From assembly GCA_903901045.1 (NCBI GenBank), contig CAIUPP010000088.1, forward strand, positions 1-64,000: a stretch of 64,000 bases of DNA, given 5' to 3'. Every line of letters starts with the position of its first letter. Position 1 is the stretch's first letter. Positions 1 to 64,000 of this stretch are shown here, one piece after another. The stretch comes from an uncultured Planctomycetota bacterium (GTDB taxonomy: Bacteria; Planctomycetota; Brocadiia; CAIUPP01). A program made the position numbers and the translations under genes. The notes under the pieces were generated by a model. The model made no database searches. It saw nothing but the letters and a program-made list of their open reading frames with translations, and was not told the origin of the DNA.

Positions 1-59
1 CCCCACGACTCGCTTCGCTCGCCGTGGGCTAAAGTCCGACGGCCGCTTCGCGGCCTGAC
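1..59. repeat. Double-hairpin palindromic repeat at window edge
   Basis: Two adjacent hairpins are visible. The outer one pairs CCCACG (2-7) with CGTGGG (23-28). The second pairs GGCCGC (41-46) with GCGGCC (50-55) around a TTC loop. Paired GC-rich hairpins like this are typical of REP-type interspersed repeats. The element may extend left of the window. No gene is visible in 60-277. Confidence 0.5.
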
Positions 60-277
60 GAACGGAACAGGATGATTTCAACAGAGCATTTGCGTAGCTA
101 ACCTTGCGAAAGCGCGTCTTGCCCTATTTAGAATGAGAAGCTTGACAAGAGGAAGGCAACAGAACACACTATCTGTAGTTGGTGAAACCGTATCGAACAA
201 GAGTGGCGCGCGAATCTATGGCAGAGGACTGCCATGAAGAAGTCGTTAGTTGATTTCGACATTGTGGAGCCAATGTA

Positions 278-1330
278 ATGCGCATTCTAGCTTTCCCCCC
301 ATTGACGTTTATGTTCGGAATTATGCTTATTGGATTTTCGACAGCAGCAGGCGACACGAAAGGTATGAACCTCGGCAAGTTCTTTGCTGCCGCGCCGGAG
401 CCTAGAGACAATCCGAGCGCTTGGCGTTGGCCCGACACCGTCGCAAATGAAGCTCGCGCGTTACTGGAGATTACCGCACCCTACCCGCATTTCCCTTCAA
501 GAACAGTTGCTCCGGCAACGTTGACGCCCCCTTTCTCGTATCGAGAAGGGCGGAAAGCAGCGGATGCCATGAGAGGACAGGGAGGCGTCGCGTACATCAA
601 TTGGCAGTTCGGGATCGGCCGCATCCCGGATATTTCTATTGACTTCACATTGCATAAGACCTTACGCCCACCCGGAGATATTTATCTTCAATTGGACGAC
701 GCCCCCATCGGGCGCACTCCACAGTACTTTGGACTGCAATGTAGCTTTGACCACAACGGCAATCCAGTCACAACGTTCATATGGTCTCGGTGGTTGACCA
801 ACGACACAGCCAACGCGTGGGTTGCCCCCGGCGGACACATAACCTCACTGGCGAACGAAGGTCAATATATCTGCATTGGATGTCCTTACAAGTGGGGCCA
901 AGGCACCTATACGGTGCACTTGTTAATGAGGGAGACTGATCAGGTTGGCACTTGGTACGAGATTCGCATTTTCGATCACCAAACATGTTCTTGGACAAAG
1001 GCCGGCAGAATGCGTTTTCCGCCCGTTGATGGAGCCCCACCTCTCCTTGCTGAAGCTGGTGCAAGCTGGCTGGAAATCATAGGCGGAACCAGGAATTCAA
1101 GGGATATTGCCGAGAACCACATCAGCTTCGGCGGAGCTTACACCTGTGGTAGGACAGTAGCGACGCAGAAGATCGCAACGGCCTACAACGACAGAGAGTG
1201 CCCCAACAGCGATGTCTCAATTGACCCGGACGGCAGACGGGTTCACCTTCACTACGGTGGAGATACCAGGCGGCGAACGAAAGCGGGAACTTATCCGTTG
1301 AAAGAGGAACTAGCACCCGCACAGCAATAA
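278..1330 (+). CDS. Secreted protein of unknown function, possibly DUF3472-like
   Basis: 350 aa. The N-terminus (about residues 1-24) has a hydrophobic stretch ending near Ala-Ala, consistent with a Sec signal peptide, so the product is probably periplasmic or extracellular. The body is rich in Trp, Gly and aromatic residues and looks like a beta-sandwich. The segment around YFGLQCSFD and the later CIGCPYKW...YTVHLLMRE vaguely recall DUF3472, but I cannot assign it. Base composition is visibly less GC-rich than the lpx genes next door, which may indicate acquisition. It ends 19 bp from the convergent lpxB stop, with no terminator seen between them. Confidence 0.7.
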   Translation: MRILAFPPLTFMFGIMLIGFSTAAGDTKGMNLGKFFAAAPEPRDNPSAWRWPDTVANEARALLEITAPYPHFPSRTVAPATLTPPFSYREGRKAADAMRGQGGVAYINWQFGIGRIPDISIDFTLHKTLRPPGDIYLQLDDAPIGRTPQYFGLQCSFDHNGNPVTTFIWSRWLTNDTANAWVAPGGHITSLANEGQYICIGCPYKWGQGTYTVHLLMRETDQVGTWYEIRIFDHQTCSWTKAGRMRFPPVDGAPPLLAEAGASWLEIIGGTRNSRDIAENHISFGGAYTCGRTVATQKIATAYNDRECPNSDVSIDPDGRRVHLHYGGDTRRRTKAGTYPLKEELAPAQQ

Positions 1331-1349
1331 GTCCCGTTCCCGCGGCATC

Positions 1350-2489
1350 CTACCCCCGCACCATCTCCAGCACCGCTTCCGCCGCGCGGTCGCAGGAGCC
1401 GGTTGGGCCCAGGGCGACCATGACTTCGTCGAGCGATTGGCGGCATTTGTCCCAGGCGGCCGGGTCGGTGAGGAGCCGATGCGCGGCAGCAGCGACGGGG
1501 CGGGCGTCATCGTCGAATTTCAGAAATTCGGGAGCCGCTTCGCGCCCGGCGATGATGTTGACCAGGCTGATGTGGCTGACCTGGAGCATCCGCGGCGCGA
1601 GATGCCGCGCCCAGGAGCCCGCGCGGTACACCACCACCATCGGCGTGCGGTAGAAAGCCGTTTCCAGCGTCGCGGTGCCGCTGACGATGAGGCAGAGCCG
1701 CGCCCCCTTCATGATCTCCGCCGTCCGCCCCAGGTGCACCTGCGCGGAAAGCCCCTTGGAGCGGAGGATTTGCTCAATCAGACCGAGGTGCTTGGCGTCG
1801 GCCGCGCCGACGTGGAACGTCACGCCCGGCACCTCGCGCTGCAACTCCAGCGCAGCGTCGCAGAGGATGGGGAAGGTGTGGCGCACTTCCTGACGCCGGC
1901 TGCCCGGGAGCAGCCCGACGGGCGTCGCCCCCCCCTCGTGCAGGCTCCTAATGAACGCCTCGTCCACCTCCACGGCGGGCATGTAGTCCAGAACCGGATG
2001 CCCCACGTAGCGGCAGTCGACGCCGATTTCATCGTACAGGCGCTTCTCGAACGGCAGGATGGTCATCATCCGGTCCACGAGCCGTCCGATTCGGTGGATG
2101 CGGTGCGGCAGCCAGGCCCAGACCTGCGGGCTGACGTAGTAGCAGACCGGGCTGTTCACCGCGCGCGCGAACGCCGCCAGGCGCAGGTTGAAGCCGGGGT
2201 TGTCGATGGGGACGAACACGTCGGGCGCTTCGTGGTTGAAGGCGGCAACGCAGCGGCGGAAGATGCCCGCCCAGTCGTTGATCCCCTTGAGCGTGTAGAA
2301 GAATCCCATGCCCGCGTGGGAGACGGTGTCGGCCAGCACACTCACCCCCGCGCGGCGCATGCGGTCGCCCCCCAGCCCGCTCAGGCGCGCCTGCGGGCAG
2401 CGCCGGAGGATCGCCTCGGCCAGCGCTGCGCCGAAACGGTCGCCGGAATGCTCCCCCGCCGCGATGAATATTCTCGGGTATGAGAGCAT
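1350..2489 (-). CDS. lpxB: Lipid-A-disaccharide synthase LpxB
   Basis: 379 aa. LpxB is a GT19 glycosyltransferase that condenses UDP-2,3-diacylglucosamine with lipid X to form the tetraacyl disaccharide of lipid A at the inner membrane. The N-terminal IFIAAGEHSGD matches the family start, and SPQVWAW, LLPGSRRQEV and VSGTATLE are hallmark LpxB motifs in order. The start is placed at the ATG before LSYPRIF. The open frame runs 37 codons further upstream, but that stretch overlaps the preceding gene and is not LpxB-like. It is the last gene of the minus-strand run, 13 bp behind the Gfo/Idh gene. Confidence 0.95.
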   Translation of the reverse strand: MLSYPRIFIAAGEHSGDRFGAALAEAILRRCPQARLSGLGGDRMRRAGVSVLADTVSHAGMGFFYTLKGINDWAGIFRRCVAAFNHEAPDVFVPIDNPGFNLRLAAFARAVNSPVCYYVSPQVWAWLPHRIHRIGRLVDRMMTILPFEKRLYDEIGVDCRYVGHPVLDYMPAVEVDEAFIRSLHEGGATPVGLLPGSRRQEVRHTFPILCDAALELQREVPGVTFHVGAADAKHLGLIEQILRSKGLSAQVHLGRTAEIMKGARLCLIVSGTATLETAFYRTPMVVVYRAGSWARHLAPRMLQVSHISLVNIIAGREAAPEFLKFDDDARPVAAAAHRLLTDPAAWDKCRQSLDEVMVALGPTGSCDRAAEAVLEMVRG

Positions 2490-2502
2490 GGTTTCCCCGA
2501 TG

Positions 2503-3540
2503 TTAGGGTGTTCCGCCGGCGTTGCGGAGTTCGGAGGCGGCAAGGTTCTTGCGCACGTCCTCGGTGACCATCTCCGCCACGCGCACCGCGCGCACGCCAT
2601 CCTCGCCGGGCACTTCCGGCCGCCGGTCCTCGCGCACGCAGGCGACGAACGACGCCAGCTCCGCCTTCAGCGGCTCCTCGTCGCCGATCTTCACGGTCTC
2701 CATGTCCACTAGGTCGCCGTACACGAGTTTGCGCATCTCCAGGAGCACGGCCAGGTTGGAGGCGTCTTTCAGTTTCTCGGCCACCTGCTCGAAGCCGGGC
2801 TTCTTGCGGTAGATGGTGGCCGTTTTGTCCATGGTATCGATGGCCACGTAACAGTCCTTGGCGAAGAAGCGGATGCGCCGCAGCGATTTGAGGCTGATGC
2901 GGCTGGCCGTCAGGTTCGCCACGCAGCCATTCTCGAAGGTCAGCCGCGCGTTGGCGATGTCCTCGTACTGCGAAATCACCGGCACCCCGACCGCTTCCAC
3001 GCGCTTGACCGGCGCGCCGACGAGGCACTGCACGATATCGAGGTCGTGGATCATCAGGTCGAAGACCACCCCCACGTCGGCGCTGCGGAACCGGAAGGGG
3101 CTGAGCCGATGGCATTCGATGAAGAGCGGCTTCAGGTTCTGGTGGATGATCGCCTGGAAGCCGGGGTTGAAGCGCTCGATATGGCCGACCTGGAGTTTCG
3201 CCCCCGTGCGCGCGGCGACGGCCACCAGTTCCTCCGCTTCCTGCACGCGGAAGGTCATCGGCTTTTCCACGAGCACGCTGATTCCGCGTTCGAGGAAGGG
3301 CATCGCCACTTTATGATGGTAGAGCGTCGGCACCACGACGCTCACGGCGTCCACTTTATCCAGCAGGAAATCGGCGGAGGTTGCCGATTGCGTTTTGTAC
3401 TTGCGCGCAACGTCGCGCGCCACCTCCGCATCGGCGTCCACGACCGCCACCAGTTCCGCGCCTTCCATGCCGGCGTAGACGCGGGAATGCTCTTTGCCCA
3501 GATGCCCCACGCCGATGACGCCGACCCTGACCTTCTTCAC
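2503..3540 (-). CDS. Gfo/Idh/MocA-family NAD(P)-dependent oxidoreductase in the lipid A cluster
   Basis: 345 aa. The N-terminal Rossmann dinucleotide-binding motif is GVIGVGHLG (about residues 7-15). The family EKP motif follows in VLVEKPMTF (about 90-98), then the substrate-side D-x3-H in DLMIHDLDIV. It begins by a 4-bp ATGA overlap with lpxA and is followed by lpxB, so translation is coupled to lipid A genes. Gfo/Idh proteins next to lpxA include GnnA, the UDP-GlcNAc 3-dehydrogenase used to make 3-amino lipid A. The GnnB aminotransferase partner is not in this window, so a GnnA role is only a hypothesis. Confidence 0.9.
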   Translation of the reverse strand: MKKVRVGVIGVGHLGKEHSRVYAGMEGAELVAVVDADAEVARDVARKYKTQSATSADFLLDKVDAVSVVVPTLYHHKVAMPFLERGISVLVEKPMTFRVQEAEELVAVAARTGAKLQVGHIERFNPGFQAIIHQNLKPLFIECHRLSPFRFRSADVGVVFDLMIHDLDIVQCLVGAPVKRVEAVGVPVISQYEDIANARLTFENGCVANLTASRISLKSLRRIRFFAKDCYVAIDTMDKTATIYRKKPGFEQVAEKLKDASNLAVLLEMRKLVYGDLVDMETVKIGDEEPLKAELASFVACVREDRRPEVPGEDGVRAVRVAEMVTEDVRKNLAASELRNAGGTP

Positions 3541-4352
3541 GCGTGCGAAGCCTCCTGTCGGGTGAGTTCCAGATGGCGCCCGAGTTTGCCTGACTCGGCG
3601 CGCCGAACGGATTCCAGGACGTTCCGGGCCGCCTGCGTCAGCATCCCCATCTCTTCGAGCTTGGCGGGGATGTCGGCCCGCGCCACTTTGGACGGGCGGT
3701 AGAGGAAACGGAATACGCGCTGGACGGATTCCACGTCATGGTCGGAGAATCCGTTGCGCTTCATTCCGATGATGTTCACCGCGCGCGGTTTGTCATCCCC
3801 CAGGACCATCATGTACGGCGGGACATCGCGCCCGATGCCGGTCAGTCCGCCGATCATGCACATGGAGCCGAGCGTGACGAAGTGGTGTACGCCGACGTTG
3901 CCGCTGAAGATGACGCCATCCTCCACCTTCACGTGTCCCGCCAGCAGGGAGCAGTTGGCCATCACAATCCGGTCGCCCAACTGGCAATCGTGCGCAATGT
4001 GCGCGCAGGCCATGATGAGGTTCTGGTTGCCGACGATGGTGATGCCGCCCCCCTTGATCGTGCCGGTGTTGATGGTGACGCACTCGCGGATGGTGTTGCC
4101 GTCGCCGATGAGCAGGCGCGTGGGCTCGCCGCGATAGGAGAGGTCCTGCGGAGGGGTGCCGACGGACGCGAACGGGAAGAGGCGGTTGTTCCGCCCGATC
4201 TCCGTGCGGCCGGTGATGACGCAGTGGCTCTGGATCACGGTCCCCGCGCCGATGCGCACATCGGGGCCGATGGTGCTGAACGGGCCGACCACCACGTCGT
4301 CGGCCAGTTCCGCCTTGGGGTCCACTCTTGAGGAGGGGTCAATTTGTGGCAT
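3537..4352 (-). CDS. lpxA: Acyl-ACP--UDP-N-acetylglucosamine O-acyltransferase LpxA
   Basis: 271 aa, normal length. It catalyses the first lipid A step, transfer of a 3-hydroxyacyl chain from ACP to UDP-GlcNAc. The protein is a left-handed beta-helix of hexapeptide repeats through residue about 190, followed by an alpha-helical C-terminal tail. The catalytic His lies in HIAHD (H121, matching E. coli His125). The E. coli TIHRGT segment reads TINTGT here, so the residue matching His99 is Asn95; related LpxA proteins also vary there. It follows lpxC by 12 bp; fabZ and lpxD, often found here, are absent. Confidence 0.95.
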   Translation of the reverse strand: MPQIDPSSRVDPKAELADDVVVGPFSTIGPDVRIGAGTVIQSHCVITGRTEIGRNNRLFPFASVGTPPQDLSYRGEPTRLLIGDGNTIRECVTINTGTIKGGGITIVGNQNLIMACAHIAHDCQLGDRIVMANCSLLAGHVKVEDGVIFSGNVGVHHFVTLGSMCMIGGLTGIGRDVPPYMMVLGDDKPRAVNIIGMKRNGFSDHDVESVQRVFRFLYRPSKVARADIPAKLEEMGMLTQAARNVLESVRRAESGKLGRHLELTRQEASHA

Positions 4353-4364
4353 GGAGCTTTCCTC

Positions 4365-5216
4365 TCACGCGCGGGCGGCGTCGCTGATGGCGCGGGCCAG
4401 CCGCACGTTTGTCGCATGGCCGGACTTGTATCCCAGCACGCGCGCGCTCAACGGCCCGCCGGCCAGGTACAGGTCGCCCATCATATCCAATATTTTGTGG
4501 CGCACACATTCGTCCGGCAGGCGCGCCGGAACGGACAGCTTTCCGTCCTCTTCGAGCACCACGGTGTTCTCGGGGGTGGCGCCGCGTCCCAGGCCGCTCT
4601 TGATGAACGCATCCACCTCGGGGCGCAGCACGTACGTGCGCGCCGGGGCGATCTCCCGGATGAACGTGTCGCGGTCAATCTCCAGCGTCAGCGCCTGGCT
4701 CTTGATGAAATGCTTCCCGTAGTCCAGAACGTAGGTGATCGTCAGCCGACCCGGCTGGGGCAGCGCCACGAGGGTGACTTCCTTTTCGGTCACGCCCAGC
4801 GCGCGCTCCGGCGTCAGCCTGCGGCGCGGGGAATCCTGCTCGACGATCCCCGCCTTGACCAGCGGTGAGACGAAGCAGAGGGCCGAGCCATCCCCCACCG
4901 GCATCTCGGCGGCGTCGCTCTCCACGAGGCAGTTGTCGATCCCCAGACCGGCGAGGGCGGCCAGCACGTGCTCGACCATGCGCACCTCCGCCTCGCCCTG
5001 CTTGAGGGCGGTCCAGCGCTGCGCCGGGGGCACATTGGCCACGTTGGCCGCCACGCGCGGGCGGGCGGGCAGGTCCGTGCGCTGAAACACCACGCCGTGC
5101 CCCGCCGGGGCGGGCAGAAAACGGACTCGCACCGGCTGGCCCAGGAAGAGGCCCACGCCGCTGACTTCAACTTGCCCTGCAATCGTACACTGCTTGTCAG
5201 ACACTATCAACCTCAC
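4365..5216 (-). CDS. lpxC: UDP-3-O-acyl-N-acetylglucosamine deacetylase LpxC
   Basis: 283 aa. This zinc amidase makes the committed step of lipid A synthesis in the cytoplasm. Zinc ligands are visible as H83 (in EHVLAAL), H240 and D244 (in RHKILDMMGD). The general-base Glu82 and H267 (in SGHATN) are also present. The start is GTG and overlaps the skp stop codon (GTGA, 5213-5216), pointing to translational coupling with the upstream periplasmic chaperone gene. It is not fused to fabZ, unlike in several other phyla. Confidence 0.95.
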   Translation of the reverse strand: MRLIVSDKQCTIAGQVEVSGVGLFLGQPVRVRFLPAPAGHGVVFQRTDLPARPRVAANVANVPPAQRWTALKQGEAEVRMVEHVLAALAGLGIDNCLVESDAAEMPVGDGSALCFVSPLVKAGIVEQDSPRRRLTPERALGVTEKEVTLVALPQPGRLTITYVLDYGKHFIKSQALTLEIDRDTFIREIAPARTYVLRPEVDAFIKSGLGRGATPENTVVLEEDGKLSVPARLPDECVRHKILDMMGDLYLAGGPLSARVLGYKSGHATNVRLARAISDAARA

Positions 5217-5869
5217 CTTTTCTCGGACGCTGCCGCGGGTTTTTCGGGTTTCTGGGGCTGGGCGCGCTTCTTGGCGTAGGCTTCATTCAGCCGCCGGGCG
5301 ACTTCGGACGTAAGATCATACTCAGGTTTGGCATACAATACAACCCGTTGCGCTATCTGCACGGCCTCTTCTCCGCGGCCCTCGACGGCCGACGCGGGAG
5401 ACTGGTCCTTGAGTATGAAGTCGTAACCCTTCTCGACCCCAAGCGCCGCCGAAACGGCGCTGATGTCGTCGAACAGCTTGTTCATGCGGTCGACAATCGC
5501 CTGCGTCATCTCGTCGTAGCTGCTGGTGCGGAACTTCGTCAGGTCATCCTCCGCGCTCTTGAGTTTCTCCTGAAGCGCGGCGCGTTCCGGCGTGCCCATC
5601 GCGAGTTGCTCGATGGACTTGGAAAGCTTGTTGACTTCATCCATGCGGACGCGCGCCTGCTCGCGCAGCTTGTCCTGGAGGTTCTTCAATTCCTTGTCCA
5701 AGTCGTCGCGGCGCTGATACTGCATCAAGGCCTTGTTGATATCCACGTAGCCGATCTTGAGCGCCTTGGCGGGGGCCGCGTCGGGCGCAGCCGCCGGGGG
5801 CTGGTCCGCGGCGAGAGCCAGGCCGCCGGCAAAGCAGAGGGCGGCGGCGCAGAGAAGCAGGGATTTCAT
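5213..5869 (-). CDS. skp: OmpH/Skp-family periplasmic chaperone
   Basis: About 218 aa. A signal peptide (residues about 1-21, ending ALA-AD) precedes a long charged helical region (about 45-130) expected to form the Skp coiled-coil arms. The IGYVDINKAL motif just after the signal is typical of OmpH/Skp, which binds unfolded outer-membrane proteins and delivers them to BamA. The ATG at 5869 is preferred because AGGAG lies 8 nt upstream; an in-frame TTG two codons earlier is too close to that site. The C-terminal tail is Lys/Pro/Ala-rich. It sits 11 bp behind bamA. Confidence 0.9.
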   Translation of the reverse strand: MKSLLLCAAALCFAGGLALAADQPPAAAPDAAPAKALKIGYVDINKALMQYQRRDDLDKELKNLQDKLREQARVRMDEVNKLSKSIEQLAMGTPERAALQEKLKSAEDDLTKFRTSSYDEMTQAIVDRMNKLFDDISAVSAALGVEKGYDFILKDQSPASAVEGRGEEAVQIAQRVVLYAKPEYDLTSEVARRLNEAYAKKRAQPQKPEKPAAASEKR

Positions 5870-5880
5870 TGGCAATTCTC

Positions 5881-8292
5881 CTAGAAAGTGAAGCCGGTGC
5901 CGATCGTGAAGCTGAACATCTCCGTCTTGTCGGTCGACTTCTTCTCAAACGGGAAGGAGAGGTAGAGGCTGATCGGCACGCCCTGGGCGCTGAGGCCCGG
6001 AATGCGCACGCGGAATCCGAAGCCGGCGGCGGCCCGCAGGTCGCCCAGTTCGGAAACGGAATCGGCGACCGAGCCCGTGTCCACAAAGAGCACGCCGCGC
6101 AGTATTTCGCGCACAATCGGAATTTCATATTCGGTGTTGAGCAGCAGGCGACAGACGCCCCCCACCTGCTTGTCATGGACGGAATCCACCGGCCCGATGC
6201 CGCGGTATTGGAAGCCGCGTATCGATCCCAACCCGCCCGCATACAGCCGGTCGTATATCGGAATCCCGTCCGAACTGGTGCTTTGCATCAGGCTGATCTC
6301 GCCGCCCACGTTGACGGTGTGCTTCTCCTTGTTCTCCTGCGTCCAGACCGTCCACCACTTGCGCGCTTCCAACGTCTCGCGCATGGAGTTCACATCCCCG
6401 CCGAGGACCGTTCCGGCCATCTCGGCATCCATGCCCACCGTATACCCCTTGGTCGTCAGGAACACATTGTCGCGCTTGTCGTACTTGGCCGCGAGCTGCA
6501 GGGAGTTCTCGGTGTGATTGCCCTTGGCATGCTCGGCGTCCGCGGGCGCGTTGTCATCCAAGGCATGGATATCAATCGCCTCCACCTTCGGGGTCAGGCT
6601 GATGCTCAAGTCTTTGAAGAAGGTGCGGCCGATGGAGACCGAGGCCCCCTTGCGACTGTCCTCGTAATATCCATCCCAGAAGAAATCATGCATGTAGAGG
6701 TCGAAGCCGACGAAGTAGGGGCCGTCCCACACGGAGGGGTTCAACCAACTGAGGCGATAGTCGCGGTACATGTCACCCGGAGTGAGCGACAGAGTGAGCT
6801 TCTGCCCGCCGCCGACGAACGCCCGGCCCTTGAAAAGCTGCCGCCAACTGCGCGGGAAGTCCAGCGCGTCGAAGTTGGTGAAGATGAGGCTCAGGTTTCC
6901 TGAAATGCCGGTATCCGAGCTGTAGGAGGCCCCCACGTTGATGCTGCCCACTCCCCCCTCGACGACTTCGACGATGGCGTCCACTTTATCCGGCTGATCG
7001 GTGTCCACCCAGCGGATGCGCACCGGCTGCTCGCCGGCTTCGAGGCTTGTGCTGGCGAAGAGGCCGGTGTTGACCAACTGACGGCGGCTCTCCTCCATCT
7101 CATCCGTGGTGAAGAGGGAGCCGGGGATGAGCGTGATGGCGCGCCGAATGACGTGGTCCTTGGTGACCGGGTTCCCCTTGATGATCACCCGATTGACGTA
7201 GACCTTGGGGCCTTCGGAGACGTTCAGGCGCAGCTCCACCTCCGGCGTGCTCTCGGCAAAGGTGCGTTCCACTTCCACGCGCGCCTTGATGTATCCGAGG
7301 TGGCCGTACAGGTCGCGGATGGCCTGCAAGTCCTTGTCCAACTGCTCCTGCGAGTAAGGGGAGCCTTCTTTCGTCTCCATGGCCGCCAGAAGCTTGGCCA
7401 CGGGGATCACCAGGGTTTTCTCGTCGGGAATCACGTCGGGGGTGATGCCGGAGACGCGCAGCGTGATGCCGCTGACGTGATAAAGCGGGCCAAGCTCCAC
7501 CTGCACCAGCAGGTGCGCGCGTTCCTTCGCTTCGTCGAGCAGCACCTTGTGGCCCACCGTGGCGTCGAGGTATCCCTTGCGCCGGATCAGTTCGCGGACG
7601 CTCAGCAGGTCGGCGCGGAGGAACTGCCAGTCAAAGCGCCCGTGCTCGAACCCCCCTTCCCGGCTGTAGAGCATCGTCTTGCGGAGGTCGTCGTCCGGCA
7701 CCGGGTCGTTCCCCTGGAACTGGACGGACTCCAGCTTCACTTTGGGACCGGCCTGGATGGTGTACGTCACCTTGGCTGTGCCGTCCGTGTCGGTGAGGTC
7801 CTGGCGCACATCGGCAAAGAGGTAGCCGTCATCCTGGTAGTGGTCCCGCAGGAGGCGCAGATCGGTTTTGAGGCTGTAAGGGTTCGCGACGGCGCCCGCT
7901 TTGGCCTGGAGCAGCTCTTCCAGTGTGCTGCGGGACTCCTGGACGTCCCCGGTGAACTCGACTTTCGCGATGCGCGACCGCGCGGTGATGTGGAAGTCGA
8001 GGTCCACCTTCTCCGCTGCGGCGGTCGGCTCGACCTGGACGCTCGAGAACTCCCCCATGGCGTACAGCGTCGCGATGTCGCCCTGGACGGTCACACGGTC
8101 GTAAACGTCCCCTTCGCGGCTGCGCAGCGCGCCGCGGAGGCGCGCCGCATCCATCCCCGGCGGCACTTCCATGATGACCCGGCGGATGACGCGCCCCTCC
8201 AACGACGGTGTCTCGGCCCGCAGGGGCGCGGCCGCCGTCAGTACGATCAGGCACGTCAACAGAATGGCTGGGGAGAAAGCTCGCTGCTTCAT
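5881..8292 (-). CDS. bamA: Outer membrane protein assembly factor BamA
   Basis: 803 aa. A signal peptide (about 1-26, ending LRA-ET) is followed by about five POTRA domains (about 30-430) and a C-terminal 16-strand barrel (about 440-803). The lid-loop motif IRGF (in GSIRGFQYRGIG) replaces the usual VRGF, and the chain ends in Phe, the expected terminal residue. BamA folds and inserts beta-barrel proteins into the outer membrane. Its ATG overlaps the dnaB stop by 4 bp (8289-8292), an unusual coupling of outer-membrane assembly to the replicative helicase. Confidence 0.95.
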   Translation of the reverse strand: MKQRAFSPAILLTCLIVLTAAAPLRAETPSLEGRVIRRVIMEVPPGMDAARLRGALRSREGDVYDRVTVQGDIATLYAMGEFSSVQVEPTAAAEKVDLDFHITARSRIAKVEFTGDVQESRSTLEELLQAKAGAVANPYSLKTDLRLLRDHYQDDGYLFADVRQDLTDTDGTAKVTYTIQAGPKVKLESVQFQGNDPVPDDDLRKTMLYSREGGFEHGRFDWQFLRADLLSVRELIRRKGYLDATVGHKVLLDEAKERAHLLVQVELGPLYHVSGITLRVSGITPDVIPDEKTLVIPVAKLLAAMETKEGSPYSQEQLDKDLQAIRDLYGHLGYIKARVEVERTFAESTPEVELRLNVSEGPKVYVNRVIIKGNPVTKDHVIRRAITLIPGSLFTTDEMEESRRQLVNTGLFASTSLEAGEQPVRIRWVDTDQPDKVDAIVEVVEGGVGSINVGASYSSDTGISGNLSLIFTNFDALDFPRSWRQLFKGRAFVGGGQKLTLSLTPGDMYRDYRLSWLNPSVWDGPYFVGFDLYMHDFFWDGYYEDSRKGASVSIGRTFFKDLSISLTPKVEAIDIHALDDNAPADAEHAKGNHTENSLQLAAKYDKRDNVFLTTKGYTVGMDAEMAGTVLGGDVNSMRETLEARKWWTVWTQENKEKHTVNVGGEISLMQSTSSDGIPIYDRLYAGGLGSIRGFQYRGIGPVDSVHDKQVGGVCRLLLNTEYEIPIVREILRGVLFVDTGSVADSVSELGDLRAAAGFGFRVRIPGLSAQGVPISLYLSFPFEKKSTDKTEMFSFTIGTGFTF

Positions 8293-9686
8293 TGAAAATC
8301 CTGAGCCCCCTGGACGCTGCTCTCGAAGCGCATGTGTTCCTTGAGGAAAGCCAGGCTGACGATTCCGGTGGGCCCGTTGCGCTGTTTGGCGATGATCAAC
8401 TCGGCGCTACGGTCCTCGGAGTCGGCGTCGCTGTAGTACGCCGCGCGGTGAAGCAGCAGGATGACGTCGGCGTCCTGCTCCAGCGAGCCGGATTCGCGCA
8501 GGTCGGCCATGCGGGGGCGGTGGTTGTCGCGCGCCTCCGCCTGTCGGTTGAGCTGGGCGACCGCGATGATCGGGATGTTCATCTCGCGCGCCAGTGCCTT
8601 CAGGCTGCGGCTGATCGCGGCGATTTCCTGTTCGCGGCTGTCCGCGCCGGAGGACTGGACCAACTGCACGTAGTCCACGATGATCAGTTGCAGGCCGTGC
8701 TGCGACTTCAGGCGGCGCGCTTTGGCGCGCAATTCGAAGCAGTTCAGCGACGGGCTGTCGTCGATGAAGATCGGCGCTTCGGACAACGCGCCGACGTGCA
8801 GCGGCAGGTCGTTCAATTCTTTCGAGCTGAGCCGCCCGCGGCGGAGGCGATGGCTGTCCAGCCGGGCATGGGCGCAGAGCATGTTCTGCGCCACCTGCTC
8901 GCGCGACATTTCCAGGCTGAAGATGGCGGCGGGCTGCTGAAGCTGCACGCCGACGTTGGTCATCACGTTCAGGGCGAACGTGCTTTTGCCCATGCTCGGG
9001 CGCCCCGCGACGATGATCAGCTCCCCCTTCTGAAGTCCGCTGAGCTTTTCATCCAGGTCCACGAAGCCGGTCGCCAGCCCGGTGATCATCCCATCGCGCC
9101 CCTTGGCCTGCTCGATGCGGGCGAAGGTGGTTTTGAGGATGTCCTTGATCGGCGCCATGGTGGGGTTGGTGCCGCGCTCGGCGATGGTGAAGATGCGCGA
9201 CTGCGCCTCGTCGAGGAGCTCGCGGCTCTTCAGGCCGCTGCGCATGACGCTCTCGGTGATTTCGCGGGCGGCCGTCAGGAGATTGCGGCTGATGGCCTTC
9301 TCGCGGACGATCTGCGCGTAATGCTCGGCGTTCGCGGCGGCGGGAACGGCCTCAAGGAGTCCGGAGATGTAGGCCACGCCGCCGACCGCTTCCAGCGTCC
9401 CGCGCCGCTGGAGTTCGTCGCGGAGGGTGACGATGTCGATGGCGCGCTGGTCGTCATGGAGGGCGAGGATCGCTTCGAAGATGCGGGCGTGCCCGGAGGA
9501 GGCGAAGTCGTCGGGGCCCACCAGGGGAATGAGGACGTCCACCGTCTCGTTGTTGAGGATAGCCGAACCGAGGACGGAGATTTCCGCCTCGGTGCTGTGC
9601 GGCAATTCGCCGCCCGGCGCGGGCGCCGCCCCCCCACGCGAGGACAGGGCGCTCTGCCCGTGCAACGGCTTTCGTGCCCTGGCCAT
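8289..9686 (-). CDS. dnaB: Replicative DNA helicase DnaB
   Basis: 465 aa. The N-terminal domain (about 30-140, starting PHSTEAEISVLGS) binds primase. The RecA-like domain holds Walker A GRPSMGKST (about 228-236), Walker B LIIVDYVQL, and the H4-type motif SGSLEQDADVILLLHR. DnaB is the hexameric 5'-3' helicase at the fork. No intein is present. The first about 28 residues are a disordered basic and Gly/Pro extension. It follows rplI by 22 bp, the common rpsF-ssb-rpsR-rplI-dnaB order, but continues directly into bamA. Confidence 0.97.
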   Translation of the reverse strand: MARARKPLHGQSALSSRGGAAPAPGGELPHSTEAEISVLGSAILNNETVDVLIPLVGPDDFASSGHARIFEAILALHDDQRAIDIVTLRDELQRRGTLEAVGGVAYISGLLEAVPAAANAEHYAQIVREKAISRNLLTAAREITESVMRSGLKSRELLDEAQSRIFTIAERGTNPTMAPIKDILKTTFARIEQAKGRDGMITGLATGFVDLDEKLSGLQKGELIIVAGRPSMGKSTFALNVMTNVGVQLQQPAAIFSLEMSREQVAQNMLCAHARLDSHRLRRGRLSSKELNDLPLHVGALSEAPIFIDDSPSLNCFELRAKARRLKSQHGLQLIIVDYVQLVQSSGADSREQEIAAISRSLKALAREMNIPIIAVAQLNRQAEARDNHRPRMADLRESGSLEQDADVILLLHRAAYYSDADSEDRSAELIIAKQRNGPTGIVSLAFLKEHMRFESSVQGAQDFQ

Positions 9687-9708
9687 TTCCCTCTCCGGGG
9701 CAAATCCG

Positions 9709-10149
9709 CTATTCAGCGACTACCCAGACCTTGCAGGAGGTCGTCAAGTCAGCTTTAAGCTGAACCGGAACGTCCACGACCCCCAGCTCCTTGATGGGCT
9801 CGATCTGGATCATGCTTTCTTCGATCTTGAATCCTTCGCCTCGGAGCATCTCGGCGATCTGTGCGGGCGTCACGGAGCCGAACAGGTGCCCTTCCTCGTT
9901 GGCCTTGGCGGCGATGGTGATGGACACGCCCTTCAGGCGCTCGGCCGCTCCGGCCAGTTCCTGGTCCAGGAGCTTGCGCTCTTCCATGTGCTTCTTGCGT
10001 TCGGATTCCACGCGCTTGACGTTGCCCGGGGTCACCGGCATGGCGAGCCCGCGCGCGAGCAAGAAGTTGCGGCCGTAGCCGGTTTTGACGGTGACCACGT
10101 CGCCGATCTGCCCGAGCCGCTCCACGTCTTTCCTCAAGAGAACCTGCAT
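9709..10149 (-). CDS. rplI: 50S ribosomal protein L9
   Basis: 146 aa. L9 has an N-terminal RNA-binding domain (MQVLLRKDVERLGQIGDVV, then GYGRNFLL), a long central helix (about 40-75) and a C-terminal domain. It binds 23S rRNA domain V near the L1 stalk base and extends to the next ribosome on the mRNA. Length and motifs are normal. It lies between rpsR (34 bp upstream) and dnaB. Confidence 0.96.
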   Translation of the reverse strand: MQVLLRKDVERLGQIGDVVTVKTGYGRNFLLARGLAMPVTPGNVKRVESERKKHMEERKLLDQELAGAAERLKGVSITIAAKANEEGHLFGSVTPAQIAEMLRGEGFKIEESMIQIEPIKELGVVDVPVQLKADLTTSCKVWVVAE

Positions 10150-10183
10150 CGTTATGCTCCTGTGTCTGTTGAAAAGTCCTCGC

Positions 10184-10414
10184 TCAACCGACGAACGGCA
10201 TGAGGCCGATGAAGCGCGCGCGCTTGATGGCGGTGCGCGCCGAACGCTGATGGGTCGCGCAGTTGCCCGAGCGCTTGCGCGAGAACAGCCGGCCCTGGCC
10301 GGTGGTGAGCTTGGTGAGCGTCTGAACGTCCTTGTAGTCGATCGGGCCCATCTTCAGACGGCAGAACCGGCACTTGGTCCGATCGCGGAACTTGGGAGTT
10401 TTCTTATCCATCAT
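10184..10414 (-). CDS. rpsR: 30S ribosomal protein S18
   Basis: 76 aa. S18 binds with S6 on the 30S platform. The N-terminal C-x2-C (CRFC) shows the zinc-binding form. The core IDYKD...L..F.S.. and the C-terminal IKRARFIGLMPFV are diagnostic. Two in-frame ATG codons open the gene (MMDKK), so the start is uncertain by one codon. It lies 16 bp behind ssb. Confidence 0.96.
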   Translation of the reverse strand: MMDKKTPKFRDRTKCRFCRLKMGPIDYKDVQTLTKLTTGQGRLFSRKRSGNCATHQRSARTAIKRARFIGLMPFVG

Positions 10415-10430
10415 CGCTCAGGACTCTCCA

Positions 10431-10931
10431 TCAAAAAGGAATATCGTCATCTACCTTGTACGGACCTTCGCCTGCGGGAGGCTCCTCCGACGGCGGAGGC
10501 TCGTTCGCCGCGCCGCCCTGCTCGCCCTCGGCGGGCGCGGGCCTGCCGCGCGGCGCCGGACGTCCGGCGGGCGCGCCGCCTTCAGCGCGCCGAGCGCCGC
10601 TGGGCGCTCCGATGAACTGAAAGTTCTCCACCACCACGCGCAGCCGGCTGTGCTTCTGCCCGTCTTTCCCCTGCCAGGTATCGTATTGCAGGCGGCCTTC
10701 GATGAAAATCGGCGCGCCTTTTTTGCAGTATTCGCTGATGACTTCGGCGGTGCGCGCCCACGCCTGGACGTCGACGAACGTGGCGTCCTCGCGCTTTTCG
10801 CCGTTGGGCCCCTTCCAGGTGCGGTTCACGGCCAGGCCGAACTCGACCACGGCGCTCCCGCTGGGGGTATAACGCAACTCCGGGTCCCGTGTCAGGTTGC
10901 CCAGCAGTATGACTTTATTGAAGTTCGCCAT
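10431..10931 (-). CDS. ssb: Single-stranded DNA-binding protein
   Basis: 166 aa. The N-terminal OB fold (about 1-108) carries FNKVILLGNLTRDPELR and W..A....KKG..IFIEG, typical of bacterial SSB. A Gly/Ala/Pro/Arg-rich linker follows, and the last residues are VDDDIPF, the acidic tip that recruits repair and replication proteins. SSB coats single-stranded DNA at forks, near the dnaB gene of the same cluster. The gene lies between rpsF and rpsR in the usual order. Confidence 0.96.
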   Translation of the reverse strand: MANFNKVILLGNLTRDPELRYTPSGSAVVEFGLAVNRTWKGPNGEKREDATFVDVQAWARTAEVISEYCKKGAPIFIEGRLQYDTWQGKDGQKHSRLRVVVENFQFIGAPSGARRAEGGAPAGRPAPRGRPAPAEGEQGGAANEPPPSEEPPAGEGPYKVDDDIPF

Positions 10932-11030
10932 CTCGATCCCTCCCGGGATCCTCGGGCGGCCATTCAGCCCGATATCTTTGCCACAGAGAACGGTGAGCGC
11001 ACCGCGCGCGGCCTCACCGGCGCATCAGGA

Positions 11031-11441
11031 TCACGCGTCCGGGCCATCCTCTTCGGCGGCGGCCGGAGCGGCGTCGCGCGGCCTTTCGCTCATCGGCTCG
11101 CCACGGCGCATCGGCGTATATTCGTCGCTGGGTTTCAACTGGTCCTCGGGCGGAATCGCCGGCACCTGGAGGATCAGCGCGCGCAGCATCAGTTCGGAGA
11201 GCTCGCACTCGCGGTAGATTTCGTTGACCGCGGTGCCGGTGGCGTTGAAGAACGCCAGGACGTAGGTGCCGCGACGGCGCCCGTCCATCTCGTAGGCGAG
11301 CTTGCGCTCCCCCCACTTCTCGCAGCGCAGGATTTCCGCTCCGTGCTTGGTGAGCATGGACTTGAGCTTCTCCAGCGAGCCGTCCCAATCGCGGTTCGCC
11401 TGCCGGTTGTCCATCACAAACATGCCTTCGTAAAGACTCAA
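11031..11441 (-). CDS. rpsF: 30S ribosomal protein S6
   Basis: 136 aa. S6 pairs with S18 on the platform of the small subunit. The LYEGMFVMDN start, the GERKLAYEMDGRRRGTYV core and the ferredoxin-like fold length of about 95 residues are visible. A charged Glu/Pro/Arg-rich C-terminal tail (about 100-136) extends beyond the core. It is followed by ssb after a 99-bp gap, the longest inside this run; the S6:S18 leader element known in other phyla could lie upstream, but I cannot confirm it. Confidence 0.95.
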   Translation of the reverse strand: MSLYEGMFVMDNRQANRDWDGSLEKLKSMLTKHGAEILRCEKWGERKLAYEMDGRRRGTYVLAFFNATGTAVNEIYRECELSELMLRALILQVPAIPPEDQLKPSDEYTPMRRGEPMSERPRDAAPAAAEEDGPDA

Positions 11442-11454
11442 GAGTCGGCCTCCT

Positions 11455-12042
11455 TCACTTTTCTGTTTCGGTTTCCGTAGCGGACCGGACGTTGAACTGG
11501 TTCATGCAACGTTCCAGGCCAGACTTCAGCCACACTTCGAGAGCGCGCACGGCGCGCTCCACGGTCTCATCCACCGCCACGCGCTCGGCGGGTGTAAAGC
11601 GCGACAGCACGTAATCGCGGTCGCACCGGGCTTCGCCGCCTCCAATGCCGATCCGCAGCCGGGCGATTTCCATGCCCGCCATGTGCGCTGCGATGGACTC
11701 CAGCCCATGGTGGCCGCCACTGCTTCCGCCGGCGCGCACGCGCAAGCGGCCCACCTGCAGGTTGAAGTCGTCCACCACGACCATCATGTCCGACGAATCC
11801 GCGCCGCACCAGTCCGCAGCCGCGCGCAAGGCGCGGCCGCTTTCATTCACATACGTCTGCGGCTCCAGGAGCAGCAGCTTGCAACCCTCGACCGTTCCCT
11901 CGACCGCCAGCGACTGAAACCGCCGCCGCCAGGCGCCGAGACGGTGAGCTTGCGCGAGACGCTCCACGACCATGAAGCCGGCGTTATGCCGCGTCTCCGC
12001 GTACTCCTTGCCCGGGTTCCCGATGCCAAGGATGATCTTCAT
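11455..12042 (-). CDS. pth: Peptidyl-tRNA hydrolase
   Basis: 195 aa. Pth releases peptides from peptidyl-tRNAs that drop off the ribosome. The N-terminal GIGNPGKEYAETRHNAGF carries the substrate-binding Asn and the catalytic His. VVVDDFNL and GGSSGGHHGLESI are the other family motifs. The C-terminus runs close to the rpsF start with 13 bp between them, consistent with one transcript with rplY and prs upstream. Confidence 0.96.
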   Translation of the reverse strand: MKIILGIGNPGKEYAETRHNAGFMVVERLAQAHRLGAWRRRFQSLAVEGTVEGCKLLLLEPQTYVNESGRALRAAADWCGADSSDMMVVVDDFNLQVGRLRVRAGGSSGGHHGLESIAAHMAGMEIARLRIGIGGGEARCDRDYVLSRFTPAERVAVDETVERAVRALEVWLKSGLERCMNQFNVRSATETETEK

Positions 12043-12083
12043 CCGCGATCACTCCTTCAACGCAGGCGTCAGGCCTTGGCAAG

Positions 12084-12758
12084 TTACTTCTTTTCCTTTT
12101 CCTTCTCCGCCGCTTCGGTCTCTTCTTCCGTCGGCTTGACCGGGCGGATCAGTTCCGGCTCGGCTGCAGCGGCTTCGCCGGCAGCAGCGGCGGCCGGGGC
12201 GGCCACGATCTCTTCGCGAGCTTCCTGGAGCAGGAACACGATGGAGTCGGGATCGGACGCCGCTTTGACGCCCGCGGGCAACTGTAGGTCCTTGACGAAG
12301 ATCTTCCCGTCGAGTTCCAGGTGCCCCACTTCGACGCGAATCGTATCGGGAATCTCGTCGGCCTTGCAGGTGATGTCCACGGAGTGCAGCACTTGCTCGA
12401 GCACCGCGCCGGCCTGGGTGGCCTTGGGAGTCCCGCGTCCGATCACCTGGACGGAGACGGTCACCAGTTCATCCATCGCCACGCGCGCGAAGTCGGCGTG
12501 CATGATCTGCTTGCCCCAGGTGTCGTACTGCACTTCCTTGATCAGCGCGGATTCCTGGCGCTCGCCGATTTGCAGCTTCACCAGGTGGTGGCTGGTCTGC
12601 AGGAAGTCGGACAACTGCCGGCCGTCGATGGAGAGCAGGACGGCTTCTTCCCCGTGGCCGTAGAGGATGCCCGGGACTTTCCCTTCGTCGCGCAGACGCC
12701 GCGCATTGGCTGAGCCTCGGTTGGAACGCGTTTCGGTCTTGATCGCTTCGGTTTTCAT
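12084..12758 (-). CDS. rplY: 50S ribosomal protein L25/general stress protein Ctc
   Basis: 224 aa, the long two-domain (TL5/Ctc) form. The N-terminal L25 domain (about 1-95) has NARRLRDEGKVPGILYG and binds 5S rRNA. The C-terminal beta domain (about 100-185) has VEVGHLELDGKIFVKDL. A tail of alternating Glu/Lys/Ala repeats (about 190-224) is low complexity. The order prs-rplY-pth is widely conserved. It lies 10 bp behind prs. Confidence 0.95.
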   Translation of the reverse strand: MKTEAIKTETRSNRGSANARRLRDEGKVPGILYGHGEEAVLLSIDGRQLSDFLQTSHHLVKLQIGERQESALIKEVQYDTWGKQIMHADFARVAMDELVTVSVQVIGRGTPKATQAGAVLEQVLHSVDITCKADEIPDTIRVEVGHLELDGKIFVKDLQLPAGVKAASDPDSIVFLLQEAREEIVAAPAAAAAGEAAAAEPELIRPVKPTEEETEAAEKEKEKK

Positions 12759-12768
12759 ATTCCGGGCC

Positions 12769-13728
12769 TCATTGCTTCATGAAAAGAGAACTGACTGATT
12801 CGTTCATGTGGATGCGATGAACGGCTTCCCCCAGGAGCTTGCTGACGGTAAGGACCTGAATCCGATCCCCCAGCGCCTGCGCCTTGCTGTTGAGCGGAAT
12901 GGAATCGGTGACCACGATTTTGCTGATTGGAGAGGCGGCGATGCGCTCGACGGCCGGACCGCAGAAAACCGGGTGCGCGGCCGCAGCGAAGATCTGCCGG
13001 GCGCCCTTCTCCTTCAGCACGACGGCGGCGGCTGAGAGCGAACCGCCCGTGGTGATCATATCGTCCACCAGCAGGATATTGCGGTCGGCGACCTCGCCGA
13101 TGATGAACCCCACGCTCGATTCCTCCGGGGAGAGGCGGCGCTTGTCCACGACCGCCAGGCCGGCCTTGAGCACGTTGCTGAAGGCGCGCGCCATGCGGAT
13201 GCCTCCGACATCAGGCGTGGCCACCACCAGGTCGGGGATGTTCAATTCCTGGAAGTGATTGCACAGGACCGGGAAGCTGAACAGATGATCCAGCGGGATA
13301 TCGAAGAATCCCTGAATCTGTGTTGCGTGCAGATCGAGGGCCAGCACGCGATCCACCCCCGCCTTGACCAGGAGGTTCGCCACGAGCTTGGCGGTGATGG
13401 GCACACGCCCCTCTTCCTTGCGGTCTTTGCGGGCGTAGCCATAGTAGGGAATCACGGCGGTGATGCGACGGGCGCTCGAACGGCGCGCCGCGTCCACCAT
13501 CACCAGCAGTTCCATCAGGTTCTCATTCACGGGGGGCGAGGTGGGCTGGACGATGAAGATGTCGCGTCCGCGAACATCCTCATTGATCTTGATATTGATC
13601 TCGCCATCCGGGAAGCGCGAGACGGAGGCGTCCCCCAGCGGCAGCTGCAGATAGTCGCACATCCGGCGCGCGAGCTCGGGATGCCCGTTGCAGGTGAATA
13701 TCTTCAAGTCATCCTCCGGAAACGGCAT
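12769..13728 (-). CDS. prs: Ribose-phosphate pyrophosphokinase
   Basis: 319 aa. It makes PRPP from ribose-5-phosphate and ATP for nucleotide, His and Trp synthesis. Visible motifs are FPDGEINIKI, YYGYARKDRK, the flexible-loop ALDLHATQIQGFF and the PRPP-binding loop VDDMITTGGS. The last about 12 residues diverge from other Prs proteins. It is the first gene of the run to lpxB, with a good candidate promoter about 115 bp upstream. Confidence 0.96.
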   Translation of the reverse strand: MPFPEDDLKIFTCNGHPELARRMCDYLQLPLGDASVSRFPDGEINIKINEDVRGRDIFIVQPTSPPVNENLMELLVMVDAARRSSARRITAVIPYYGYARKDRKEEGRVPITAKLVANLLVKAGVDRVLALDLHATQIQGFFDIPLDHLFSFPVLCNHFQELNIPDLVVATPDVGGIRMARAFSNVLKAGLAVVDKRRLSPEESSVGFIIGEVADRNILLVDDMITTGGSLSAAAVVLKEKGARQIFAAAAHPVFCGPAVERIAASPISKIVVTDSIPLNSKAQALGDRIQVLTVSKLLGEAVHRIHMNESVSSLFMKQ

Positions 13729-14072
13729 GTGCGGTCGCTCCAGGCAAGAGACACAATCTCCGCCTTCGATCCCGACCGCGCGAACTCCATACCGGAGCGG
13801 CGGTTGCGCAGGATCGTTGACTGGCCAGAAGCCGAAAGAAAGACTATATCAGGAATAGGCCCGGATTTCAAGCAACAGAATGCCATTTGGGGACCGGAAT
13901 TGGCCGGTGCAGGGAAGACCGAGCGCGGCAAAATGATGAAATCCGGATGACGAATGACCAGAAAACGCCCAAATGCCCGAATTACTAGGTTTTTGCGCGA
14001 AAATAGCAGCCGTGTTCGCTTGGCGTTCGCCGCCTCGGCATTTCTTCGGTCATTCGCACTTCGCCATCTTCT
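13729..14072. other. 344-bp intergenic region upstream of prs
   Basis: No plausible gene is seen. The prs-proximal half contains the candidate prs promoter. The distal half (about 13935-14065) contains degenerate words such as GATGACGAATGACC, AAATGCCCGAATTAC and CGGTCATTCGCACTTCGCC. These resemble AT-richer interspersed spacer repeats and differ in composition from the genes around them. Confidence 0.4.
13843..13871 (-). promoter_or_regulatory. Candidate sigma-70 promoter for prs operon
   Basis: Read on the minus strand, TTGAAA (13866-13871) and TATAGT (13843-13848) are separated by 17 bp. Transcription would begin near 13836, giving a leader of about 108 nt to the prs ATG. This is pattern matching only; sigma specificity of the host is unknown. 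Confidence 0.5.
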
Positions 14073-14603
14073 TCAGTACCGGTCCGTCCGAAACAACTCC
14101 GAGTCCGGCCTGCGGTCCCCATCGCGGACGGGGCGGAGCAAGCTGTGGTCGGCGGGGAAACCGAGCGCGGTGATGGCGACCACCCGGGCCGTCCGGGGGA
14201 TGCCCAGGAGTTCCTTCACCTGTTCCTCGCCGAAAGCGCCGATCCAGCAAGTTCCGAGCCCTTCGGCAGCCGCCGCGAGGGTCAGGTGATCCAGCGCGAT
14301 GGTCAGATCCACGTCGACGCTGTTATCCTCCCCCCTCATCTTCTTGTATGCGCGCTCGGGGTGTCCCACTCCGACGACGATCACCGGCGCCTCGCCGATG
14401 AAACTCTGCTTCCGGCAGACTTCGGCCAGGCTGCGGCGCAGCGCAGCATCCTGAACGAAGATGAACGTCCAGGGCTGCAGGTTGCAGGCCGAGGGGGCCA
14501 ACCGCAACGCTTCCTTCATGCGGTCGAGTATTTTCTTCGGAATCGGGTCCGGGCGATAAGCGCGCACGCTGCGGCGCGTGCGAATGGCCTCCATGACGTC
14601 CAT
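14073..14603 (-). CDS. Nitroreductase-family flavoprotein
   Basis: 176 aa. This is a compact FMN-dependent nitroreductase fold. Visible are RRSVRAYRPDPIP near the N-terminus, APSACNLQPW, and LAAAAEGLGTCWIGAF followed by the VVAITALGFP strand. These enzymes reduce nitro groups, quinones or enones with NAD(P)H; the physiological substrate cannot be told from sequence. It follows a thioredoxin-fold TPR gene by 16 bp, so the two may be co-transcribed. Confidence 0.9.
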   Translation of the reverse strand: MDVMEAIRTRRSVRAYRPDPIPKKILDRMKEALRLAPSACNLQPWTFIFVQDAALRRSLAEVCRKQSFIGEAPVIVVGVGHPERAYKKMRGEDNSVDVDLTIALDHLTLAAAAEGLGTCWIGAFGEEQVKELLGIPRTARVVAITALGFPADHSLLRPVRDGDRRPDSELFRTDRY

Positions 14604-14619
14604 GGCATTCTCTCCCTTT

Positions 14620-15636
14620 TTAATCCAGCGCCGGTTTGAGCGCCTTGTCGCGCGCTTTCAACACCGCCTGATAATACAGCAGCGCCGCGTTCACCTGGGC
14701 GCGCTCCTCCGCATCGTCGGAGGCCGCCAGCGACTCCTTCTGCAATTCAATCGCCTTCTCGACCATCCCCAACTCGTACCAGGCGCGCGCCAGCGTGTCG
14801 AGCGAGGCCGCTTCCTTCCGATTCGACAGCTTCACTGATTCCTCGGCGCATTTCACCGCCAACTCCGGGTCGCGCAACTCCAGTTCCTGCTCAAGCACCA
14901 GGTCCCAGGCCAGACTGTTGAGGCCATCGGCAGAGCCGGCCAGCGCTTCCGCCGCCGCGCGCCGGGTCTTGATCACCGCCGCCGGGTCCCCCTTGAGGCG
15001 CAAGACGGAGACTTTCGCGCTGTAGTGCTGATAATCCCGCGGCTCCAGTTTGATGATCTCATCCAGCGCATGGAGGATGCCGTTGACGTCCCGTTTGGCC
15101 AGCGCGTCGTTGAGGAGGCCTCGCCAGTGGGTAAGGCCCTTGACCGCGTTGACGTCATACGTTCCCTTCGCAATCTGATCGAGCGCCCCCAGGAGCGCTT
15201 CGGACGGGGGTCCAACCCAGAGGATCGTCCCCTGCTTGCCGACCACGACGGCGAGCGGCAACTCCGGTTCCCCTTCGCCCGAGTAGGCCTTGAGCGTTGC
15301 TTGCGCTTCATCCAGGGCCACACGCGACGCCGGTTTCCCCTCGTCAAGCAGTTTCTTCGCGGCCTCCGCATCCCCCTCGGCCACTGCGATGCAGGTGACC
15401 TTGCCTCCGCCGATTCCCTTTCCGATCTCGTCGAGTCCTCCGACCACCTGCACGCTGTGCGGCAGAGCCGGGTCGAAGAACAGGATCAAGTAGATCGCTT
15501 CGCCGGGCTTGGAAGGATCCACCGCCTCGCCCGAAACCCACTGGCCCACCTTGAGCGCCGGCGCCGGGTCGCCCAACCCCACGGCAAAGGCCGTCGCGGC
15601 GATGAGCGTCATCATGGCCGTCAGAATTATCTTCAT
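14620..15636 (-). CDS. Exported thioredoxin-fold protein with TPR domain, no CxxC
   Basis: 338 aa. A signal peptide (about 1-18) precedes a TlpA/AhpC-like thioredoxin fold (about 20-150: GDPAPALKVGQWVSGE..., YLILFFDPALPH..., LPLAVVVGKQGTILWVG). Where active proteins have W-C-x-x-C, this one reads FFDPALPH, so it should be redox-inactive. The C-terminal half (about 175-330) is helical with TPR-like repeats (DTLARAWYELGMVEKAIELQ). It is probably periplasmic and may bind peptides or a partner rather than act as a disulfide enzyme. It heads a two-gene unit with the nitroreductase. Confidence 0.85.
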   Translation of the reverse strand: MKIILTAMMTLIAATAFAVGLGDPAPALKVGQWVSGEAVDPSKPGEAIYLILFFDPALPHSVQVVGGLDEIGKGIGGGKVTCIAVAEGDAEAAKKLLDEGKPASRVALDEAQATLKAYSGEGEPELPLAVVVGKQGTILWVGPPSEALLGALDQIAKGTYDVNAVKGLTHWRGLLNDALAKRDVNGILHALDEIIKLEPRDYQHYSAKVSVLRLKGDPAAVIKTRRAAAEALAGSADGLNSLAWDLVLEQELELRDPELAVKCAEESVKLSNRKEAASLDTLARAWYELGMVEKAIELQKESLAASDDAEERAQVNAALLYYQAVLKARDKALKPALD

Positions 15637-15684
15637 AAGCGCTCCCTGATTGAAGTGGCACGAATCTTTATCCGCAATTACATC

Positions 15685-15713
15685 AGGCTAGCACTCTGCC
15701 GGATGCTCGTCAA
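15685..15713 (-). promoter_or_regulatory. Candidate promoter for thioredoxin-fold/TPR gene
   Basis: On the minus strand, TTGACG (15708-15713) and TAGCCT (15685-15690) have 17-bp spacing, about 50 bp upstream of the ATG at 15636. The -10 match is weak. Confidence 0.35.
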
Positions 15714-15737
15714 GACGCGGCGGATGGGGGTTCCTTG

Positions 15738-15767
15738 TTGACACTCCGCGCCCGCACGGTTTACCAT
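15738..15767 (+). promoter_or_regulatory. Candidate promoter for glycosyltransferase pair
   Basis: TTGACA (15738-15743) is a perfect -35. TACCAT (15762-15767) is a fair -10 at 18-bp spacing. It drives rightward into the GT4 gene, divergent from the candidate promoter on the other strand. Confidence 0.45.
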
Positions 15768-15798
15768 TGCGTCAGTCGGCTGTGGCGGTTCCGAGGAA

Positions 15799-16926
15799 AT
15801 GCCCGGAGGCACGCGGTTGGTCCGCATTCTTCACGTCATCGCGACGCTGGACCCGGCGGGCGCGGAGCGGCAGATGGCGCACCTCTGCCGCCGGCTGGAT
15901 CGGCGCGAGTTCCAGCCCGCCGTCTGCTGCCTCACGCGGGGCGGCGCGCTGGAGGAATCGCTGCGCGCGGCCGGCGTCCCGGTGACGATCCTCCACAAGC
16001 GCGGGCGCTGGGACCTGCGCGTCCTGGGCCGCCTGTCCGATGTCATCCGCCAATTCCAGCCGCAGATCGTCCACACCTGGCTCCCGACGGCCAATACGCT
16101 TGGTCGCATTGCGGCGCGGCGCTGCCATGTGCCGATGCTGATCGCCTCCGAGCGCGCAGCGGATCGCTGGAAAGGCCCCCTCCACCGGATGGCGGACCGT
16201 TTTCTCGCGCGCCGCACGAACCGCATTATCACGAACTCCGAAGCGGTCCGGGATTTCCTGACCGGGCGCATCGGCCTGCCGAAACCGCTTATCAGCGTCA
16301 TCCATAATGGACTGGATATCGCCGAATTCGACGCCGCGTCGGAACGCCTTTCCGCGCCGCTTCCTTCGACGGATGGGAAGCTGGTCGTTGGATCCGTGGG
16401 ACGCCTGGAGCCGCAGAAGGGATACGCCTGGCTCCTGCCGGCGATGTGCGAGGTGCGGGCGACGCTGCCGCAGGCGCAACTGTGGATCGCCGGCGCAGGG
16501 CCGGAGGCCCCCGCGCTGGGAAAGCAGATGAAGGAACTGGGATTGACCGGGGCGCTCCATTTCCTTGGGCCGCGCGACGATGTGCCGGCGCTGATGCGGC
16601 GCTTCGACCTGTTCGTCCTCCCTTCGCTCTGGGAAGGTCTGCCCAACGCCGCGCTGGAAGCGATGGCGGCGCGCCGCGCCGTGGTGGCGACGGACGTGGA
16701 CGGCACGCCGGAGGCGGTGCTGGATGGCAGCACCGGCCTGCTGGTCCCCGCGCGCGACTCCGCTGCGCTGGCCCAGTCGATCATCGCCCTCCTGACCGAT
16801 GAAGCGCGCCGCCGCCGATACGGCGAGGCGGGCCGTCAGCGCGTGGAACGCGAGTTCGGCATGGAGCGGATGGTGTCGCAGACGGAGGCGATCTATCGTG
16901 ACGCGCTGAAGGAGGCCGGCCTGTGA
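15799..16926 (+). CDS. GT4-family (GT-B) glycosyltransferase
   Basis: Up to 375 aa. The N-terminal half opens with ILHVIATLDPAGAERQM, the acceptor-side start typical of GT4. The C-terminal half has VGSVGRLEPQKGY, the nucleotide-sugar motif, and the E-x7-E motif around LWEGLPNAALEAMA. It likely transfers a sugar to a lipid- or polysaccharide-linked acceptor at the inner membrane. The ATG at 15799 has little room for a ribosome site. A TTG at 15817, with GGAGG 7 nt upstream (15805-15809), is the better-supported start and shortens the protein by six residues. Its stop overlaps the next start (GTGA, 16923-16926). Confidence 0.9.
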   Translation: MPGGTRLVRILHVIATLDPAGAERQMAHLCRRLDRREFQPAVCCLTRGGALEESLRAAGVPVTILHKRGRWDLRVLGRLSDVIRQFQPQIVHTWLPTANTLGRIAARRCHVPMLIASERAADRWKGPLHRMADRFLARRTNRIITNSEAVRDFLTGRIGLPKPLISVIHNGLDIAEFDAASERLSAPLPSTDGKLVVGSVGRLEPQKGYAWLLPAMCEVRATLPQAQLWIAGAGPEAPALGKQMKELGLTGALHFLGPRDDVPALMRRFDLFVLPSLWEGLPNAALEAMAARRAVVATDVDGTPEAVLDGSTGLLVPARDSAALAQSIIALLTDEARRRRYGEAGRQRVEREFGMERMVSQTEAIYRDALKEAGL

Positions 16927-18197
16927 GCCCCGAACGGCGCGACCTCTGGCGCGACATTCTCATCCTGTTCCTCGCCGCCCTGGCATTGCGACTGGGGCTG
17001 GCGCTCTCCCTGCCTGCGCACCAACTCGTCGGCGACGAATCGTACTGGTACTACGCCAGGAACCTCGCCGATGGGCAAGGCTTCCAGATGTCGAACCCCT
17101 ATGGCGCGGGGTTGGATATTCCGAAGGTCTACGCGTTCCGCCCCCCCCTCTTCCCGTTCCTTTGGGGAATTGCCCGGCCCGTCATCGGCAACGCTTACTG
17201 GCCGATCCGCTGCACCTTCGCGCTGCTGGGGGCGCTGACGTGCGTGCTGGCGTACCTGGCGGCGCGGGAGATGTTCCGCAGGCGAAGCGTTTCGCTCCTC
17301 GGCGGATTGCTGTGCGCCTTTTACCCGCCGCTGGTCTGGCACAGCGTCAACCTGATGACGGAGCCGCTTTTCATCTTCTTCTCGACGCTCTGCATTTTCG
17401 CGCTCTTCCGCGCGCGCAGCGCCCTTTCCTGGCGCTGGGCCGTCGCGGCGGGACTCGCGGCGGGACTGGGGATACTGACGCGCTCGGTGCTGGTGGGCTT
17501 CCTGCCCTTCATGGCGCTCTGGCTCTGGTGGTGCGCCGGACGCCGGCGACGCGCCGTCGCCCTGGCGGCGGCGTTCTGCACCACGGCCCTGCTGGTCATG
17601 CTCCCCTGGGTCATTCGCAACGCGATCGTGCTCAAGGCGTTCGTCCCCACGACGACCGACGTCGGCCACGGTTCGTACGTGGCAAACAACGAGCATTCCC
17701 TGGGCGACCCGCGCGGGTTCTGGATTCCCGATGACTGGTCCTTCGTGAAGAAGAGCCCCGAGGAGCAACCCGGCGAGGTGGAAGTGAGCCGGCGTCTGAC
17801 GCGCATGGCACGGGAGTTTCTGTGGACGCATCCGGGCACGGCGGCGAGGCTGATGGCGCGGCGGTTCGTCGCGCTCTGGCGCTTCTACCCCCACGGCGAG
17901 TTCGTCGCCAACGAGGAGACTCCGCGCCGCACGGTGATGATCTACGCGCTCTCCTACATCCCCCTCTTCCCTTTCATGCTCCTCGGGTTGTGGCTGGCGC
18001 GCAAACGGGCCGGAGAGGCGCTGCCGGACGTGGCGCTGGTGTATCTGGTGATCTTCCTGACCACCGCCGTTCACGTGGCGGTGCTGGCAATGGTCCGCTA
18101 CCGCGAGCCGCTGATGCCCTTCCTTCTCCCCTTCGCGGCGCTGGGACTGGTTGAGACATTCCAGTTCCTCCGGGAACGCCTCAGGCGAAGCGCTTAA
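16923..18197 (+). CDS. GT39/ArnT-like polytopic glycosyltransferase
   Basis: 424 aa, GTG start overlapping the GT4 stop. An N-terminal TM helix is followed by a periplasmic loop with the acidic pair in VGDESYWYYARNLADGQGF, the catalytic signature of PMT/ArnT-type GT-C enzymes. About ten TM segments follow. Such enzymes use polyprenyl-phosphate sugars on the outer face of the membrane. The overlap with a cytoplasmic GT4 suggests one pathway for decorating a lipid, glycan or protein; the substrate is unknown. Confidence 0.88.
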   Translation: MSPERRDLWRDILILFLAALALRLGLALSLPAHQLVGDESYWYYARNLADGQGFQMSNPYGAGLDIPKVYAFRPPLFPFLWGIARPVIGNAYWPIRCTFALLGALTCVLAYLAAREMFRRRSVSLLGGLLCAFYPPLVWHSVNLMTEPLFIFFSTLCIFALFRARSALSWRWAVAAGLAAGLGILTRSVLVGFLPFMALWLWWCAGRRRRAVALAAAFCTTALLVMLPWVIRNAIVLKAFVPTTTDVGHGSYVANNEHSLGDPRGFWIPDDWSFVKKSPEEQPGEVEVSRRLTRMAREFLWTHPGTAARLMARRFVALWRFYPHGEFVANEETPRRTVMIYALSYIPLFPFMLLGLWLARKRAGEALPDVALVYLVIFLTTAVHVAVLAMVRYREPLMPFLLPFAALGLVETFQFLRERLRRSA

Positions 18198-18204
18198 AAC
18201 AGCG

Positions 18205-18228
18205 CGGGCGCCGGTTGTCCGGCGCCCG
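18205..18228. terminator. Hairpin between convergent genes
   Basis: Perfect 10-bp stem CGGGCGCCGG/CCGGCGCCCG with a TTGT loop, between the 3' ends of the glycosyltransferase gene and the coiled-coil gene. On the minus strand it is followed by GCGCTGTTTT, so it better fits termination of the minus-strand gene. The plus side has no T tract. Confidence 0.5.
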
Positions 18229-18252
18229 TCGGCTGGCGAATCGTGCGGCAGG

Positions 18253-19320
18253 TTATTTCTTCGGCGGCGCCGCGCTCTCCGGGGCCTCTTCAAATTTCTT
18301 CTCGCGCACCACCACATCGCCGGCGACAATCGGGTTCTCGAAGACGGGGCCGATGATGTCGGCGCGGGAGATTTCGGCGTCGATGCGGACGACCTGTATC
18401 TCCCCCTTCGGCACCCTCACCCCTCCCTTGCCCACGGCGACGACGCTGAATTTCTCGCCCATCTGAATCCCCTGGTTCTTGCCCAGGTTGATGTAGACCG
18501 TTTCGCCCACGAGGTTGGCCTTCAGGACGCTCCCCTCAAGGACCGGAATCGGCTTGGGCTTCTTGCGATTGACCTCTTCCTGCAATGCGACGATCTTCTG
18601 CTCGACCAGTTTGGCGCTGTCGGTGAGGTCGGCGATCTGCTTTTTGAAAGCGGCCGCCTCGGCAACGGCGTCGGCGCGGGCCTTCTTCTCCGCCGCGTCG
18701 GCGTTCTGCCAACGCGTCTTGAGGTCGGCCAGTTCATCCGCGTCCTTCTTCCGGAGGTCGGCGATTTCTTTGTTCTTGGCGTCGATGTTTTCTTTCAGCC
18801 GCGCGTCGGCGGCCACTTTCGCTTTTTGCGAGTTGTCGCGCTCCGCTTTGGCGGCATCCAGCGCGGTGTTGGCGTCGGTGAGGCGGCCCTGCAGCGTGCT
18901 GATGTCCAGGCGCAGCCGGTCGAGTTCTTCGCGCAGCGTGGCGGGTTTGGGGGTCAGCTTGGCCAGTTCCGCATCGATATCGGCCGTCGGGGCTTCTCCG
19001 CCGTAGCCGGTGACGGCGACCATCTCGTCATACTTGATTCCCTTGAGCGCGGCGTCGCGGACCTTGCTGAAGAACGTCTGGTCGTAGGCGGGCTCGGTGG
19101 GAGTGGAGGTGGGCGTATACGTGATGGAAAGCGCTTTGCCCAGCGGCTTCTCCAGATTCTCACTGATGGCGCTGTTCATCCGGATGATCGCGCTGCCGCG
19201 CTTGGCAAAGGCGGGGAACAGCACGACATAACCGCCGATGAGGATCAGGCAAAGGACGATGAAGACGATGAGGCCAACGTACCCGGGACCGCTTCGCATC
19301 ACTTTGGCCGTACGCGCCAT
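18253..19320 (-). CDS. Membrane-anchored coiled-coil protein with C-terminal beta domain
   Basis: 355 aa. One TM helix (about 14-38) sits behind a short basic N-terminus. Residues about 125-250 are a heptad-rich coiled coil (LREELDRLRLDISTLQGRL and onward). The C-terminal domain (about 265-340: VYINLGKNQGIQMGEKFSVV, then GEIQVVRIDAEISRADI) looks like a small beta-barrel repeat seen in planctomycete-type envelope proteins. It is probably anchored in the inner membrane and faces the periplasm. Function unknown. A strong candidate promoter lies just upstream. Confidence 0.85.
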   Translation of the reverse strand: MARTAKVMRSGPGYVGLIVFIVLCLILIGGYVVLFPAFAKRGSAIIRMNSAISENLEKPLGKALSITYTPTSTPTEPAYDQTFFSKVRDAALKGIKYDEMVAVTGYGGEAPTADIDAELAKLTPKPATLREELDRLRLDISTLQGRLTDANTALDAAKAERDNSQKAKVAADARLKENIDAKNKEIADLRKKDADELADLKTRWQNADAAEKKARADAVAEAAAFKKQIADLTDSAKLVEQKIVALQEEVNRKKPKPIPVLEGSVLKANLVGETVYINLGKNQGIQMGEKFSVVAVGKGGVRVPKGEIQVVRIDAEISRADIIGPVFENPIVAGDVVVREKKFEEAPESAAPPKK

Positions 19321-19358
19321 GAAAGTCCTCCAATTGCGCTCAGGATAAGAATCGCTGT

Positions 19359-19387
19359 AGTCTAGGCACCCAGAAGGCCCATGTCAA
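19359..19387 (-). promoter_or_regulatory. Candidate sigma-70 promoter for coiled-coil gene
   Basis: Minus strand: TTGACA (19382-19387), 17-bp spacer, TAGACT (19359-19364), about 40 bp upstream of the ATG at 19320. It is among the best promoter-like matches in the window. Confidence 0.6.
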
Positions 19388-19467
19388 GCAGCTTGGATTA
19401 TACAACATCGGAGGGGGTGTTTCCCAGCCATGAAGACGCACTTCAGCACATTTTACAACGTATTCGA

Positions 19468-20103
19468 CTAGAACGACGCCCGGTTCCCAACGGAGCGGAC
19501 TATCCACCAGTACTCGACGTTCCCCCCGCTTCCGAGGATGGGAGATTCCGCCTCCGCCCATGCGCACCCCAGCGGCTTCAGATTCTCGCGCACCTTCGTC
19601 AGCACCGCGGGCAGCAACTCGCGAGGCAGGACGCCGTGGACCAGTTCTCCCCGCTCCGCCTCGTACTGCGGCTTGACCAGCGTGAGGATGGCGCCGCCGG
19701 GCTTGACCAGCTTCAGCGCCACCGGCACGCTCAGCCGCTGCGGCGTCCAGCCTGCGTCAATGACCACAAGGTCCAGGGGCTCCGGGGCGCTCCAGTGCAG
19801 CAGGTTGGTCCGCTCGTGAACAACGACGCGCGGATCCTTCCGCAGCTTCCATTCCAGGATGCCGTAGCCGGTATCCACGGCGTGCACTCGCGCCGCGCCA
19901 TGCTGAAGGAGGCAATCGGTGAAGCCGCCGCGGTGGCAACCCAAGTCGGCGGCGGTCATGCCCGAGGGGTTAAAGTGAAACACGGAGAGGGCGAAATCCA
20001 ATTTCAGCCCTCCCCGTGTCACAAACGGGCACGCCTCATCATGCCGTACGCGGGCGCGCTTCACTGCTATGTCTCTCTCGCTACAGAAGGTCCTGTAACC
20101 CAC
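19468..20103 (-). CDS. TlyA/FtsJ-like rRNA 2'-O-methyltransferase lacking most of the S4 domain
   Basis: 211 aa. The Rossmann methyltransferase part carries FVTRGGLKLDFAL, ADLGCHRGGFTDCLLQHGA (SAM motif I) and VHAVDTGYGILEWKLR, close to the TlyA/YqxC family that 2'-O-methylates 16S/23S rRNA. Canonical TlyA is about 270 aa with an N-terminal S4 RNA-binding domain; here only about 28 residues precede the FVTRGG motif, so the S4 domain is missing or reduced. The catalytic Lys is seen in VKPQYE. The gap upstream is only 33 bp from the next gene. It may need a partner for rRNA binding or act on another RNA. Confidence 0.8.
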   Translation of the reverse strand: MGYRTFCSERDIAVKRARVRHDEACPFVTRGGLKLDFALSVFHFNPSGMTAADLGCHRGGFTDCLLQHGAARVHAVDTGYGILEWKLRKDPRVVVHERTNLLHWSAPEPLDLVVIDAGWTPQRLSVPVALKLVKPGGAILTLVKPQYEAERGELVHGVLPRELLPAVLTKVRENLKPLGCAWAEAESPILGSGGNVEYWWIVRSVGNRASF

Positions 20104-20136
20104 AGGACAACATCATACTATAAGTCCGAGGCATAG

Positions 20137-20919
20137 TCAGCGTTGCATCACGTAGAATGCGTAGCCGTAGTGCTCGTGGTACCGCCGGTAGATGTCAATC
20201 TCCTTCTGAATGAGGTCCAACATCCCCAGCTTCTCCGCTGTCCCGGTGGCGTTCTGCCGCAGGAGAGAAAGCCTCTTTTCCAACGGAGCGATGTATTTGT
20301 CTCGCCAGGCCGACTCCGGCAGCAGGAAATGGTCCAGATGCTTGTAGCCATTCTCCAAGAATGCCGACAAGGTGCCCGAAACGTCCATCATCTCCGGGCA
20401 CATTTCCGTAAAGAACTGCCTGCACTCCGCCGGCGGTTCCGGATTGAACCAGCAGAGTTCCGTGACAGCCATAACTCCGCCGGGCGCCAGCCAGCGGTGG
20501 CAGGCGGCAAGCGCTTTGCGGAAGCCCATGCAGAAGAGGGCCCCCTCCGACCAGACGAGATCGAACGCCCCTTCCTCCGCCTCAAGCGCCGCCATGTCGC
20601 TCAGGCAAGGGGTGATCTTTCCCGCCACGCCTTCGGCCTCGGCGCGCCGGAACATCTCGTCCAGGTAAGGTTGGTAGACATCAACCGCCAGAATCGTCCC
20701 GTCAATCCGCTTCGCCAGTTGGATCGTCTGAGCGCCGTTGCCGCAGCCGAGGTCCAACACCCTCGCCCCGCCCTTGCGCAATAGAGCCTTTTTCAGAAAG
20801 GGCGTCGCCCGCGCCACGTCCAACGCCTTGACCGTTGAAGCGTCCTCTCCGGGGCCAAGACGAGGCATGGAGGGATCGAATATCTCATGAAGGGACTGCA
20901 TTTGTTCTTCTTCGTGCAC
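20137..20919 (-). CDS. Class I SAM-dependent methyltransferase
   Basis: 260 aa. SAM motif I is VLDLGCGNGAQTIQLA (about 54-69), followed by ILAVDVYQPYLDEM and the post-motif WSEGALFCMGF. The substrate is not evident; the fold resembles small-molecule methyltransferases of the Methyltransf_25/11 type. GTG at 20919 is preferred over the ATG six codons later because AGGAGA lies 8 nt upstream of the GTG. It is separated from rpoB by a hairpin and about 240 bp without a gene. Confidence 0.85.
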   Translation of the reverse strand: MHEEEQMQSLHEIFDPSMPRLGPGEDASTVKALDVARATPFLKKALLRKGGARVLDLGCGNGAQTIQLAKRIDGTILAVDVYQPYLDEMFRRAEAEGVAGKITPCLSDMAALEAEEGAFDLVWSEGALFCMGFRKALAACHRWLAPGGVMAVTELCWFNPEPPAECRQFFTEMCPEMMDVSGTLSAFLENGYKHLDHFLLPESAWRDKYIAPLEKRLSLLRQNATGTAEKLGMLDLIQKEIDIYRRYHEHYGYAFYVMQR

Positions 20920-21150
20920 GACTCTTATCTCCTATGGGCGCGGGCGGGATTTCTTCCGCGCTCCGCGCATAATATGGGAATTCATGAATTGCGATGTTGG
21001 GGGGAGAAGCCGCACCGACGCCCCGGCGTTCGGCGCGGATCGCGCCAACGCGCAAGCGTCTCTTCCAGCAACGGGCGGCTTCTATATCAGACAGTGGTCA
21101 TATGGACGTAATGGTAACGAAGAATGGTCGAAGCGTCAAGGCAAAAAAAT

Positions 21151-21189
21151 GGGGACACAAAACTTTCCCGCGGAAAGTATTGTGTCCCC
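21151..21189 (-). terminator. REP-like palindrome acting as candidate rpoB terminator
   Basis: Arms GGGGACACAAAACTTTCC (21151-21168) and its near-perfect complement (21172-21189; one mismatch) close on a CGC loop, giving an 18-bp stem 24 nt after the rpoB stop. On the minus strand the hairpin is followed by ATTTTTTT, so it has the form of a Rho-independent terminator. The arm sequence is related to the GGGGACATAATACT palindrome at 61930-61980, so this is probably a mobile palindromic repeat co-opted as the terminator. The rest of 20920-21213 holds no gene. Confidence 0.7.
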
Positions 21190-21213
21190 AGATTCACTCA
21201 GCCAACTCACGTC

Positions 21214-24200
21214 CTACGGAAGCTCTTTCCGGCGCTGCATCTCCAGCTTCAGGCCGAGGCCGCGGACTTCGTTCATCAGCACCTCGAAGGAAACCGGGGT
21301 GCCCGCTTCAAGGACGTTGCTGCCCTTGACCATGGACTCATAAATCTTCGCGCGGCCCTCGATGTCGTCGCTCTTGACGGTGAGCAGTTCCTGCAGGGCA
21401 TAGGCGGCGCCGTACGCCTCCATGGCCCACACTTCCATTTCGCCGAAGCGCTGACCGCCGGAACGCGCCTTGCCGCCGAGCGGCTGCTGCGTGACGAGCG
21501 AGTACGGCCCCGTCGCGCGCGCGTGGACCTTGTCGTCCACCAGGTGGTCCAGCTTCATCATGTACAGGTAGCCCACGGTGACCTTCTGCTCGAAGGGCTC
21601 GCCGGTGCGGCCGTCGTACAGTTGCGCCTTGCCATCCTCGGGCAGCCCCGCTTCATGCAGGGTGTTGCGGATATCCTCCTCGTTGGCCCCGTTGAAGACC
21701 GGGGTGACGACGCGGAAGCCCAGCGTCCTGGCGGCCCAGGCCAGGTGCGTTTCGAGGATCTGCCCGACGTTCATGCGGCTGGGTACGCCCAGCGGATTGA
21801 GCACCACCTGCACCGGGGTGCCGTCGGCCTGGTAAGGCATGTCCTCCACCGGCAGGATGCGGGCGATGACGCCCTTGTTCCCGTGGCGGCCGGCCATCTT
21901 GTCACCCACCGACAGGGTGCGCTTGGTGCAGACGTAGACCTTGACCATTCCCAGCACGCCGCTGGGGAGCAGGTCGTCGGCCTGGGAGGGGTCGATCCCC
22001 AGCGCGTCGCGCTCATCCTTGAGGTGGTCGAGCTGCTTGCGGGCGTCTTCGGAAATCTTGAGAACTTTTTCGCGCGTGGCGGCCGTCGGGGCGGCCACTT
22101 CGGAGGCGTCGAACTGCTCCTCGTACTGGAGCACTTCGCGAACGGTCGCGTGAGAGCGCAGAGAAAGGTCCTGGCCGGTATCGGCGTGGCGCAGCTTGTT
22201 GCCGGCGGTCTTCGTGATCTCGGCGAGCAGGTCGCGAATGATCTGAGCCATCTGCCGTTCGAGTTTGTCCACCTGCTTCTTGCGGGCGGCGGCGGCTTCG
22301 TGCTGGCTCTTGGAGGCGGCTCCCTTGCGGCTGAACTTCTCGGTGGCGATGATGACGCCTTCCAGGCCCGCGGGGGCTTCGAGCGATTCGTTCTTCACGT
22401 CTTCGCTGGCCTGCCCGAAGATGGCGATGAGCAGCTTCTCTTCCGGGGTCAGTTCGGTCTTGGACTTCGGGGAGACCTTGCCCACGAGGATGTCCCCCGG
22501 GCGGACGTGCGTGCCGACGCGGACGATGCCTTCATCATCCAGGTTGGCCAGCGCGCGCTGCGGGACGTTCGGAATATCGCGGGTGAACTCCTCCTTGCCC
22601 AGCTTCGTCTCGCGGCATTCGATTTCGAATTCCTGGATGTGCAGCGAGGTGAACTTGTCCTGCTGGACGAGCTCCTCGCTGATCAGGATGGCGTCTTCGA
22701 AGTTGTAACCGTCCCAGGGCATGAAGGCCACCAGGATGTTGCGGCCCAGAGCGAGCTCGCCCTGGGCCGTCCCGGCGCCGTCGGCGATGATATCCCCCTT
22801 CTTCACTTTCTGCCCCAGCTTGACGATCGGCCGCTGGTTCAGGCAGGTCTTCTCGTTAAGGCCCATGAACTTCTTGAGCCGGTACAGCTTCTCGGCGATG
22901 ACGATCTTCCCCGCGTCCACGTCGGTCACTACGCCGCTTTCTTCGCAGCGCACGACCATGCTGGAGTCGCGGGTGACTTCCGGCTCCATGCCGGTGCTGA
23001 TGATGGCGGCCTCGGTGACCAGAAGCGGGACGGCCTGCTTCTGCATGTTGGAGCCCATCAGCGCGCGGTTGGCGTCGTTGTGTTCGAGGAACGGGATGAG
23101 GCTGGCCGAGACGCCCAGCAACTGGTTGGGCGCCACGTCGGCAAACTCGACGATCTTCGGGTCGGCTTCCTGGAAGTCGCCGTTGCGGCGGGCAATGACG
23201 CTGGCATCGACGATCTTGCCGCTGCGCGCGAGGCGCAGGTCGGCCGGGCCCATCCAGCGGTCGATTTCCTCATCGGCGCGCAGGCTGACCACGTCGTCGG
23301 TGATCACGCCACCCTTGACGCGGCGGTACGGCGTGACGATGAAGCCGTAGTCATCCACGCCGGCATAGATGCCCAGCGAGGTGATCAAGCCGATGTTGGC
23401 GCCTTCAGGCGTCTCAATCGGGCAGATGCGGCCGTAGTGGCTGATGTGCACGTCGCGCACTTCGAAGCCGGCGCGCTTGCGGTTCAAGCCGCCTGGGCCG
23501 AGGGCCGACAGCTTGCGTTCGTGCGTCAACTGGTGCAGCGGGTTGGTCTGCTCGACCACCTGCGACAGTTCGCTGCGCCCGAAGAAGAACTCGATGGCGG
23601 CGGAGATGGTCTTCGAGTTGACCAGCATCCGCGGGGTGAGGTCCCCGATTTCGCCCATGCCCATGCGTTCCTGCACGGTGCGCCGAAGCTTGAGGAACCC
23701 CTTGCGCAACTCGTCGCCGGCCAGTTCGTCGATGGTGCGCAGGCGGCGGTTGCCGAGGTGGTCGATATCATCCACGTGCCCTTCGTTGCGGCGCAGGCGC
23801 AGGATGTAGCGCACGCTGTTGACGATGTCGAGCGCATCGAGCATCATCCGGTCCGCGGAGACGTTCTGGTCGAACTTGCGGTTCAGGCGGAAGCGCCCCA
23901 CCGAGCCGAGGCGATACCTCTCGGGATCCAGGAAGCGCTCCTGGAAAAGTTCCTTGGCGCGGTCGAGGCTGGGCGGGTTGCCCGGGCGCAGGCGGCTGTA
24001 AATCTGCAGCAGCGCCTCCTCGTGCGTTTTGGCGGTGTCCTCGTTCAGGGTGTTGAGCATCAGCGCGTCGTCCATCTTGGTGATGAGGCGAATGCGCTTG
24101 CGGTCCAGCGCGATGATACGCGGGATGAGGTCGTCGGTGATCTGCTGCCCGGCCGTGACGACCAGCTCGCCGGTCGTGCGGTCCACGACGTCTTCGGCGC

Positions 24201-24891
24201 TGTAGCGATGGCGCAGTTTGCTGCCGCCTCGCTGGGGGATTTCCTCGAACTCCGTTTCGTAGAAGAGCTTGATGATGTCCGCGTTGGTGTTGTACTCGGC
24301 GGACATGGCGCGGATGAAGCAGGTGATCGGGAAGCGGCCGCTCTGGTCCACGCGGATGTAGAGGACGTCTTTGCGGCTGACGTCCACTTCGATCCAGCTT
24401 CCGCGCTCCGGGATGATGCGGCAGGAGTGCAGGCGCTTTTCGGTGGTGCGGGTGTCTTCCTGGAAGTCCACGCCGGGGCTGCGGTGCAACTGCGCGACGA
24501 TCACGCGGTGCGCGCCGTTGACGATGAATTCTCCGCCGCCCAGCATGATGGGGACGTCCCCGAGGTACACGTCTTCCTGAATGGATCCTTCCGGCTTGAC
24601 GATGCGCAGGCGGGCGCGCAGCGGACGCCCGTAGGTCAGCCGCAGCCGGCGGCAGTCCTCGGGGCTGTAGCGCGGCCGGCCCAACTCGTAGCAGATGTAG
24701 TCGAGCGAAAGCTTCCCGTCGTAGCTTTTGATCGGGAACATTTCGCGGAAGAGCGCTTCCAGGCCGACGTTCTTCCGGCTCTTGGCCGCGGCCGATTCCT
24801 GGAGGAACCGGGCGTAAGAGCGCGTCTGAACTTCGACGAGGTTCGGCACGGGGACAATATTCTTCGTGCGAGAGAAATCGCGAGTCTGCAT
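21214..24891 (-). CDS. rpoB: DNA-directed RNA polymerase subunit beta, relocated
   Basis: 1225 aa, full length. The beta subunit forms one pincer and part of the active site of RNA polymerase. The rifampicin region (23513-23590) reads SELSQVVEQTNPL then ALGPGGLNRKRAGFEVRD; KMAGRHGNKG, the active-site motif, and the C-terminal GKARSGGQRFGEMEVWA are intact. GAGGAG lies 8 nt before the ATG. Its position is abnormal: it follows rplQ, not rplL, and rpoC is about 19 kb upstream in the same cluster. Repeat words flank it on both sides. Only one rpoB is in the window and it shows no sign of decay. Confidence 0.97.
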   Translation of the reverse strand: MQTRDFSRTKNIVPVPNLVEVQTRSYARFLQESAAAKSRKNVGLEALFREMFPIKSYDGKLSLDYICYELGRPRYSPEDCRRLRLTYGRPLRARLRIVKPEGSIQEDVYLGDVPIMLGGGEFIVNGAHRVIVAQLHRSPGVDFQEDTRTTEKRLHSCRIIPERGSWIEVDVSRKDVLYIRVDQSGRFPITCFIRAMSAEYNTNADIIKLFYETEFEEIPQRGGSKLRHRYSAEDVVDRTTGELVVTAGQQITDDLIPRIIALDRKRIRLITKMDDALMLNTLNEDTAKTHEEALLQIYSRLRPGNPPSLDRAKELFQERFLDPERYRLGSVGRFRLNRKFDQNVSADRMMLDALDIVNSVRYILRLRRNEGHVDDIDHLGNRRLRTIDELAGDELRKGFLKLRRTVQERMGMGEIGDLTPRMLVNSKTISAAIEFFFGRSELSQVVEQTNPLHQLTHERKLSALGPGGLNRKRAGFEVRDVHISHYGRICPIETPEGANIGLITSLGIYAGVDDYGFIVTPYRRVKGGVITDDVVSLRADEEIDRWMGPADLRLARSGKIVDASVIARRNGDFQEADPKIVEFADVAPNQLLGVSASLIPFLEHNDANRALMGSNMQKQAVPLLVTEAAIISTGMEPEVTRDSSMVVRCEESGVVTDVDAGKIVIAEKLYRLKKFMGLNEKTCLNQRPIVKLGQKVKKGDIIADGAGTAQGELALGRNILVAFMPWDGYNFEDAILISEELVQQDKFTSLHIQEFEIECRETKLGKEEFTRDIPNVPQRALANLDDEGIVRVGTHVRPGDILVGKVSPKSKTELTPEEKLLIAIFGQASEDVKNESLEAPAGLEGVIIATEKFSRKGAASKSQHEAAAARKKQVDKLERQMAQIIRDLLAEITKTAGNKLRHADTGQDLSLRSHATVREVLQYEEQFDASEVAAPTAATREKVLKISEDARKQLDHLKDERDALGIDPSQADDLLPSGVLGMVKVYVCTKRTLSVGDKMAGRHGNKGVIARILPVEDMPYQADGTPVQVVLNPLGVPSRMNVGQILETHLAWAARTLGFRVVTPVFNGANEEDIRNTLHEAGLPEDGKAQLYDGRTGEPFEQKVTVGYLYMMKLDHLVDDKVHARATGPYSLVTQQPLGGKARSGGQRFGEMEVWAMEAYGAAYALQELLTVKSDDIEGRAKIYESMVKGSNVLEAGTPVSFEVLMNEVRGLGLKLEMQRRKELP

Positions 24892-24927
24892 CCGATTGGC
24901 TCCTCATAACGTCAAATGGGGACGGAC

Positions 24928-24954
24928 CAATGGGCAATCCCCGCTTGCCCATTG
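24928..24954. repeat. Inverted repeat between rplQ and rpoB
   Basis: CAATGGGCAA (24928-24937) and its exact complement TTGCCCATTG (24945-24954) flank a 7-nt spacer, followed by a further TGCCCAT. The same word bounds the inverted repeat in the rplL-rpoC gap (47880-47994). A second weak hairpin (arms 24977-24984 and 25004-25011, GGCGCATG) sits just after the rplQ stop. Neither has a T tract on the minus strand, so read-through from rplQ to rpoB is plausible. Confidence 0.6.
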
Positions 24955-25017
24955 CCCATCAACTTCGTTCCGCTCCGGCGCATGACACCGCCGTGAGAGC
25001 GTGCATGCGCCCGATCG

Positions 25018-25422
25018 TCAGCCGGCCTTTTCCGCCGTCGCCGGTTCCGCCACCTTGGCCTCGCCCACGAGTTCCATGATGACCTGAGGAGCATTGTCCC
25101 CCAGGCGGTTCTCGCTGCTGGCCAAGCGCAGGATGCGCACGTACCCGCCCGGACGGTCCTTGTACTGAGGAGCGATCTCCTTGAAGAGCCGTCGCGCGAT
25201 GAACTTGTCGTCCAGCATGGAGAGAACCAAACGGAAGTTGGTGAGGCTCCCCTCGCGAGCCAGCGTAATCAGCTTCTCGGCGAAGCTGCGGCACTCTTTA
25301 GCCTTGGCCGGGGTGGTGCGAATGCGCCCCAGCAGGAAGAGGTTGCTGACCAGATTGCGGCGCATCGCTTCGCGATGGGCCGAGGTGCGCTTGAGATGAC
25401 GTCCACGCCTGCGGTGCCGCAT
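25018..25422 (-). CDS. rplQ: 50S ribosomal protein L17
   Basis: 134 aa. L17 lines the large subunit near the exit tunnel. The start RHRRRGRHLKRTSAHREAM and the segment LITLAREGSL are diagnostic. A short Glu/Ala-rich tail follows residue about 115. It normally ends the alpha operon; here rpoB follows after 126 bp. The gap to rpoA is 2 bp. Confidence 0.96.
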   Translation of the reverse strand: MRHRRRGRHLKRTSAHREAMRRNLVSNLFLLGRIRTTPAKAKECRSFAEKLITLAREGSLTNFRLVLSMLDDKFIARRLFKEIAPQYKDRPGGYVRILRLASSENRLGDNAPQVIMELVGEAKVAEPATAEKAG

Positions 25423-25424
25423 TA

Positions 25425-26453
25425 CTACTCCTCCTTGGCCGGGGGTGGCTGAGGCACGGTGACGCCTTCGACTTGCATGCCGAGGGTCAATCCCAGCTCT
25501 CCCAGTTTCTTCTTCACTTCTTCAAACGAGGTGCGACCGAAGTTCCGCACCTGCATCAGGCGCTCTTCGGTATATCCGACCAGGTCGCCGACGACCCGGA
25601 TGTTCTCGCTTTCGAGGCAGTGCGAGGAGCGCACGCTGAGCTCCAGTTCGCTGATAGGCAGGGCCAGCTTGGCGCTGAGGTCTTCCGCCAGGACGGGGCG
25701 GATCGGCGACAGGCTGCCGGCCGCTTCGGGCTCCTGCACTTCGGCGCCCAGTTCGACCTGCTGGACGAACGGGTTGAGGTGCTTGCGGAGGATCTTGGCC
25801 GATTCGACCAGGGCAAGGTCCGGCACCACGGTGCCATCGGTCCAGATTTCCAGGACGAGACGGTCGTAATTGGTGCGCTGACCCACGCGCGTGTCCTCGG
25901 TGCGATAGCGGACACGTATGACCGGGCTGAACACGCTGTCCACCGGAACGCGGCCGATCTCCTGGCCTTCCTTCTCGTTCTCCTCGGCGGTGCGGTATCC
26001 GCGTCCCTTCTCGGCGGTCATTTCGCACACGAAGCTGGCAGCTTTCGTGAGGGTGGCCAGGTGAAGGTCCTTGTTGGCCACTTCCACGTCCGCTTCGCAC
26101 TGGATATCCGCGCCGGTGACGTCTCCCTTGCGCTTGACGTCGATGCGCAGGATGGCGGGCCGGTCGCTGGTGATCTTGACGCGCAACTGCTTGAGGTTCA
26201 GGATGACCTCGGCCACGTCCTCGAGGACGCCGTCGATCGTGCTGAATTCGTGCAGGACGTTCTCGAAGCGCACCGTCGTGATGGCGGCGCCTTCCAGCGA
26301 CCCCAGCAGCACGCGCCGGAGGCTGTTCCCAATGGTGGAACCGAAGCCGCGTTCAAACGGCTCGATATTGAACTTTGCGTAGTTATGGGTCTTGGTTGCC
26401 TCCTCGCAGACGACCTTCGTCGGCAGCTCAAAACCTCTCCATCGAATCCGCAT
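25425..26453 (-). CDS. rpoA: DNA-directed RNA polymerase subunit alpha
   Basis: 342 aa. The N-terminal domain (about 1-235; RGFGSTIGNSLRRVLLGSLEGAA split by the dimer helix) seeds polymerase assembly. The C-terminal domain (about 265-330; LELSVRSSHCLESENIRVVGD) binds promoter UP elements and activators. The start is the ATG at 26453 with GGAGGAG 7 nt upstream; the open frame extends nine codons further without a ribosome site. A Pro-rich tail ends the protein. Confidence 0.96.
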   Translation of the reverse strand: MRIRWRGFELPTKVVCEEATKTHNYAKFNIEPFERGFGSTIGNSLRRVLLGSLEGAAITTVRFENVLHEFSTIDGVLEDVAEVILNLKQLRVKITSDRPAILRIDVKRKGDVTGADIQCEADVEVANKDLHLATLTKAASFVCEMTAEKGRGYRTAEENEKEGQEIGRVPVDSVFSPVIRVRYRTEDTRVGQRTNYDRLVLEIWTDGTVVPDLALVESAKILRKHLNPFVQQVELGAEVQEPEAAGSLSPIRPVLAEDLSAKLALPISELELSVRSSHCLESENIRVVGDLVGYTEERLMQVRNFGRTSFEEVKKKLGELGLTLGMQVEGVTVPQPPPAKEE

Positions 26454-26498
26454 AGACACTCCTCCCGTTCTAAAGGGCAAGGCGCGAGGTCACATCCC

Positions 26499-27128
26499 TT
26501 ACCGCGAGCAAATTTCCACGATAAGCTGAGGCTCGAACCCTTCGGCCAACTCGCCCGGCTTCGGCAATGAAATCACGCGCACTTCGATAGGGTCCGGCTG
26601 CACCTCCAGCCAGGAAGGAACGGCACGCCCCTGATTGTAGTCGCGGTTCGCTTTGAACAGGCTGATGATCCGCTCCACCGGGCGGGGCTTGAGCACGTCG
26701 GTCCCCTTCACCAGGTAGCTGGAGCGGTTGCAGCGTTCGCCGTTGACCCAGACGAGTCCGTGGGCGATGATCTGGCGAGCCTGGCGGCGCGATGTGGCCA
26801 GCCCGGCGCGGTACAGAACGTTGTCCAGCCGGCGTTCGAGCAACTGGAACAAGCTCTCGCCCGTGTTGCCCGGAAGGCGCTCGGCCATCCGGAACAGGCG
26901 GCGGAACTGCGCCTCGCGCAGGCCGAACGTCCGCTTGCAGCGCTGCTTCTCGCGGAAGCGCACGGCATATTCGCTGATTTTGCCGCGGCGGAACGGGTGC
27001 ATCCCGGGCGGATAGTCCCGCCGCTGGAAAGCGCACTTCGGGCTTTCGCAACGCGGACCTTTGAGGAACAGCTTGGTGCCTTCCCGGCGGCACAGTTCGC
27101 ACTTTGAGATGTTCTGTTGCTTCGGCAT
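26499..27128 (-). CDS. rpsD: 30S ribosomal protein S4
   Basis: 209 aa. S4 nucleates 30S assembly by binding the five-way junction of 16S rRNA. The N-terminus holds a zinc-ribbon Cys set (CELCRREG then CESPKC), the C+ form. The S4 RNA-binding domain begins at LERRLDNVLYRAGLA. The usual role as alpha-operon repressor is possible here but no leader structure was identified. Confidence 0.96.
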   Translation of the reverse strand: MPKQQNISKCELCRREGTKLFLKGPRCESPKCAFQRRDYPPGMHPFRRGKISEYAVRFREKQRCKRTFGLREAQFRRLFRMAERLPGNTGESLFQLLERRLDNVLYRAGLATSRRQARQIIAHGLVWVNGERCNRSSYLVKGTDVLKPRPVERIISLFKANRDYNQGRAVPSWLEVQPDPIEVRVISLPKPGELAEGFEPQLIVEICSR

Positions 27129-27163
27129 TCCTGTTTCCTTACTGTCGGGTCGTCATGACCGGC

Positions 27164-27541
27164 TCAGACACGCCGCTTCTTGCGCGGACGGCAGCCATCG
27201 TGCGGCAAAGGTGTCACGTCTTCGATGCTGCGCACGGCAATCCCCGCCGCCTGGAGCCCGGTGACGGCGGACTCCCGCCCGGAACCGGGGCCTTTAACCT
27301 TCACTTCCACCTCGCGTACGCCGAGTTTCTTGGCTTTGTCGGCCACCTGCTCGGCCGCTTTCTGGGCCGCAAACGGCGTACTCTTGCGCGAGCCCTTGAA
27401 TCCCCCCGTGCCCGCACTGTCCCAGCAGAGCACCTCGCCGGCAGGATCGGTGATGGTGATGATGGTGTTGTTGAAGGTCGCCTTGATGTGCGCGACCGCC
27501 TTCGTAATCGTCCGACGTACTTTCTTTCGAGCCTTAGCCAC
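27164..27541 (-). CDS. rpsK: 30S ribosomal protein S11
   Basis: 125 aa. S11 sits on the 30S platform by the E site. Motifs [27 protein letters not shown] and the C-terminal [18 protein letters not shown] are canonical. It lies between rpsM and rpsD. Confidence 0.97.
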
Positions 27542-27612
27542 CGGCCACTCTCCTTTTCACTGCCGCGCGTTAGCCCTGAGCGAGCGCCGCGTCGGCGGCG
27601 CGAGTCGAAGGG

Positions 27613-27999
27613 TTAGGTGCGCATCTCCTTGACGCCCTTCTTCCCGGCCACGGTCTTGCGCGGGCCTTTGCGGGTACGGGCGTTGGTACGAGTCCTCTGG
27701 CCGCGCACGGGCAGCCCGACGCGGTGACGAATCCCACGATAGCAGCGAATTTCCTTCAGGCGCGCGATGTTCTGCGCTTCCTGACGGCGCAACTGCCCCT
27801 CGGTCATATAATGGTCTTCGATGTACGCGCCGAGGCGGCTCAACTCGTCCTCGGTCAGTTGCTTGGCGCGCTTCTCCGGGTCCACGCCGGTGGCCCCAAG
27901 CACGTCCAGCGCATTCTTCGGCCCGATGCCGTAGATGTAGCGCAACGCAACTGCGATCTTCTTGTCGGCCGGAATGTCAACACCAGCAATCCTAGGCAT
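27613..27999 (-). CDS. rpsM: 30S ribosomal protein S13
   Basis: 128 aa. S13 sits in the 30S head and bridges to the 50S and P-site tRNA. The start [13 protein letters not shown], the YIYGIG turn and the tail [18 protein letters not shown] are diagnostic. It is 11 bp behind rpmJ. Confidence 0.97.
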
Positions 28000-28010
28000 T
28001 TATCCTTCTC

Positions 28011-28124
28011 CTATCCCTGCCGCTGCTTGTGGCGCGGGTTCTTGCAGATGACGCGCACGACGCGCTTGCGCCGCACGATCTTGCAGCTTTCACATATTCT
28101 TCGGACTGACGCGCGAACCTTCAC
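28011..28124 (-). CDS. rpmJ: 50S ribosomal protein L36
   Basis: 37 aa, GTG start. The frame reads (M)[16 protein letters not shown] and ends NPRHKQRQG. The zinc set is C11, C14, C27 and H32, the canonical zinc-binding form. AGGGAGGG lies just upstream of the GTG. The position between infA and rpsM is the conserved one. Confidence 0.93.
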
Positions 28125-28153
28125 CGCACCCTCCCTGGCAGAGCCTAAGCTTC

Positions 28154-28369
28154 TCAGCTTCTGTAAACGATGCGTCCGCGGCCCAGGTCGTACGGGGAGA
28201 TCTCCACCGTCACCTTGTCCCCAGGCAGTATGCGGATCCAGTTCATCCGCATTCTCCCGGAAACGTGGGCCAGGACCATGTGTCCGTTATCCAGCACAAC
28301 TTTGAACATGGCGTTCGGAAGCGCTTCTTTCACAACGGCTTCGACTCGGATCGATTCTTCCTTCGCCAT
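28154..28369 (-). CDS. infA: Translation initiation factor IF-1
   Basis: 71 aa. A single OB fold ([19 protein letters not shown], then [18 protein letters not shown] and [13 protein letters not shown]) that binds the 30S A site during initiation. Normal length, 4 bp behind map. Confidence 0.97.
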
Positions 28370-28373
28370 AACT

Positions 28374-29129
28374 CTACGTTCTCTCCAGCGTCAGGATGTC
28401 CGGACCGTTCTTCGTGATCGCCACCGTATGCTCGAAGTGCGCCGACAGCGACCTGTCACGGGTTACCACGGTCCACCCGTTGCTCAGCACTTCCACATCG
28501 GCCTTGCCGGCGTTGATCATCGGCTCGATCGCCAGCACGGTTCCTTCCGGCAGCGCCACATCTCCCATGGCGCGGGTGAAGAAGTTCGGAACTTGCGGTT
28601 CCTCATGCATCTCCCGCCCGATCCCATGGCCGGTGTACTTGCGGACCACCGAGTAGCCGCGCGCTTCGACGAACTCCTGGATCGCCCGGCACAACGTCCC
28701 CAGGCGCATCCCCGGCTCCAGCGTCGCAATCCCGGCGTCCAGCGCTTCGCGACACGCATCCGACAGCGCCCGCGCCTCCGGACTGATCCGCCCCACCGGC
28801 ACGGTCACGGCCGCGTCGCCGCAGTACCCGTTCAGCCGCACGCCCACGTCCACGCTGAGGAGGTCTCCCTCCTTCAACGCCCGCGGCCCGGGAATACCGT
28901 GCACCACTTCCTCGTTGACGCTGGTGCACAGGCTCTTGGGGTACCCGCGGTACCCTTTGAAAAGCGGCGTCCCGCCGCGCTTGCAGATCAGCGCCTCCGC
29001 TTCCCGGTCCAGATCTTCAGTTGTCAAACCCGGCGCGGCGGTCCGACCGCACATCGCCAGAACCTCGGCGACGATCCGCCCCGCTTCGCGCATGCATTCG
29101 ATTTCGCGCGACGAGCGCCGGACGATCAC
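28374..29129 (-). CDS. map: Type I methionine aminopeptidase
   Basis: 251 aa. It removes the initiator Met from nascent chains. The dinuclear metal ligands are recognisable in [19 protein letters not shown] (two Asp), [12 protein letters not shown] (His), and the Glu pair in [11 protein letters not shown] and near the C-terminus. No N-terminal zinc finger is present. Its start overlaps the adk stop by 4 bp. Confidence 0.96.
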
Positions 29130-29788
29130 CGACCGCTCCCTGACAGCTTCTCCAGCGCCTTCAGCACGGCGGCTGTCACTTCATCGGGAGCGCGGTTCGC
29201 ATCAACGGTTATCAGCAGCCGCCGCGCCCGGTACTCACCGATCAGCGCCTCGGTCTGCCGTCCGTACACACTCAAGCGTTCGCGGATCGTCTCCGCCTTG
29301 TCGTCGCTGCGCTGGTACAGTTCGCCGGCGCACCGGTCGCATACGCCCGGCTTGGCCGGCGGCATGTACTTCACGTGGTACCCGGCGCTGCATCCCTTGC
29401 ATATGCGCCGCCCGCTGAGACGCTCGATGGCCGTCTCCTCGGTCACGTCAAAGTACATCACCCCGTCCAGCTTCTTCCCAGCCTTCAGCAGCAATCCATC
29501 CAGCGCTTTGGCCTGCCCGACGGTGCGAGGATAGCCGTCGAACATCACGCCACCCGCGCAATCCGGCTGCGCGATGCGCTCGGCCACCATCGCCGTCGTC
29601 AATTCGTCAGGCACCAACTGCCCGGAGTCCAGGTACTTCTTCACTTGGCGGCCCAGAGCGGTCTGGTTCGCCAGGGCGGCGCGGAACAGGTCCCCCGTCG
29701 AAACGTGGGTCAGCCCGTAACGCTCCTGAATTTTCTTGGCCTGCGTGCCCTTTCCGGCGCCAGGCGGGCCCAGCAGTACCAGGTTCAA
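29126..29788 (-). CDS. adk: Adenylate kinase, zinc-LID form
   Basis: 220 aa. It interconverts ATP + AMP and 2 ADP. The P-loop is GPPGAGKGTQ (about 7-16), with DGYPRTVGQA as the AMP/Walker-B region. The LID has CKGC and CDRC, a four-Cys zinc site. It overlaps secY and map by 4 bp at each end, so the three are translationally coupled. Confidence 0.96.
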   Translation of the reverse strand: MNLVLLGPPGAGKGTQAKKIQERYGLTHVSTGDLFRAALANQTALGRQVKKYLDSGQLVPDELTTAMVAERIAQPDCAGGVMFDGYPRTVGQAKALDGLLLKAGKKLDGVMYFDVTEETAIERLSGRRICKGCSAGYHVKYMPPAKPGVCDRCAGELYQRSDDKAETIRERLSVYGRQTEALIGEYRARRLLITVDANRAPDEVTAAVLKALEKLSGSGR

Positions 29789-31173
29789 AATCGCCTCCGC
29801 GTCCCGCGCGTGAATCCTTCATAGTGGCGAACCAGCAATTGCGCCTCGACTTTCTTGACCAGGTCGAGCGCAACGCCGACCGCGATCAGGATGCTGGTGC
29901 CGCCGAAGAATTGCGTCACCTGCCAAGGCAACCCCAGCGCGCGCTGCATCAGCGAAGGGATGATCGCGATGAGCGCCAGCGAGGCGGCTCCAGGCAACGT
30001 GATGCGCGTCATGACCCGCTCCAGGTATTCCGCAGTGCGGCGGCCCGGTCGGATGCCCGGGATGAACGACCCGTGCTCCTGCAGGTTCTTGGCCATGTCG
30101 GTCGGATTGAACGTAATTGCCGTCCAGAAGTAGCAGAAGAAGAAAATCAACGCAACATACAGGGCCGTGTAGGTGAAGCTGGCCCTGCTGAGCGTGGTGT
30201 TGAAGACGTGCGCGATGGCATACACGGTGGTGTTCGCCCACGGGCCGCCCTGGTCGGTGCGCTGTTCGAGGAACTGAAAGCCGACGGCCGGGAACATGAG
30301 CAGCGACTGGGCGAAGATGATGGGGATCACGTTCGCCGCGTTGACCTGGATGGGCAGATAGTGCTTCATGCCGCCAAACACGCGCCGTCCGCGCATTTGC
30401 TTGGCCTGCTGGAACGGGATGCGCCGCTGGCCCTGCGTGATGTAGATGATCGCCAGCACGACGAAGACGAAGGAGGCAAGCAACGCGAGCACGCCGATGA
30501 CTCCAAATCGCCCCTCGGCTTTGCCGGTGAGCCCGAAGTCGAAACTCGTTCCCATCACATCGTAGATGGCGAAGGGCAAGCGGGCGATGATGTTGGTCAT
30601 GATGATCAGCGACACGCCGTTGCCGATTCCGTATTCGTCAATCTGCTCGCCGATCCACATGAGCATCATGGTGCCGACCGTCAGCAACAAGCCGGCCATC
30701 ACCAGCATTCCCAGGCCGAAGTCCGGGAAGATCTGCGCGTTCATATTGCCGCCGACGGTGCGGATGATCATCATTCCCTGGAAGAAGCAGAGCAGCACGG
30801 TGGCATAGCGGGTCCACTGGTGGATCTTCTTGCGCCCCGCCTCCCCTTCCTCGCTGATCTTCTTGAACGCCGGGATGACCTGCACGAGGAGCTGGAAAAT
30901 AATCGACGCGCTGATGTACGGCATCACCCCCAGCGCGAAGACGCCCAAGTTCTGCAGGCCGCCGCCGCTGAAGATGTTGACGAGGCCCATCAACTGCCCC
31001 GCGCTCCCGCCCTGGCCAACCACCTGGTCGAAGTAGCTCTTCAGTGCGGCCAGGTCCACCCCAGGGACAGGGATATACACGCCGATCCGGCAGATGCACA
31101 GCAGCGTGATGGTGATCAGCAGCCGCCTGCGCAACTCCGGGACACGAAGCGTGTTGCCAAGAGTTTCCAGCAT
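29785..31173 (-). CDS. secY: Protein translocase subunit SecY
   Basis: 462 aa, about ten TM helices. SecY is the channel of the Sec translocon in the inner membrane. The plug region follows IPVPGVDLAAL; GVMPYISASIIFQLLVQV and the cytoplasmic loop GQRRIPFQQAKQMRGRR are family signatures. It starts 1 bp inside the rplO stop region and ends overlapping adk. Confidence 0.96.
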   Translation of the reverse strand: MLETLGNTLRVPELRRRLLITITLLCICRIGVYIPVPGVDLAALKSYFDQVVGQGGSAGQLMGLVNIFSGGGLQNLGVFALGVMPYISASIIFQLLVQVIPAFKKISEEGEAGRKKIHQWTRYATVLLCFFQGMMIIRTVGGNMNAQIFPDFGLGMLVMAGLLLTVGTMMLMWIGEQIDEYGIGNGVSLIIMTNIIARLPFAIYDVMGTSFDFGLTGKAEGRFGVIGVLALLASFVFVVLAIIYITQGQRRIPFQQAKQMRGRRVFGGMKHYLPIQVNAANVIPIIFAQSLLMFPAVGFQFLEQRTDQGGPWANTTVYAIAHVFNTTLSRASFTYTALYVALIFFFCYFWTAITFNPTDMAKNLQEHGSFIPGIRPGRRTAEYLERVMTRITLPGAASLALIAIIPSLMQRALGLPWQVTQFFGGTSILIAVGVALDLVKKVEAQLLVRHYEGFTRGTRRRF

Positions 31174-31619
31174 TACAGTTCTTTCACCTCGCCACCGGCC
31201 TCGCGAATCTTCTCGACGGCCGACTGGCTGAATTTATGCGCCTGGACTTTGAGTGGCACTTCCAGGGCGCCGGTTCCCAGAACTTTCAGGCCGCCCTTCG
31301 ACAGCTTGCCGATGGTTCCGGATTTGATCAGGAACTCCGGGGTGATCTCGGTGCCGGCGGCGAAACCGTTCAGGTCGCCGACGTTGACCACCGTGTATTC
31401 GATGCGATACTTGGCGTTGTTGAAGCCGCGCTTCGGAAGACGCTTGAACAGCGGCGTCTGACCGCCTTCGTAGGCGTTCATCCCGCTGTGACCGGCGCGC
31501 GCGTTGGCTCCCTTGTGACCGCTGCCGGAGGTCTTGCCATGGCCGGACCGGGGGCCGCGTCCGCGACGCTTGCGGCTCTTGTGCTGAAGCGACGTTTTCT
31601 TGATTTCTATGAGGTTCAT
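31173..31619 (-). CDS. rplO: 50S ribosomal protein L15
   Basis: 148 aa. L15 is a late-assembly protein of the large subunit. The Gly/Arg-rich N-terminal extension (RGRGPRSGHGKTSGSGHKG) and GFNNAKYRIEYTVVNV fit the family. It overlaps rpsE by 4 bp; no rpmD (L30) is present between them. Confidence 0.96.
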   Translation of the reverse strand: MNLIEIKKTSLQHKSRKRRGRGPRSGHGKTSGSGHKGANARAGHSGMNAYEGGQTPLFKRLPKRGFNNAKYRIEYTVVNVGDLNGFAAGTEITPEFLIKSGTIGKLSKGGLKVLGTGALEVPLKVQAHKFSQSAVEKIREAGGEVKEL

Positions 31620-32119
31620 TCCAGCGACACTCCTCTGAGCTGAGCGGCTTCCTCTTTGGTGCGCAGTTTGCTGAGCGCGTCAAAAGTGGCCTTGACCAGG
31701 TTGACCGGGTTGTTCGTCCCGTAGGACTTGCTCAGCATGTTCTTGACGCCGGCCAGTTCCACCACCGCGCGGACGCAGGAGCCGGCGCTGATGCCGGTGC
31801 CCGGGACGGCGGGGATCAGGATCACTTTGCTGGCGCCGTAACGGCCGGTCACTTCGTGCGGGATGGACCCGTCGGAGACCTTCAGCTTGCGCAGGTTGCG
31901 GTGCGCGTCGCGGGTCGCTTTTTCCATGGCGCCCGGGACGTCGTTGGCCTTGGCGAAGCCGAAGCCCACCACGCCGTTGCGATTCCCGCTGATGACCAGC
32001 GCGCTGAACGAGAACCGGCGTCCGCCCTTGACGACCTTGGCGGTGCGGTTGATTCCCTTTTCGACCACGCGGTCTTCCAGGGAGATGTTCCGCGTGTCAA
32101 TGACTGCATCTCTTCTCAA
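31616..32119 (-). CDS. rpsE: 30S ribosomal protein S5
   Basis: 167 aa. S5 takes part in mRNA helicase activity and decoding fidelity. RTAKVVKGGRRFSFSALVI is the double-stranded RNA-binding-like domain, and PAVPGTGISAGSCVRAV the C-terminal domain. Normal length; followed directly by rplO. Confidence 0.96.
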   Translation of the reverse strand: MRRDAVIDTRNISLEDRVVEKGINRTAKVVKGGRRFSFSALVISGNRNGVVGFGFAKANDVPGAMEKATRDAHRNLRKLKVSDGSIPHEVTGRYGASKVILIPAVPGTGISAGSCVRAVVELAGVKNMLSKSYGTNNPVNLVKATFDALSKLRTKEEAAQLRGVSLE

Positions 32120-32137
32120 GTGAAGCTCCTTCTGGCG

Positions 32138-32506
32138 CTAGAAGACCAATCCGCCCTCGCGCGCGGCTTCGGCCAGGGCCTTGACGCGGCCATGGTATTT
32201 GCGGCCGCCGCGGTCGAAGCAGACGGCGGTGACGCCGCGGCTGCGTGCGACGGTAGCGATCTGTTTCCCGACCATCTTGGCGGCGCCCACGTTCTTGCCG
32301 GACTTGATGGCGGCGCGAATCTCCGGGGTCAGGGTGCTGGCGGCTGCGAGGACGCGCCCCGAGCCGTCATCAATCACCTGAGCGTAGATGTGCGTCTGGC
32401 TGCGGTACACCATCAGCCGCGGGCGCTCCGCCGTCCCCTGGACCTTGTTTCGCACGCGGTGGTGCCGCTTCTTCAATGCGATCTTTTTCTTCATCGTGCT
32501 GTTCAT
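32138..32506 (-). CDS. rplR: 50S ribosomal protein L18
   Basis: 122 aa. L18 binds 5S rRNA in the central protuberance with L5. [18 protein letters not shown] and the C-terminal [20 protein letters not shown] are diagnostic. Confidence 0.96.
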
Positions 32507-32545
32507 GGCGCGCTATTCGTCTCTCTAAGAGTGAGCAGACTACCC

Positions 32546-33109
32546 TTACCCGCCGGCTCCCACGAACGCCTTGCCGGCCTTGCGACGGACGACTTCGTCA
32601 GAGTACTTGATTCCCTTGCCCTGGTACGGTTCGGGCGGACGGACCCCGCGCAGGCTGGCGGCGAACTGCCCCACCATCTGCTTGTCGGCGCCGCTGACGG
32701 CCAGTTTCCCCGGGTTGGTCGCCTGGAGCACTTCCAGTTTGATTCCCTGCGGGACCGGCATCTTGACGGCGTTGCTGAATCCCACGTCCAGGACCACCGC
32801 ATTTCCCTCGGCTTTGACGCTGTAGCCGATGCCGACCACTTCCAGCTCTTTGCGGTATCCCTTGGTGACGCCCAGCACCATGTTGTTGACCAGGCTGCGC
32901 TCGAGCCCGTGGAGCATGCGGTGCGGCTTGCTCTCGGAGGCGCGCTTGAGAAGCACCTGATGCTTGGCTTCGTCCACCTCGGCGGTGATGCCGTTGTTCA
33001 GCTTGCGTTCGAGTTTGCCCAGCGGCCCCTCGACGGTGACGCTGGCGCCCTTGATCTGCACCTTCACCTTGTCGGGGATGGCGACGGGCATTTTTCCGAT
33101 TCGTGACAT
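32546..33109 (-). CDS. rplF: 50S ribosomal protein L6
   Basis: 187 aa. L6 sits near the sarcin-ricin loop and the factor-binding centre. Two similar alpha/beta domains are visible, with MSRIGKMPVAIPDKVKV at the start and PEPYQGKGIKYSDEVVRRK near the end. Confidence 0.97.
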   Translation of the reverse strand: MSRIGKMPVAIPDKVKVQIKGASVTVEGPLGKLERKLNNGITAEVDEAKHQVLLKRASESKPHRMLHGLERSLVNNMVLGVTKGYRKELEVVGIGYSVKAEGNAVVLDVGFSNAVKMPVPQGIKLEVLQATNPGKLAVSGADKQMVGQFAASLRGVRPPEPYQGKGIKYSDEVVRRKAGKAFVGAGG

Positions 33110-33148
33110 TGGTTTCCTGACTCCCTCAAACGGCCGGGGCCGTTTCGG

Positions 33149-33547
33149 CTACCAGACCTTGCACAACACTTCGCCGCCGAGCTGCTGCTTGCGGCACTCA
33201 CGGTCGCTGAGCACCCCTTTGGAGGTGCTGATCACGGCGATGCCGATCCCTCGCAGGACCGGATCCAGCTCGGTGTAGCCGCGATAGACGCGCCGGCCGG
33301 GGCGGCTTTCCCGCTGAATCTCCTGGATCACCGGCTCGCCGAGCCGGCTGTACTTCAGGTAGACGCGCGCCAGGCGCGCCTTGCCTTCTCCCTCGTCCTT
33401 GAAATCGGCGATGAACCCCTCGCGCTTCAGCACTTCAAGCACCTGCGCCTTCTCTTTGGAGTAGGGAACGTCCACCGACGGATGACGCACGCGAACCGCA
33501 TTGCGGATGCGCGTCAGCAAATCGGCGATCGGGTCCGTCATGCTCAT
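33149..33547 (-). CDS. rpsH: 30S ribosomal protein S8
   Basis: 132 aa. S8 binds helix 21 of 16S rRNA. The start MTDPIADLLTRIRNA and the C-terminal GIAVISTSKGVLSDRECR are canonical. In other bacteria it represses the spc operon; no target site was assigned here. MSMTDP gives two possible Met starts. Confidence 0.96.
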   Translation of the reverse strand: MSMTDPIADLLTRIRNAVRVRHPSVDVPYSKEKAQVLEVLKREGFIADFKDEGEGKARLARVYLKYSRLGEPVIQEIQRESRPGRRVYRGYTELDPVLRGIGIAVISTSKGVLSDRECRKQQLGGEVLCKVW

Positions 33548-33572
33548 CGGCTCTCACCCTCCAAACCTGCGA

Positions 33573-33761
33573 TTACCAGCTGGCCTTGTGAATTCCGGGG
33601 ATCGATCCCTCGGAGGCGAGCTTGCGCAGGCAGATCCTGCAAATCTGGAATTTCCGGTAGTACGCCCGCGGCCGCCCGCACAGCATGCACCGGTTGCGAT
33701 GGCGCACGGCGAACTTCGGCGTCGGGTTCATCGTCTTGTTCATCAGGCATTTTCTGGTCAT
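33573..33761 (-). CDS. rpsN: 30S ribosomal protein S14, type Z
   Basis: 62 aa, the short zinc-binding form. The Cys set is C25, C28, C41 and C44 (CMLCGRP and CRICLRKLA). The protein ends [11 protein letters not shown], the standard S14 end. It overlaps rplE by 4 bp. Confidence 0.96.
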
Positions 33762-34318
33762 GCGCGGGCCCTATCTTCGTCGCGACGGAACGGCAACCCC
33801 AGCTGTCGCAGCAGCTCACGCGAGGCTTCGTCCGATGCGCCGGAAATCGTGAACGTGATGTCCATCCCCTGGACGAACTCCACCTTGTCGATATTGACGT
33901 CCGGGAAGACCGACTGCTCCGCCAAGCCCAGGGTGTAGTTCCCACGCCCGTCGAACGCATTCGGGTTGAAACCGCGGAAGTCGCGGATACGCGGAGCCGC
34001 CAGGCTGATGAGGCGGTCCAGGAACTCGTACATCCGCTTGCCGCGCAGCGTCACCTTGCAGCCGATCTCCAGCCCTTCGCGCAGCTTGAAGGCCGATACG
34101 GACTTCTTGGCGCGGGTGATGAGCGGCTTCTGGCCGGTGATGGTGGCCAGGTCGCGCGCGGCATCCTCCATGCGCTTCTTGTTCTCCGTCGCCTTGCCGA
34201 CTCCCATGTTCACGGTGATCTTCAGGAGACGCGGCGCCGCCATGCGATTCGTGTACCCGAACTGTTTCATCAGTTCAGGAGCCACTTTTTCCTTATATGC
34301 GTCGAGCAGTCGAGCCAT
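33758..34318 (-). CDS. rplE: 50S ribosomal protein L5
   Basis: 186 aa. L5 binds 5S rRNA and contacts P-site t[37 protein letters not shown] and the C-terminal [10 protein letters not shown] are diagnostic. Confidence 0.96.
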
Positions 34319-34359
34319 CTGTGCCGATCCTCATGATGGGCGCGGTAGGAGCCAACGGG

Positions 34360-34746
34360 TCAGCGCGACCCGCCGACGACCTCGCCGCACCGCTTACAAA
34401 CACGGAGAACTTCGCGCCGCCGCTTGCCGCGCGTGTCCGTTTTTTCGTTAACCTGCATCCGCACGCGCGCCGGCCCATTGCACTTGCCGCAATAGAGCAT
34501 GACGTTCGACAGGTGAATCGGCGCTTCCTTGGCTACGCGCCCGCCCTGCGGGTGCTTCTGGCTGCGGCGGACGTGGCGGTAGACGTAGTTGACGCCTTCC
34601 ACGACGACGCGCTCGTCATCTTTCAGCACACTGAGGACGCGGGCCACCGAGCCCTTTTCTTCCTTGCCGAGGGCCTTCCGGTCCAATTGCTTGGCGCCGG
34701 TGATGGCCTTCGTCAGCACGACCTGATCATTTTTTCGTATGCGCAT
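34360..34746 (-). CDS. rplX: 50S ribosomal protein L24, with zinc-ribbon-like Cys pairs
   Basis: 128 aa. L24 starts 50S assembly. A KOW-like core (RKNDQVVLTKAITGAKQ) is followed by VEGVNYVYRHVRRSQKHPQGG and PIHLSNVMLYCGKC. Two CxxC pairs (CGKC and CKRC) could bind zinc in the C-terminal half, a form found only in some lineages. Confidence 0.93.
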   Translation of the reverse strand: MRIRKNDQVVLTKAITGAKQLDRKALGKEEKGSVARVLSVLKDDERVVVEGVNYVYRHVRRSQKHPQGGRVAKEAPIHLSNVMLYCGKCNGPARVRMQVNEKTDTRGKRRREVLRVCKRCGEVVGGSR

Positions 34747-34765
34747 ATTGGCGTTCCTTCCCTCG

Positions 34766-35134
34766 CTAGACCACTTCGGCCGCGAGGGAGATGATCTTCA
34801 TGAAATTCTTCTGGCGCAGCTCTCGCGCGACCGCACCGAAGATACGGGTCCCCCGAGGGTTCCCTTCCGTGTCAATCAATACCACCGCGTTGCGGTCGAA
34901 CCGAACCAAGGAGCCGTCCGGACGCGTCACGGGGGACTTGGTGCGAACGACCACGGCGCGCACAATGGTTCCTTCTTCCAACTCGCCACCGGGCACGGCC
35001 TTCTTGACCGAGCCGATGATCACGTCGCCCACTCCGGCGTACCGGCGGCGGGTGCCGCCGAGCACTTTGAAGCAGTAGACGACTTTCGCGCCGGTGTTGT
35101 CGGCGCAGTCCATCCGTGTCTGTTCTTGAATCAC
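34766..35134 (-). CDS. rplN: 50S ribosomal protein L14
   Basis: 122 aa. L14 bridges to the 30S subunit. [19 protein letters not shown] and the C-terminal [18 protein letters not shown] are highly conserved. It overlaps rpsQ by 4 bp. Confidence 0.97.
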
Positions 35135-35415
35135 GACACAACCTCGCTTCCCTGACGGGCGCTCCGGCTGACGACGCGCACCAGACGCCAGTGCTTCGTC
35201 TTGCTGATCGGCCGGCTCTCCATGATCTCAACGGTATCGCCCTGCTTGGCCTCGCCGGCCTCGTCATGCACGCGGTACAACGTGACGCGCTTGACGTACC
35301 GGTGATACTTGGCATGCTCCACCAACCGCACCGCCTTGACGACGAGCGTCTTGTCCTTGGGGGCGCGATCCACTATCCCGGTGGCCGTCCTGCGTCGGCT
35401 TCGTGTTTCACTCAT
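35131..35415 (-). CDS. rpsQ: 30S ribosomal protein S17
   Basis: 94 aa. An OB-fold protein binding helix 11 of 16S r[21 protein letters not shown], then [16 protein letters not shown]. It overlaps rpmC and rplN by 4 bp each. Confidence 0.96.
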
Positions 35416-35654
35416 GCCTTCTGCGACCTTTCCTTGGCGCCAGCGCCCTGCGGGGCGCGCCCTTCGGCCAGTTCCCGCTCGCGCAGGGCCGTCAACAACT
35501 TGGCGATATCGGTCTTCAACTTGCGCAATTCGGCCGGGCGCTCCAGCTGCTCGGTTTCGCGCTGAAACCGGAAGTTGAACAGCGCCTTCTTCTTCTGCCC
35601 CACCAGCTGGACGATCTCCTCGCTGGGCATTTCGCGAATTTCGGCAATCTTCAC
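35412..35654 (-). CDS. rpmC: 50S ribosomal protein L29
   Basis: 80 aa. A two-helix protein by the exit tunnel: MKIAEIREMPSEEIVQL, then LFNFRFQRETEQLERPAEL and the second helix. The Ala/Gly/Lys tail (about 65-80) is an extension. It overlaps rplP by 4 bp. Confidence 0.95.
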   Translation of the reverse strand: MKIAEIREMPSEEIVQLVGQKKKALFNFRFQRETEQLERPAELRKLKTDIAKLLTALRERELAEGRAPQGAGAKERSQKA

Positions 35655-36061
35655 TGACGTGGCCTCCGCTTCAAGAGCCGAACGCGGATCGGCAGCTTGT
35701 GGGCCACCCGGTTCAGCGCTTCACGCGCGGTCTCTTCCGGCAGACCGCCAATCTCATACAGCACGCGGCCCGGCTTGATGACCGCGGCCCAGTACACCGG
35801 TTCGCCCTTGCCGGAACCCATGCGCACTTCCGCCGGCTTGCCGGTCAGCGGCTTGTGGGGGAATACGCGGATCCACAGCTTGCCTTCGCGGCCCATGAAG
35901 TGCTGGGCGGCGACGCGGCCGGCTTCGATCTGCCGAGCGGCCAGCCAGGCATAGTCCAGCGCCTGAAGACCGAACTCGCCGAACGCAACCGTGTTCCCGC
36001 GAGTCTCTTCGCCGCGCAGGACGCCGCGCTGGGATTTGCGGAACTTAACTCTTTTGGGCAT
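35651..36061 (-). CDS. rplP: 50S ribosomal protein L16
   Basis: 136 aa. L16 organises the A-site region. The start is the ATG before PKRVKFRKSQRG; the frame is open for another 41 codons inside rpsC but is not L16-like there. GREGKLWIRVFPHKPLTGKP and GSGKGEPVYW are diagnostic. It overlaps the rpsC 3' end by 17 bp. Confidence 0.96.
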   Translation of the reverse strand: MPKRVKFRKSQRGVLRGEETRGNTVAFGEFGLQALDYAWLAARQIEAGRVAAQHFMGREGKLWIRVFPHKPLTGKPAEVRMGSGKGEPVYWAAVIKPGRVLYEIGGLPEETAREALNRVAHKLPIRVRLLKRRPRQ

Positions 36062-36728
36062 CAACGCCAAGGCCGGCCTCCTTCTCAGCGACAGCATCGG
36101 CCTCGGTGACGAGGCCATGGTTGATCCATACTTTGACGCCGATGTGCCCCATGGTCGTATGGGCTTCGGCGAATCCGTAGTCAATCCGGGCGCGCAGGGT
36201 GTGGAGCGGGACGGAGCCGACGCGGATCAGTTCGCGGCGGGACATTTCCGCGCCGCCCAGGCGACCGGCCAGGCGGATGCGCACGCCTTTGGCGCCGGCA
36301 TCCATGCTGGCGTCGGTGGCTTTGCGCGCAGTGCGCTTGAACGAGGCGCGCTTGGCCAGCTGCTCGGCCATTCCTTCGGCGACCAGCTGCGCGCACATTT
36401 CCGGGCGGTGAATCTCGACGATGCGGATGTCCACCTTGCGCTTGCAGATTTCTTCAATCCGCGCACGCAGACGGTCCACTTCGGAGCCCTTCCGGCCGAT
36501 GATGACGCCGGGGCGCGCGCAGTGCAGGATGACGCGCACTTCTTCGCGCGTGCGCTCGATGTCGATGCGCGCGATCATGGCGAACGCGTAGTTCGCCTTG
36601 ACGAACTCTCGCAGGCGCCTGTCCTCGACCACCAGCTTGCCGAATTCCTTCTTACCGGCATACCAGCGCGAGCGCCAGTCTTCGATGATTCCGAGACGGA
36701 ACGAAATCGGATGTACTTTCTGACCCAT
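36045..36728 (-). CDS. rpsC: 30S ribosomal protein S3
   Basis: 227 aa. S3 lies at the mRNA entry channel. MGQKVHPISFRLG opens it; the KH domain holds GVIIGRKGSEVDRL; the C-terminal domain has ARIDYGFAEAHTTMGHIGV. Normal length. Confidence 0.96.
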   Translation of the reverse strand: MGQKVHPISFRLGIIEDWRSRWYAGKKEFGKLVVEDRRLREFVKANYAFAMIARIDIERTREEVRVILHCARPGVIIGRKGSEVDRLRARIEEICKRKVDIRIVEIHRPEMCAQLVAEGMAEQLAKRASFKRTARKATDASMDAGAKGVRIRLAGRLGGAEMSRRELIRVGSVPLHTLRARIDYGFAEAHTTMGHIGVKVWINHGLVTEADAVAEKEAGLGVDAQKS

Positions 36729-36752
36729 GTTTCCTCCAGGCCGGCGCTGTGA

Positions 36753-37115
36753 CTAGCGCCGCCCTTCTGCTTTGGGCGTCTCTTCCGGCGACGAGATGAC
36801 CAGATGTATATGGCTGCTGCGGAAGCGCATGCGCGCGGCCATTCCTCGCGGCCGAGCAAACCAACCTTTGCGCACGGGGCCTGAATCCACCCAGGCGCGC
36901 GAAATCACAAGCGAGTCGGGTTCCACGTCAAAGCGCTCGCCCGCGGTAGCGACGGCGGACTTGAGCAGCTTGGCGACCATCGGCGAGCCGCGCTTCCGGG
37001 TCATCCGCAGGATGTTGAACGCCTCATCCACCCGGACGCCGCGGACCAGGTCCACCACCAGGCGCACCTTGGTCGGCGCGATGCGTGCATGACGATAAGC
37101 GACTTTCAGTTCCAT
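36753..37115 (-). CDS. rplV: 50S ribosomal protein L22
   Basis: 120 aa. L22 lines the exit tunnel. RHARIAPTKVRLVVDLVRG, then VISRAWVDSGPVRKGWFARPRG and the tail are canonical. Confidence 0.96.
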   Translation of the reverse strand: MELKVAYRHARIAPTKVRLVVDLVRGVRVDEAFNILRMTRKRGSPMVAKLLKSAVATAGERFDVEPDSLVISRAWVDSGPVRKGWFARPRGMAARMRFRSSHIHLVISSPEETPKAEGRR

Positions 37116-37135
37116 GGATATTTTCCCTGCGTATG

Positions 37136-37441
37136 TCAGGAGGCGGTCGGGGCTGCTGCCGCGGCGGCCGCTTCCTTGGCCTTCCGGCCGCTATGGCCGC
37201 GGAAGGTGCGCGTCGGGGCGAATTCCCCCAGCCGGTGTCCCACCATCTCCTCGGTCACGAACAGCTTGATGAAGGTCTTGCCGTTGTGAATGGAGAAGTT
37301 GTGGTTCACGAATTCCGGCAGTATGACGCAAGCGCGGCGCCACGTCTTGAGCGGCTCACGATCGCCGCTCTGCTTCTGCGCGCGCACGCGCGCCACCAGC
37401 TTCGCGTCTACATTCGGGCCTTTTTTGATCGAACGGCTCAT
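37136..37441 (-). CDS. rpsS: 30S ribosomal protein S19
   Basis: 101 aa. S19 pairs with S13 in the 30S head. MSRSIKKGPNVDAKL and KTFIKLFVTEEMVGHRLGEF are diagnostic; the last about 10 residues are an Ala-rich extension. Confidence 0.96.
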   Translation of the reverse strand: MSRSIKKGPNVDAKLVARVRAQKQSGDREPLKTWRRACVILPEFVNHNFSIHNGKTFIKLFVTEEMVGHRLGEFAPTRTFRGHSGRKAKEAAAAAAAPTAS

Positions 37442-37468
37442 GCGTTAGACTCCACTGAGTTTCTAGAA

Positions 37469-38305
37469 TCAGCGCCCGACGCGCCGACGGCGAATGATGA
37501 AACGGCTCGTCGGATTGCGGCGCTTGCGGGTCTTGCCGCCCTTGGACAGCACGCCGGTGGGGCCGACCTGCGGACGGCCGCCGCCGCCGGTACGTCCTTC
37601 GCCGCCACCCATCGGGTGGTCAATCGGGTTCATGGCGTTGGCGCGCTGTTGCGGCTTGCGCCCGAGCCAGCGCATGCGCCCGGCTTTGCCCAGGCGGATG
37701 TTCTGGTGGTCCAGGTTCCCGACCTGTCCGATGGTGGCGCGGCAATTCAGATGCACGCGGCGCAGTTCGCCGCTGGGCATGATCAACTGGGCGTACTCCC
37801 CTTCCTTGGCCGAGATCTGCACCATGGAACCGGCCGACCGCGCCAGCTTGGCGCCCGTGCCGGGGATCATTTCAATGGCGTGAACCATGATGCCCTGCGG
37901 AATGTTCCGCAGCGGCATGCAGTTGCCCACGCGCGGCTCCACTTCGGCGCCGGATACGACCGACATGCCCACGGTGAGCTGCTCGGGGCAGAGGATGTAG
38001 CGCTTCTCGCCATCGGGATAGTTGAGCAGCGCGATGCGCGCGGAGCGGTTCGGGTCGTACTCGATCGCGACGACCTTGGCCGGCATGCCGTCCTTGTCGC
38101 GACGGAAGTCGATGGTCCGGTAGCGGCGCTTGTGCCCGCCTCCGATGAAGCGACGCGTGGCGATGCCATAGACGTTGCGCCCGCCGGTCTTGCGAACAGC
38201 GGAGGTGAGGTTCTTCTCCGGCTTCGTCTTGGTGATCTCGGCGAAGTCTGAGACGGTCCCGAGCCTGCGTCCGGGCGATGTCGGCTTGTATTTTTTGATT
38301 CCCAT
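37469..38305 (-). CDS. rplB: 50S ribosomal protein L2
   Basis: 278 aa. L2 supports the peptidyl-transferase centre. [19 protein letters not shown] opens it; the catalytic-centre His lies in [17 protein letters not shown]. The start is the ATG at 38305; the frame stays open 36 codons further into rplW but is not L2. Confidence 0.97.
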
Positions 38306-38337
38306 TGCGTTTTCCTCGGCCCTGCGGCCGTTCTCGC

Positions 38338-38622
38338 TCAGATAAACTCGATGGTCTCGCCCGGCGCCAGGGTTACAATGGCGCGCTTCCATTCGCCGGT
38401 GGTGCCCTTCCAATAACGGTAGTGGCGGGGCTTGCCTTTGCGGCTCATGGTCCGCACTTTCTTGACGTGGACGGAGAACAGCTCCTCCACGGCTTTCTTG
38501 ATTTCCGCCTTCTTGGCGGAAGGATCGACTTCAAACGGGTACTGGTTGAGCTGGTTGACCCCCGCCATCCCCTTCTCGGTGATCAGCGGGCGCCGGACGA
38601 TCATGTAGCTGTCTCTGTTCAT
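38338..38622 (-). CDS. rplW: 50S ribosomal protein L23
   Basis: 94 aa. L23 is the docking site for trigger factor and SRP at the tunnel exit. [19 protein letters not shown] and [20 protein letters not shown] fit. It overlaps rplD by 4 bp. Confidence 0.95.
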
Positions 38623-39245
38623 GAATGGAGCGCCTCGATCACGTGGTTGAACGCCGCCTGGGTAAAGAGCAGGCGGTCCGATTGGAGAAGATCATACGCA
38701 TTCAGGTCGGCGGCGCGGCGAACCGTGACGCCGGGGATGTTGCGGGCGGACTTCCAGAAGTTCCCGCTGGTCTCCTCGACCACGAAGAGGCAGCGCCCGG
38801 AGATGCCCATCGTCTTGAGCAGAGTGGCGACCACCTTGGTCTTGGGGGCATCCATCGTCATTTCGGCGATGAGGTTCACTTCGTTCCCCTGCAGACGCGA
38901 GAGCAGGGCGGAACGGGTGGCGACGCGGCGGGACTGCTTGGGCATGTGGTACGAGATGTCGCGCGTCTGCGGGGCGAAGGCGACGCCGCCGCCGCGACGC
39001 TGCGGCGTGCTGTCGGAGCCCATGCGCGCGTTGCCGGTGTGCTTCTGCTTGTACACCTTGCGCGTGCTGATGCTGACCATGCCGCGCGTGAGGGTGCCCT
39101 TGGTGCAGACGTGCTGGTTGTTCTCGTACATCTGCACCGCCTGCCGGAGCAGAGACTTCTTGACCTTCTTGCCCAGGACGGTCTCATCAACCTGGACCGG
39201 GGCGAGTGCTTGGCCTTGTTTGTCGTAGACAGGAACAGAGATCAT
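38619..39245 (-). CDS. rplD: 50S ribosomal protein L4
   Basis: 208 aa. L4 reaches into the exit tunnel. The loop RKVYKQKHTGNARMGS and GVAFAPQTRDISYHMPKQSRR are visible, shifted slightly from the usual KQKGTGRARQG. In many bacteria L4 represses the S10 operon. It overlaps rplC and rplW by 4 bp. Confidence 0.95.
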   Translation of the reverse strand: MISVPVYDKQGQALAPVQVDETVLGKKVKKSLLRQAVQMYENNQHVCTKGTLTRGMVSISTRKVYKQKHTGNARMGSDSTPQRRGGGVAFAPQTRDISYHMPKQSRRVATRSALLSRLQGNEVNLIAEMTMDAPKTKVVATLLKTMGISGRCLFVVEETSGNFWKSARNIPGVTVRRAADLNAYDLLQSDRLLFTQAAFNHVIEALHS

Positions 39246-39889
39246 TGCTGCTTGCCCTTCCGTGGCGCACAGGACCGGACGATGACATAGCTTCCGACGG
39301 CGCCCGGAACGGCGCCTTTCAACATGAGGAGGTTCTTTTCGGAGTCTATCTTGACGATTCGGAGGTTCTTGACGGTGTGACGCTTGTTACCCATCTGCCC
39401 TGCCATGCGGGTGCCCTTCCACACGTGGCCCGGGTCGGTGTTGGCGCCGATGGAGCCGGGCGCGCGGTGGTCTTTCGACGCGCCGTGGCTGGCCGGGTGG
39501 CCGCCGAAGCCGTAACGCTTCATGCCGCCCTGGAACCCCTTGCCCTTGTTGGTTCCGATCACGTCGACGCGCTGGACTTCCTTGAACAGTTCCACGGTGA
39601 GCGTCTGGCCCAGTTCGAGCTTGTCCTTGCCGTCGGCGTCCACTTCGCGGATGAACCGCTGCGGCTCCGCTTTCGCGGCGCGCGCGTGGCCGGACTCCGG
39701 CTTGGTGGCGTTCTTGCGGCGGCGGTCATCCATGCCCAGTTGCACGGCGCTGTAGCCGTCGTTCTCCTGGGTTTTGACCTGCATCACTTTGCAGGGACCG
39801 GCTTGAATAACAGTCACCGGCAGGAGCGATCCGGCCTCGTCATAAATTTGCGTCATGCCGAGCTTCCTGCCGAGCAATCCAGCGATCAT
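39242..39889 (-). CDS. rplC: 50S ribosomal protein L3
   Basis: 215 aa. L3 reaches the peptidyl-transferase centre. GLLGRKLGMTQIYDEAG at the start, then KGKGFQGGMKRYGFGGHPAS and GHVWKGTRMAGQMGNKRHT are canonical. Confidence 0.96.
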   Translation of the reverse strand: MIAGLLGRKLGMTQIYDEAGSLLPVTVIQAGPCKVMQVKTQENDGYSAVQLGMDDRRRKNATKPESGHARAAKAEPQRFIREVDADGKDKLELGQTLTVELFKEVQRVDVIGTNKGKGFQGGMKRYGFGGHPASHGASKDHRAPGSIGANTDPGHVWKGTRMAGQMGNKRHTVKNLRIVKIDSEKNLLMLKGAVPGAVGSYVIVRSCAPRKGKQQ

Positions 39890-39908
39890 AACAACACTCC
39901 TGTAAGGA

Positions 39909-40217
39909 TCAAGCCTTTATCCGGATATCCACCCCGGCGGGCATTTCGAGCCGCCCCAGGGCGTCAATGGTCTTGGCCGTCGGTTCCATAATATCGATGA
40001 TGCGTTTGTGCGTGCGGATTTCGAATTGCTCGCGGGACTTCTTGTCGATGTGGGGGGAGCGAAGGACGGTGTAGCGTTCGATGCGCGTCGGGATCGGTAT
40101 CGGTCCGTTGACACGCGCTCCCGTGTCCTTGGCCGTCTCGACGATTTTGGCCGCCGAGCGATCCAGGACGCGATGGTCGTACGCTTCCATGCGGATGCGG
40201 ATTTTGTCTTTGCTCAT
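39909..40217 (-). CDS. rpsJ: 30S ribosomal protein S10
   Basis: 102 aa. S10 serves in the 30S head and, with NusB, in antitermination. The start is the ATG before [18 protein letters not shown], matching family length; the frame is open 41 codons further upstream. [19 protein letters not shown] is canonical. The 184-bp gap upstream to fusA contains no tuf gene. Confidence 0.96.
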
Positions 40218-40401
40218 TGCCTTACACATCCCCGCATACACGCGGACGAGAAAACACGGGTCATTTGATGCATTCTCCCTATACCCTCGATCCGCCAACG
40301 GCGGTCCGGGCAGCACAAAATCGTTACGTTCGTGGCGCAAAGACTGGTAATATAACCGTTTCGCATCGTCTTGTCAAACGCATTTCAACGGAAAAACGGG
40401 G

Positions 40402-42465
40402 TCAAACCACCATTTTGTCATAAATCTTTTGCGGGGCAGGGCGGTAGTCGCTGGGTTCCAGCGTGTACGTGGCCCTTCCCTGCGTCATGGAACGCAGCGC
40501 GGTGGCGTATCCGAACATCTCCGACAGAGGCGCGAGCGCAACAACGACGCGCGCTTCGTCGCGTTCGAGCACCTGGCTGATTTCCGCGCGGCGGCTGTTC
40601 AAGTCGGCGATGACGTCTCCCAGATACTGCGCCGGGGTGACCGCTTCCAGCGACATGATCGGTTCGAGAAGCAACGCGCCCCCCTCCTCCACCGCCTTGC
40701 GCATGGCGATGGATGCGGCGGCCTCGAAGGCGACTTCGTCGGAGTCGCTGGGATGTTCCTCCGCGTCGGAGGCAATGACTTCGACGTTGATCAGCGGGTA
40801 GCCGGTGACCACGCCGCCGCGCGCAGTCTCGATGACTCCCGCCTCGATCGCCTGCGCGAAACGGCGCTTGATCTTCTGCGTCGGGAGGTTGTTCACGAAT
40901 TGAACACCCCCCTTCAGCGCCGCGGGTTTGACGGTGAGCTTCACCACGGCATAGGTGCCGCGCGTCCCCGTCTGCTGGATCAGGCGACCTTCGGCCTCCT
41001 GCGCGCGCGCGATGGTTTCCTTGTACGCAACGCGCGGCTCGCCGACGTTCGCCCCGATGCCGAACTCATCCAGGAGGCGGTTCTTGATGACCTCCAGGTG
41101 CAGCTCTCCCATTCCGCTGATGATGGTCTGGCCGGTCTCGGCGTCGTTCCTGACTTCAAACGTCGGGTCCTCGCGCGCGAGGCGCTGAAGCGACTCTGCG
41201 AGTTTGTCGCGGTCGGCCTGGGTGCGCGGCTCGATGGCCATGCTGACCACCGTGTTCGGGAACTGCATCGGCTCCAGGAGGATGGGGGCGTCGGTTTCGC
41301 AGAGCGTGTCGCCGGTGGTGGTATTGCTCAGCCCCCCCACCGCGACGATCTCCCCCGGGCCGGCTTCCTTGACGCTCTCCTCTTTCCGGTTGGCGTACAT
41401 ATGATAGATGTGCGCGATGGCTTCCTTCTTCTCCCGGCGCGGGTTGAACACCTTGCGCCCCGCGCGCAGCACGCCGGAGTAGACGCGGACGTAAACTATT
41501 TCATCGTAACGGTCTGCGGCCACCTTGAATGCCAGCGCGGTGAGCGATTCCTCCGGACTGTGCCCGCGCCGAATCTTGCGGGAGGCGTCCTCGGGATCCG
41601 TTCCCTCCACGTCCGGAACCTCCTCGGGCGAGGGCAGATAGTCCACGACGGCGTCCAGTAGCGGGTGGACTCCGACGCGCTTGAGGCTCGATCCGCACAG
41701 CACGGGAACGGCGCGGTTGGCCAGGGTGAGTTGGCGGATGCCCGCGCGCAATTCGTCGGCGCTCAGCGTGCCGTTGTCCAGGTACGGTCCGGCCAGGCTG
41801 TCCACGTTCTCCGCGACCGTTTCGCACAGCCGGTCGCGCCACGTCGCCGCCTCGGCGGCGAGATCGGCGGGAACATCGGTCTCGCGAAGGACGACATCTT
41901 TCTCATCCGCGTCGAAGTAGATGGCGCGCATGCGCAGCAGGTCGACGACTCCCTGAAGGGAGCGGTCGCTGCCGATGGGAATCTGCACCGGCAGCGGGAG
42001 CGCGCGCAGCCGCTGCTGAATCGCCTGGATCACGCGGGGGTAATCGGAGCCGGGACGGTCCAGCTTGTTGACGAAGCAGAGGCGCGGCACTTTGTAGCGG
42101 TTGGCCTGACGCCAGACGGTCTCGGTCTGCGCTTCCACTCCGCCCACGCCGCAGAGCACGATGATGGCGCCGTCGAGGACGCGCAAGGAGCGCTCCACTT
42201 CGGCGGTGAAGTCCACGTGCCCCGGCGTGTCGATGAGCGAGACCATGTGCCCGCGCCATTCGAAGCTGATCGCCGCGGAGGTGATGGTGATGCCGCGGCG
42301 CTGCTCCTCTTTCATCCAGTCCGTAACGGTGGTGCCATCGTCCACTTCACCCATCTTGTACGTGCGCCCGGCGTAGTACAGGATGCGCTCGGTGGTGGTG
42401 GTCTTGCCGGCGTCGATGTGCGCCAGGACGCCGATATTGCGCCGTTTGGCAAGCGGAATTGTCAT
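40402..42465 (-). CDS. fusA: Elongation factor G, mitochondrial-EFG1/spdEFG1-like
   Basis: 687 aa. A translational GTPase that drives translocation. G1 is AHIDAGKT (15-22), G3 DTPGH (79-83), G4 NKLD (133-136). Several segments match mitochondrial EF-G1 and the bacterial spdEFG1 group better than standard EF-G: VLCGVGGVEAQT, FVNKLDRPGS, VQIPIGSDRSLQGVVDLL and RAIYFDADEK. In that group translocation and ribosome recycling are split between two EF-Gs. It stands in the str position behind rpsG, and no second fusA is in the window. Confidence 0.93.
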   Translation of the reverse strand: MTIPLAKRRNIGVLAHIDAGKTTTTERILYYAGRTYKMGEVDDGTTVTDWMKEEQRRGITITSAAISFEWRGHMVSLIDTPGHVDFTAEVERSLRVLDGAIIVLCGVGGVEAQTETVWRQANRYKVPRLCFVNKLDRPGSDYPRVIQAIQQRLRALPLPVQIPIGSDRSLQGVVDLLRMRAIYFDADEKDVVLRETDVPADLAAEAATWRDRLCETVAENVDSLAGPYLDNGTLSADELRAGIRQLTLANRAVPVLCGSSLKRVGVHPLLDAVVDYLPSPEEVPDVEGTDPEDASRKIRRGHSPEESLTALAFKVAADRYDEIVYVRVYSGVLRAGRKVFNPRREKKEAIAHIYHMYANRKEESVKEAGPGEIVAVGGLSNTTTGDTLCETDAPILLEPMQFPNTVVSMAIEPRTQADRDKLAESLQRLAREDPTFEVRNDAETGQTIISGMGELHLEVIKNRLLDEFGIGANVGEPRVAYKETIARAQEAEGRLIQQTGTRGTYAVVKLTVKPAALKGGVQFVNNLPTQKIKRRFAQAIEAGVIETARGGVVTGYPLINVEVIASDAEEHPSDSDEVAFEAAASIAMRKAVEEGGALLLEPIMSLEAVTPAQYLGDVIADLNSRRAEISQVLERDEARVVVALAPLSEMFGYATALRSMTQGRATYTLEPSDYRPAPQKIYDKMVV

Positions 42466-42490
42466 CTGGATGATCTCACTAGAAGACGAC

Positions 42491-42516
42491 GCCGCCTGGC
42501 CACGGGGCCAGGCGGC
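42491..42516. promoter_or_regulatory. Hairpin in fusA leader
   Basis: GCCGCCTGGCC (42491-42501) pairs perfectly with GGCCAGGCGGC (42506-42516), 26 bp upstream of the fusA ATG within the rpsG-fusA gap. On the minus strand it lacks a T tract, so it is more likely a processing or regulatory structure than a terminator. Confidence 0.35.
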
Positions 42517-42573
42517 AAAAGTTGCATCAGCTCAAGGGCGAAGCTTTCGCGCGGTGCAGGGCGAGCGCGCGGC

Positions 42574-43047
42574 TCACCAGGCGAAGTGCGCGAAGGCCTT
42601 GTTGGCCTCGGCCATCTTGTGGACGTTCTCGCGCTGCGTGAACGCCGCACCGGTCTTGTTGTAGGCGTCCACCAGTTCGGCGGCGAGCCGAATGTCCATG
42701 GGCTTGCCCTTGCGGGCGCGGGCCGCCGCGAGAATCCAGCGGAACGCCAGCGCCTGCGCGCGCGGCCGCGGGACTTCCACGGGCACCTGGTAGGTGGCGC
42801 CGCCGACGCGCTTCGAGCGCACTTCGACGGTGGGACGCACGTTCTCGATGCAGGTTTCGAACGCCTTGAGCGGGTCCACGCCGGGGACCTTCTGGCCGAC
42901 GATATCCATCGCGCCGTAGAAGATATCCTCCGCCGTGCTCTTCTTGCCGCCGTACATGAGGCAGTTGATGAACTTGCTCACCAGTTTGCTCTTGAAGCGA
43001 ACGTCGGGCTGGAGGAAGACCGACGTGCTGCGGAATTTCAGGGCCAT
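42574..43047 (-). CDS. rpsG: 30S ribosomal protein S7
   Basis: 157 aa. S7 starts assembly of the 30S head and lies by the E site. [22 protein letters not shown] and [12 protein letters not shown] are diagnostic. Normal length. Confidence 0.96.
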
Positions 43048-43122
43048 CGTCGAATGCGCTCCTTCCTAACTTGGGCTGCAGCCTGTTTCATGACTGCCAA
43101 ACCGGCAATGAAACAGCTTGGC

Positions 43123-43494
43123 TTACTTGGGCCGCTTGGCGCCGTACTTGGACCGGCTCTGACGACGCGCCTCGACGCCCGTGGCGTCGAGTTTGCCGCG
43201 AATGATGTGGTAGCGCACGCCGGGCAGGTCGCGCACGCGGCCGCCGCGCACGAGCACGGTGAGGTGCTCCTGCAGGTTGTGCCCTTCCCCGGGAATGTAC
43301 GCGATGACTTCGCGCCCATTGCTCAGGCGCACCTTGGTCACCTTGCGCAAAGCCGAGTTCGGCTTCTTGGGTGTGCGGGTCATGACCTGCAGGCAGACTC
43401 CGCGCTTCTGCGCGCAGCCCTGAAGGTCGGGACGCTTGCTCTTGTACTGGACCTTCTTGCGGCCTTTGCGCACCAGCTGGCTGATCGTTGGCAT
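43123..43494 (-). CDS. rpsL: 30S ribosomal protein S12
   Basis: 123 aa. S12 monitors codon-anticodon pairing. [15 protein letters not shown] opens it; [13 protein letters not shown] holds the streptomycin-site Lys, and [19 protein letters not shown] the second site. Both resistance-linked Lys/Arg positions look wild type. Confidence 0.97.
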
Positions 43495-43524
43495 CGTACT
43501 TGACTCCTGTGCCTGTGCGAGAAC

Positions 43525-47640
<4,116 letters not shown>

Positions 47641-47761
47641 CGCGGTCATCTCCTTTCCTCGGCCGCAGCCGAAGTAATCCGGCCGGTTCGTTCAAGGCAA
47701 AACCGGCGCAACGACGCGTCGCGGGGTCGCGCGCGATGCTGTGCGCAATCCCGAGCATAGT

Positions 47762-47791
47762 AGTATAACAACCTGGACGGCCATCCGTCCA
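47762..47791 (-). promoter_or_regulatory. Candidate rpoC promoter with hairpin over the -35
   Basis: Minus strand: TGGACG (47786-47791), 18-bp spacer, TATACT (47762-47767), about 120 bp upstream of the rpoC ATG. The -35 lies inside a perfect 8-bp stem (47773-47780 with 47785-47792, CTGGACGG/CCGTCCAG), so the element could be an operator or a weak terminator as well. It would give rpoC its own start site after loss of rpoB from this position. Confidence 0.45.
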
Positions 47792-47879
47792 GCCGAATGT
47801 CAGCCGACATTTCAAGCGCGCCGCTCCCGCCTGGCCCTCTTCCGGCCCGGCGCGCGGCCCGCACTTCACCCCAACGGAG

Positions 47880-47994
47880 CAATGGGCAATTACCAAAGGC
47901 CCACGGCCAACGGAACGGCCGGCGCCTGCCTGGGCTGCTGCCCGCCGACGCCATTGCCGCTCCCTGGCAATTGGCTATCGGCAATTGCCCATTG
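47880..47994. repeat. Inverted-repeat-bounded element in the rplL-rpoC gap
   Basis: The 397-bp gap 47641-48037 has no gene. It holds CAATGGGCAATT (47880-47891) and its exact complement AATTGCCCATTG (47983-47994), with related GGCAATTGG words inside and right after. The composition is unlike the neighbouring genes. The same CAATGGGCAA word forms the inverted repeat upstream of the relocated rpoB (24928-24954). No transposase or open frame of substance lies within. Confidence 0.6.
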
Positions 47995-48037
47995 GCAATT
48001 AATATGTTTTCCTCGCGCAAAGAGCATGCGCCGGCGG

Positions 48038-48436
48038 TTACTTCAACTCGACCTTCGCGCCGACCTCTTCGAGCTTGGCCTTCATCTTCTCGGCTTCTTC
48101 CTTGGGCACAGCTTCCTTGACTGCCTTCGGAGCGCTGTCCACAACCGCCTTGGCTTCCTTCAGCCCGAGGGTGGTGAACTCGCGAACGACCTTGATGACC
48201 TGCAGCTTGTTCGCGCCGGCGTTGGTGAGAACCACGTCGAACTCGGTCTTCTCAGCCGCGGGAGCGCCCGCCGCCGCCGCCGGAGCCGCCGCCGCTGCCG
48301 CAACCGGGGCCGCGGACACGCCGAACTTCGCTTCGAACGCCTTCACCAACTCGGCCGCCTCAAGCAACGTCATGCCGGAGACCAGATCCAGCACCTGGGC
48401 AACCTTCGCAGAGGTCTCAGCCTTTACTTCACCCAT
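48038..48436 (-). CDS. rplL: 50S ribosomal protein L7/L12
   Basis: 132 aa. The N-terminal dimer domain binds L10; an Ala/Pro hinge (about 40-62) links to the C-terminal domain ([37 protein letters not shown], split here as the factor-binding face). It recruits translational GTPases to the stalk. rpoB normally follows; here the next gene is rpoC after the gap. Confidence 0.96.
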
Positions 48437-48542
48437 TGAATCCTCCTGTTTTCTCTGTAGTCCTGCCCCCCGCAGGGGCGCAACTCAGAAACCTCCCGGC
48501 GCGCCACTCCGAGATGACCGGCGCACGACTCCCGTCAACGGC

Positions 48543-49121
48543 CTAAGCAGCCGCCGGGGCAGGTCCAGAAGCTGCCGTCTCCGGGGACGACGGCGGAACA
48601 CTGCCTTCCTTCTGATTGCGGATGGCCTCCAACGCGCAGGCGAGGCTCCGTGCGATTCCCTGGAACGCCCCGGCCAGCCGAGCGATCGGCGCCTGGACGC
48701 TTCCGGCAAATTTGGCGTGCAACACCGGCAGCGGCGGAATGGCGGCCAGCTGCGTGACGGCCGCGGGGGTCAGGGCCAGCTCGCCCATGAGGCCTCCGCG
48801 AATGACAACTTTCCCTTCGTACTTCTTCACCAGTTCGGTGACCACTTTGCAGATGTTCGGCATTTCACCTTTGCCGCTCACCAGCGCGCAGGGGCCGCTG
48901 AAGAACTGGGTGCCGCCGCCGATGCCGTTGGCCGTCAGCGCGCGGGTGGCCAGCGAGTTCTTGACCACCTGCAGGCGGATGCCGCTCTCGCGCAGGAGGC
49001 GGCGGAACTCGGTGTTTTGATGGCCGTCGAGCTTCTCGCAGCCCAGAACCAGATAGCCGGTGCCGGCGGGATAACGCTTCGACAACTCCTCCGAGATCAT
49101 CAAGTTCAGTTTGCTCGGCAT
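48543..49121 (-). CDS. rplJ: 50S ribosomal protein L10
   Basis: 192 aa. L10 forms the base of the L7/L12 stalk. VLGCEKLDGHQNTEFRRLL and KNSLATRAL are typical. The last about 25 residues are a Ser/Pro/Ala tail, longer than in E. coli. A 106-bp gap separates it from rplL. Confidence 0.93.
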   Translation of the reverse strand: MPSKLNLMISEELSKRYPAGTGYLVLGCEKLDGHQNTEFRRLLRESGIRLQVVKNSLATRALTANGIGGGTQFFSGPCALVSGKGEMPNICKVVTELVKKYEGKVVIRGGLMGELALTPAAVTQLAAIPPLPVLHAKFAGSVQAPIARLAGAFQGIARSLACALEAIRNQKEGSVPPSSPETAASGPAPAAA

Positions 49122-49154
49122 GCGCCTTTCTCCTTCTCAGCCGTTCCGCGCCGG

Positions 49155-49835
49155 TCAGACCGCCAGGCGGATGGACGGGCTCATGGTTGACGAGAGGTAG
49201 GCGGAGATCACGAACGTCCCCTTCAGCGTCGCGGGACGAGCCGCCTGAATGTGGGCGATGAACGCGTTGACGTTCGCCCGCAAGTCCTCTTCCGTAAAGC
49301 CGACACGCCCGACCGGGGCGTGCAGATTCCCGGTGGCGTCGGTGCGGTATTCGATGCGCCCCGCGCGGAACTCTTTGACCGCGGTGGCCACGTCTTCGGT
49401 GACGGTGCCGCTCTTGGGCGACGGCATCTTCCCCTGCGGACCGAGCACGCGCCCCAGCTTGCCCACGTGGCGCATCATGTCGGTTCCGGCGACGGCGATG
49501 TCGAAGTCCGTCCAACCGCCGGCGACTTTCGCCACCAGCTCTTCTCCGCCGGCCTCGATGGCCCCCGCCGCTTTCGCGGCCTCCGCCACGGCGCCGGTGC
49601 AGAAGGCGATGACGCGCATTTCCTTGCCGATGCCCTTGGGCAGGCTCGCCGAACCGCGCACGAGCTGGTCGGCCTGTTTCGGGTCGATCCCCAGCCGCAT
49701 GGCGAGGTCCACCGTCTCGTTGAACTTCCCGCCCGGCAGCGTCTTCAGCAGCGCGACGGCCTCTTCCACGGAGTACCGCTTGCTGCGATCGATCTTCTTG
49801 AGCGCTTCGTTATACCGCTTGCTGTGTTCGGCCAT
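49155..49835 (-). CDS. rplA: 50S ribosomal protein L1
   Basis: 226 aa. L1 is the mobile stalk at the E site and a translational repressor of its operon in other bacteria. KFNETVDLAMRLGIDPKQADQ and GKLGRVLGPQGKMPSPKSGTV are canonical. 4 bp behind rplK. Confidence 0.96.
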   Translation of the reverse strand: MAEHSKRYNEALKKIDRSKRYSVEEAVALLKTLPGGKFNETVDLAMRLGIDPKQADQLVRGSASLPKGIGKEMRVIAFCTGAVAEAAKAAGAIEAGGEELVAKVAGGWTDFDIAVAGTDMMRHVGKLGRVLGPQGKMPSPKSGTVTEDVATAVKEFRAGRIEYRTDATGNLHAPVGRVGFTEEDLRANVNAFIAHIQAARPATLKGTFVISAYLSSTMSPSIRLAV

Positions 49836-49839
49836 GAAA

Positions 49840-50268
49840 CTACTCCACTATGTCGATGCCCATGCTGCGGGCGGTGCCAGCCACGACCTTCTCGGCGGCA
49901 TCCAGGTCGCTGGAATTGAGGTCCTTCGCCTTGGTCTGCGCGATTTCGCGCACTTGCGCGCGCGTTACCTTCGCCACCTTTTCCTTGTTCGGGACGCCCG
50001 AACCTTTGGCGATGCCCGCCGCCTTCTTGAGCAGCACGGAGGCCGGGGGCGACTTGGTGATGAAGTCGAACGAACGGTCCCGGTATACGGTGATCTCGAC
50101 CGGGATGATCACGCCGGCGGCGTCGCGCGTCTTGTCGTTGAACTTGCGGACGAATTCGCCGATGTTGACGCCATGCTGACCCAGCGCCGGACCGACGGGC
50201 GGGGCCGGCGTCGCCTGCCCGCCGGGGCACTGAAGCTTGATTTTCGCGAGAATCGGTTTCCCTGCCAT
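49840..50268 (-). CDS. rplK: 50S ribosomal protein L11
   Basis: 142 aa. L11 binds the GTPase-associated centre. [24 protein letters not shown] is split at the flexible N-terminal domain, and [12 protein letters not shown] ends the protein. 21 bp behind nusG. Confidence 0.97.
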
Positions 50269-50289
50269 GTGTGCGCTCCGACTGTTAAG

Positions 50290-50838
50290 TTATACGCGCT
50301 CGACCTGCCAGTATTCCAGCTCAACGGGCGTAGGCCGCCCGAAGATGGTCACAATGACTTTCACGGTTCCCTTTGCGGCGGAGACTTCCTCGACCGTTCC
50401 TTCGAAGTTCTCGAACGGCCCTTCCTTGATCCGCACGGCCTCGCCGCCGGAGAAGCCAATCTTGACCTTCGGGGCGGATTCCTTGTGGTCGGCCGCGCCG
50501 AGGATGCGCTCCACGTCCGACTTGGACATCGGGATGGGCTTGCTGCCGTCCCCCAGGAAGTCCCCGATGCCGGGGGTCTCGCGGATGGTGAACCAGGCGC
50601 GCTCGGGGATGTCCATCTTCTCCGGGCCGTCGATCTCCACCATGATGTAGCCGGGATAGATCTTGCGCTCGCGGACGCGCTTCTGCCCGCCGCGGATTTC
50701 GGAAACCCGCTCGCTGGGAACCAGTACGCGGCAGACCACGCTTTCGAGTGCGTCCGCGCGGACCCGACGGTCCAGCGCCTCACGCACCTGGTCTTCTTTG
50801 CCGCTCTGCACGCGCACGACAAACCAGTTCTTGGGCAT
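50290..50838 (-). CDS. nusG: Transcription termination/antitermination factor NusG
   Basis: 182 aa. The NGN domain (about 1-120; WFVVRVQSGKEDQVREAL and YPGYIMVEID) binds the RNA polymerase clamp. The KOW domain (about 130-182; GEAVRIKEGPFENFEG) contacts S10 or Rho. The start is the ATG before PKNWF. A longer open frame continues upstream through secE but in the wrong frame for that gene. Confidence 0.96.
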   Translation of the reverse strand: MPKNWFVVRVQSGKEDQVREALDRRVRADALESVVCRVLVPSERVSEIRGGQKRVRERKIYPGYIMVEIDGPEKMDIPERAWFTIRETPGIGDFLGDGSKPIPMSKSDVERILGAADHKESAPKVKIGFSGGEAVRIKEGPFENFEGTVEEVSAAKGTVKVIVTIFGRPTPVELEYWQVERV

Positions 50839-50858
50839 GACGACGAGCCGCTCCGATC

Positions 50859-51266
50859 TCAAGACGAAAAGTAGATCTTGTGGAAGCCCCAGCTGAACAA
50901 CGCATCCGCCAGGAACAGCACAAGACTGAACAACAGCAGGGTGAAGATGACGACGATGGTCTGGCGCTTCAGCTCTCCCTTGGTCGGCCAGGAGACTTTG
51001 CGCAGTTCCAGTTCGCTGGCGATCAGGTAGTCCGCAAAGCGCGGGATGTTGCAGACCCAGGCGATCAGGGCCATGCAGCCGAGGAAGACGCCGCCGCTGA
51101 CGATGAGCCCCCAGCCGCGGGCGCCCAGCGAGGTCGCCCCGCCGATTTCGCGGGCCGTCATCGCGTCGTACAGCTCGAACGCGCCGAAGGCGGACAGCGC
51201 CCCGAGGGCGATGATCGTCGTCCAGCGCGCTACGTTCCCCTGGCCCTTCTTGTAAATCTCCACCAT
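50859..51266 (-). CDS. secE: Protein translocase subunit SecE, three-helix form
   Basis: 135 aa. The conserved C-terminal part ELRKVSWPTKGELKRQTIVV plus one TM helix (about 103-128) clamps SecY. Two extra TM helices (about 15-36 and 52-73) precede it, like the E. coli form and unlike the one-helix form of many bacteria. Confidence 0.93.
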   Translation of the reverse strand: MVEIYKKGQGNVARWTTIIALGALSAFGAFELYDAMTAREIGGATSLGARGWGLIVSGGVFLGCMALIAWVCNIPRFADYLIASELELRKVSWPTKGELKRQTIVVIFTLLLFSLVLFLADALFSWGFHKIYFSS

Positions 51267-51308
51267 GTTTCCTTCCGCTCAAACCCATTAACTGCTGACC
51301 GGAGCACA

Positions 51309-51384
51309 TGGCAGGCCAGGAGGGAGTCGAACCCCCAACCCTCCGCTTTGGAGACGGATGCTCTGCCAATTGAGCTACTGGCCT
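51309..51384 (-). tRNA. trpT: tRNA-Trp (CCA)
   Basis: 76 nt, full cloverleaf with encoded CCA. Acceptor AGGCCAG pairs with CTGGCCT; anticodon loop CTCCAAA gives CCA; T loop TTCGACT. It lies between rpmG and secE in transcription order. Confidence 0.96.
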
Positions 51385-51415
51385 GCGCACCCTGCCGCAA
51401 CCGGACGGAGAACTG

Positions 51416-51565
51416 CTACTTCTTCTTCTCCACGTGCACGGTATGCTTGCGGTCGTGCTTGCAGTATTTCTTAAGTTCCAGCTTCTTGCCGCCACGCATC
51501 TCGCGGCTTGTGCGGTAATTGCGGTTCCCGCACTCTTTGCATTCCAGACTCAGGTCCTCTCGCAT
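51416..51565 (-). CDS. rpmG: 50S ribosomal protein L33
   Basis: 49 aa. The frame reads MREDLSLECKECGNRNYRTS and ends VHVEKKK. Only the first Cys pair (CKEC) and a lone Cys in KKYCKH are seen, so the second CxxC is reduced to one Cys; zinc binding is uncertain. It sits between tuf and tRNA-Trp, the conserved place. Confidence 0.93.
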   Translation of the reverse strand: MREDLSLECKECGNRNYRTSREMRGGKKLELKKYCKHDRKHTVHVEKKK

Positions 51566-51583
51566 CGTCGTATTCTTCCGTTA

Positions 51584-52786
<1,203 letters not shown>

Positions 52787-52852
52787 TGCCTTTCTCCTAC
52801 CTTTAAGTGTTGTCTTCAGCGATCCAGCCGCACAACCGGCTTTACGACTTTA

Positions 52853-52927
52853 TGGAGCTGCCTCTGGGACTTGAACCCAGGGCCTCGTCCTTACCAAGGA
52901 CGCGCTCTACCACTGAGCTAAGGCAGC
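52853..52927 (-). tRNA. thrT: tRNA-Thr (GGT)
   Basis: 75 nt with encoded CCA. Acceptor GCTGCCT/AGGCAGC, anticodon loop TTGGTAA (GGT), T loop TTCAAGT. It lies directly upstream of tuf, like thrT-tufB in E. coli. Confidence 0.96.
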
Positions 52928-52965
52928 TCATCTCCGCCACGCGGCGGTCATCCACACAGGCTCAA

Positions 52966-53039
52966 TGGAGCGGGCGATGGGAATCGAACCCACATGGCCG
53001 GCTTGGAAAACCGGGGCTCTGCCTTTGAGCTACGCCCGC
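52966..53039 (-). tRNA. glyT: tRNA-Gly (TCC)
   Basis: 74 nt with encoded CCA. Acceptor GCGGGCG/CGCCCGC, anticodon loop TTTCCAA (TCC), T loop TTCGATT. Confidence 0.96.
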
Positions 53040-53048
53040 CGGTCAAGA

Positions 53049-53133
<85 letters not shown>

Positions 53134-53151
53134 AATCTTTCTGTTGTTCGG

Positions 53152-53223
53152 AGCTAGCGGTGGGAATCGGACCCACAACCTGCGGTTTACAAAACCGCCG
53201 CTCTACCTTTGAGCTACGCTAGC
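53152..53223 (-). tRNA. thrU: tRNA-Thr (TGT)
   Basis: 72 nt without encoded CCA (the template continues CCG). Acceptor GCTAGCG/CGCTAGC, anticodon loop TTTGTAA (TGT). The T loop reads TCCGATT, so position 55 is C where nearly all elongator tRNAs have U/pseudouridine. All stems pair. Confidence 0.92.
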
Positions 53224-53373
53224 AGCTTAACGTGGCGTACACATCCCAGAATGGCGAATTATACCAAAACCGGCGTCTATTTCAACCCATCCCGGACCAC
53301 GAAAAACAAAACTCCCCCGCCTGACGCGACAACTCGTCAGGAGTTCACGCCAACTTTGCAGCCGGGGAACCGC

Positions 53374-53439
53374 CCGATTAGCTTGCCATGCGCGAGCGCC
53401 AACGAACCGATTGGCTTGCCATGAGCGAGTGCCAACGAG
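53374..53439. repeat. Tandem 2 x 33-bp direct repeat between tRNA genes
   Basis: Two abutting copies, 53374-53406 and 53407-53439, each starting CCGATT(A/G)GCTTGCCATG and ending GCCAACGA, with four differences. They fill the spacer between tRNA-Arg and tRNA-Thr(TGT), a few bases before the tRNA-Arg 3' end. There are only two units and no spacers, so this is not CRISPR. Confidence 0.75.
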
Positions 53440-53444
53440 TCGAA

Positions 53445-53521
53445 TGGCACCCCCTGTAGGATTCAAACCTACGACCTTCGGCTTCGGAGGCCGACGCTCT
53501 ATTCAGCTGAGCTAAGGGGGC
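53445..53521 (-). tRNA. tRNA-Arg (CCG)
   Basis: 77 nt with encoded CCA. Acceptor GCCCCCT/AGGGGGT (first pair G-T), anticodon loop CTCCGAA (CCG), T loop TTTGAAT. It is the first gene of the whole minus-strand cluster. Confidence 0.95.
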
Positions 53522-53561
53522 GCTTGATGCAACCGGCGTCCACTTCAGGGAGTTAGATGGT

Positions 53562-53590
53562 AACATACCCGCGACCCACATGCAAGCCAA
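53562..53590 (-). promoter_or_regulatory. Candidate promoter for the tRNA-tuf cluster
   Basis: Minus strand: TTGGCT (53585-53590), 17-bp spacer, TATGTT (53562-53567), about 40 bp upstream of tRNA-Arg. Matches are four of six at each hexamer. Confidence 0.4.
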
Positions 53591-53670
53591 CAAATGAATA
53601 GCGAATGAGGAATGGCCAAATGCGAATTGCCGACATAACGGCGGTCGCCTTTGCGCTGCGTAAATCGAAT

Positions 53671-53817
53671 AGTGGTTCACTTTGGCGCGGCGTCATAACG
53701 AGGCGCGCGGCGACGAAGCAACCCCTGGGGGCCACAGGAGCCAATGAGTCGCACCAACCGCGCTGTCGTTCCCGCGGTTAATGCGCTCGCAATGACTTCC
53801 TGCGCAAGTGAACCACT
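53671..53817. repeat. Inverted-repeat-bounded interspersed element
   Basis: 12-bp perfect terminal inverted repeats, AGTGGTTCACTT (53671-53682) and its complement (53806-53817). Inside are CGTCATAACGAGGCGCGCGGCGACGAAGC-like and GCTCGCAATGAC words recalling a common bacterial interspersed palindrome. It lies in the 401-bp gene-free region 53522-53922 and does not overlap the flanking candidate promoters. The rest of that region (53591-53670) has AATGAATAGCGAATGAGGAA-like spacer words. Confidence 0.6.
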
Positions 53818-53837
53818 CCCGTAAATCGCATTCACGG

Positions 53838-53865
53838 TTGACAAGCCCGGCTCTTCTGTTAGAAT
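53838..53865 (+). promoter_or_regulatory. Candidate sigma-70 promoter for Thr-rich lipoprotein
   Basis: TTGACA (53838-53843), 16-bp spacer, TAGAAT (53860-53865), followed by a strong ribosome site GGGAGGAGG before the ATG at 53923. Confidence 0.65.
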
Positions 53866-53922
53866 ACGCTGACTCAGTCTGGTGGTGTTGAACTAATTTC
53901 CATCTACGGGAGGAGGGCTCAT

Positions 53923-54444
53923 ATGAAATCGCGTATCGCGCTGTTCTGCGCTGCTCTGTTCGGGAGCGTGGTTCTCTGGGGATGCGCCCCGAAGCCGGCC
54001 ACGACCTACGATGTCGCGCGCAATCTGGATGACGGCAAGCAGTACAAAGAAGCCATCGCCAAGTACGACGAGTACATGAAGGCGAACCCCACCAGCGCCC
54101 TGGTCCCCTTCGCCATGTACTTCGAAGGCGTCTGCTACGAAAACCTCTTCGACAAGCAGAACGCGATGGACAGCTACAAGAAGGCCGTCACGCAGTATCC
54201 GCAGACCGACCCGGGCCAGTGGGCCAAGTTGGCGATGGATGATCTCGACAAGCGCACTCTCGTGGCGCCGACCACAACCACCACCACGATGAAGCCCAAG
54301 CCGACCACCACCACGACGATGAAGCCGACGACGACCACGACTCATCCGAAGCCGACCACGACGACGACCGCCAAGCCCAAGCCGACGACGACCACGGCGA
54401 AGCCGGTCACCACGACGACAACCCTGAAGACGGTGCCGAAGTAA
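53923..54444 (+). CDS. Lipoprotein with TPR-like core and Thr/Pro/Lys-repeat tail
   Basis: 173 aa. The signal peptide ends in lipobox LWGC, with the lipidated Cys21. Residues about 30-110 form two TPR-like helical pairs (YKEAIAKYDEYMKANP, NAMDSYKKAVTQYP), recalling BamD/YbgF-type lipoproteins. The C-terminal about 60 residues are repeats of runs of Thr with K-P spacers, unusual for a lipoprotein and possibly glycosylated or peptidoglycan-spanning. It is a single-gene unit with a strong promoter and terminator. Function unknown. Confidence 0.88.
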   Translation: MKSRIALFCAALFGSVVLWGCAPKPATTYDVARNLDDGKQYKEAIAKYDEYMKANPTSALVPFAMYFEGVCYENLFDKQNAMDSYKKAVTQYPQTDPGQWAKLAMDDLDKRTLVAPTTTTTTMKPKPTTTTTMKPTTTTTHPKPTTTTTAKPKPTTTTAKPVTTTTTLKTVPK

Positions 54445-54462
54445 TACCACCTTCCGGTCCGC

Positions 54463-54506
54463 AAAGGCCCGGCCCCGCGTAACGGGGTCGGGCCTTTCTC
54501 TTTTTG
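54463..54506 (+). terminator. Rho-independent terminator after Thr-rich lipoprotein
   Basis: A 15-bp stem (54463-54477 with 54483-54497, one G-T pair) of AAAGGCCCGGCCCCG type, 5-nt loop, followed by CTCTTTTT. Strong candidate, 18 bp after the stop. Confidence 0.85.
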
Positions 54507-54530
54507 CCTCCCCCCTCTCTTGCTGCATGT

Positions 54531-54560
54531 TTGCGCGCGCGAAAAGCTTTCTGCTATAGT
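54531..54560 (+). promoter_or_regulatory. Candidate promoter for spermidine-synthase-like gene
   Basis: TTGCGC (54531-54536), 18-bp spacer, TATAGT (54555-54560), about 80 bp before the ATG. Confidence 0.4.
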
Positions 54561-54643
54561 TGCCCGCGCTCCGGCCGCAATCGCTCGGACTCACACCGGA
54601 GCGGCGCGCTTGAGACAACCTGTTTCTCTGGAAGTAATGGGGA

Positions 54644-56977
54644 ATGCGCCGCTGCCTCATCCTCTATGGATTGACATGCGTCGTCACGCTGACGCTGCTG
54701 GCGCGGGAGATCGCTCTCCTGTTCGGCGGCGTTGAACTCATTCCCGTCATCGCGCTCGGGGCATGGCTGTTGCTGACCGGCCTGGGCTGCGGCCTGATGG
54801 GAAGGCTCGCGGCCGCGCGGCGGCCCGGCGCTTCAACCTTCGCGCTCTTCCTGGCGCTCAGCGGCCTCCTCGCCCCCCTCACACTGCTCCTGGTCCGCTT
54901 CGCGCCGCGATGCTGGACGCTTCCTCACGACGGCCTCGGCCCGTTGCTCCTGCTCAGCTTCGGCGCGCTTCTGCCCATCGGGCTGGCCGGCGGGTTCCTC
55001 GTGGCCCTCGCGTTCATCATCGGACTCCGGGGAGGGCAGCGGACCAACGCCGCCGTTTCGGAGGTCGCGGGCTTCACCGCCGCCGGGGCGTTTCTCGGCG
55101 GGCTGCTGGTCACCTTCGTGCTCCCGGACCTGAGCGACATGCAGGTGCTGGCGGGCGTCGCCTCGCTGCACTGTCTGGCGGCGTTCTTCGTCTGGTTCAA
55201 CGCCCCGCGCCGCACGGAACTGGGCTGGCTGTTCATCCCGCTGGTCGTCACCTGCGCCATCGTCGCCGCCACCTCCATCGGGCCTGTGCTCGATTTCCTC
55301 CTGCAGGCCGGCCTTTATCCGGGGCGCGTGTTGCGCGCGTCCGAGGAGTTGCCGGCGGGGCGCGTGCAGGTGGTGCTCACCCCCGCGCGCACGGAGTACT
55401 ACCTCAACGGCGCGCAGGTCGGCGCGCAGGGAGATGCCGCGCCGGTCGAAGCGCGCACGCTCACCGCGCTGCTGGCCCACCCCGCGCCGCGGCGATTGCT
55501 GATCCTGGGGGCCACGCCGAACGACGCGCTGGCGACGGCGCTCAAGCTGCCCTGGCTGCAGGTGGACTTCCTGCCGCTGGATGAGGAGATTGCGCAGACC
55601 GCGAAGCGCTGCGCCCCGCCCGCGCTGCAACCCACGCTGGACTCCCGCCGCATCCGGTTCCTCTGGCGGCTGGATGCCGCGCTCTATCTTCAGCAGGCGC
55701 GCGGCGCGTATGACGTCATCTGCATGGAGCTTCCCGCCGAAGCGCCCGCCGCTTTCTCGCGATGCATGACCGCGCGATTCTTCAGCCTGGCCCACCGCGC
55801 GCTGACCGACGGGGGAGTTTTCGCGCTGACGGTTTCAGGACGCGGCGTCGAGCCGGACCCGGCGGCCCTCAGCGCCGCCGCCTCCCTCGCGCGGACGATG
55901 GCCGCCTCTTCCGCGACGCTCGTCCCGCTTCGGATGGGTGGAGCGATTCTGCTGCTCAGCACGCCTCAGCGCCTTGCCCGCCTCCCCGCCGCCGCCGACC
56001 TGTCCGCCCGCATGAACAGATGGAACGTGCGCGGGACGGCCTTGCGGGATGCCGACCTTCAGCGCGCGCTGGACCCGAAGCAATTGCAGCAATTGGCGGG
56101 GCAGTTCAAGAACACCCCGGCATCGCTCGGTACGGCGCAGCGCCCCCTCCCCTACCGTTTGGCCGACGCCGGGTGGGCGCGGTCGCTCCAGGCCAGAGGC
56201 ATCGGCGCGCTGGCGACGCTGCAGCGAATGGACTTCTTCTCTGTGCTGATCGCGCTGTTGCTCCTGGCCGGCGCGCTGGCGCTGTGGGCGGCTTTCGCGG
56301 GGGATTCACTGCGCGTCGCCTTGCCGGCGTCGCTGTTCTGCTCGGGAGCGGCCGCGGCGATGACGGCAGCGGCTGGTTTCCTGATGCTCCTGGCGCAGTG
56401 GGGAGGCGCGGCTCCCGAACTGGGGCTGCTGATCGGGACCGTCGTGGCGGGCGCGGGACTGGGCGTTCTTATCGGGGAGCGGATGCCGGAGGGGGAACGC
56501 CCCTCGCGCGCGCTCCTCTTGCTGGGGGTGGCGCAGGCGGTTTGCGCAGCGCTCGGCGGCGCGGCATGGCTCCTGATCCCGCTGCTGGGACCGGCCTCCG
56601 TGCACCTTGTGGGACTGAGCCTGCTGCTGGGAATCAGTTGTCTGGGGGGAGCGCTCTTCGGGGCGAACCTGCCGCTGTTCATCTCCATGGCGGGCGGAGC
56701 GGACGCCTCCACGGGAGGGCGCAAGGCGCTCGGCGCATTCGCCTGGAGTTGCTTCGGCGCGGGACTCGGCGCGCTCTTGTGCGGAACGCTGCTCGCGCCG
56801 CTGCTGGGGCCTGCGCGCGCCGGCTTTGCCGCCGCGCTCCTCGCGCTGGCGGCGCTGCCTGCTACGGCGCTGGCGTTCCTGAAGGGGAGGCCGGAACCGG
56901 GATATCGTCAATCTTCTGCACCCGGTACCCGCGCGGCTCAATCGGTTCGAACCACTTATCTGGGACGTCTTCGTTAA
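54644..56977 (+). CDS. Polytopic membrane protein with spermidine-synthase-like domain
   Basis: 777 aa. About six TM helices (1-220), a soluble domain (about 225-470) and a second TM block (about 515-760). The soluble part has the Rossmann order of the SpeE/spermidine synthase fold (RLLILGATPNDALATALKL, then VDFLPLDEEIAQTAKR and YDVICMELP), but the aminopropyltransferase GGGDG/Asp motif is missing, so polyamine synthesis is unlikely. Fused SpeE-like membrane proteins of this type are of unknown function. Its last 116 bp are antisense to the 3' end of the next gene. Confidence 0.85.
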   Translation: MRRCLILYGLTCVVTLTLLAREIALLFGGVELIPVIALGAWLLLTGLGCGLMGRLAAARRPGASTFALFLALSGLLAPLTLLLVRFAPRCWTLPHDGLGPLLLLSFGALLPIGLAGGFLVALAFIIGLRGGQRTNAAVSEVAGFTAAGAFLGGLLVTFVLPDLSDMQVLAGVASLHCLAAFFVWFNAPRRTELGWLFIPLVVTCAIVAATSIGPVLDFLLQAGLYPGRVLRASEELPAGRVQVVLTPARTEYYLNGAQVGAQGDAAPVEARTLTALLAHPAPRRLLILGATPNDALATALKLPWLQVDFLPLDEEIAQTAKRCAPPALQPTLDSRRIRFLWRLDAALYLQQARGAYDVICMELPAEAPAAFSRCMTARFFSLAHRALTDGGVFALTVSGRGVEPDPAALSAAASLARTMAASSATLVPLRMGGAILLLSTPQRLARLPAAADLSARMNRWNVRGTALRDADLQRALDPKQLQQLAGQFKNTPASLGTAQRPLPYRLADAGWARSLQARGIGALATLQRMDFFSVLIALLLLAGALALWAAFAGDSLRVALPASLFCSGAAAAMTAAAGFLMLLAQWGGAAPELGLLIGTVVAGAGLGVLIGERMPEGERPSRALLLLGVAQAVCAALGGAAWLLIPLLGPASVHLVGLSLLLGISCLGGALFGANLPLFISMAGGADASTGGRKALGAFAWSCFGAGLGALLCGTLLAPLLGPARAGFAAALLALAALPATALAFLKGRPEPGYRQSSAPGTRAAQSVRTTYLGRLR

Positions 56978-57860
56978 TCTTGATGTTGGTCAGTTCCACC
57001 GTCAGCATCACCCGGTCGCGCGGCCAGAGCAGCATCACCTGCGCGGGCATGAGCACGCGCCCCTTCGGCTTCCTGATCTCCACCGGCGCGTAGTTGGCGA
57101 AGCGCGCCTCGGCGATGATCCTCCCGGCCCCGTCGAAAATCTGATGCACCGAAAGGGTCAGGTCTTCGCGGTTGAACCAGACTTTGGAGAAGATGCGTTC
57201 CGGCGAATCCTCCCGGAGGAAGGTGACGACGTAGAAGTCCGGCCAGGTCTCCATGTACGTCACGATGCCCGGCATGAGCACCTCGTCGGTGAACAACAGG
57301 TCCCAGATATCCTGCGGGCGTATGGAGAGGACATCCGCGCGGCGCGGCGCAACGCGCTGCGATTCGCCGACGTAAATCACTCCGCGCTTGTCCACGGTCT
57401 GCTCGCGCGTCGTGGTGGGCAAGCTCATCCAGAAAGCGTCGTTCTTCCCGATCAACTTCAAGTTCATATCCAGCCCGACGACCGTGCCGGTGAGATAGAC
57501 GTCGCGCTCCCCCGCTTCGCCGCGTTTCATCTTCAGCGCCGCGTTCACCTGGCCGCGCTCGAAAATCTTGTTGTAATCCTTCCCGGCCTTCATGCGCACA
57601 TTGTCGGCCATTGTCGCGGGCAGGACCACCGATTCGTTGTACGCCCAGGCCTGAGCGTTCGCCGTGATGGAATGAATCTGGACCGCCCGTTCCTCGATGG
57701 TCAGTAGCAGCATCGCGCGCGTCGCTTCCATCCGCGCGGGAGGCGCAACGACGCTCGGAGCCAACTGGGCGCCGCGGAGCCAGGCGCAGCCGCTCAGCAG
57801 CGTCGCCAGCAGCGCGCACGCCAGAGCCATCCCCCATCGCCGCTCATTCAGGACCCCCAT
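56862..57860 (-). CDS. LolA/DUF4292-like lipoprotein
   Basis: 332 aa. The signal peptide ends in lipobox LLSGC (about residues 20-24 from the ATG at 57860). The body alternates beta strands as in LolA-like outer-membrane lipoprotein-sorting folds and DUF4292 (MLLLTIEERAVQIHSITANAQAW, then VYLTGTVVGLDMNLKLIGKNDAFW). It probably binds lipid or lipoprotein in the periplasm. The frame is open to a GTG at 57938 overlapping the upstream stop, but that start would bury the signal peptide. The 3' end overlaps the convergent gene by 116 bp. Confidence 0.8.
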   Translation of the reverse strand: MGVLNERRWGMALACALLATLLSGCAWLRGAQLAPSVVAPPARMEATRAMLLLTIEERAVQIHSITANAQAWAYNESVVLPATMADNVRMKAGKDYNKIFERGQVNAALKMKRGEAGERDVYLTGTVVGLDMNLKLIGKNDAFWMSLPTTTREQTVDKRGVIYVGESQRVAPRRADVLSIRPQDIWDLLFTDEVLMPGIVTYMETWPDFYVVTFLREDSPERIFSKVWFNREDLTLSVHQIFDGAGRIIAEARFANYAPVEIRKPKGRVLMPAQVMLLWPRDRVMLTVELTNIKINEDVPDKWFEPIEPRGYRVQKIDDIPVPASPSGTPAP

Positions 57861-57934
57861 CGCATGCCTGCCTTTCGTAAAGAAGCTCCGCCGGCGCAAG
57901 GAATGACTTCGTTCTCGGCCCGGCGGTTCCCCGC

Positions 57935-58426
57935 TCACGCAATCTTGGTATTCAGTATCTGCCCGATCTCCTCGGTCACCTGCTGAATCTGCTCCTCATT
58001 CAGGTCGGGATCGGCCACGTGGTAATCGCTCTGGCTCAGGGCGTCGCGCAGGATCAGCATCGCGCCCGCCTCCGTGCGCTTGAACTCGATGAACTTCAGC
58101 GCCTTCTTCCGCATCAACAGCAGCGCCAGGACGTAGCGGAAGTTCTTCTTCAGCGGCTCATCCTGCCCCTCCAGCTTGCGGAAGAACTCCAGGACGATCT
58201 CGTCGTCCACGAAGCGCTTCACCGGCGCGTCCTTCTTGGGAATGCGCGTCTGCCAGTGGCTGAAGATGGCGGCGCGATCCTGCTGGCTCCAGCAGCCGTT
58301 GCAGAAATCGCGGCGGAGAAATGCCGTCTGCTCGTCATAGAGGGCGGAAAAGATTTCCTGCTCTTCGACGAAGGATTGCTTGCAGGCGCTGCAGGCGAGG
58401 GCGTTGCTTCCTACTTCCCAGTCCAT
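57935..58426 (-). CDS. Zinc-ribbon protein of unknown function
   Basis: 163 aa, cytoplasmic. CSACKQSF and CNGCWSQQ give two CxxC pairs, a probable zinc ribbon (about 13-48). The remainder is helical (VLEFFRKLEGQDEPLKKNFRYVLALLLMRKKAL). The ATG before DWEVGSNALACSAC is taken as the start; the open frame extends 32 codons with no family-like content. It lies upstream of the LolA-like lipoprotein in the same direction, and the pair probably forms an operon. Confidence 0.78.
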   Translation of the reverse strand: MDWEVGSNALACSACKQSFVEEQEIFSALYDEQTAFLRRDFCNGCWSQQDRAAIFSHWQTRIPKKDAPVKRFVDDEIVLEFFRKLEGQDEPLKKNFRYVLALLLMRKKALKFIEFKRTEAGAMLILRDALSQSDYHVADPDLNEEQIQQVTEEIGQILNTKIA

Positions 58427-58540
58427 AGTGCTTTCCGACAACGCAGGGGGAAACGTCAAAGCGACCTTCATTATATACGGTGGCGGGATTCTGTCAATGA
58501 CAACGCGAAGAACCCGGCGCAAAGTTCGCCCGGAACGCCG

Positions 58541-59707
58541 TCACCGCCTGCTCGCCAGCACGGCCTTCAGCCACGCAAACAGCGCGTCCGCGACCTGGCG
58601 CTGGCCCGATGTCACAGGGTGCGCATTCGATTGCCGGCTTCCGGCCTGGTCGCTATGCACATTCCACGGTCCGCTGACGGTCGGATACCCGTGCGCGCAG
58701 TCGAGGTTGATATCCACCGGCACAACCCAGATGCGTTCTTTCTCCCGCCCCTGGTAGCGGGCGAGGATGCCCTCAGCCAGCCAGCGTTGATTGCGCTTAT
58801 GCTGCCAGCGCGTCTTCATGCATCCATAGCTGATCCCGAAGACATTCTGCTCGACCGGCGAAGGGATCTGCGGAAGGATCCCCACCTGCGTCTTCCCATC
58901 GAAATCCAGCACCATCTCAATCAACTTGTCATAGAAACCCAGCACCTGTTCAACGGTTGCGTCAATGGTCTGATCGGTATCGAAGAAGACATCGTTGCCG
59001 CCCAGAAAGATCGTCGCGAAATCGGGCGCTTTGCCCTCGCTGAACTCCCGGCAATAGCGCGCGAAGTCTAGTCTGGGCGATCCTTTCGCGTCGGGATACA
59101 GGAAAGGACTGCCGCGCCGGGTGTGGTCGCCGGGGATTGCGCTCCCCTGGGTCACGAAGCGCTCCGCCGACCATCCGCCGTAACCTTCATGGCAATTTTC
59201 CGGACGCGCCGGGTCCGGCTGATTGCCGCCGATCAGCCTCAACCGGGGATTGCCCGGCGACTTGCACAGCTCCAGCAGATGCCCCGTGTAGCTATTGAGC
59301 GCATGCGTAATGCTATCCCCAATGCAAAGCAACGAGATGGCCTTGCCGCTCCCCGCGTCCGCCGGTACGACGTGCACGAGGGAACGCCCCCGCGCGACCA
59401 CCGCGTTCGATTCATCCACCACCTCAATCTGTATCGAGTAGTCCCCGGCCTCTTCTGGTTTCGGCGTCCATGTCCATCGCTCCGATAGCGCCATCCCCTT
59501 GCCGGGGTCATCCCGTTCCTTCCGTTGGGCCGGGCAGGACGCATCGAAGACGTAATTCGCCGGGTTGATCGCCACGACCACGTTGTCGAAGTAAATATTG
59601 CATTCCATTCCGGCGACGGCATAGATATTTTCCGGCAGCGCCAGCCGCACCTTGCCCGGAAAATCAGGCCTGTCCCCTTGCGGGGGTGGGATGTTCTTGT
59701 CTGCCAA
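58541..59707 (-). CDS. SGNH/GDSL-family hydrolase with N-terminal beta domain, TTG start
   Basis: 388 aa. Residues about 1-125 resemble an Ig-like or carbohydrate-binding beta domain (AGDYSIQIEVVDESNAVVARG). The SGNH part has block I CIGDSITHAL (Ser nucleophile), block III GGNDVFF and block V SNAHP, where the usual D-x-x-H Asp is Ser. A TTG start at 59707 is chosen because AAGGAAG lies about 5 nt upstream; the open frame upstream crosses a repeat and the next gene. No signal peptide is visible. Likely an esterase or acyl hydrolase of unknown substrate. Confidence 0.82.
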   Translation of the reverse strand: MADKNIPPPQGDRPDFPGKVRLALPENIYAVAGMECNIYFDNVVVAINPANYVFDASCPAQRKERDDPGKGMALSERWTWTPKPEEAGDYSIQIEVVDESNAVVARGRSLVHVVPADAGSGKAISLLCIGDSITHALNSYTGHLLELCKSPGNPRLRLIGGNQPDPARPENCHEGYGGWSAERFVTQGSAIPGDHTRRGSPFLYPDAKGSPRLDFARYCREFSEGKAPDFATIFLGGNDVFFDTDQTIDATVEQVLGFYDKLIEMVLDFDGKTQVGILPQIPSPVEQNVFGISYGCMKTRWQHKRNQRWLAEGILARYQGREKERIWVVPVDINLDCAHGYPTVSGPWNVHSDQAGSRQSNAHPVTSGQRQVADALFAWLKAVLASRR

Positions 59708-59736
59708 GAGTACTTCCTTCAATTGGAACCATCGAA

Positions 59737-59753
59737 ATCGGAGACATAATACC
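59737..59753. repeat. Half-site of the GGGGACATAATACT palindrome
   Basis: ATCGGAGACATAATACC matches one arm of the palindrome at 61930-61980 with two differences. Only one arm is present, in the spacer between the SGNH gene and its upstream neighbour, so it looks like a decayed copy. Confidence 0.5.
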
Positions 59754-59774
59754 ATTTTCCAGCACGAGCAAGGT

Positions 59775-60854
59775 TCACTTGGCTGCATCCTTGGCCGGTT
59801 CGGCCGGCGTGGCAGGCATGGCTTTGTCAGCCTTGAGTTTCTCGGCGCGAGCCTGGGCGAGTTCTTCCAGCCGAGTGATGATCTGCTTCTCGTCCATCGG
59901 CGGGAAGAATTTCTCGTTGCGGTATCCACCGGGCAAGTCCTGTCGCGTGCCGTCGGGACGAACCATTAGCGCAGCTACCACAGGAGACGAGACCTCTTGC
60001 GACGTAACGATCTCTCCCGTATAGGCGTCCCAACAGGTAGCGGCATCGACGGTGCTTGCCCCGTCCGCTCTCGGTCTGCCATACTCCCAACACACCATGT
60101 CGCGTCCCAAGTCGTGCAAGAGGCGAAGCTTGAAAACGGGCTCAATGGCGCCGCAGTAAATCGGTGCGGCTTTCTCGAAGAGAATCTTCTTGTCGAGCAG
60201 ACTTGGCTGAAGAGGCGGAACGGCTTGACAATGCAGGAAGCATCGTGTCACTTGTCCTGTGGTTAGACTGACATCAACCCCAATAGACTTCTCGTTACGA
60301 AAGTCCGGATGGATTGTCGAATACCCACGCAAGCAATAGGTATCGTCCAACACGCTGTAATCGTCGCGTTCGAGAGACTCTCGCTCCTTAGCCCGGGGCA
60401 TGAGTCGCAGAAGCGCCTCTTCAGCTAGGACGGCGGCTCGCTTTTCATCAAGTTCTCGTCTTACCTGACCGGGGAGCAGTCCCCGGCGCGGTCTCAACAG
60501 CATCCACATCCTAGGCTCGGGAAACGAAAGGGTAATCTCCCCGATCGAAGTGCGCAGTATGGTAATGGGCAAGGATCCTCGCCTCGGCCGCACATCCCAA
60601 ACGTCTTTAGCGCGCCACGATTCGAAGGACTGCTCGATAGCGTCCCGCGGAGTTTCGGGAAAGGCAGCCACGAAGAAGCGCACCGCCGCATCGGCGATGT
60701 CGTTGCGCACCTCCGGGGGAACGCGCACGGAGACGACGTAGTCCGGGTTGCTTCCGGGGTTTACCGCAGGGGTCGGCTCCTGCGCCAAGAGGGGCACGCA
60801 AAGAAGCCCGCAGAGCAGCAGGACAACAAACGCAGGAGGGGATTGTCCGGACAT
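59775..60854 (-). CDS. Secreted protein of unknown function, PepSY-like
   Basis: 359 aa. Signal peptide about 1-25 (FVVLLLCGLLCVPLLAQ). The mature part has repeated strand-helix-strand units; VDVSLTTGQVTRCFL and CWDAYTGEIVTSQE recall PepSY domains, whose members often inhibit proteases. The ATG at 60854 has GAGGAAA 7 nt upstream, better than the ATG six codons earlier. The Ala/Lys/Pro tail is low complexity. It resembles the neighbouring 60911-61852 product and may be a diverged paralog. Confidence 0.75.
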   Translation of the reverse strand: MSGQSPPAFVVLLLCGLLCVPLLAQEPTPAVNPGSNPDYVVSVRVPPEVRNDIADAAVRFFVAAFPETPRDAIEQSFESWRAKDVWDVRPRRGSLPITILRTSIGEITLSFPEPRMWMLLRPRRGLLPGQVRRELDEKRAAVLAEEALLRLMPRAKERESLERDDYSVLDDTYCLRGYSTIHPDFRNEKSIGVDVSLTTGQVTRCFLHCQAVPPLQPSLLDKKILFEKAAPIYCGAIEPVFKLRLLHDLGRDMVCWEYGRPRADGASTVDAATCWDAYTGEIVTSQEVSSPVVAALMVRPDGTRQDLPGGYRNEKFFPPMDEKQIITRLEELAQARAEKLKADKAMPATPAEPAKDAAK

Positions 60855-60910
60855 GACAGTTTCCTCACTCATGGCCGCGCGCGGCGCAGCGGGATGGATA
60901 GCGGAGTATC

Positions 60911-61852
60911 TTAAAATGGTTCTTCATATTCCACGGAGAGGTACTCATGCCTGATCGCCTGAACTTGAATTGATAAGCTGTCTCCGTTGGCCGTCGGAAC
61001 GCTGAGATAGTAGAAAGGCTGAAGGTAGCCCGAAACTCCCGCGCCTCCACCATAGACAAGCTCCATGTGGCCTATCTTTCCACATAATTCGTGGTCTCCA
61101 TCGAATGTTTCAACCTCAACAATTCGTCCTTCCCCCCTGTTGACGGCGGCAATCGCTTCCTCCGGAGTCAGCACAGGATAGTCAGCCACAAAGCAGAGTT
61201 CAGACCAATCTATCAGGATGCTTCGCAGCGTACCGTCGGGTGAAATATCTACAAGGATTCTGTCGCCAGTCAGGCGGTACGGCAAATTGGCGAGCCGGCG
61301 TTCGAAAAGGACCGTGTAACAACCGTTCCCTCTTCGATTGTCCAGAACTCGACTTGCTTCAAGTTCTCCATAGTTAAGGTGATACTCCGTCAACAAGCCC
61401 CTGGCTTGAGTTTGAACCTGCGCAATAGCCACGGCGGCATCGGCGTATTCGCGCTTGTTCACAAAAGCTCTGTTCGTAATGTCTATGACATGGTTGTCTC
61501 GGTCGAATTCCACCAAGAGCGTACCGGGGCCGACCTTCACAAACGTGGAAGCCCCAATGTTCTCAATTGATGCGGCTTTCTTGTCAAAGACGCAGTCAAT
61601 AAAAGTCTTAACAAACCGCTTCGAGAAGTCCGGCCGAACCACACGAAACAGGGGCAAGGTATCCGTCTTCAAGGAAGGAAGTCTCAGGCCTTCAGCCTGT
61701 TCGAGCTTGAATGTGAATGACTGCTCCACTTTGTCGGGAGCCGATCCACTTCGGAGAATATAGGGCAAATTCGGGGGCAGAGGTTTGTTCTGGCACAGAG
61801 ATTCGCTTTCTATGAGCAATAGCATACTAAGCAATGTTACGAATATGCGCAT
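60911..61852 (-). CDS. Secreted protein of unknown function, related to its neighbour
   Basis: 313 aa. Signal peptide about 1-20. ILVDISPDGTLRSILID and LTPEEAIAAVNRGEG parallel segments of the 59775-60854 product. GGAAGGAG lies just upstream of the ATG. It is clearly less GC-rich than other genes here, suggesting later acquisition or relaxed composition. Function unknown. Confidence 0.75.
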   Translation of the reverse strand: MRIFVTLLSMLLLIESESLCQNKPLPPNLPYILRSGSAPDKVEQSFTFKLEQAEGLRLPSLKTDTLPLFRVVRPDFSKRFVKTFIDCVFDKKAASIENIGASTFVKVGPGTLLVEFDRDNHVIDITNRAFVNKREYADAAVAIAQVQTQARGLLTEYHLNYGELEASRVLDNRRGNGCYTVLFERRLANLPYRLTGDRILVDISPDGTLRSILIDWSELCFVADYPVLTPEEAIAAVNRGEGRIVEVETFDGDHELCGKIGHMELVYGGGAGVSGYLQPFYYLSVPTANGDSLSIQVQAIRHEYLSVEYEEPF

Positions 61853-61929
61853 GGCATCTCCTTCCAGCCACTATCACTTGAGATATCCAAAACCGGGGGG
61901 ATAGCGGATCTGTGGTGAAAATCGGGAAA

Positions 61930-61980
61930 ATCGGGGACATAATACTTATATCCCCGAAGAAATAGTATTATGTCCCCGAT
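61930..61980. repeat. Perfect 17-bp palindrome, GGGGACATAATACT type
   Basis: Arms ATCGGGGACATAATACT (61930-61946) and its exact complement (61964-61980) flank a 17-nt spacer. A further copy of the tip (ATGTCCCCGATATTT) follows. It lies in the 252-bp gap between a secreted protein and a glycosyltransferase, both on the minus strand. Related to the hairpin behind rpoB and the half-site at 59737. Such palindromes are typical of REP elements mobilised by Y1 (RAYT) transposases; no such gene is in this window. Confidence 0.75.
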
Positions 61981-62104
61981 ATTTCATGTCCCCGATATTT
62001 CCCTGCTGTTCTTTGCGCCTTTGCGTCTTTGCGTGACGCGCCGGTTTTGCCGTTGCTGTAACTCCATCCTCTTCCGTCCTTGGCGTTCTCGGCGCCTTGG
62101 CGGT

Positions 62105-63574
62105 TCACTTTGTCGTCGACGTCCCCCGCACCGTGTCCACCCGGTACACCAGCACGGAGTAATCCAGCAGCCGGACGGTCAGCGGGAAGCTCTTTTCCAG
62201 CGTCGCGTGTTCGTCCAGCCAGCGTTGCTGCTCGGCGGTGGGCGCCATGTTGGATACCTGCTCGGTGATGATGTAGAAAGTGGCCCGCTCTTCCGCCCCG
62301 CGTGAAGCGGCATCCGAGCTTTGCGAAGGATCGTACGAACCTTCGCAAGGAGGAATCACCAGCGGCTCGGCCTTTCGCCCGGGGAATCCCAGCCTGCGCG
62401 CGCAGTAGTCGTACACTTCGGGAGCGGCGGCCGCCACGCGCGCCCCCGGCTCCCCCTTCGACAGGACGTACTCCGTCGCATCCCTCCAGCGCGGACGCTC
62501 CCCCTGCTCCGCCGTAAAGTAGAACGCGTCGCGCAGCCCGGCGCTGACCAGCACCAGCGCCAGCAGCATCCAGGCGACCGTTCGCGCGCGGTCGCGCGAG
62601 AGGTCGATGAACTGGTCCGCCAGGTATCCCGCCAGCAGGAGGAACGGCGGCAGGGCCACCAACCCGAACCGGCTCCCCCCCTCGGCGAACCCGACGAACA
62701 GCGCCGTGAGGAACAGCGGCACACCCGCGAACGCGGCCAACCAGGCCAGCCGCGGGTCGCGAAGCCGCCAGAGCATCCATCCCCCCGCCACCGCGCATAG
62801 CAGCACGGGGACCTCGACCCGGTCCGCCATCTTGATCCAGAACAGCGCGAACCGCGCCGGCGAGAATCCCTCGTGGGCGCGCCAACTCAGCGCGAAGTGC
62901 AAGAGCTGGGGGAACGCCGCCAGCAGCCCCAGCAGCATCGGCCCGAAAAGGATCGCCAGCGTCCAGCCGTTCCGCCGCCAGTCATATCCTTCCCGCAGCC
63001 GCACAAGCGCATAGATCGCCAGCGCCGGGGCGAGCATCAGCGCGCTCCAGTGCGTCAGCACCGCCAGGGCCAGCAGCGCGACGGAGAGCGCCGCGTCGCG
63101 GCGGCGGTTATGTTCGATCGCCAGGTAGCCGCACCACATCGCTCCGACCCCCAGCAGCATTACCAGGGTGTAGTACCGCGCGAACTGGCTGAAGAAGAGG
63201 TGGTAACTTGAAAGCGCGAGCAGCGCCCCGGCGATGATCCCCGCGCGCTCGCTGAACAGCCGCCGCCCGGTCAGGTAGATGGCCGCCGGGGTGAGCGACC
63301 CGACCAGCGCGGGGATGAACCGCGCCGCGAATTCGCTGTCGCCGAACAGCCTGACGAAGCCCCCGATAAGCGCATAGCCGATGGGGTAGCCCCGGACGCC
63401 GGCGAGGTTCTGCGCGTCGCGCAGCGTAGCCGCCTCGTCGCTCCAGAAGCTCCACGCCCCCAGCTTCGCAAAGCGCAGCAGCGCGGCCACGACCGCCAGC
63501 AGCAGCGCGGTCATAAGCACCTGCCTGGCCTGCGCGCGCAGATCGGCCCGCGCGATGGCGTCGTCGCCGCTCAC
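62105..63574 (-). CDS. GT39/PMT-like polytopic glycosyltransferase
   Basis: 489 aa, about ten TM helices. After the first helix, WSFWSDEAATLRDAQNLAGV carries the acidic motif of PMT/ArnT-type GT-C enzymes. It probably uses a polyprenyl-phosphate sugar on the periplasmic side. The C-terminal about 130 residues are a soluble domain. It overlaps the upstream cyclodeaminase gene by 4 bp (63571-63574). Acceptor unknown. Confidence 0.85.
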   Translation of the reverse strand: MSGDDAIARADLRAQARQVLMTALLLAVVAALLRFAKLGAWSFWSDEAATLRDAQNLAGVRGYPIGYALIGGFVRLFGDSEFAARFIPALVGSLTPAAIYLTGRRLFSERAGIIAGALLALSSYHLFFSQFARYYTLVMLLGVGAMWCGYLAIEHNRRRDAALSVALLALAVLTHWSALMLAPALAIYALVRLREGYDWRRNGWTLAILFGPMLLGLLAAFPQLLHFALSWRAHEGFSPARFALFWIKMADRVEVPVLLCAVAGGWMLWRLRDPRLAWLAAFAGVPLFLTALFVGFAEGGSRFGLVALPPFLLLAGYLADQFIDLSRDRARTVAWMLLALVLVSAGLRDAFYFTAEQGERPRWRDATEYVLSKGEPGARVAAAAPEVYDYCARRLGFPGRKAEPLVIPPCEGSYDPSQSSDAASRGAEERATFYIITEQVSNMAPTAEQQRWLDEHATLEKSFPLTVRLLDYSVLVYRVDTVRGTSTTK

Positions 63575-64000
63575 GCGTTGCCGCCTATGGCCTGCGCCAC
63601 TTTCTCAACCGTCGCGCGCGCGTTCGCCGCCCCCTCGCGCGCCGCCTCCTCGATCTCAGCCTGCACCCGCGCCACCACCGCGGCATCCTTCACCGCCGCC
63701 AGGTTGATCTCCACGTTCATCTTCGCCGCGCGCAACGCCGCCTCCCCCAGGAGGGCCGCCACGCCCACGTCGCTGATGAGGTTCGGGTTCGCGATGTCCA
63801 CCAGCCTGGCGACCGATTGCAGGAGCTCGCGGCAGCGGCGGACGGTCTGAAGCGGCGGGTCCATCGCCACCAGCAGCGCCTTCTGGATCGCCTCAGAGCG
63901 AGTCGCCTTCTCCACGCCGCTTTCCTTGGGCAAAGCGTACGCCGCCGACACGGTCGCGTAGCCGAGGGTATCCTCATCCATCAGCCGCAGCAGCTCCTCG
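63571..64000 (-). CDS. Formiminotransferase-cyclodeaminase/cyclohydrolase C-terminal-type protein, 5' truncated by window
   Basis: Partial: the frame stays open to the window edge, where the codons read EELLRL before MDEDTLGYATVSAAYALP. This segment and LVDIANPNLISDVGVAALLGEAA match the FTCD_C/FchA helical family (methenyl-THF cyclohydrolase or formimino-THF cyclodeaminase). It works in one-carbon folate metabolism. The ATG at 63981 is internal, not the start. The GT39 gene overlaps its stop. Confidence 0.85.
   Translation of the reverse strand, partial: EELLRLMDEDTLGYATVSAAYALPKESGVEKATRSEAIQKALLVAMDPPLQTVRRCRELLQSVARLVDIANPNLISDVGVAALLGEAALRAAKMNVEINLAAVKDAAVVARVQAEIEEAAREGAANARATVEKVAQAIGGNA

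Follow-up and report, generated by a model that had tools for sequence, protein, structure and literature searches.

Relocation of rpoB from the rpoB-rpoC pair to a site behind rplQ in an uncultured bacterial lineage with a diverged RNA polymerase beta subunit

The genes for the beta and beta-prime subunits of RNA polymerase, rpoB and rpoC, form a pair that few others in Bacteria match for stability, and candidate reasons for the pairing are dosage balance between the two subunits, co-translational assembly, and history. A lineage that has parted the two genes while otherwise keeping the surrounding cluster offers a natural test of why they are kept together. Fused rpoB-rpoC genes occur in Helicobacter and Wolbachia; these also depart from the state of two adjacent genes, but in the opposite direction, by fusion rather than by the separation described here. 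At the present locus, rpoC directly follows rplL and rpoB lies behind rplQ, which raises the question of whether rpoB has truly moved, by what route, and how its product compares with other beta subunits.

The window analysed covers the first 64 kb of contig C88 (103,487 bp) from a 4.77 Mb MAG (G000) that probably belongs to the class Brocadiia, Planctomycetota. The assembly (4,771,131 bases, 154 contigs) is 94.1% complete with 3.06% contamination. The minus strand of the window, to which all coordinates below refer, carries an array of translation and transcription genes in the order tuf, tRNA-Trp, nusG, rplK, rplA, rplJ, rplL, rpoC, rpsL, rpsG, fusA, the S10, spc and alpha genes, rpoA, rplQ and, last, rpoB. 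The upstream part (48543..52786) holds rplJ, recognized by profile, a detected tRNA-Trp, and genes that we take to be rplA, rplK, nusG and tuf, names that are backed by matches in relatives. It is followed by rplL (L7/L12; 48038..48436, TIGR00855) and, across a novel junction of 397 nt (47641..48037), by rpoC (43525..47640), which encodes a full TIGR02386 protein. The junction is measured from an rpoC start at 47640; the ORF opens at 47649, but the start is probably at 47640, as originally predicted, because that position aligns with the rpoC start of G001, the only other genome of the order in the comparison set (2/2), which is of the same family and another genus. The intervening cluster (26499..43494) runs from rpsL, rpsG and fusA through the S10 genes to rpsM, rpsK and rpsD, and is colinear in G001 and largely so in G002, a genome of another family (f2); fusA was assigned by profile, and the remaining small genes presumably bear their correct names, given the colinear matches in relatives. 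Then come rpoA (alpha; 25425..26480, profile match), rplQ (L17; 25018..25422, TIGR00059), a second novel junction of 126 nt (24892..25017) and rpoB (21214..24891), which is intact, specifies 1225 aa and scores 1559 bits against TIGR02013 (cut-off 801).

Several observations bear on whether the arrangement is real. Whole-genome searches of the 4,771,131 bases returned one PF00562 match and one TIGR02013 match, so that the rpoB described here is the sole copy found in the MAG, and rpoC is likewise single. On the same strand, rplQ and rpoA lie directly upstream of rpoB, and rpoC comes directly after rplL. In G001, rpoA-rplQ-rpoB is found on one contig (C230) and rplL-rpoC-rpsL-rpsG-fusA on another (C7); both novel junctions are internal to their contigs, and the two contigs terminate within fusA, as expected if the gene array is the same as in G000. 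The RpoB and RpoC proteins of the two genomes are 84% and 86% identical, respectively. A MAG of 154 contigs could in principle contain a false join, but since both novel junctions recur in an independent assembly from another genus, neither a chance event nor an assembly join accounts for them, and misassembly is in practice refuted. The relocation of rpoB out of the rpoB-rpoC pair is real, and probably of single origin, common to both genera. The original prediction is thus confirmed by profile matches and by the G001 junctions as regards the succession of rplL and rpoC, the placement of the only rpoB behind rplQ, and the intact, single-copy, same-strand state of that gene. Two of the checks that it had proposed gave concordant results: no second rpoB was found in the 154 contigs, and relatives show either both novel junctions (G001) or the conventional order (families f2, f3 and f5). 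Its further claim, that beta had been uncoupled from beta-prime, holds insofar as the genes are separated by about 18.6 kb, yet both remain within one same-strand cluster.

The positions of rpoB and rpoC were compared by eye, from tables of profile matches, in two genome sets. The class comprises 75 genomes, including the two of the G000 family, of which 58 were checked for both genes. In 54 of these 58 the genes are neighbours, in two they are separated (G000 and G001), and two were unreadable, either because both genes lie at contig ends (G018) or because they are present as fragments only (G020). A sample of the phylum (118 genomes of at least 90% completeness, nine overlapping the class set) gave 113 with neighbouring genes and one, G000 itself, with separated genes; the remaining four (G084, G125, G149 and G156) were unreadable, with gene pieces at contig ends. 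Among the 113, two have wide gaps between the genes (2.4 kb in G131 and 1.4 kb in G081). The same picture emerges from 80 named loci, kept out of 579 confirmed: 79 have a same-strand rpoC downstream of rpoB, the contig of the last one ending at rpoB, and rplL was seen upstream of rpoB in 75. G002 and members of families f3 and f5 have the order rplL-rpoB-rpoC, and the remaining families of the class have the conventional order wherever it is readable, so the rule from which this locus departs is borne out in class and phylum alike.

Our search of the open-licence literature found no description of an rpoB gene placed behind rplQ. The clusters described in PMC8046335 are a close parallel, being the same kind of one-strand gene array with operons joined end to end, whose rearrangements are explained there by segmental duplication and asymmetric loss. 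The excerpts of that study on which we draw, covering 204 genomes, mostly of Gammaproteobacteria and Bacilli, report no lone rpoB behind rplQ with rpoC left behind. Changes of this kind are known for the cluster; the companion divergence of the beta subunit is unexpected. What is new beyond the relocation itself is the excess length of the RpoB stem branch and a set of changes at otherwise invariant residues, three of them near the rifampicin pocket, both described below; a change of gene order is here accompanied by a measurable change of protein, including residues that are invariant in 111 other RpoBs.

The two novel junctions give some indication of how the separated genes may be transcribed. 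The rplQ-rpoB gap measures 126 nt in G000 against 151 nt in G001; the two share a ribosome site of the AGGAG type there (GAGGAGCCAAYCGG-ATG), and scans of the gap in both genomes gave no promoter-like or terminator-like match. Behind rpoB in G000 is a hairpin (21150..21190) with 19-nt arms of 95% complementarity and a T run after it, a likely end of the transcription unit; in G001, a gene for an FtsJ-like methyltransferase follows closely behind rpoB. Given the hairpin and the lack of matches in the gap, the simplest interpretation is that rpoB would be co-transcribed with rpoA and rplQ as the last gene of the alpha operon, which is likely; as originally proposed, such an order may mirror the assembly of the enzyme (alpha2, then beta, then beta-prime). 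At 397 nt in G000 and 297 nt in G001, the rplL-rpoC gap is longer than any of the rplL-rpoB gaps of 29 conventional relatives in the class (33–213 nt, median 45). Long gaps ahead of rpoB also occur in other planctomycete classes (e.g. loci L032 and L037), so gap length alone says little. A promoter scan of a 5.9-kb region of G000 gave two matches, compared with 0.4 in shuffled sequences, and a promoter-like site (TGGACG-18-TATACT, with TG ahead of the second hexamer; 47762..47791) in the lengthened leader is a predicted new rpoC promoter. The same scan found no such site ahead of rpoC in G001. A partly separate transcription start for rpoC within this leader is possible. Testable predictions follow on operon structure in this uncultured lineage and on how its polymerase responds to drugs.

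How rpoB reached its present site can be narrowed by what did not change. The gene kept its strand and stayed inside one same-strand cluster of 31 kb, which fits a local segmental event, and segmental duplication with asymmetric loss has been proposed for changes in this cluster (PMC8046335). Our preferred reading, to which we assign a probability of roughly 60%, is that the order likely arose by tandem duplication of the segment rpoB...rplQ followed by asymmetric loss, with rpoB the predicted last gene of the alpha operon. The duplication would create the rplQ-rpoB junction at once, with beta never lost, and the present order would result once the first rpoB and the second rpoC...rplQ had been deleted. 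From then on rpoB would be transcribed from the alpha operon, while rpoC would gain a partly independent start in its leader. Beta could then have changed rapidly, either while two rpoB copies coexisted or under strong selection on RNA polymerase, with coupled substitutions in the rifampicin pocket among the changes (first D516E together with R529K, later R687K). The gaps yielded nothing that could convincingly be called a remnant of rpoB or rpoC (the lowest E value among the matches listed, 0.005, lies behind rpoB of G000 and was read as chance), and with neither a remnant nor a second copy the duplication is not seen directly.

Alternatively, rpoB may have been transposed as a single gene: illegitimate or element-driven recombination would have excised it and reinserted it behind rplQ, with no duplicated stage in between. 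The genome offers a candidate agent in the form of a dispersed repeat (core CAATGGGCAAT) with 26 exact copies in G000, compared with none for a reversed-pattern control, and the only three exact copies in the window sit in the two novel gaps. G001, however, shares both junctions and has no exact copy anywhere in its genome, which means that the repeat either arrived afterwards or has been lost. Probably it settled in these gaps at a later time, and repeat-driven recombination at the junctions was rejected as the cause. Excision would, we infer, also have left the cell without beta in the meantime, and reinsertion in the same cluster on the same strand would be a coincidence, all of which makes transposition an unlikely route.

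With tandem duplication and loss retained as the preferred reading, the fate of the relocated gene's product can be considered. RpoB of the family formed by G000 and G001 (f1) shows 57–63% identity to that of eight other families, and RpoC 62–73% (32 genomes). When identity to five other families is expressed as a deficit relative to f2 (at most 17 genomes per gene), RpoB lags by 6.6 points, RpoA by 0.4 and RpoC by 1.2; the ribosomal proteins give −0.5 (L12), 0.1 (L1), 2.2 (L10, rplJ) and 4.4 (L17, rplQ). Deficits are thus also present in rplQ and rplJ and are not confined to RpoB. Under two fixed topologies, the stem branch of the family measures 0.499 and 0.484 for RpoB and 0.272 and 0.258 for RpoC. 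The RpoB stem is about 1.8 times that of RpoC and stands out more than any other of the 51 branches (z of 2.70 and 2.75); in free trees the ratio is about 2.0 and 1.7, and tip branches inside the family are unremarkable. Relative-rate counts of G000 versus G002 with ten outgroups average 134 versus 85 for RpoB (p from 5e-6 to 0.18, depending on the outgroup chosen) and 91 versus 84 for RpoC (p from 0.11 to 0.94, varying in the same way). Divergence is raised along most of the protein, with a ratio to f2 of 1.14–1.57 in eight of ten RpoB segments and of 0.94 and 0.98 in the other two. Judged from these sequence comparisons, the beta subunit of the family has changed unusually much, beyond RpoC and RpoA.

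A long RpoB stem beside ordinary RpoC and RpoA is also what might be seen if rpoB of an unsampled planctomycete had been inserted behind rplQ and the native gene deleted. AU tests accept all five trees tested for RpoB, and likewise all five for RpoC; the RpoB p values are 0.22–0.57 for trees that join f1 to f2, join it to other families or place it outside the class (the last at p = 0.515), and vertical descent is therefore not proved. RpoC, however, is equally ambiguous, with p = 0.359 for placement outside the class. In a FastTree tree of 66 rows, six RpoBs (P0032–P0036 and P0050) are the sister group of the family with 99% local support; this nearest group lies inside the ingroup, and no donor stands closer. 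The GC and GC3 of rpoB (0.647 and 0.892) match those of the host, as judged by rpoC (0.639 and 0.880), and a foreign origin was rejected on composition. We accordingly regard such a replacement as improbable.

In an alignment of 113 RpoBs, 227 columns show no variation among the 111 sequences from outside the family, one of which is that of E. coli. Five of the 227 are changed in both members of the family, namely (in E. coli numbering) E142H, D516E, R529K, R687K and A709T, which correspond by alignment to residues 128 (codon 24508..24510), 447 (23551..23553), 460 (23512..23514), 618 (23038..23040) and 640 (22972..22974) of the relocated protein. H526 and S531 are kept. D516E, R529K and R687K are near the rifampicin pocket. 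Against a working list of 17 contact residues, 12 of which are among the 227 invariant columns, 3 of the 5 changes fall on contacts (p = 0.0011). Nineteen other focal groups, not strictly comparable as some overlap and they range from one to ten genomes each, have 0–4 such columns changed, none within this list. With the 38-residue site of PMC10550828, 2 of the 5 changes and 23 of the 227 columns are included (p = 0.081). Enrichment at the pocket is thus suggestive and depends on the residue list used.

Two of these positions have been studied in E. coli. There, according to PMC10550828 (Yang 2023), R529K alone confers high-level rifampicin resistance, several different changes at 516 make the enzyme more resistant, and R529 ranks with the positions whose substitution costs most fitness on average; in a docking study (PMC11364244), Asp516 and Arg687 are among the ligand contacts. 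In the present family R529K and the change at 516 are natural and lineage-wide, and they may or may not have a like effect on its polymerase. A second parallel is found in the actinomycete genes rpoB(R) of Nonomuraea and rpoB2 of Nocardia, which also encode a diverged beta changed in the rifampicin region (PMC5431353). There, two copies coexist and the marks are H526N and S531Y, whereas G000 has one copy, keeps H526 and S531, and carries 516E, 529K and 687K instead. One could imagine that a second, antibiotic-tolerant rpoB arose as the final gene of the alpha operon and came to replace altogether the ancestral gene between rplL and rpoC, giving a lineage-wide rifamycin-insensitive polymerase with beta wired behind alpha, but we consider this scenario doubtful.

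The order of the residue changes can be approached through a protein search in which 8000 RpoBs were scored and the best 120 examined. Among these 120, all 26 RpoBs in the range of the family (P0003–P0028, 69–97% identity; P0004 is that of G001 itself) have 516E, 529K and 687K, the six sister proteins have 516E and 529K with R687 kept, and the other 88 keep all three pocket residues. The changes were probably stepwise, 516E with 529K, then 687K, then 709 and 142. They may predate the move of rpoB or have followed it. Within the 75 genomes of the class, the best full-length match to P0036 has 69% identity, too low for a close relative, and a pattern scan of viral contigs found nothing. The closest relative of the G000 RpoB that bears an organism name is P0007, from a Candidatus Brocadiia bacterium, at 83% identity.

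The rpoB gene follows rpoA-rplQ in the window, and the two intergenic gaps created by its relocation, rplQ-rpoB (24892..25017, minus strand) and rplL-rpoC (47641..48037, minus strand), contain a dispersed intergenic repeat with the core CAATGGGCAAT. There are 26 exact copies in the source genome, and the only three in the window (at 24928, 47880 and 47984) all lie within these two gaps. Exact copies of the core are absent from the genome of G001, a member of another genus of the same family that carries the same rpoB relocation.

Six metagenomic RpoB proteins (P0032-P0036 and P0050) form a sister clade to those of the family; they carry D516E and R529K (E. coli numbering, near the rifampicin pocket) and retain R687. 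Among the best 120 of 8000 RpoB proteins scored, with the 26 of the family set aside, D516E occurs in 6/94 and R529K in 6/94. These counts, and the sequence rows shown, fit the two substitutions being present only in combination.

A single open frame of 2039 aa in G037, a Brocadiia genome (contig C124; L175:1572-7691), encodes one polypeptide that combines divergent domains of beta (Pfam Rpb2) with divergent domains of beta-prime (Pfam Rpb1), and this genome also has a normal rpoB and rpoC. Divergent rpoB-like pieces are found in G017, of the same genus, approximately 25 kb from its own rpoB (L176; G017:C3, about 1325047-1326916). As a guess, the 2039 aa protein may be a mobile-element polymerase. 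In another planctomycete, G078, one open frame of 2620 aa matches both rpoB and rpoC (L174; G078:C3:13662-21404), and is possibly a natural beta/beta-prime fusion.

In-frame stops or split frames occur in rpoB or rpoC of two Brocadiia genomes (G040:C184 and G052:C12), and are perhaps assembly errors. In a further planctomycete, rpoB and rpoC are 2.4 kb apart (L171, G131:C235).
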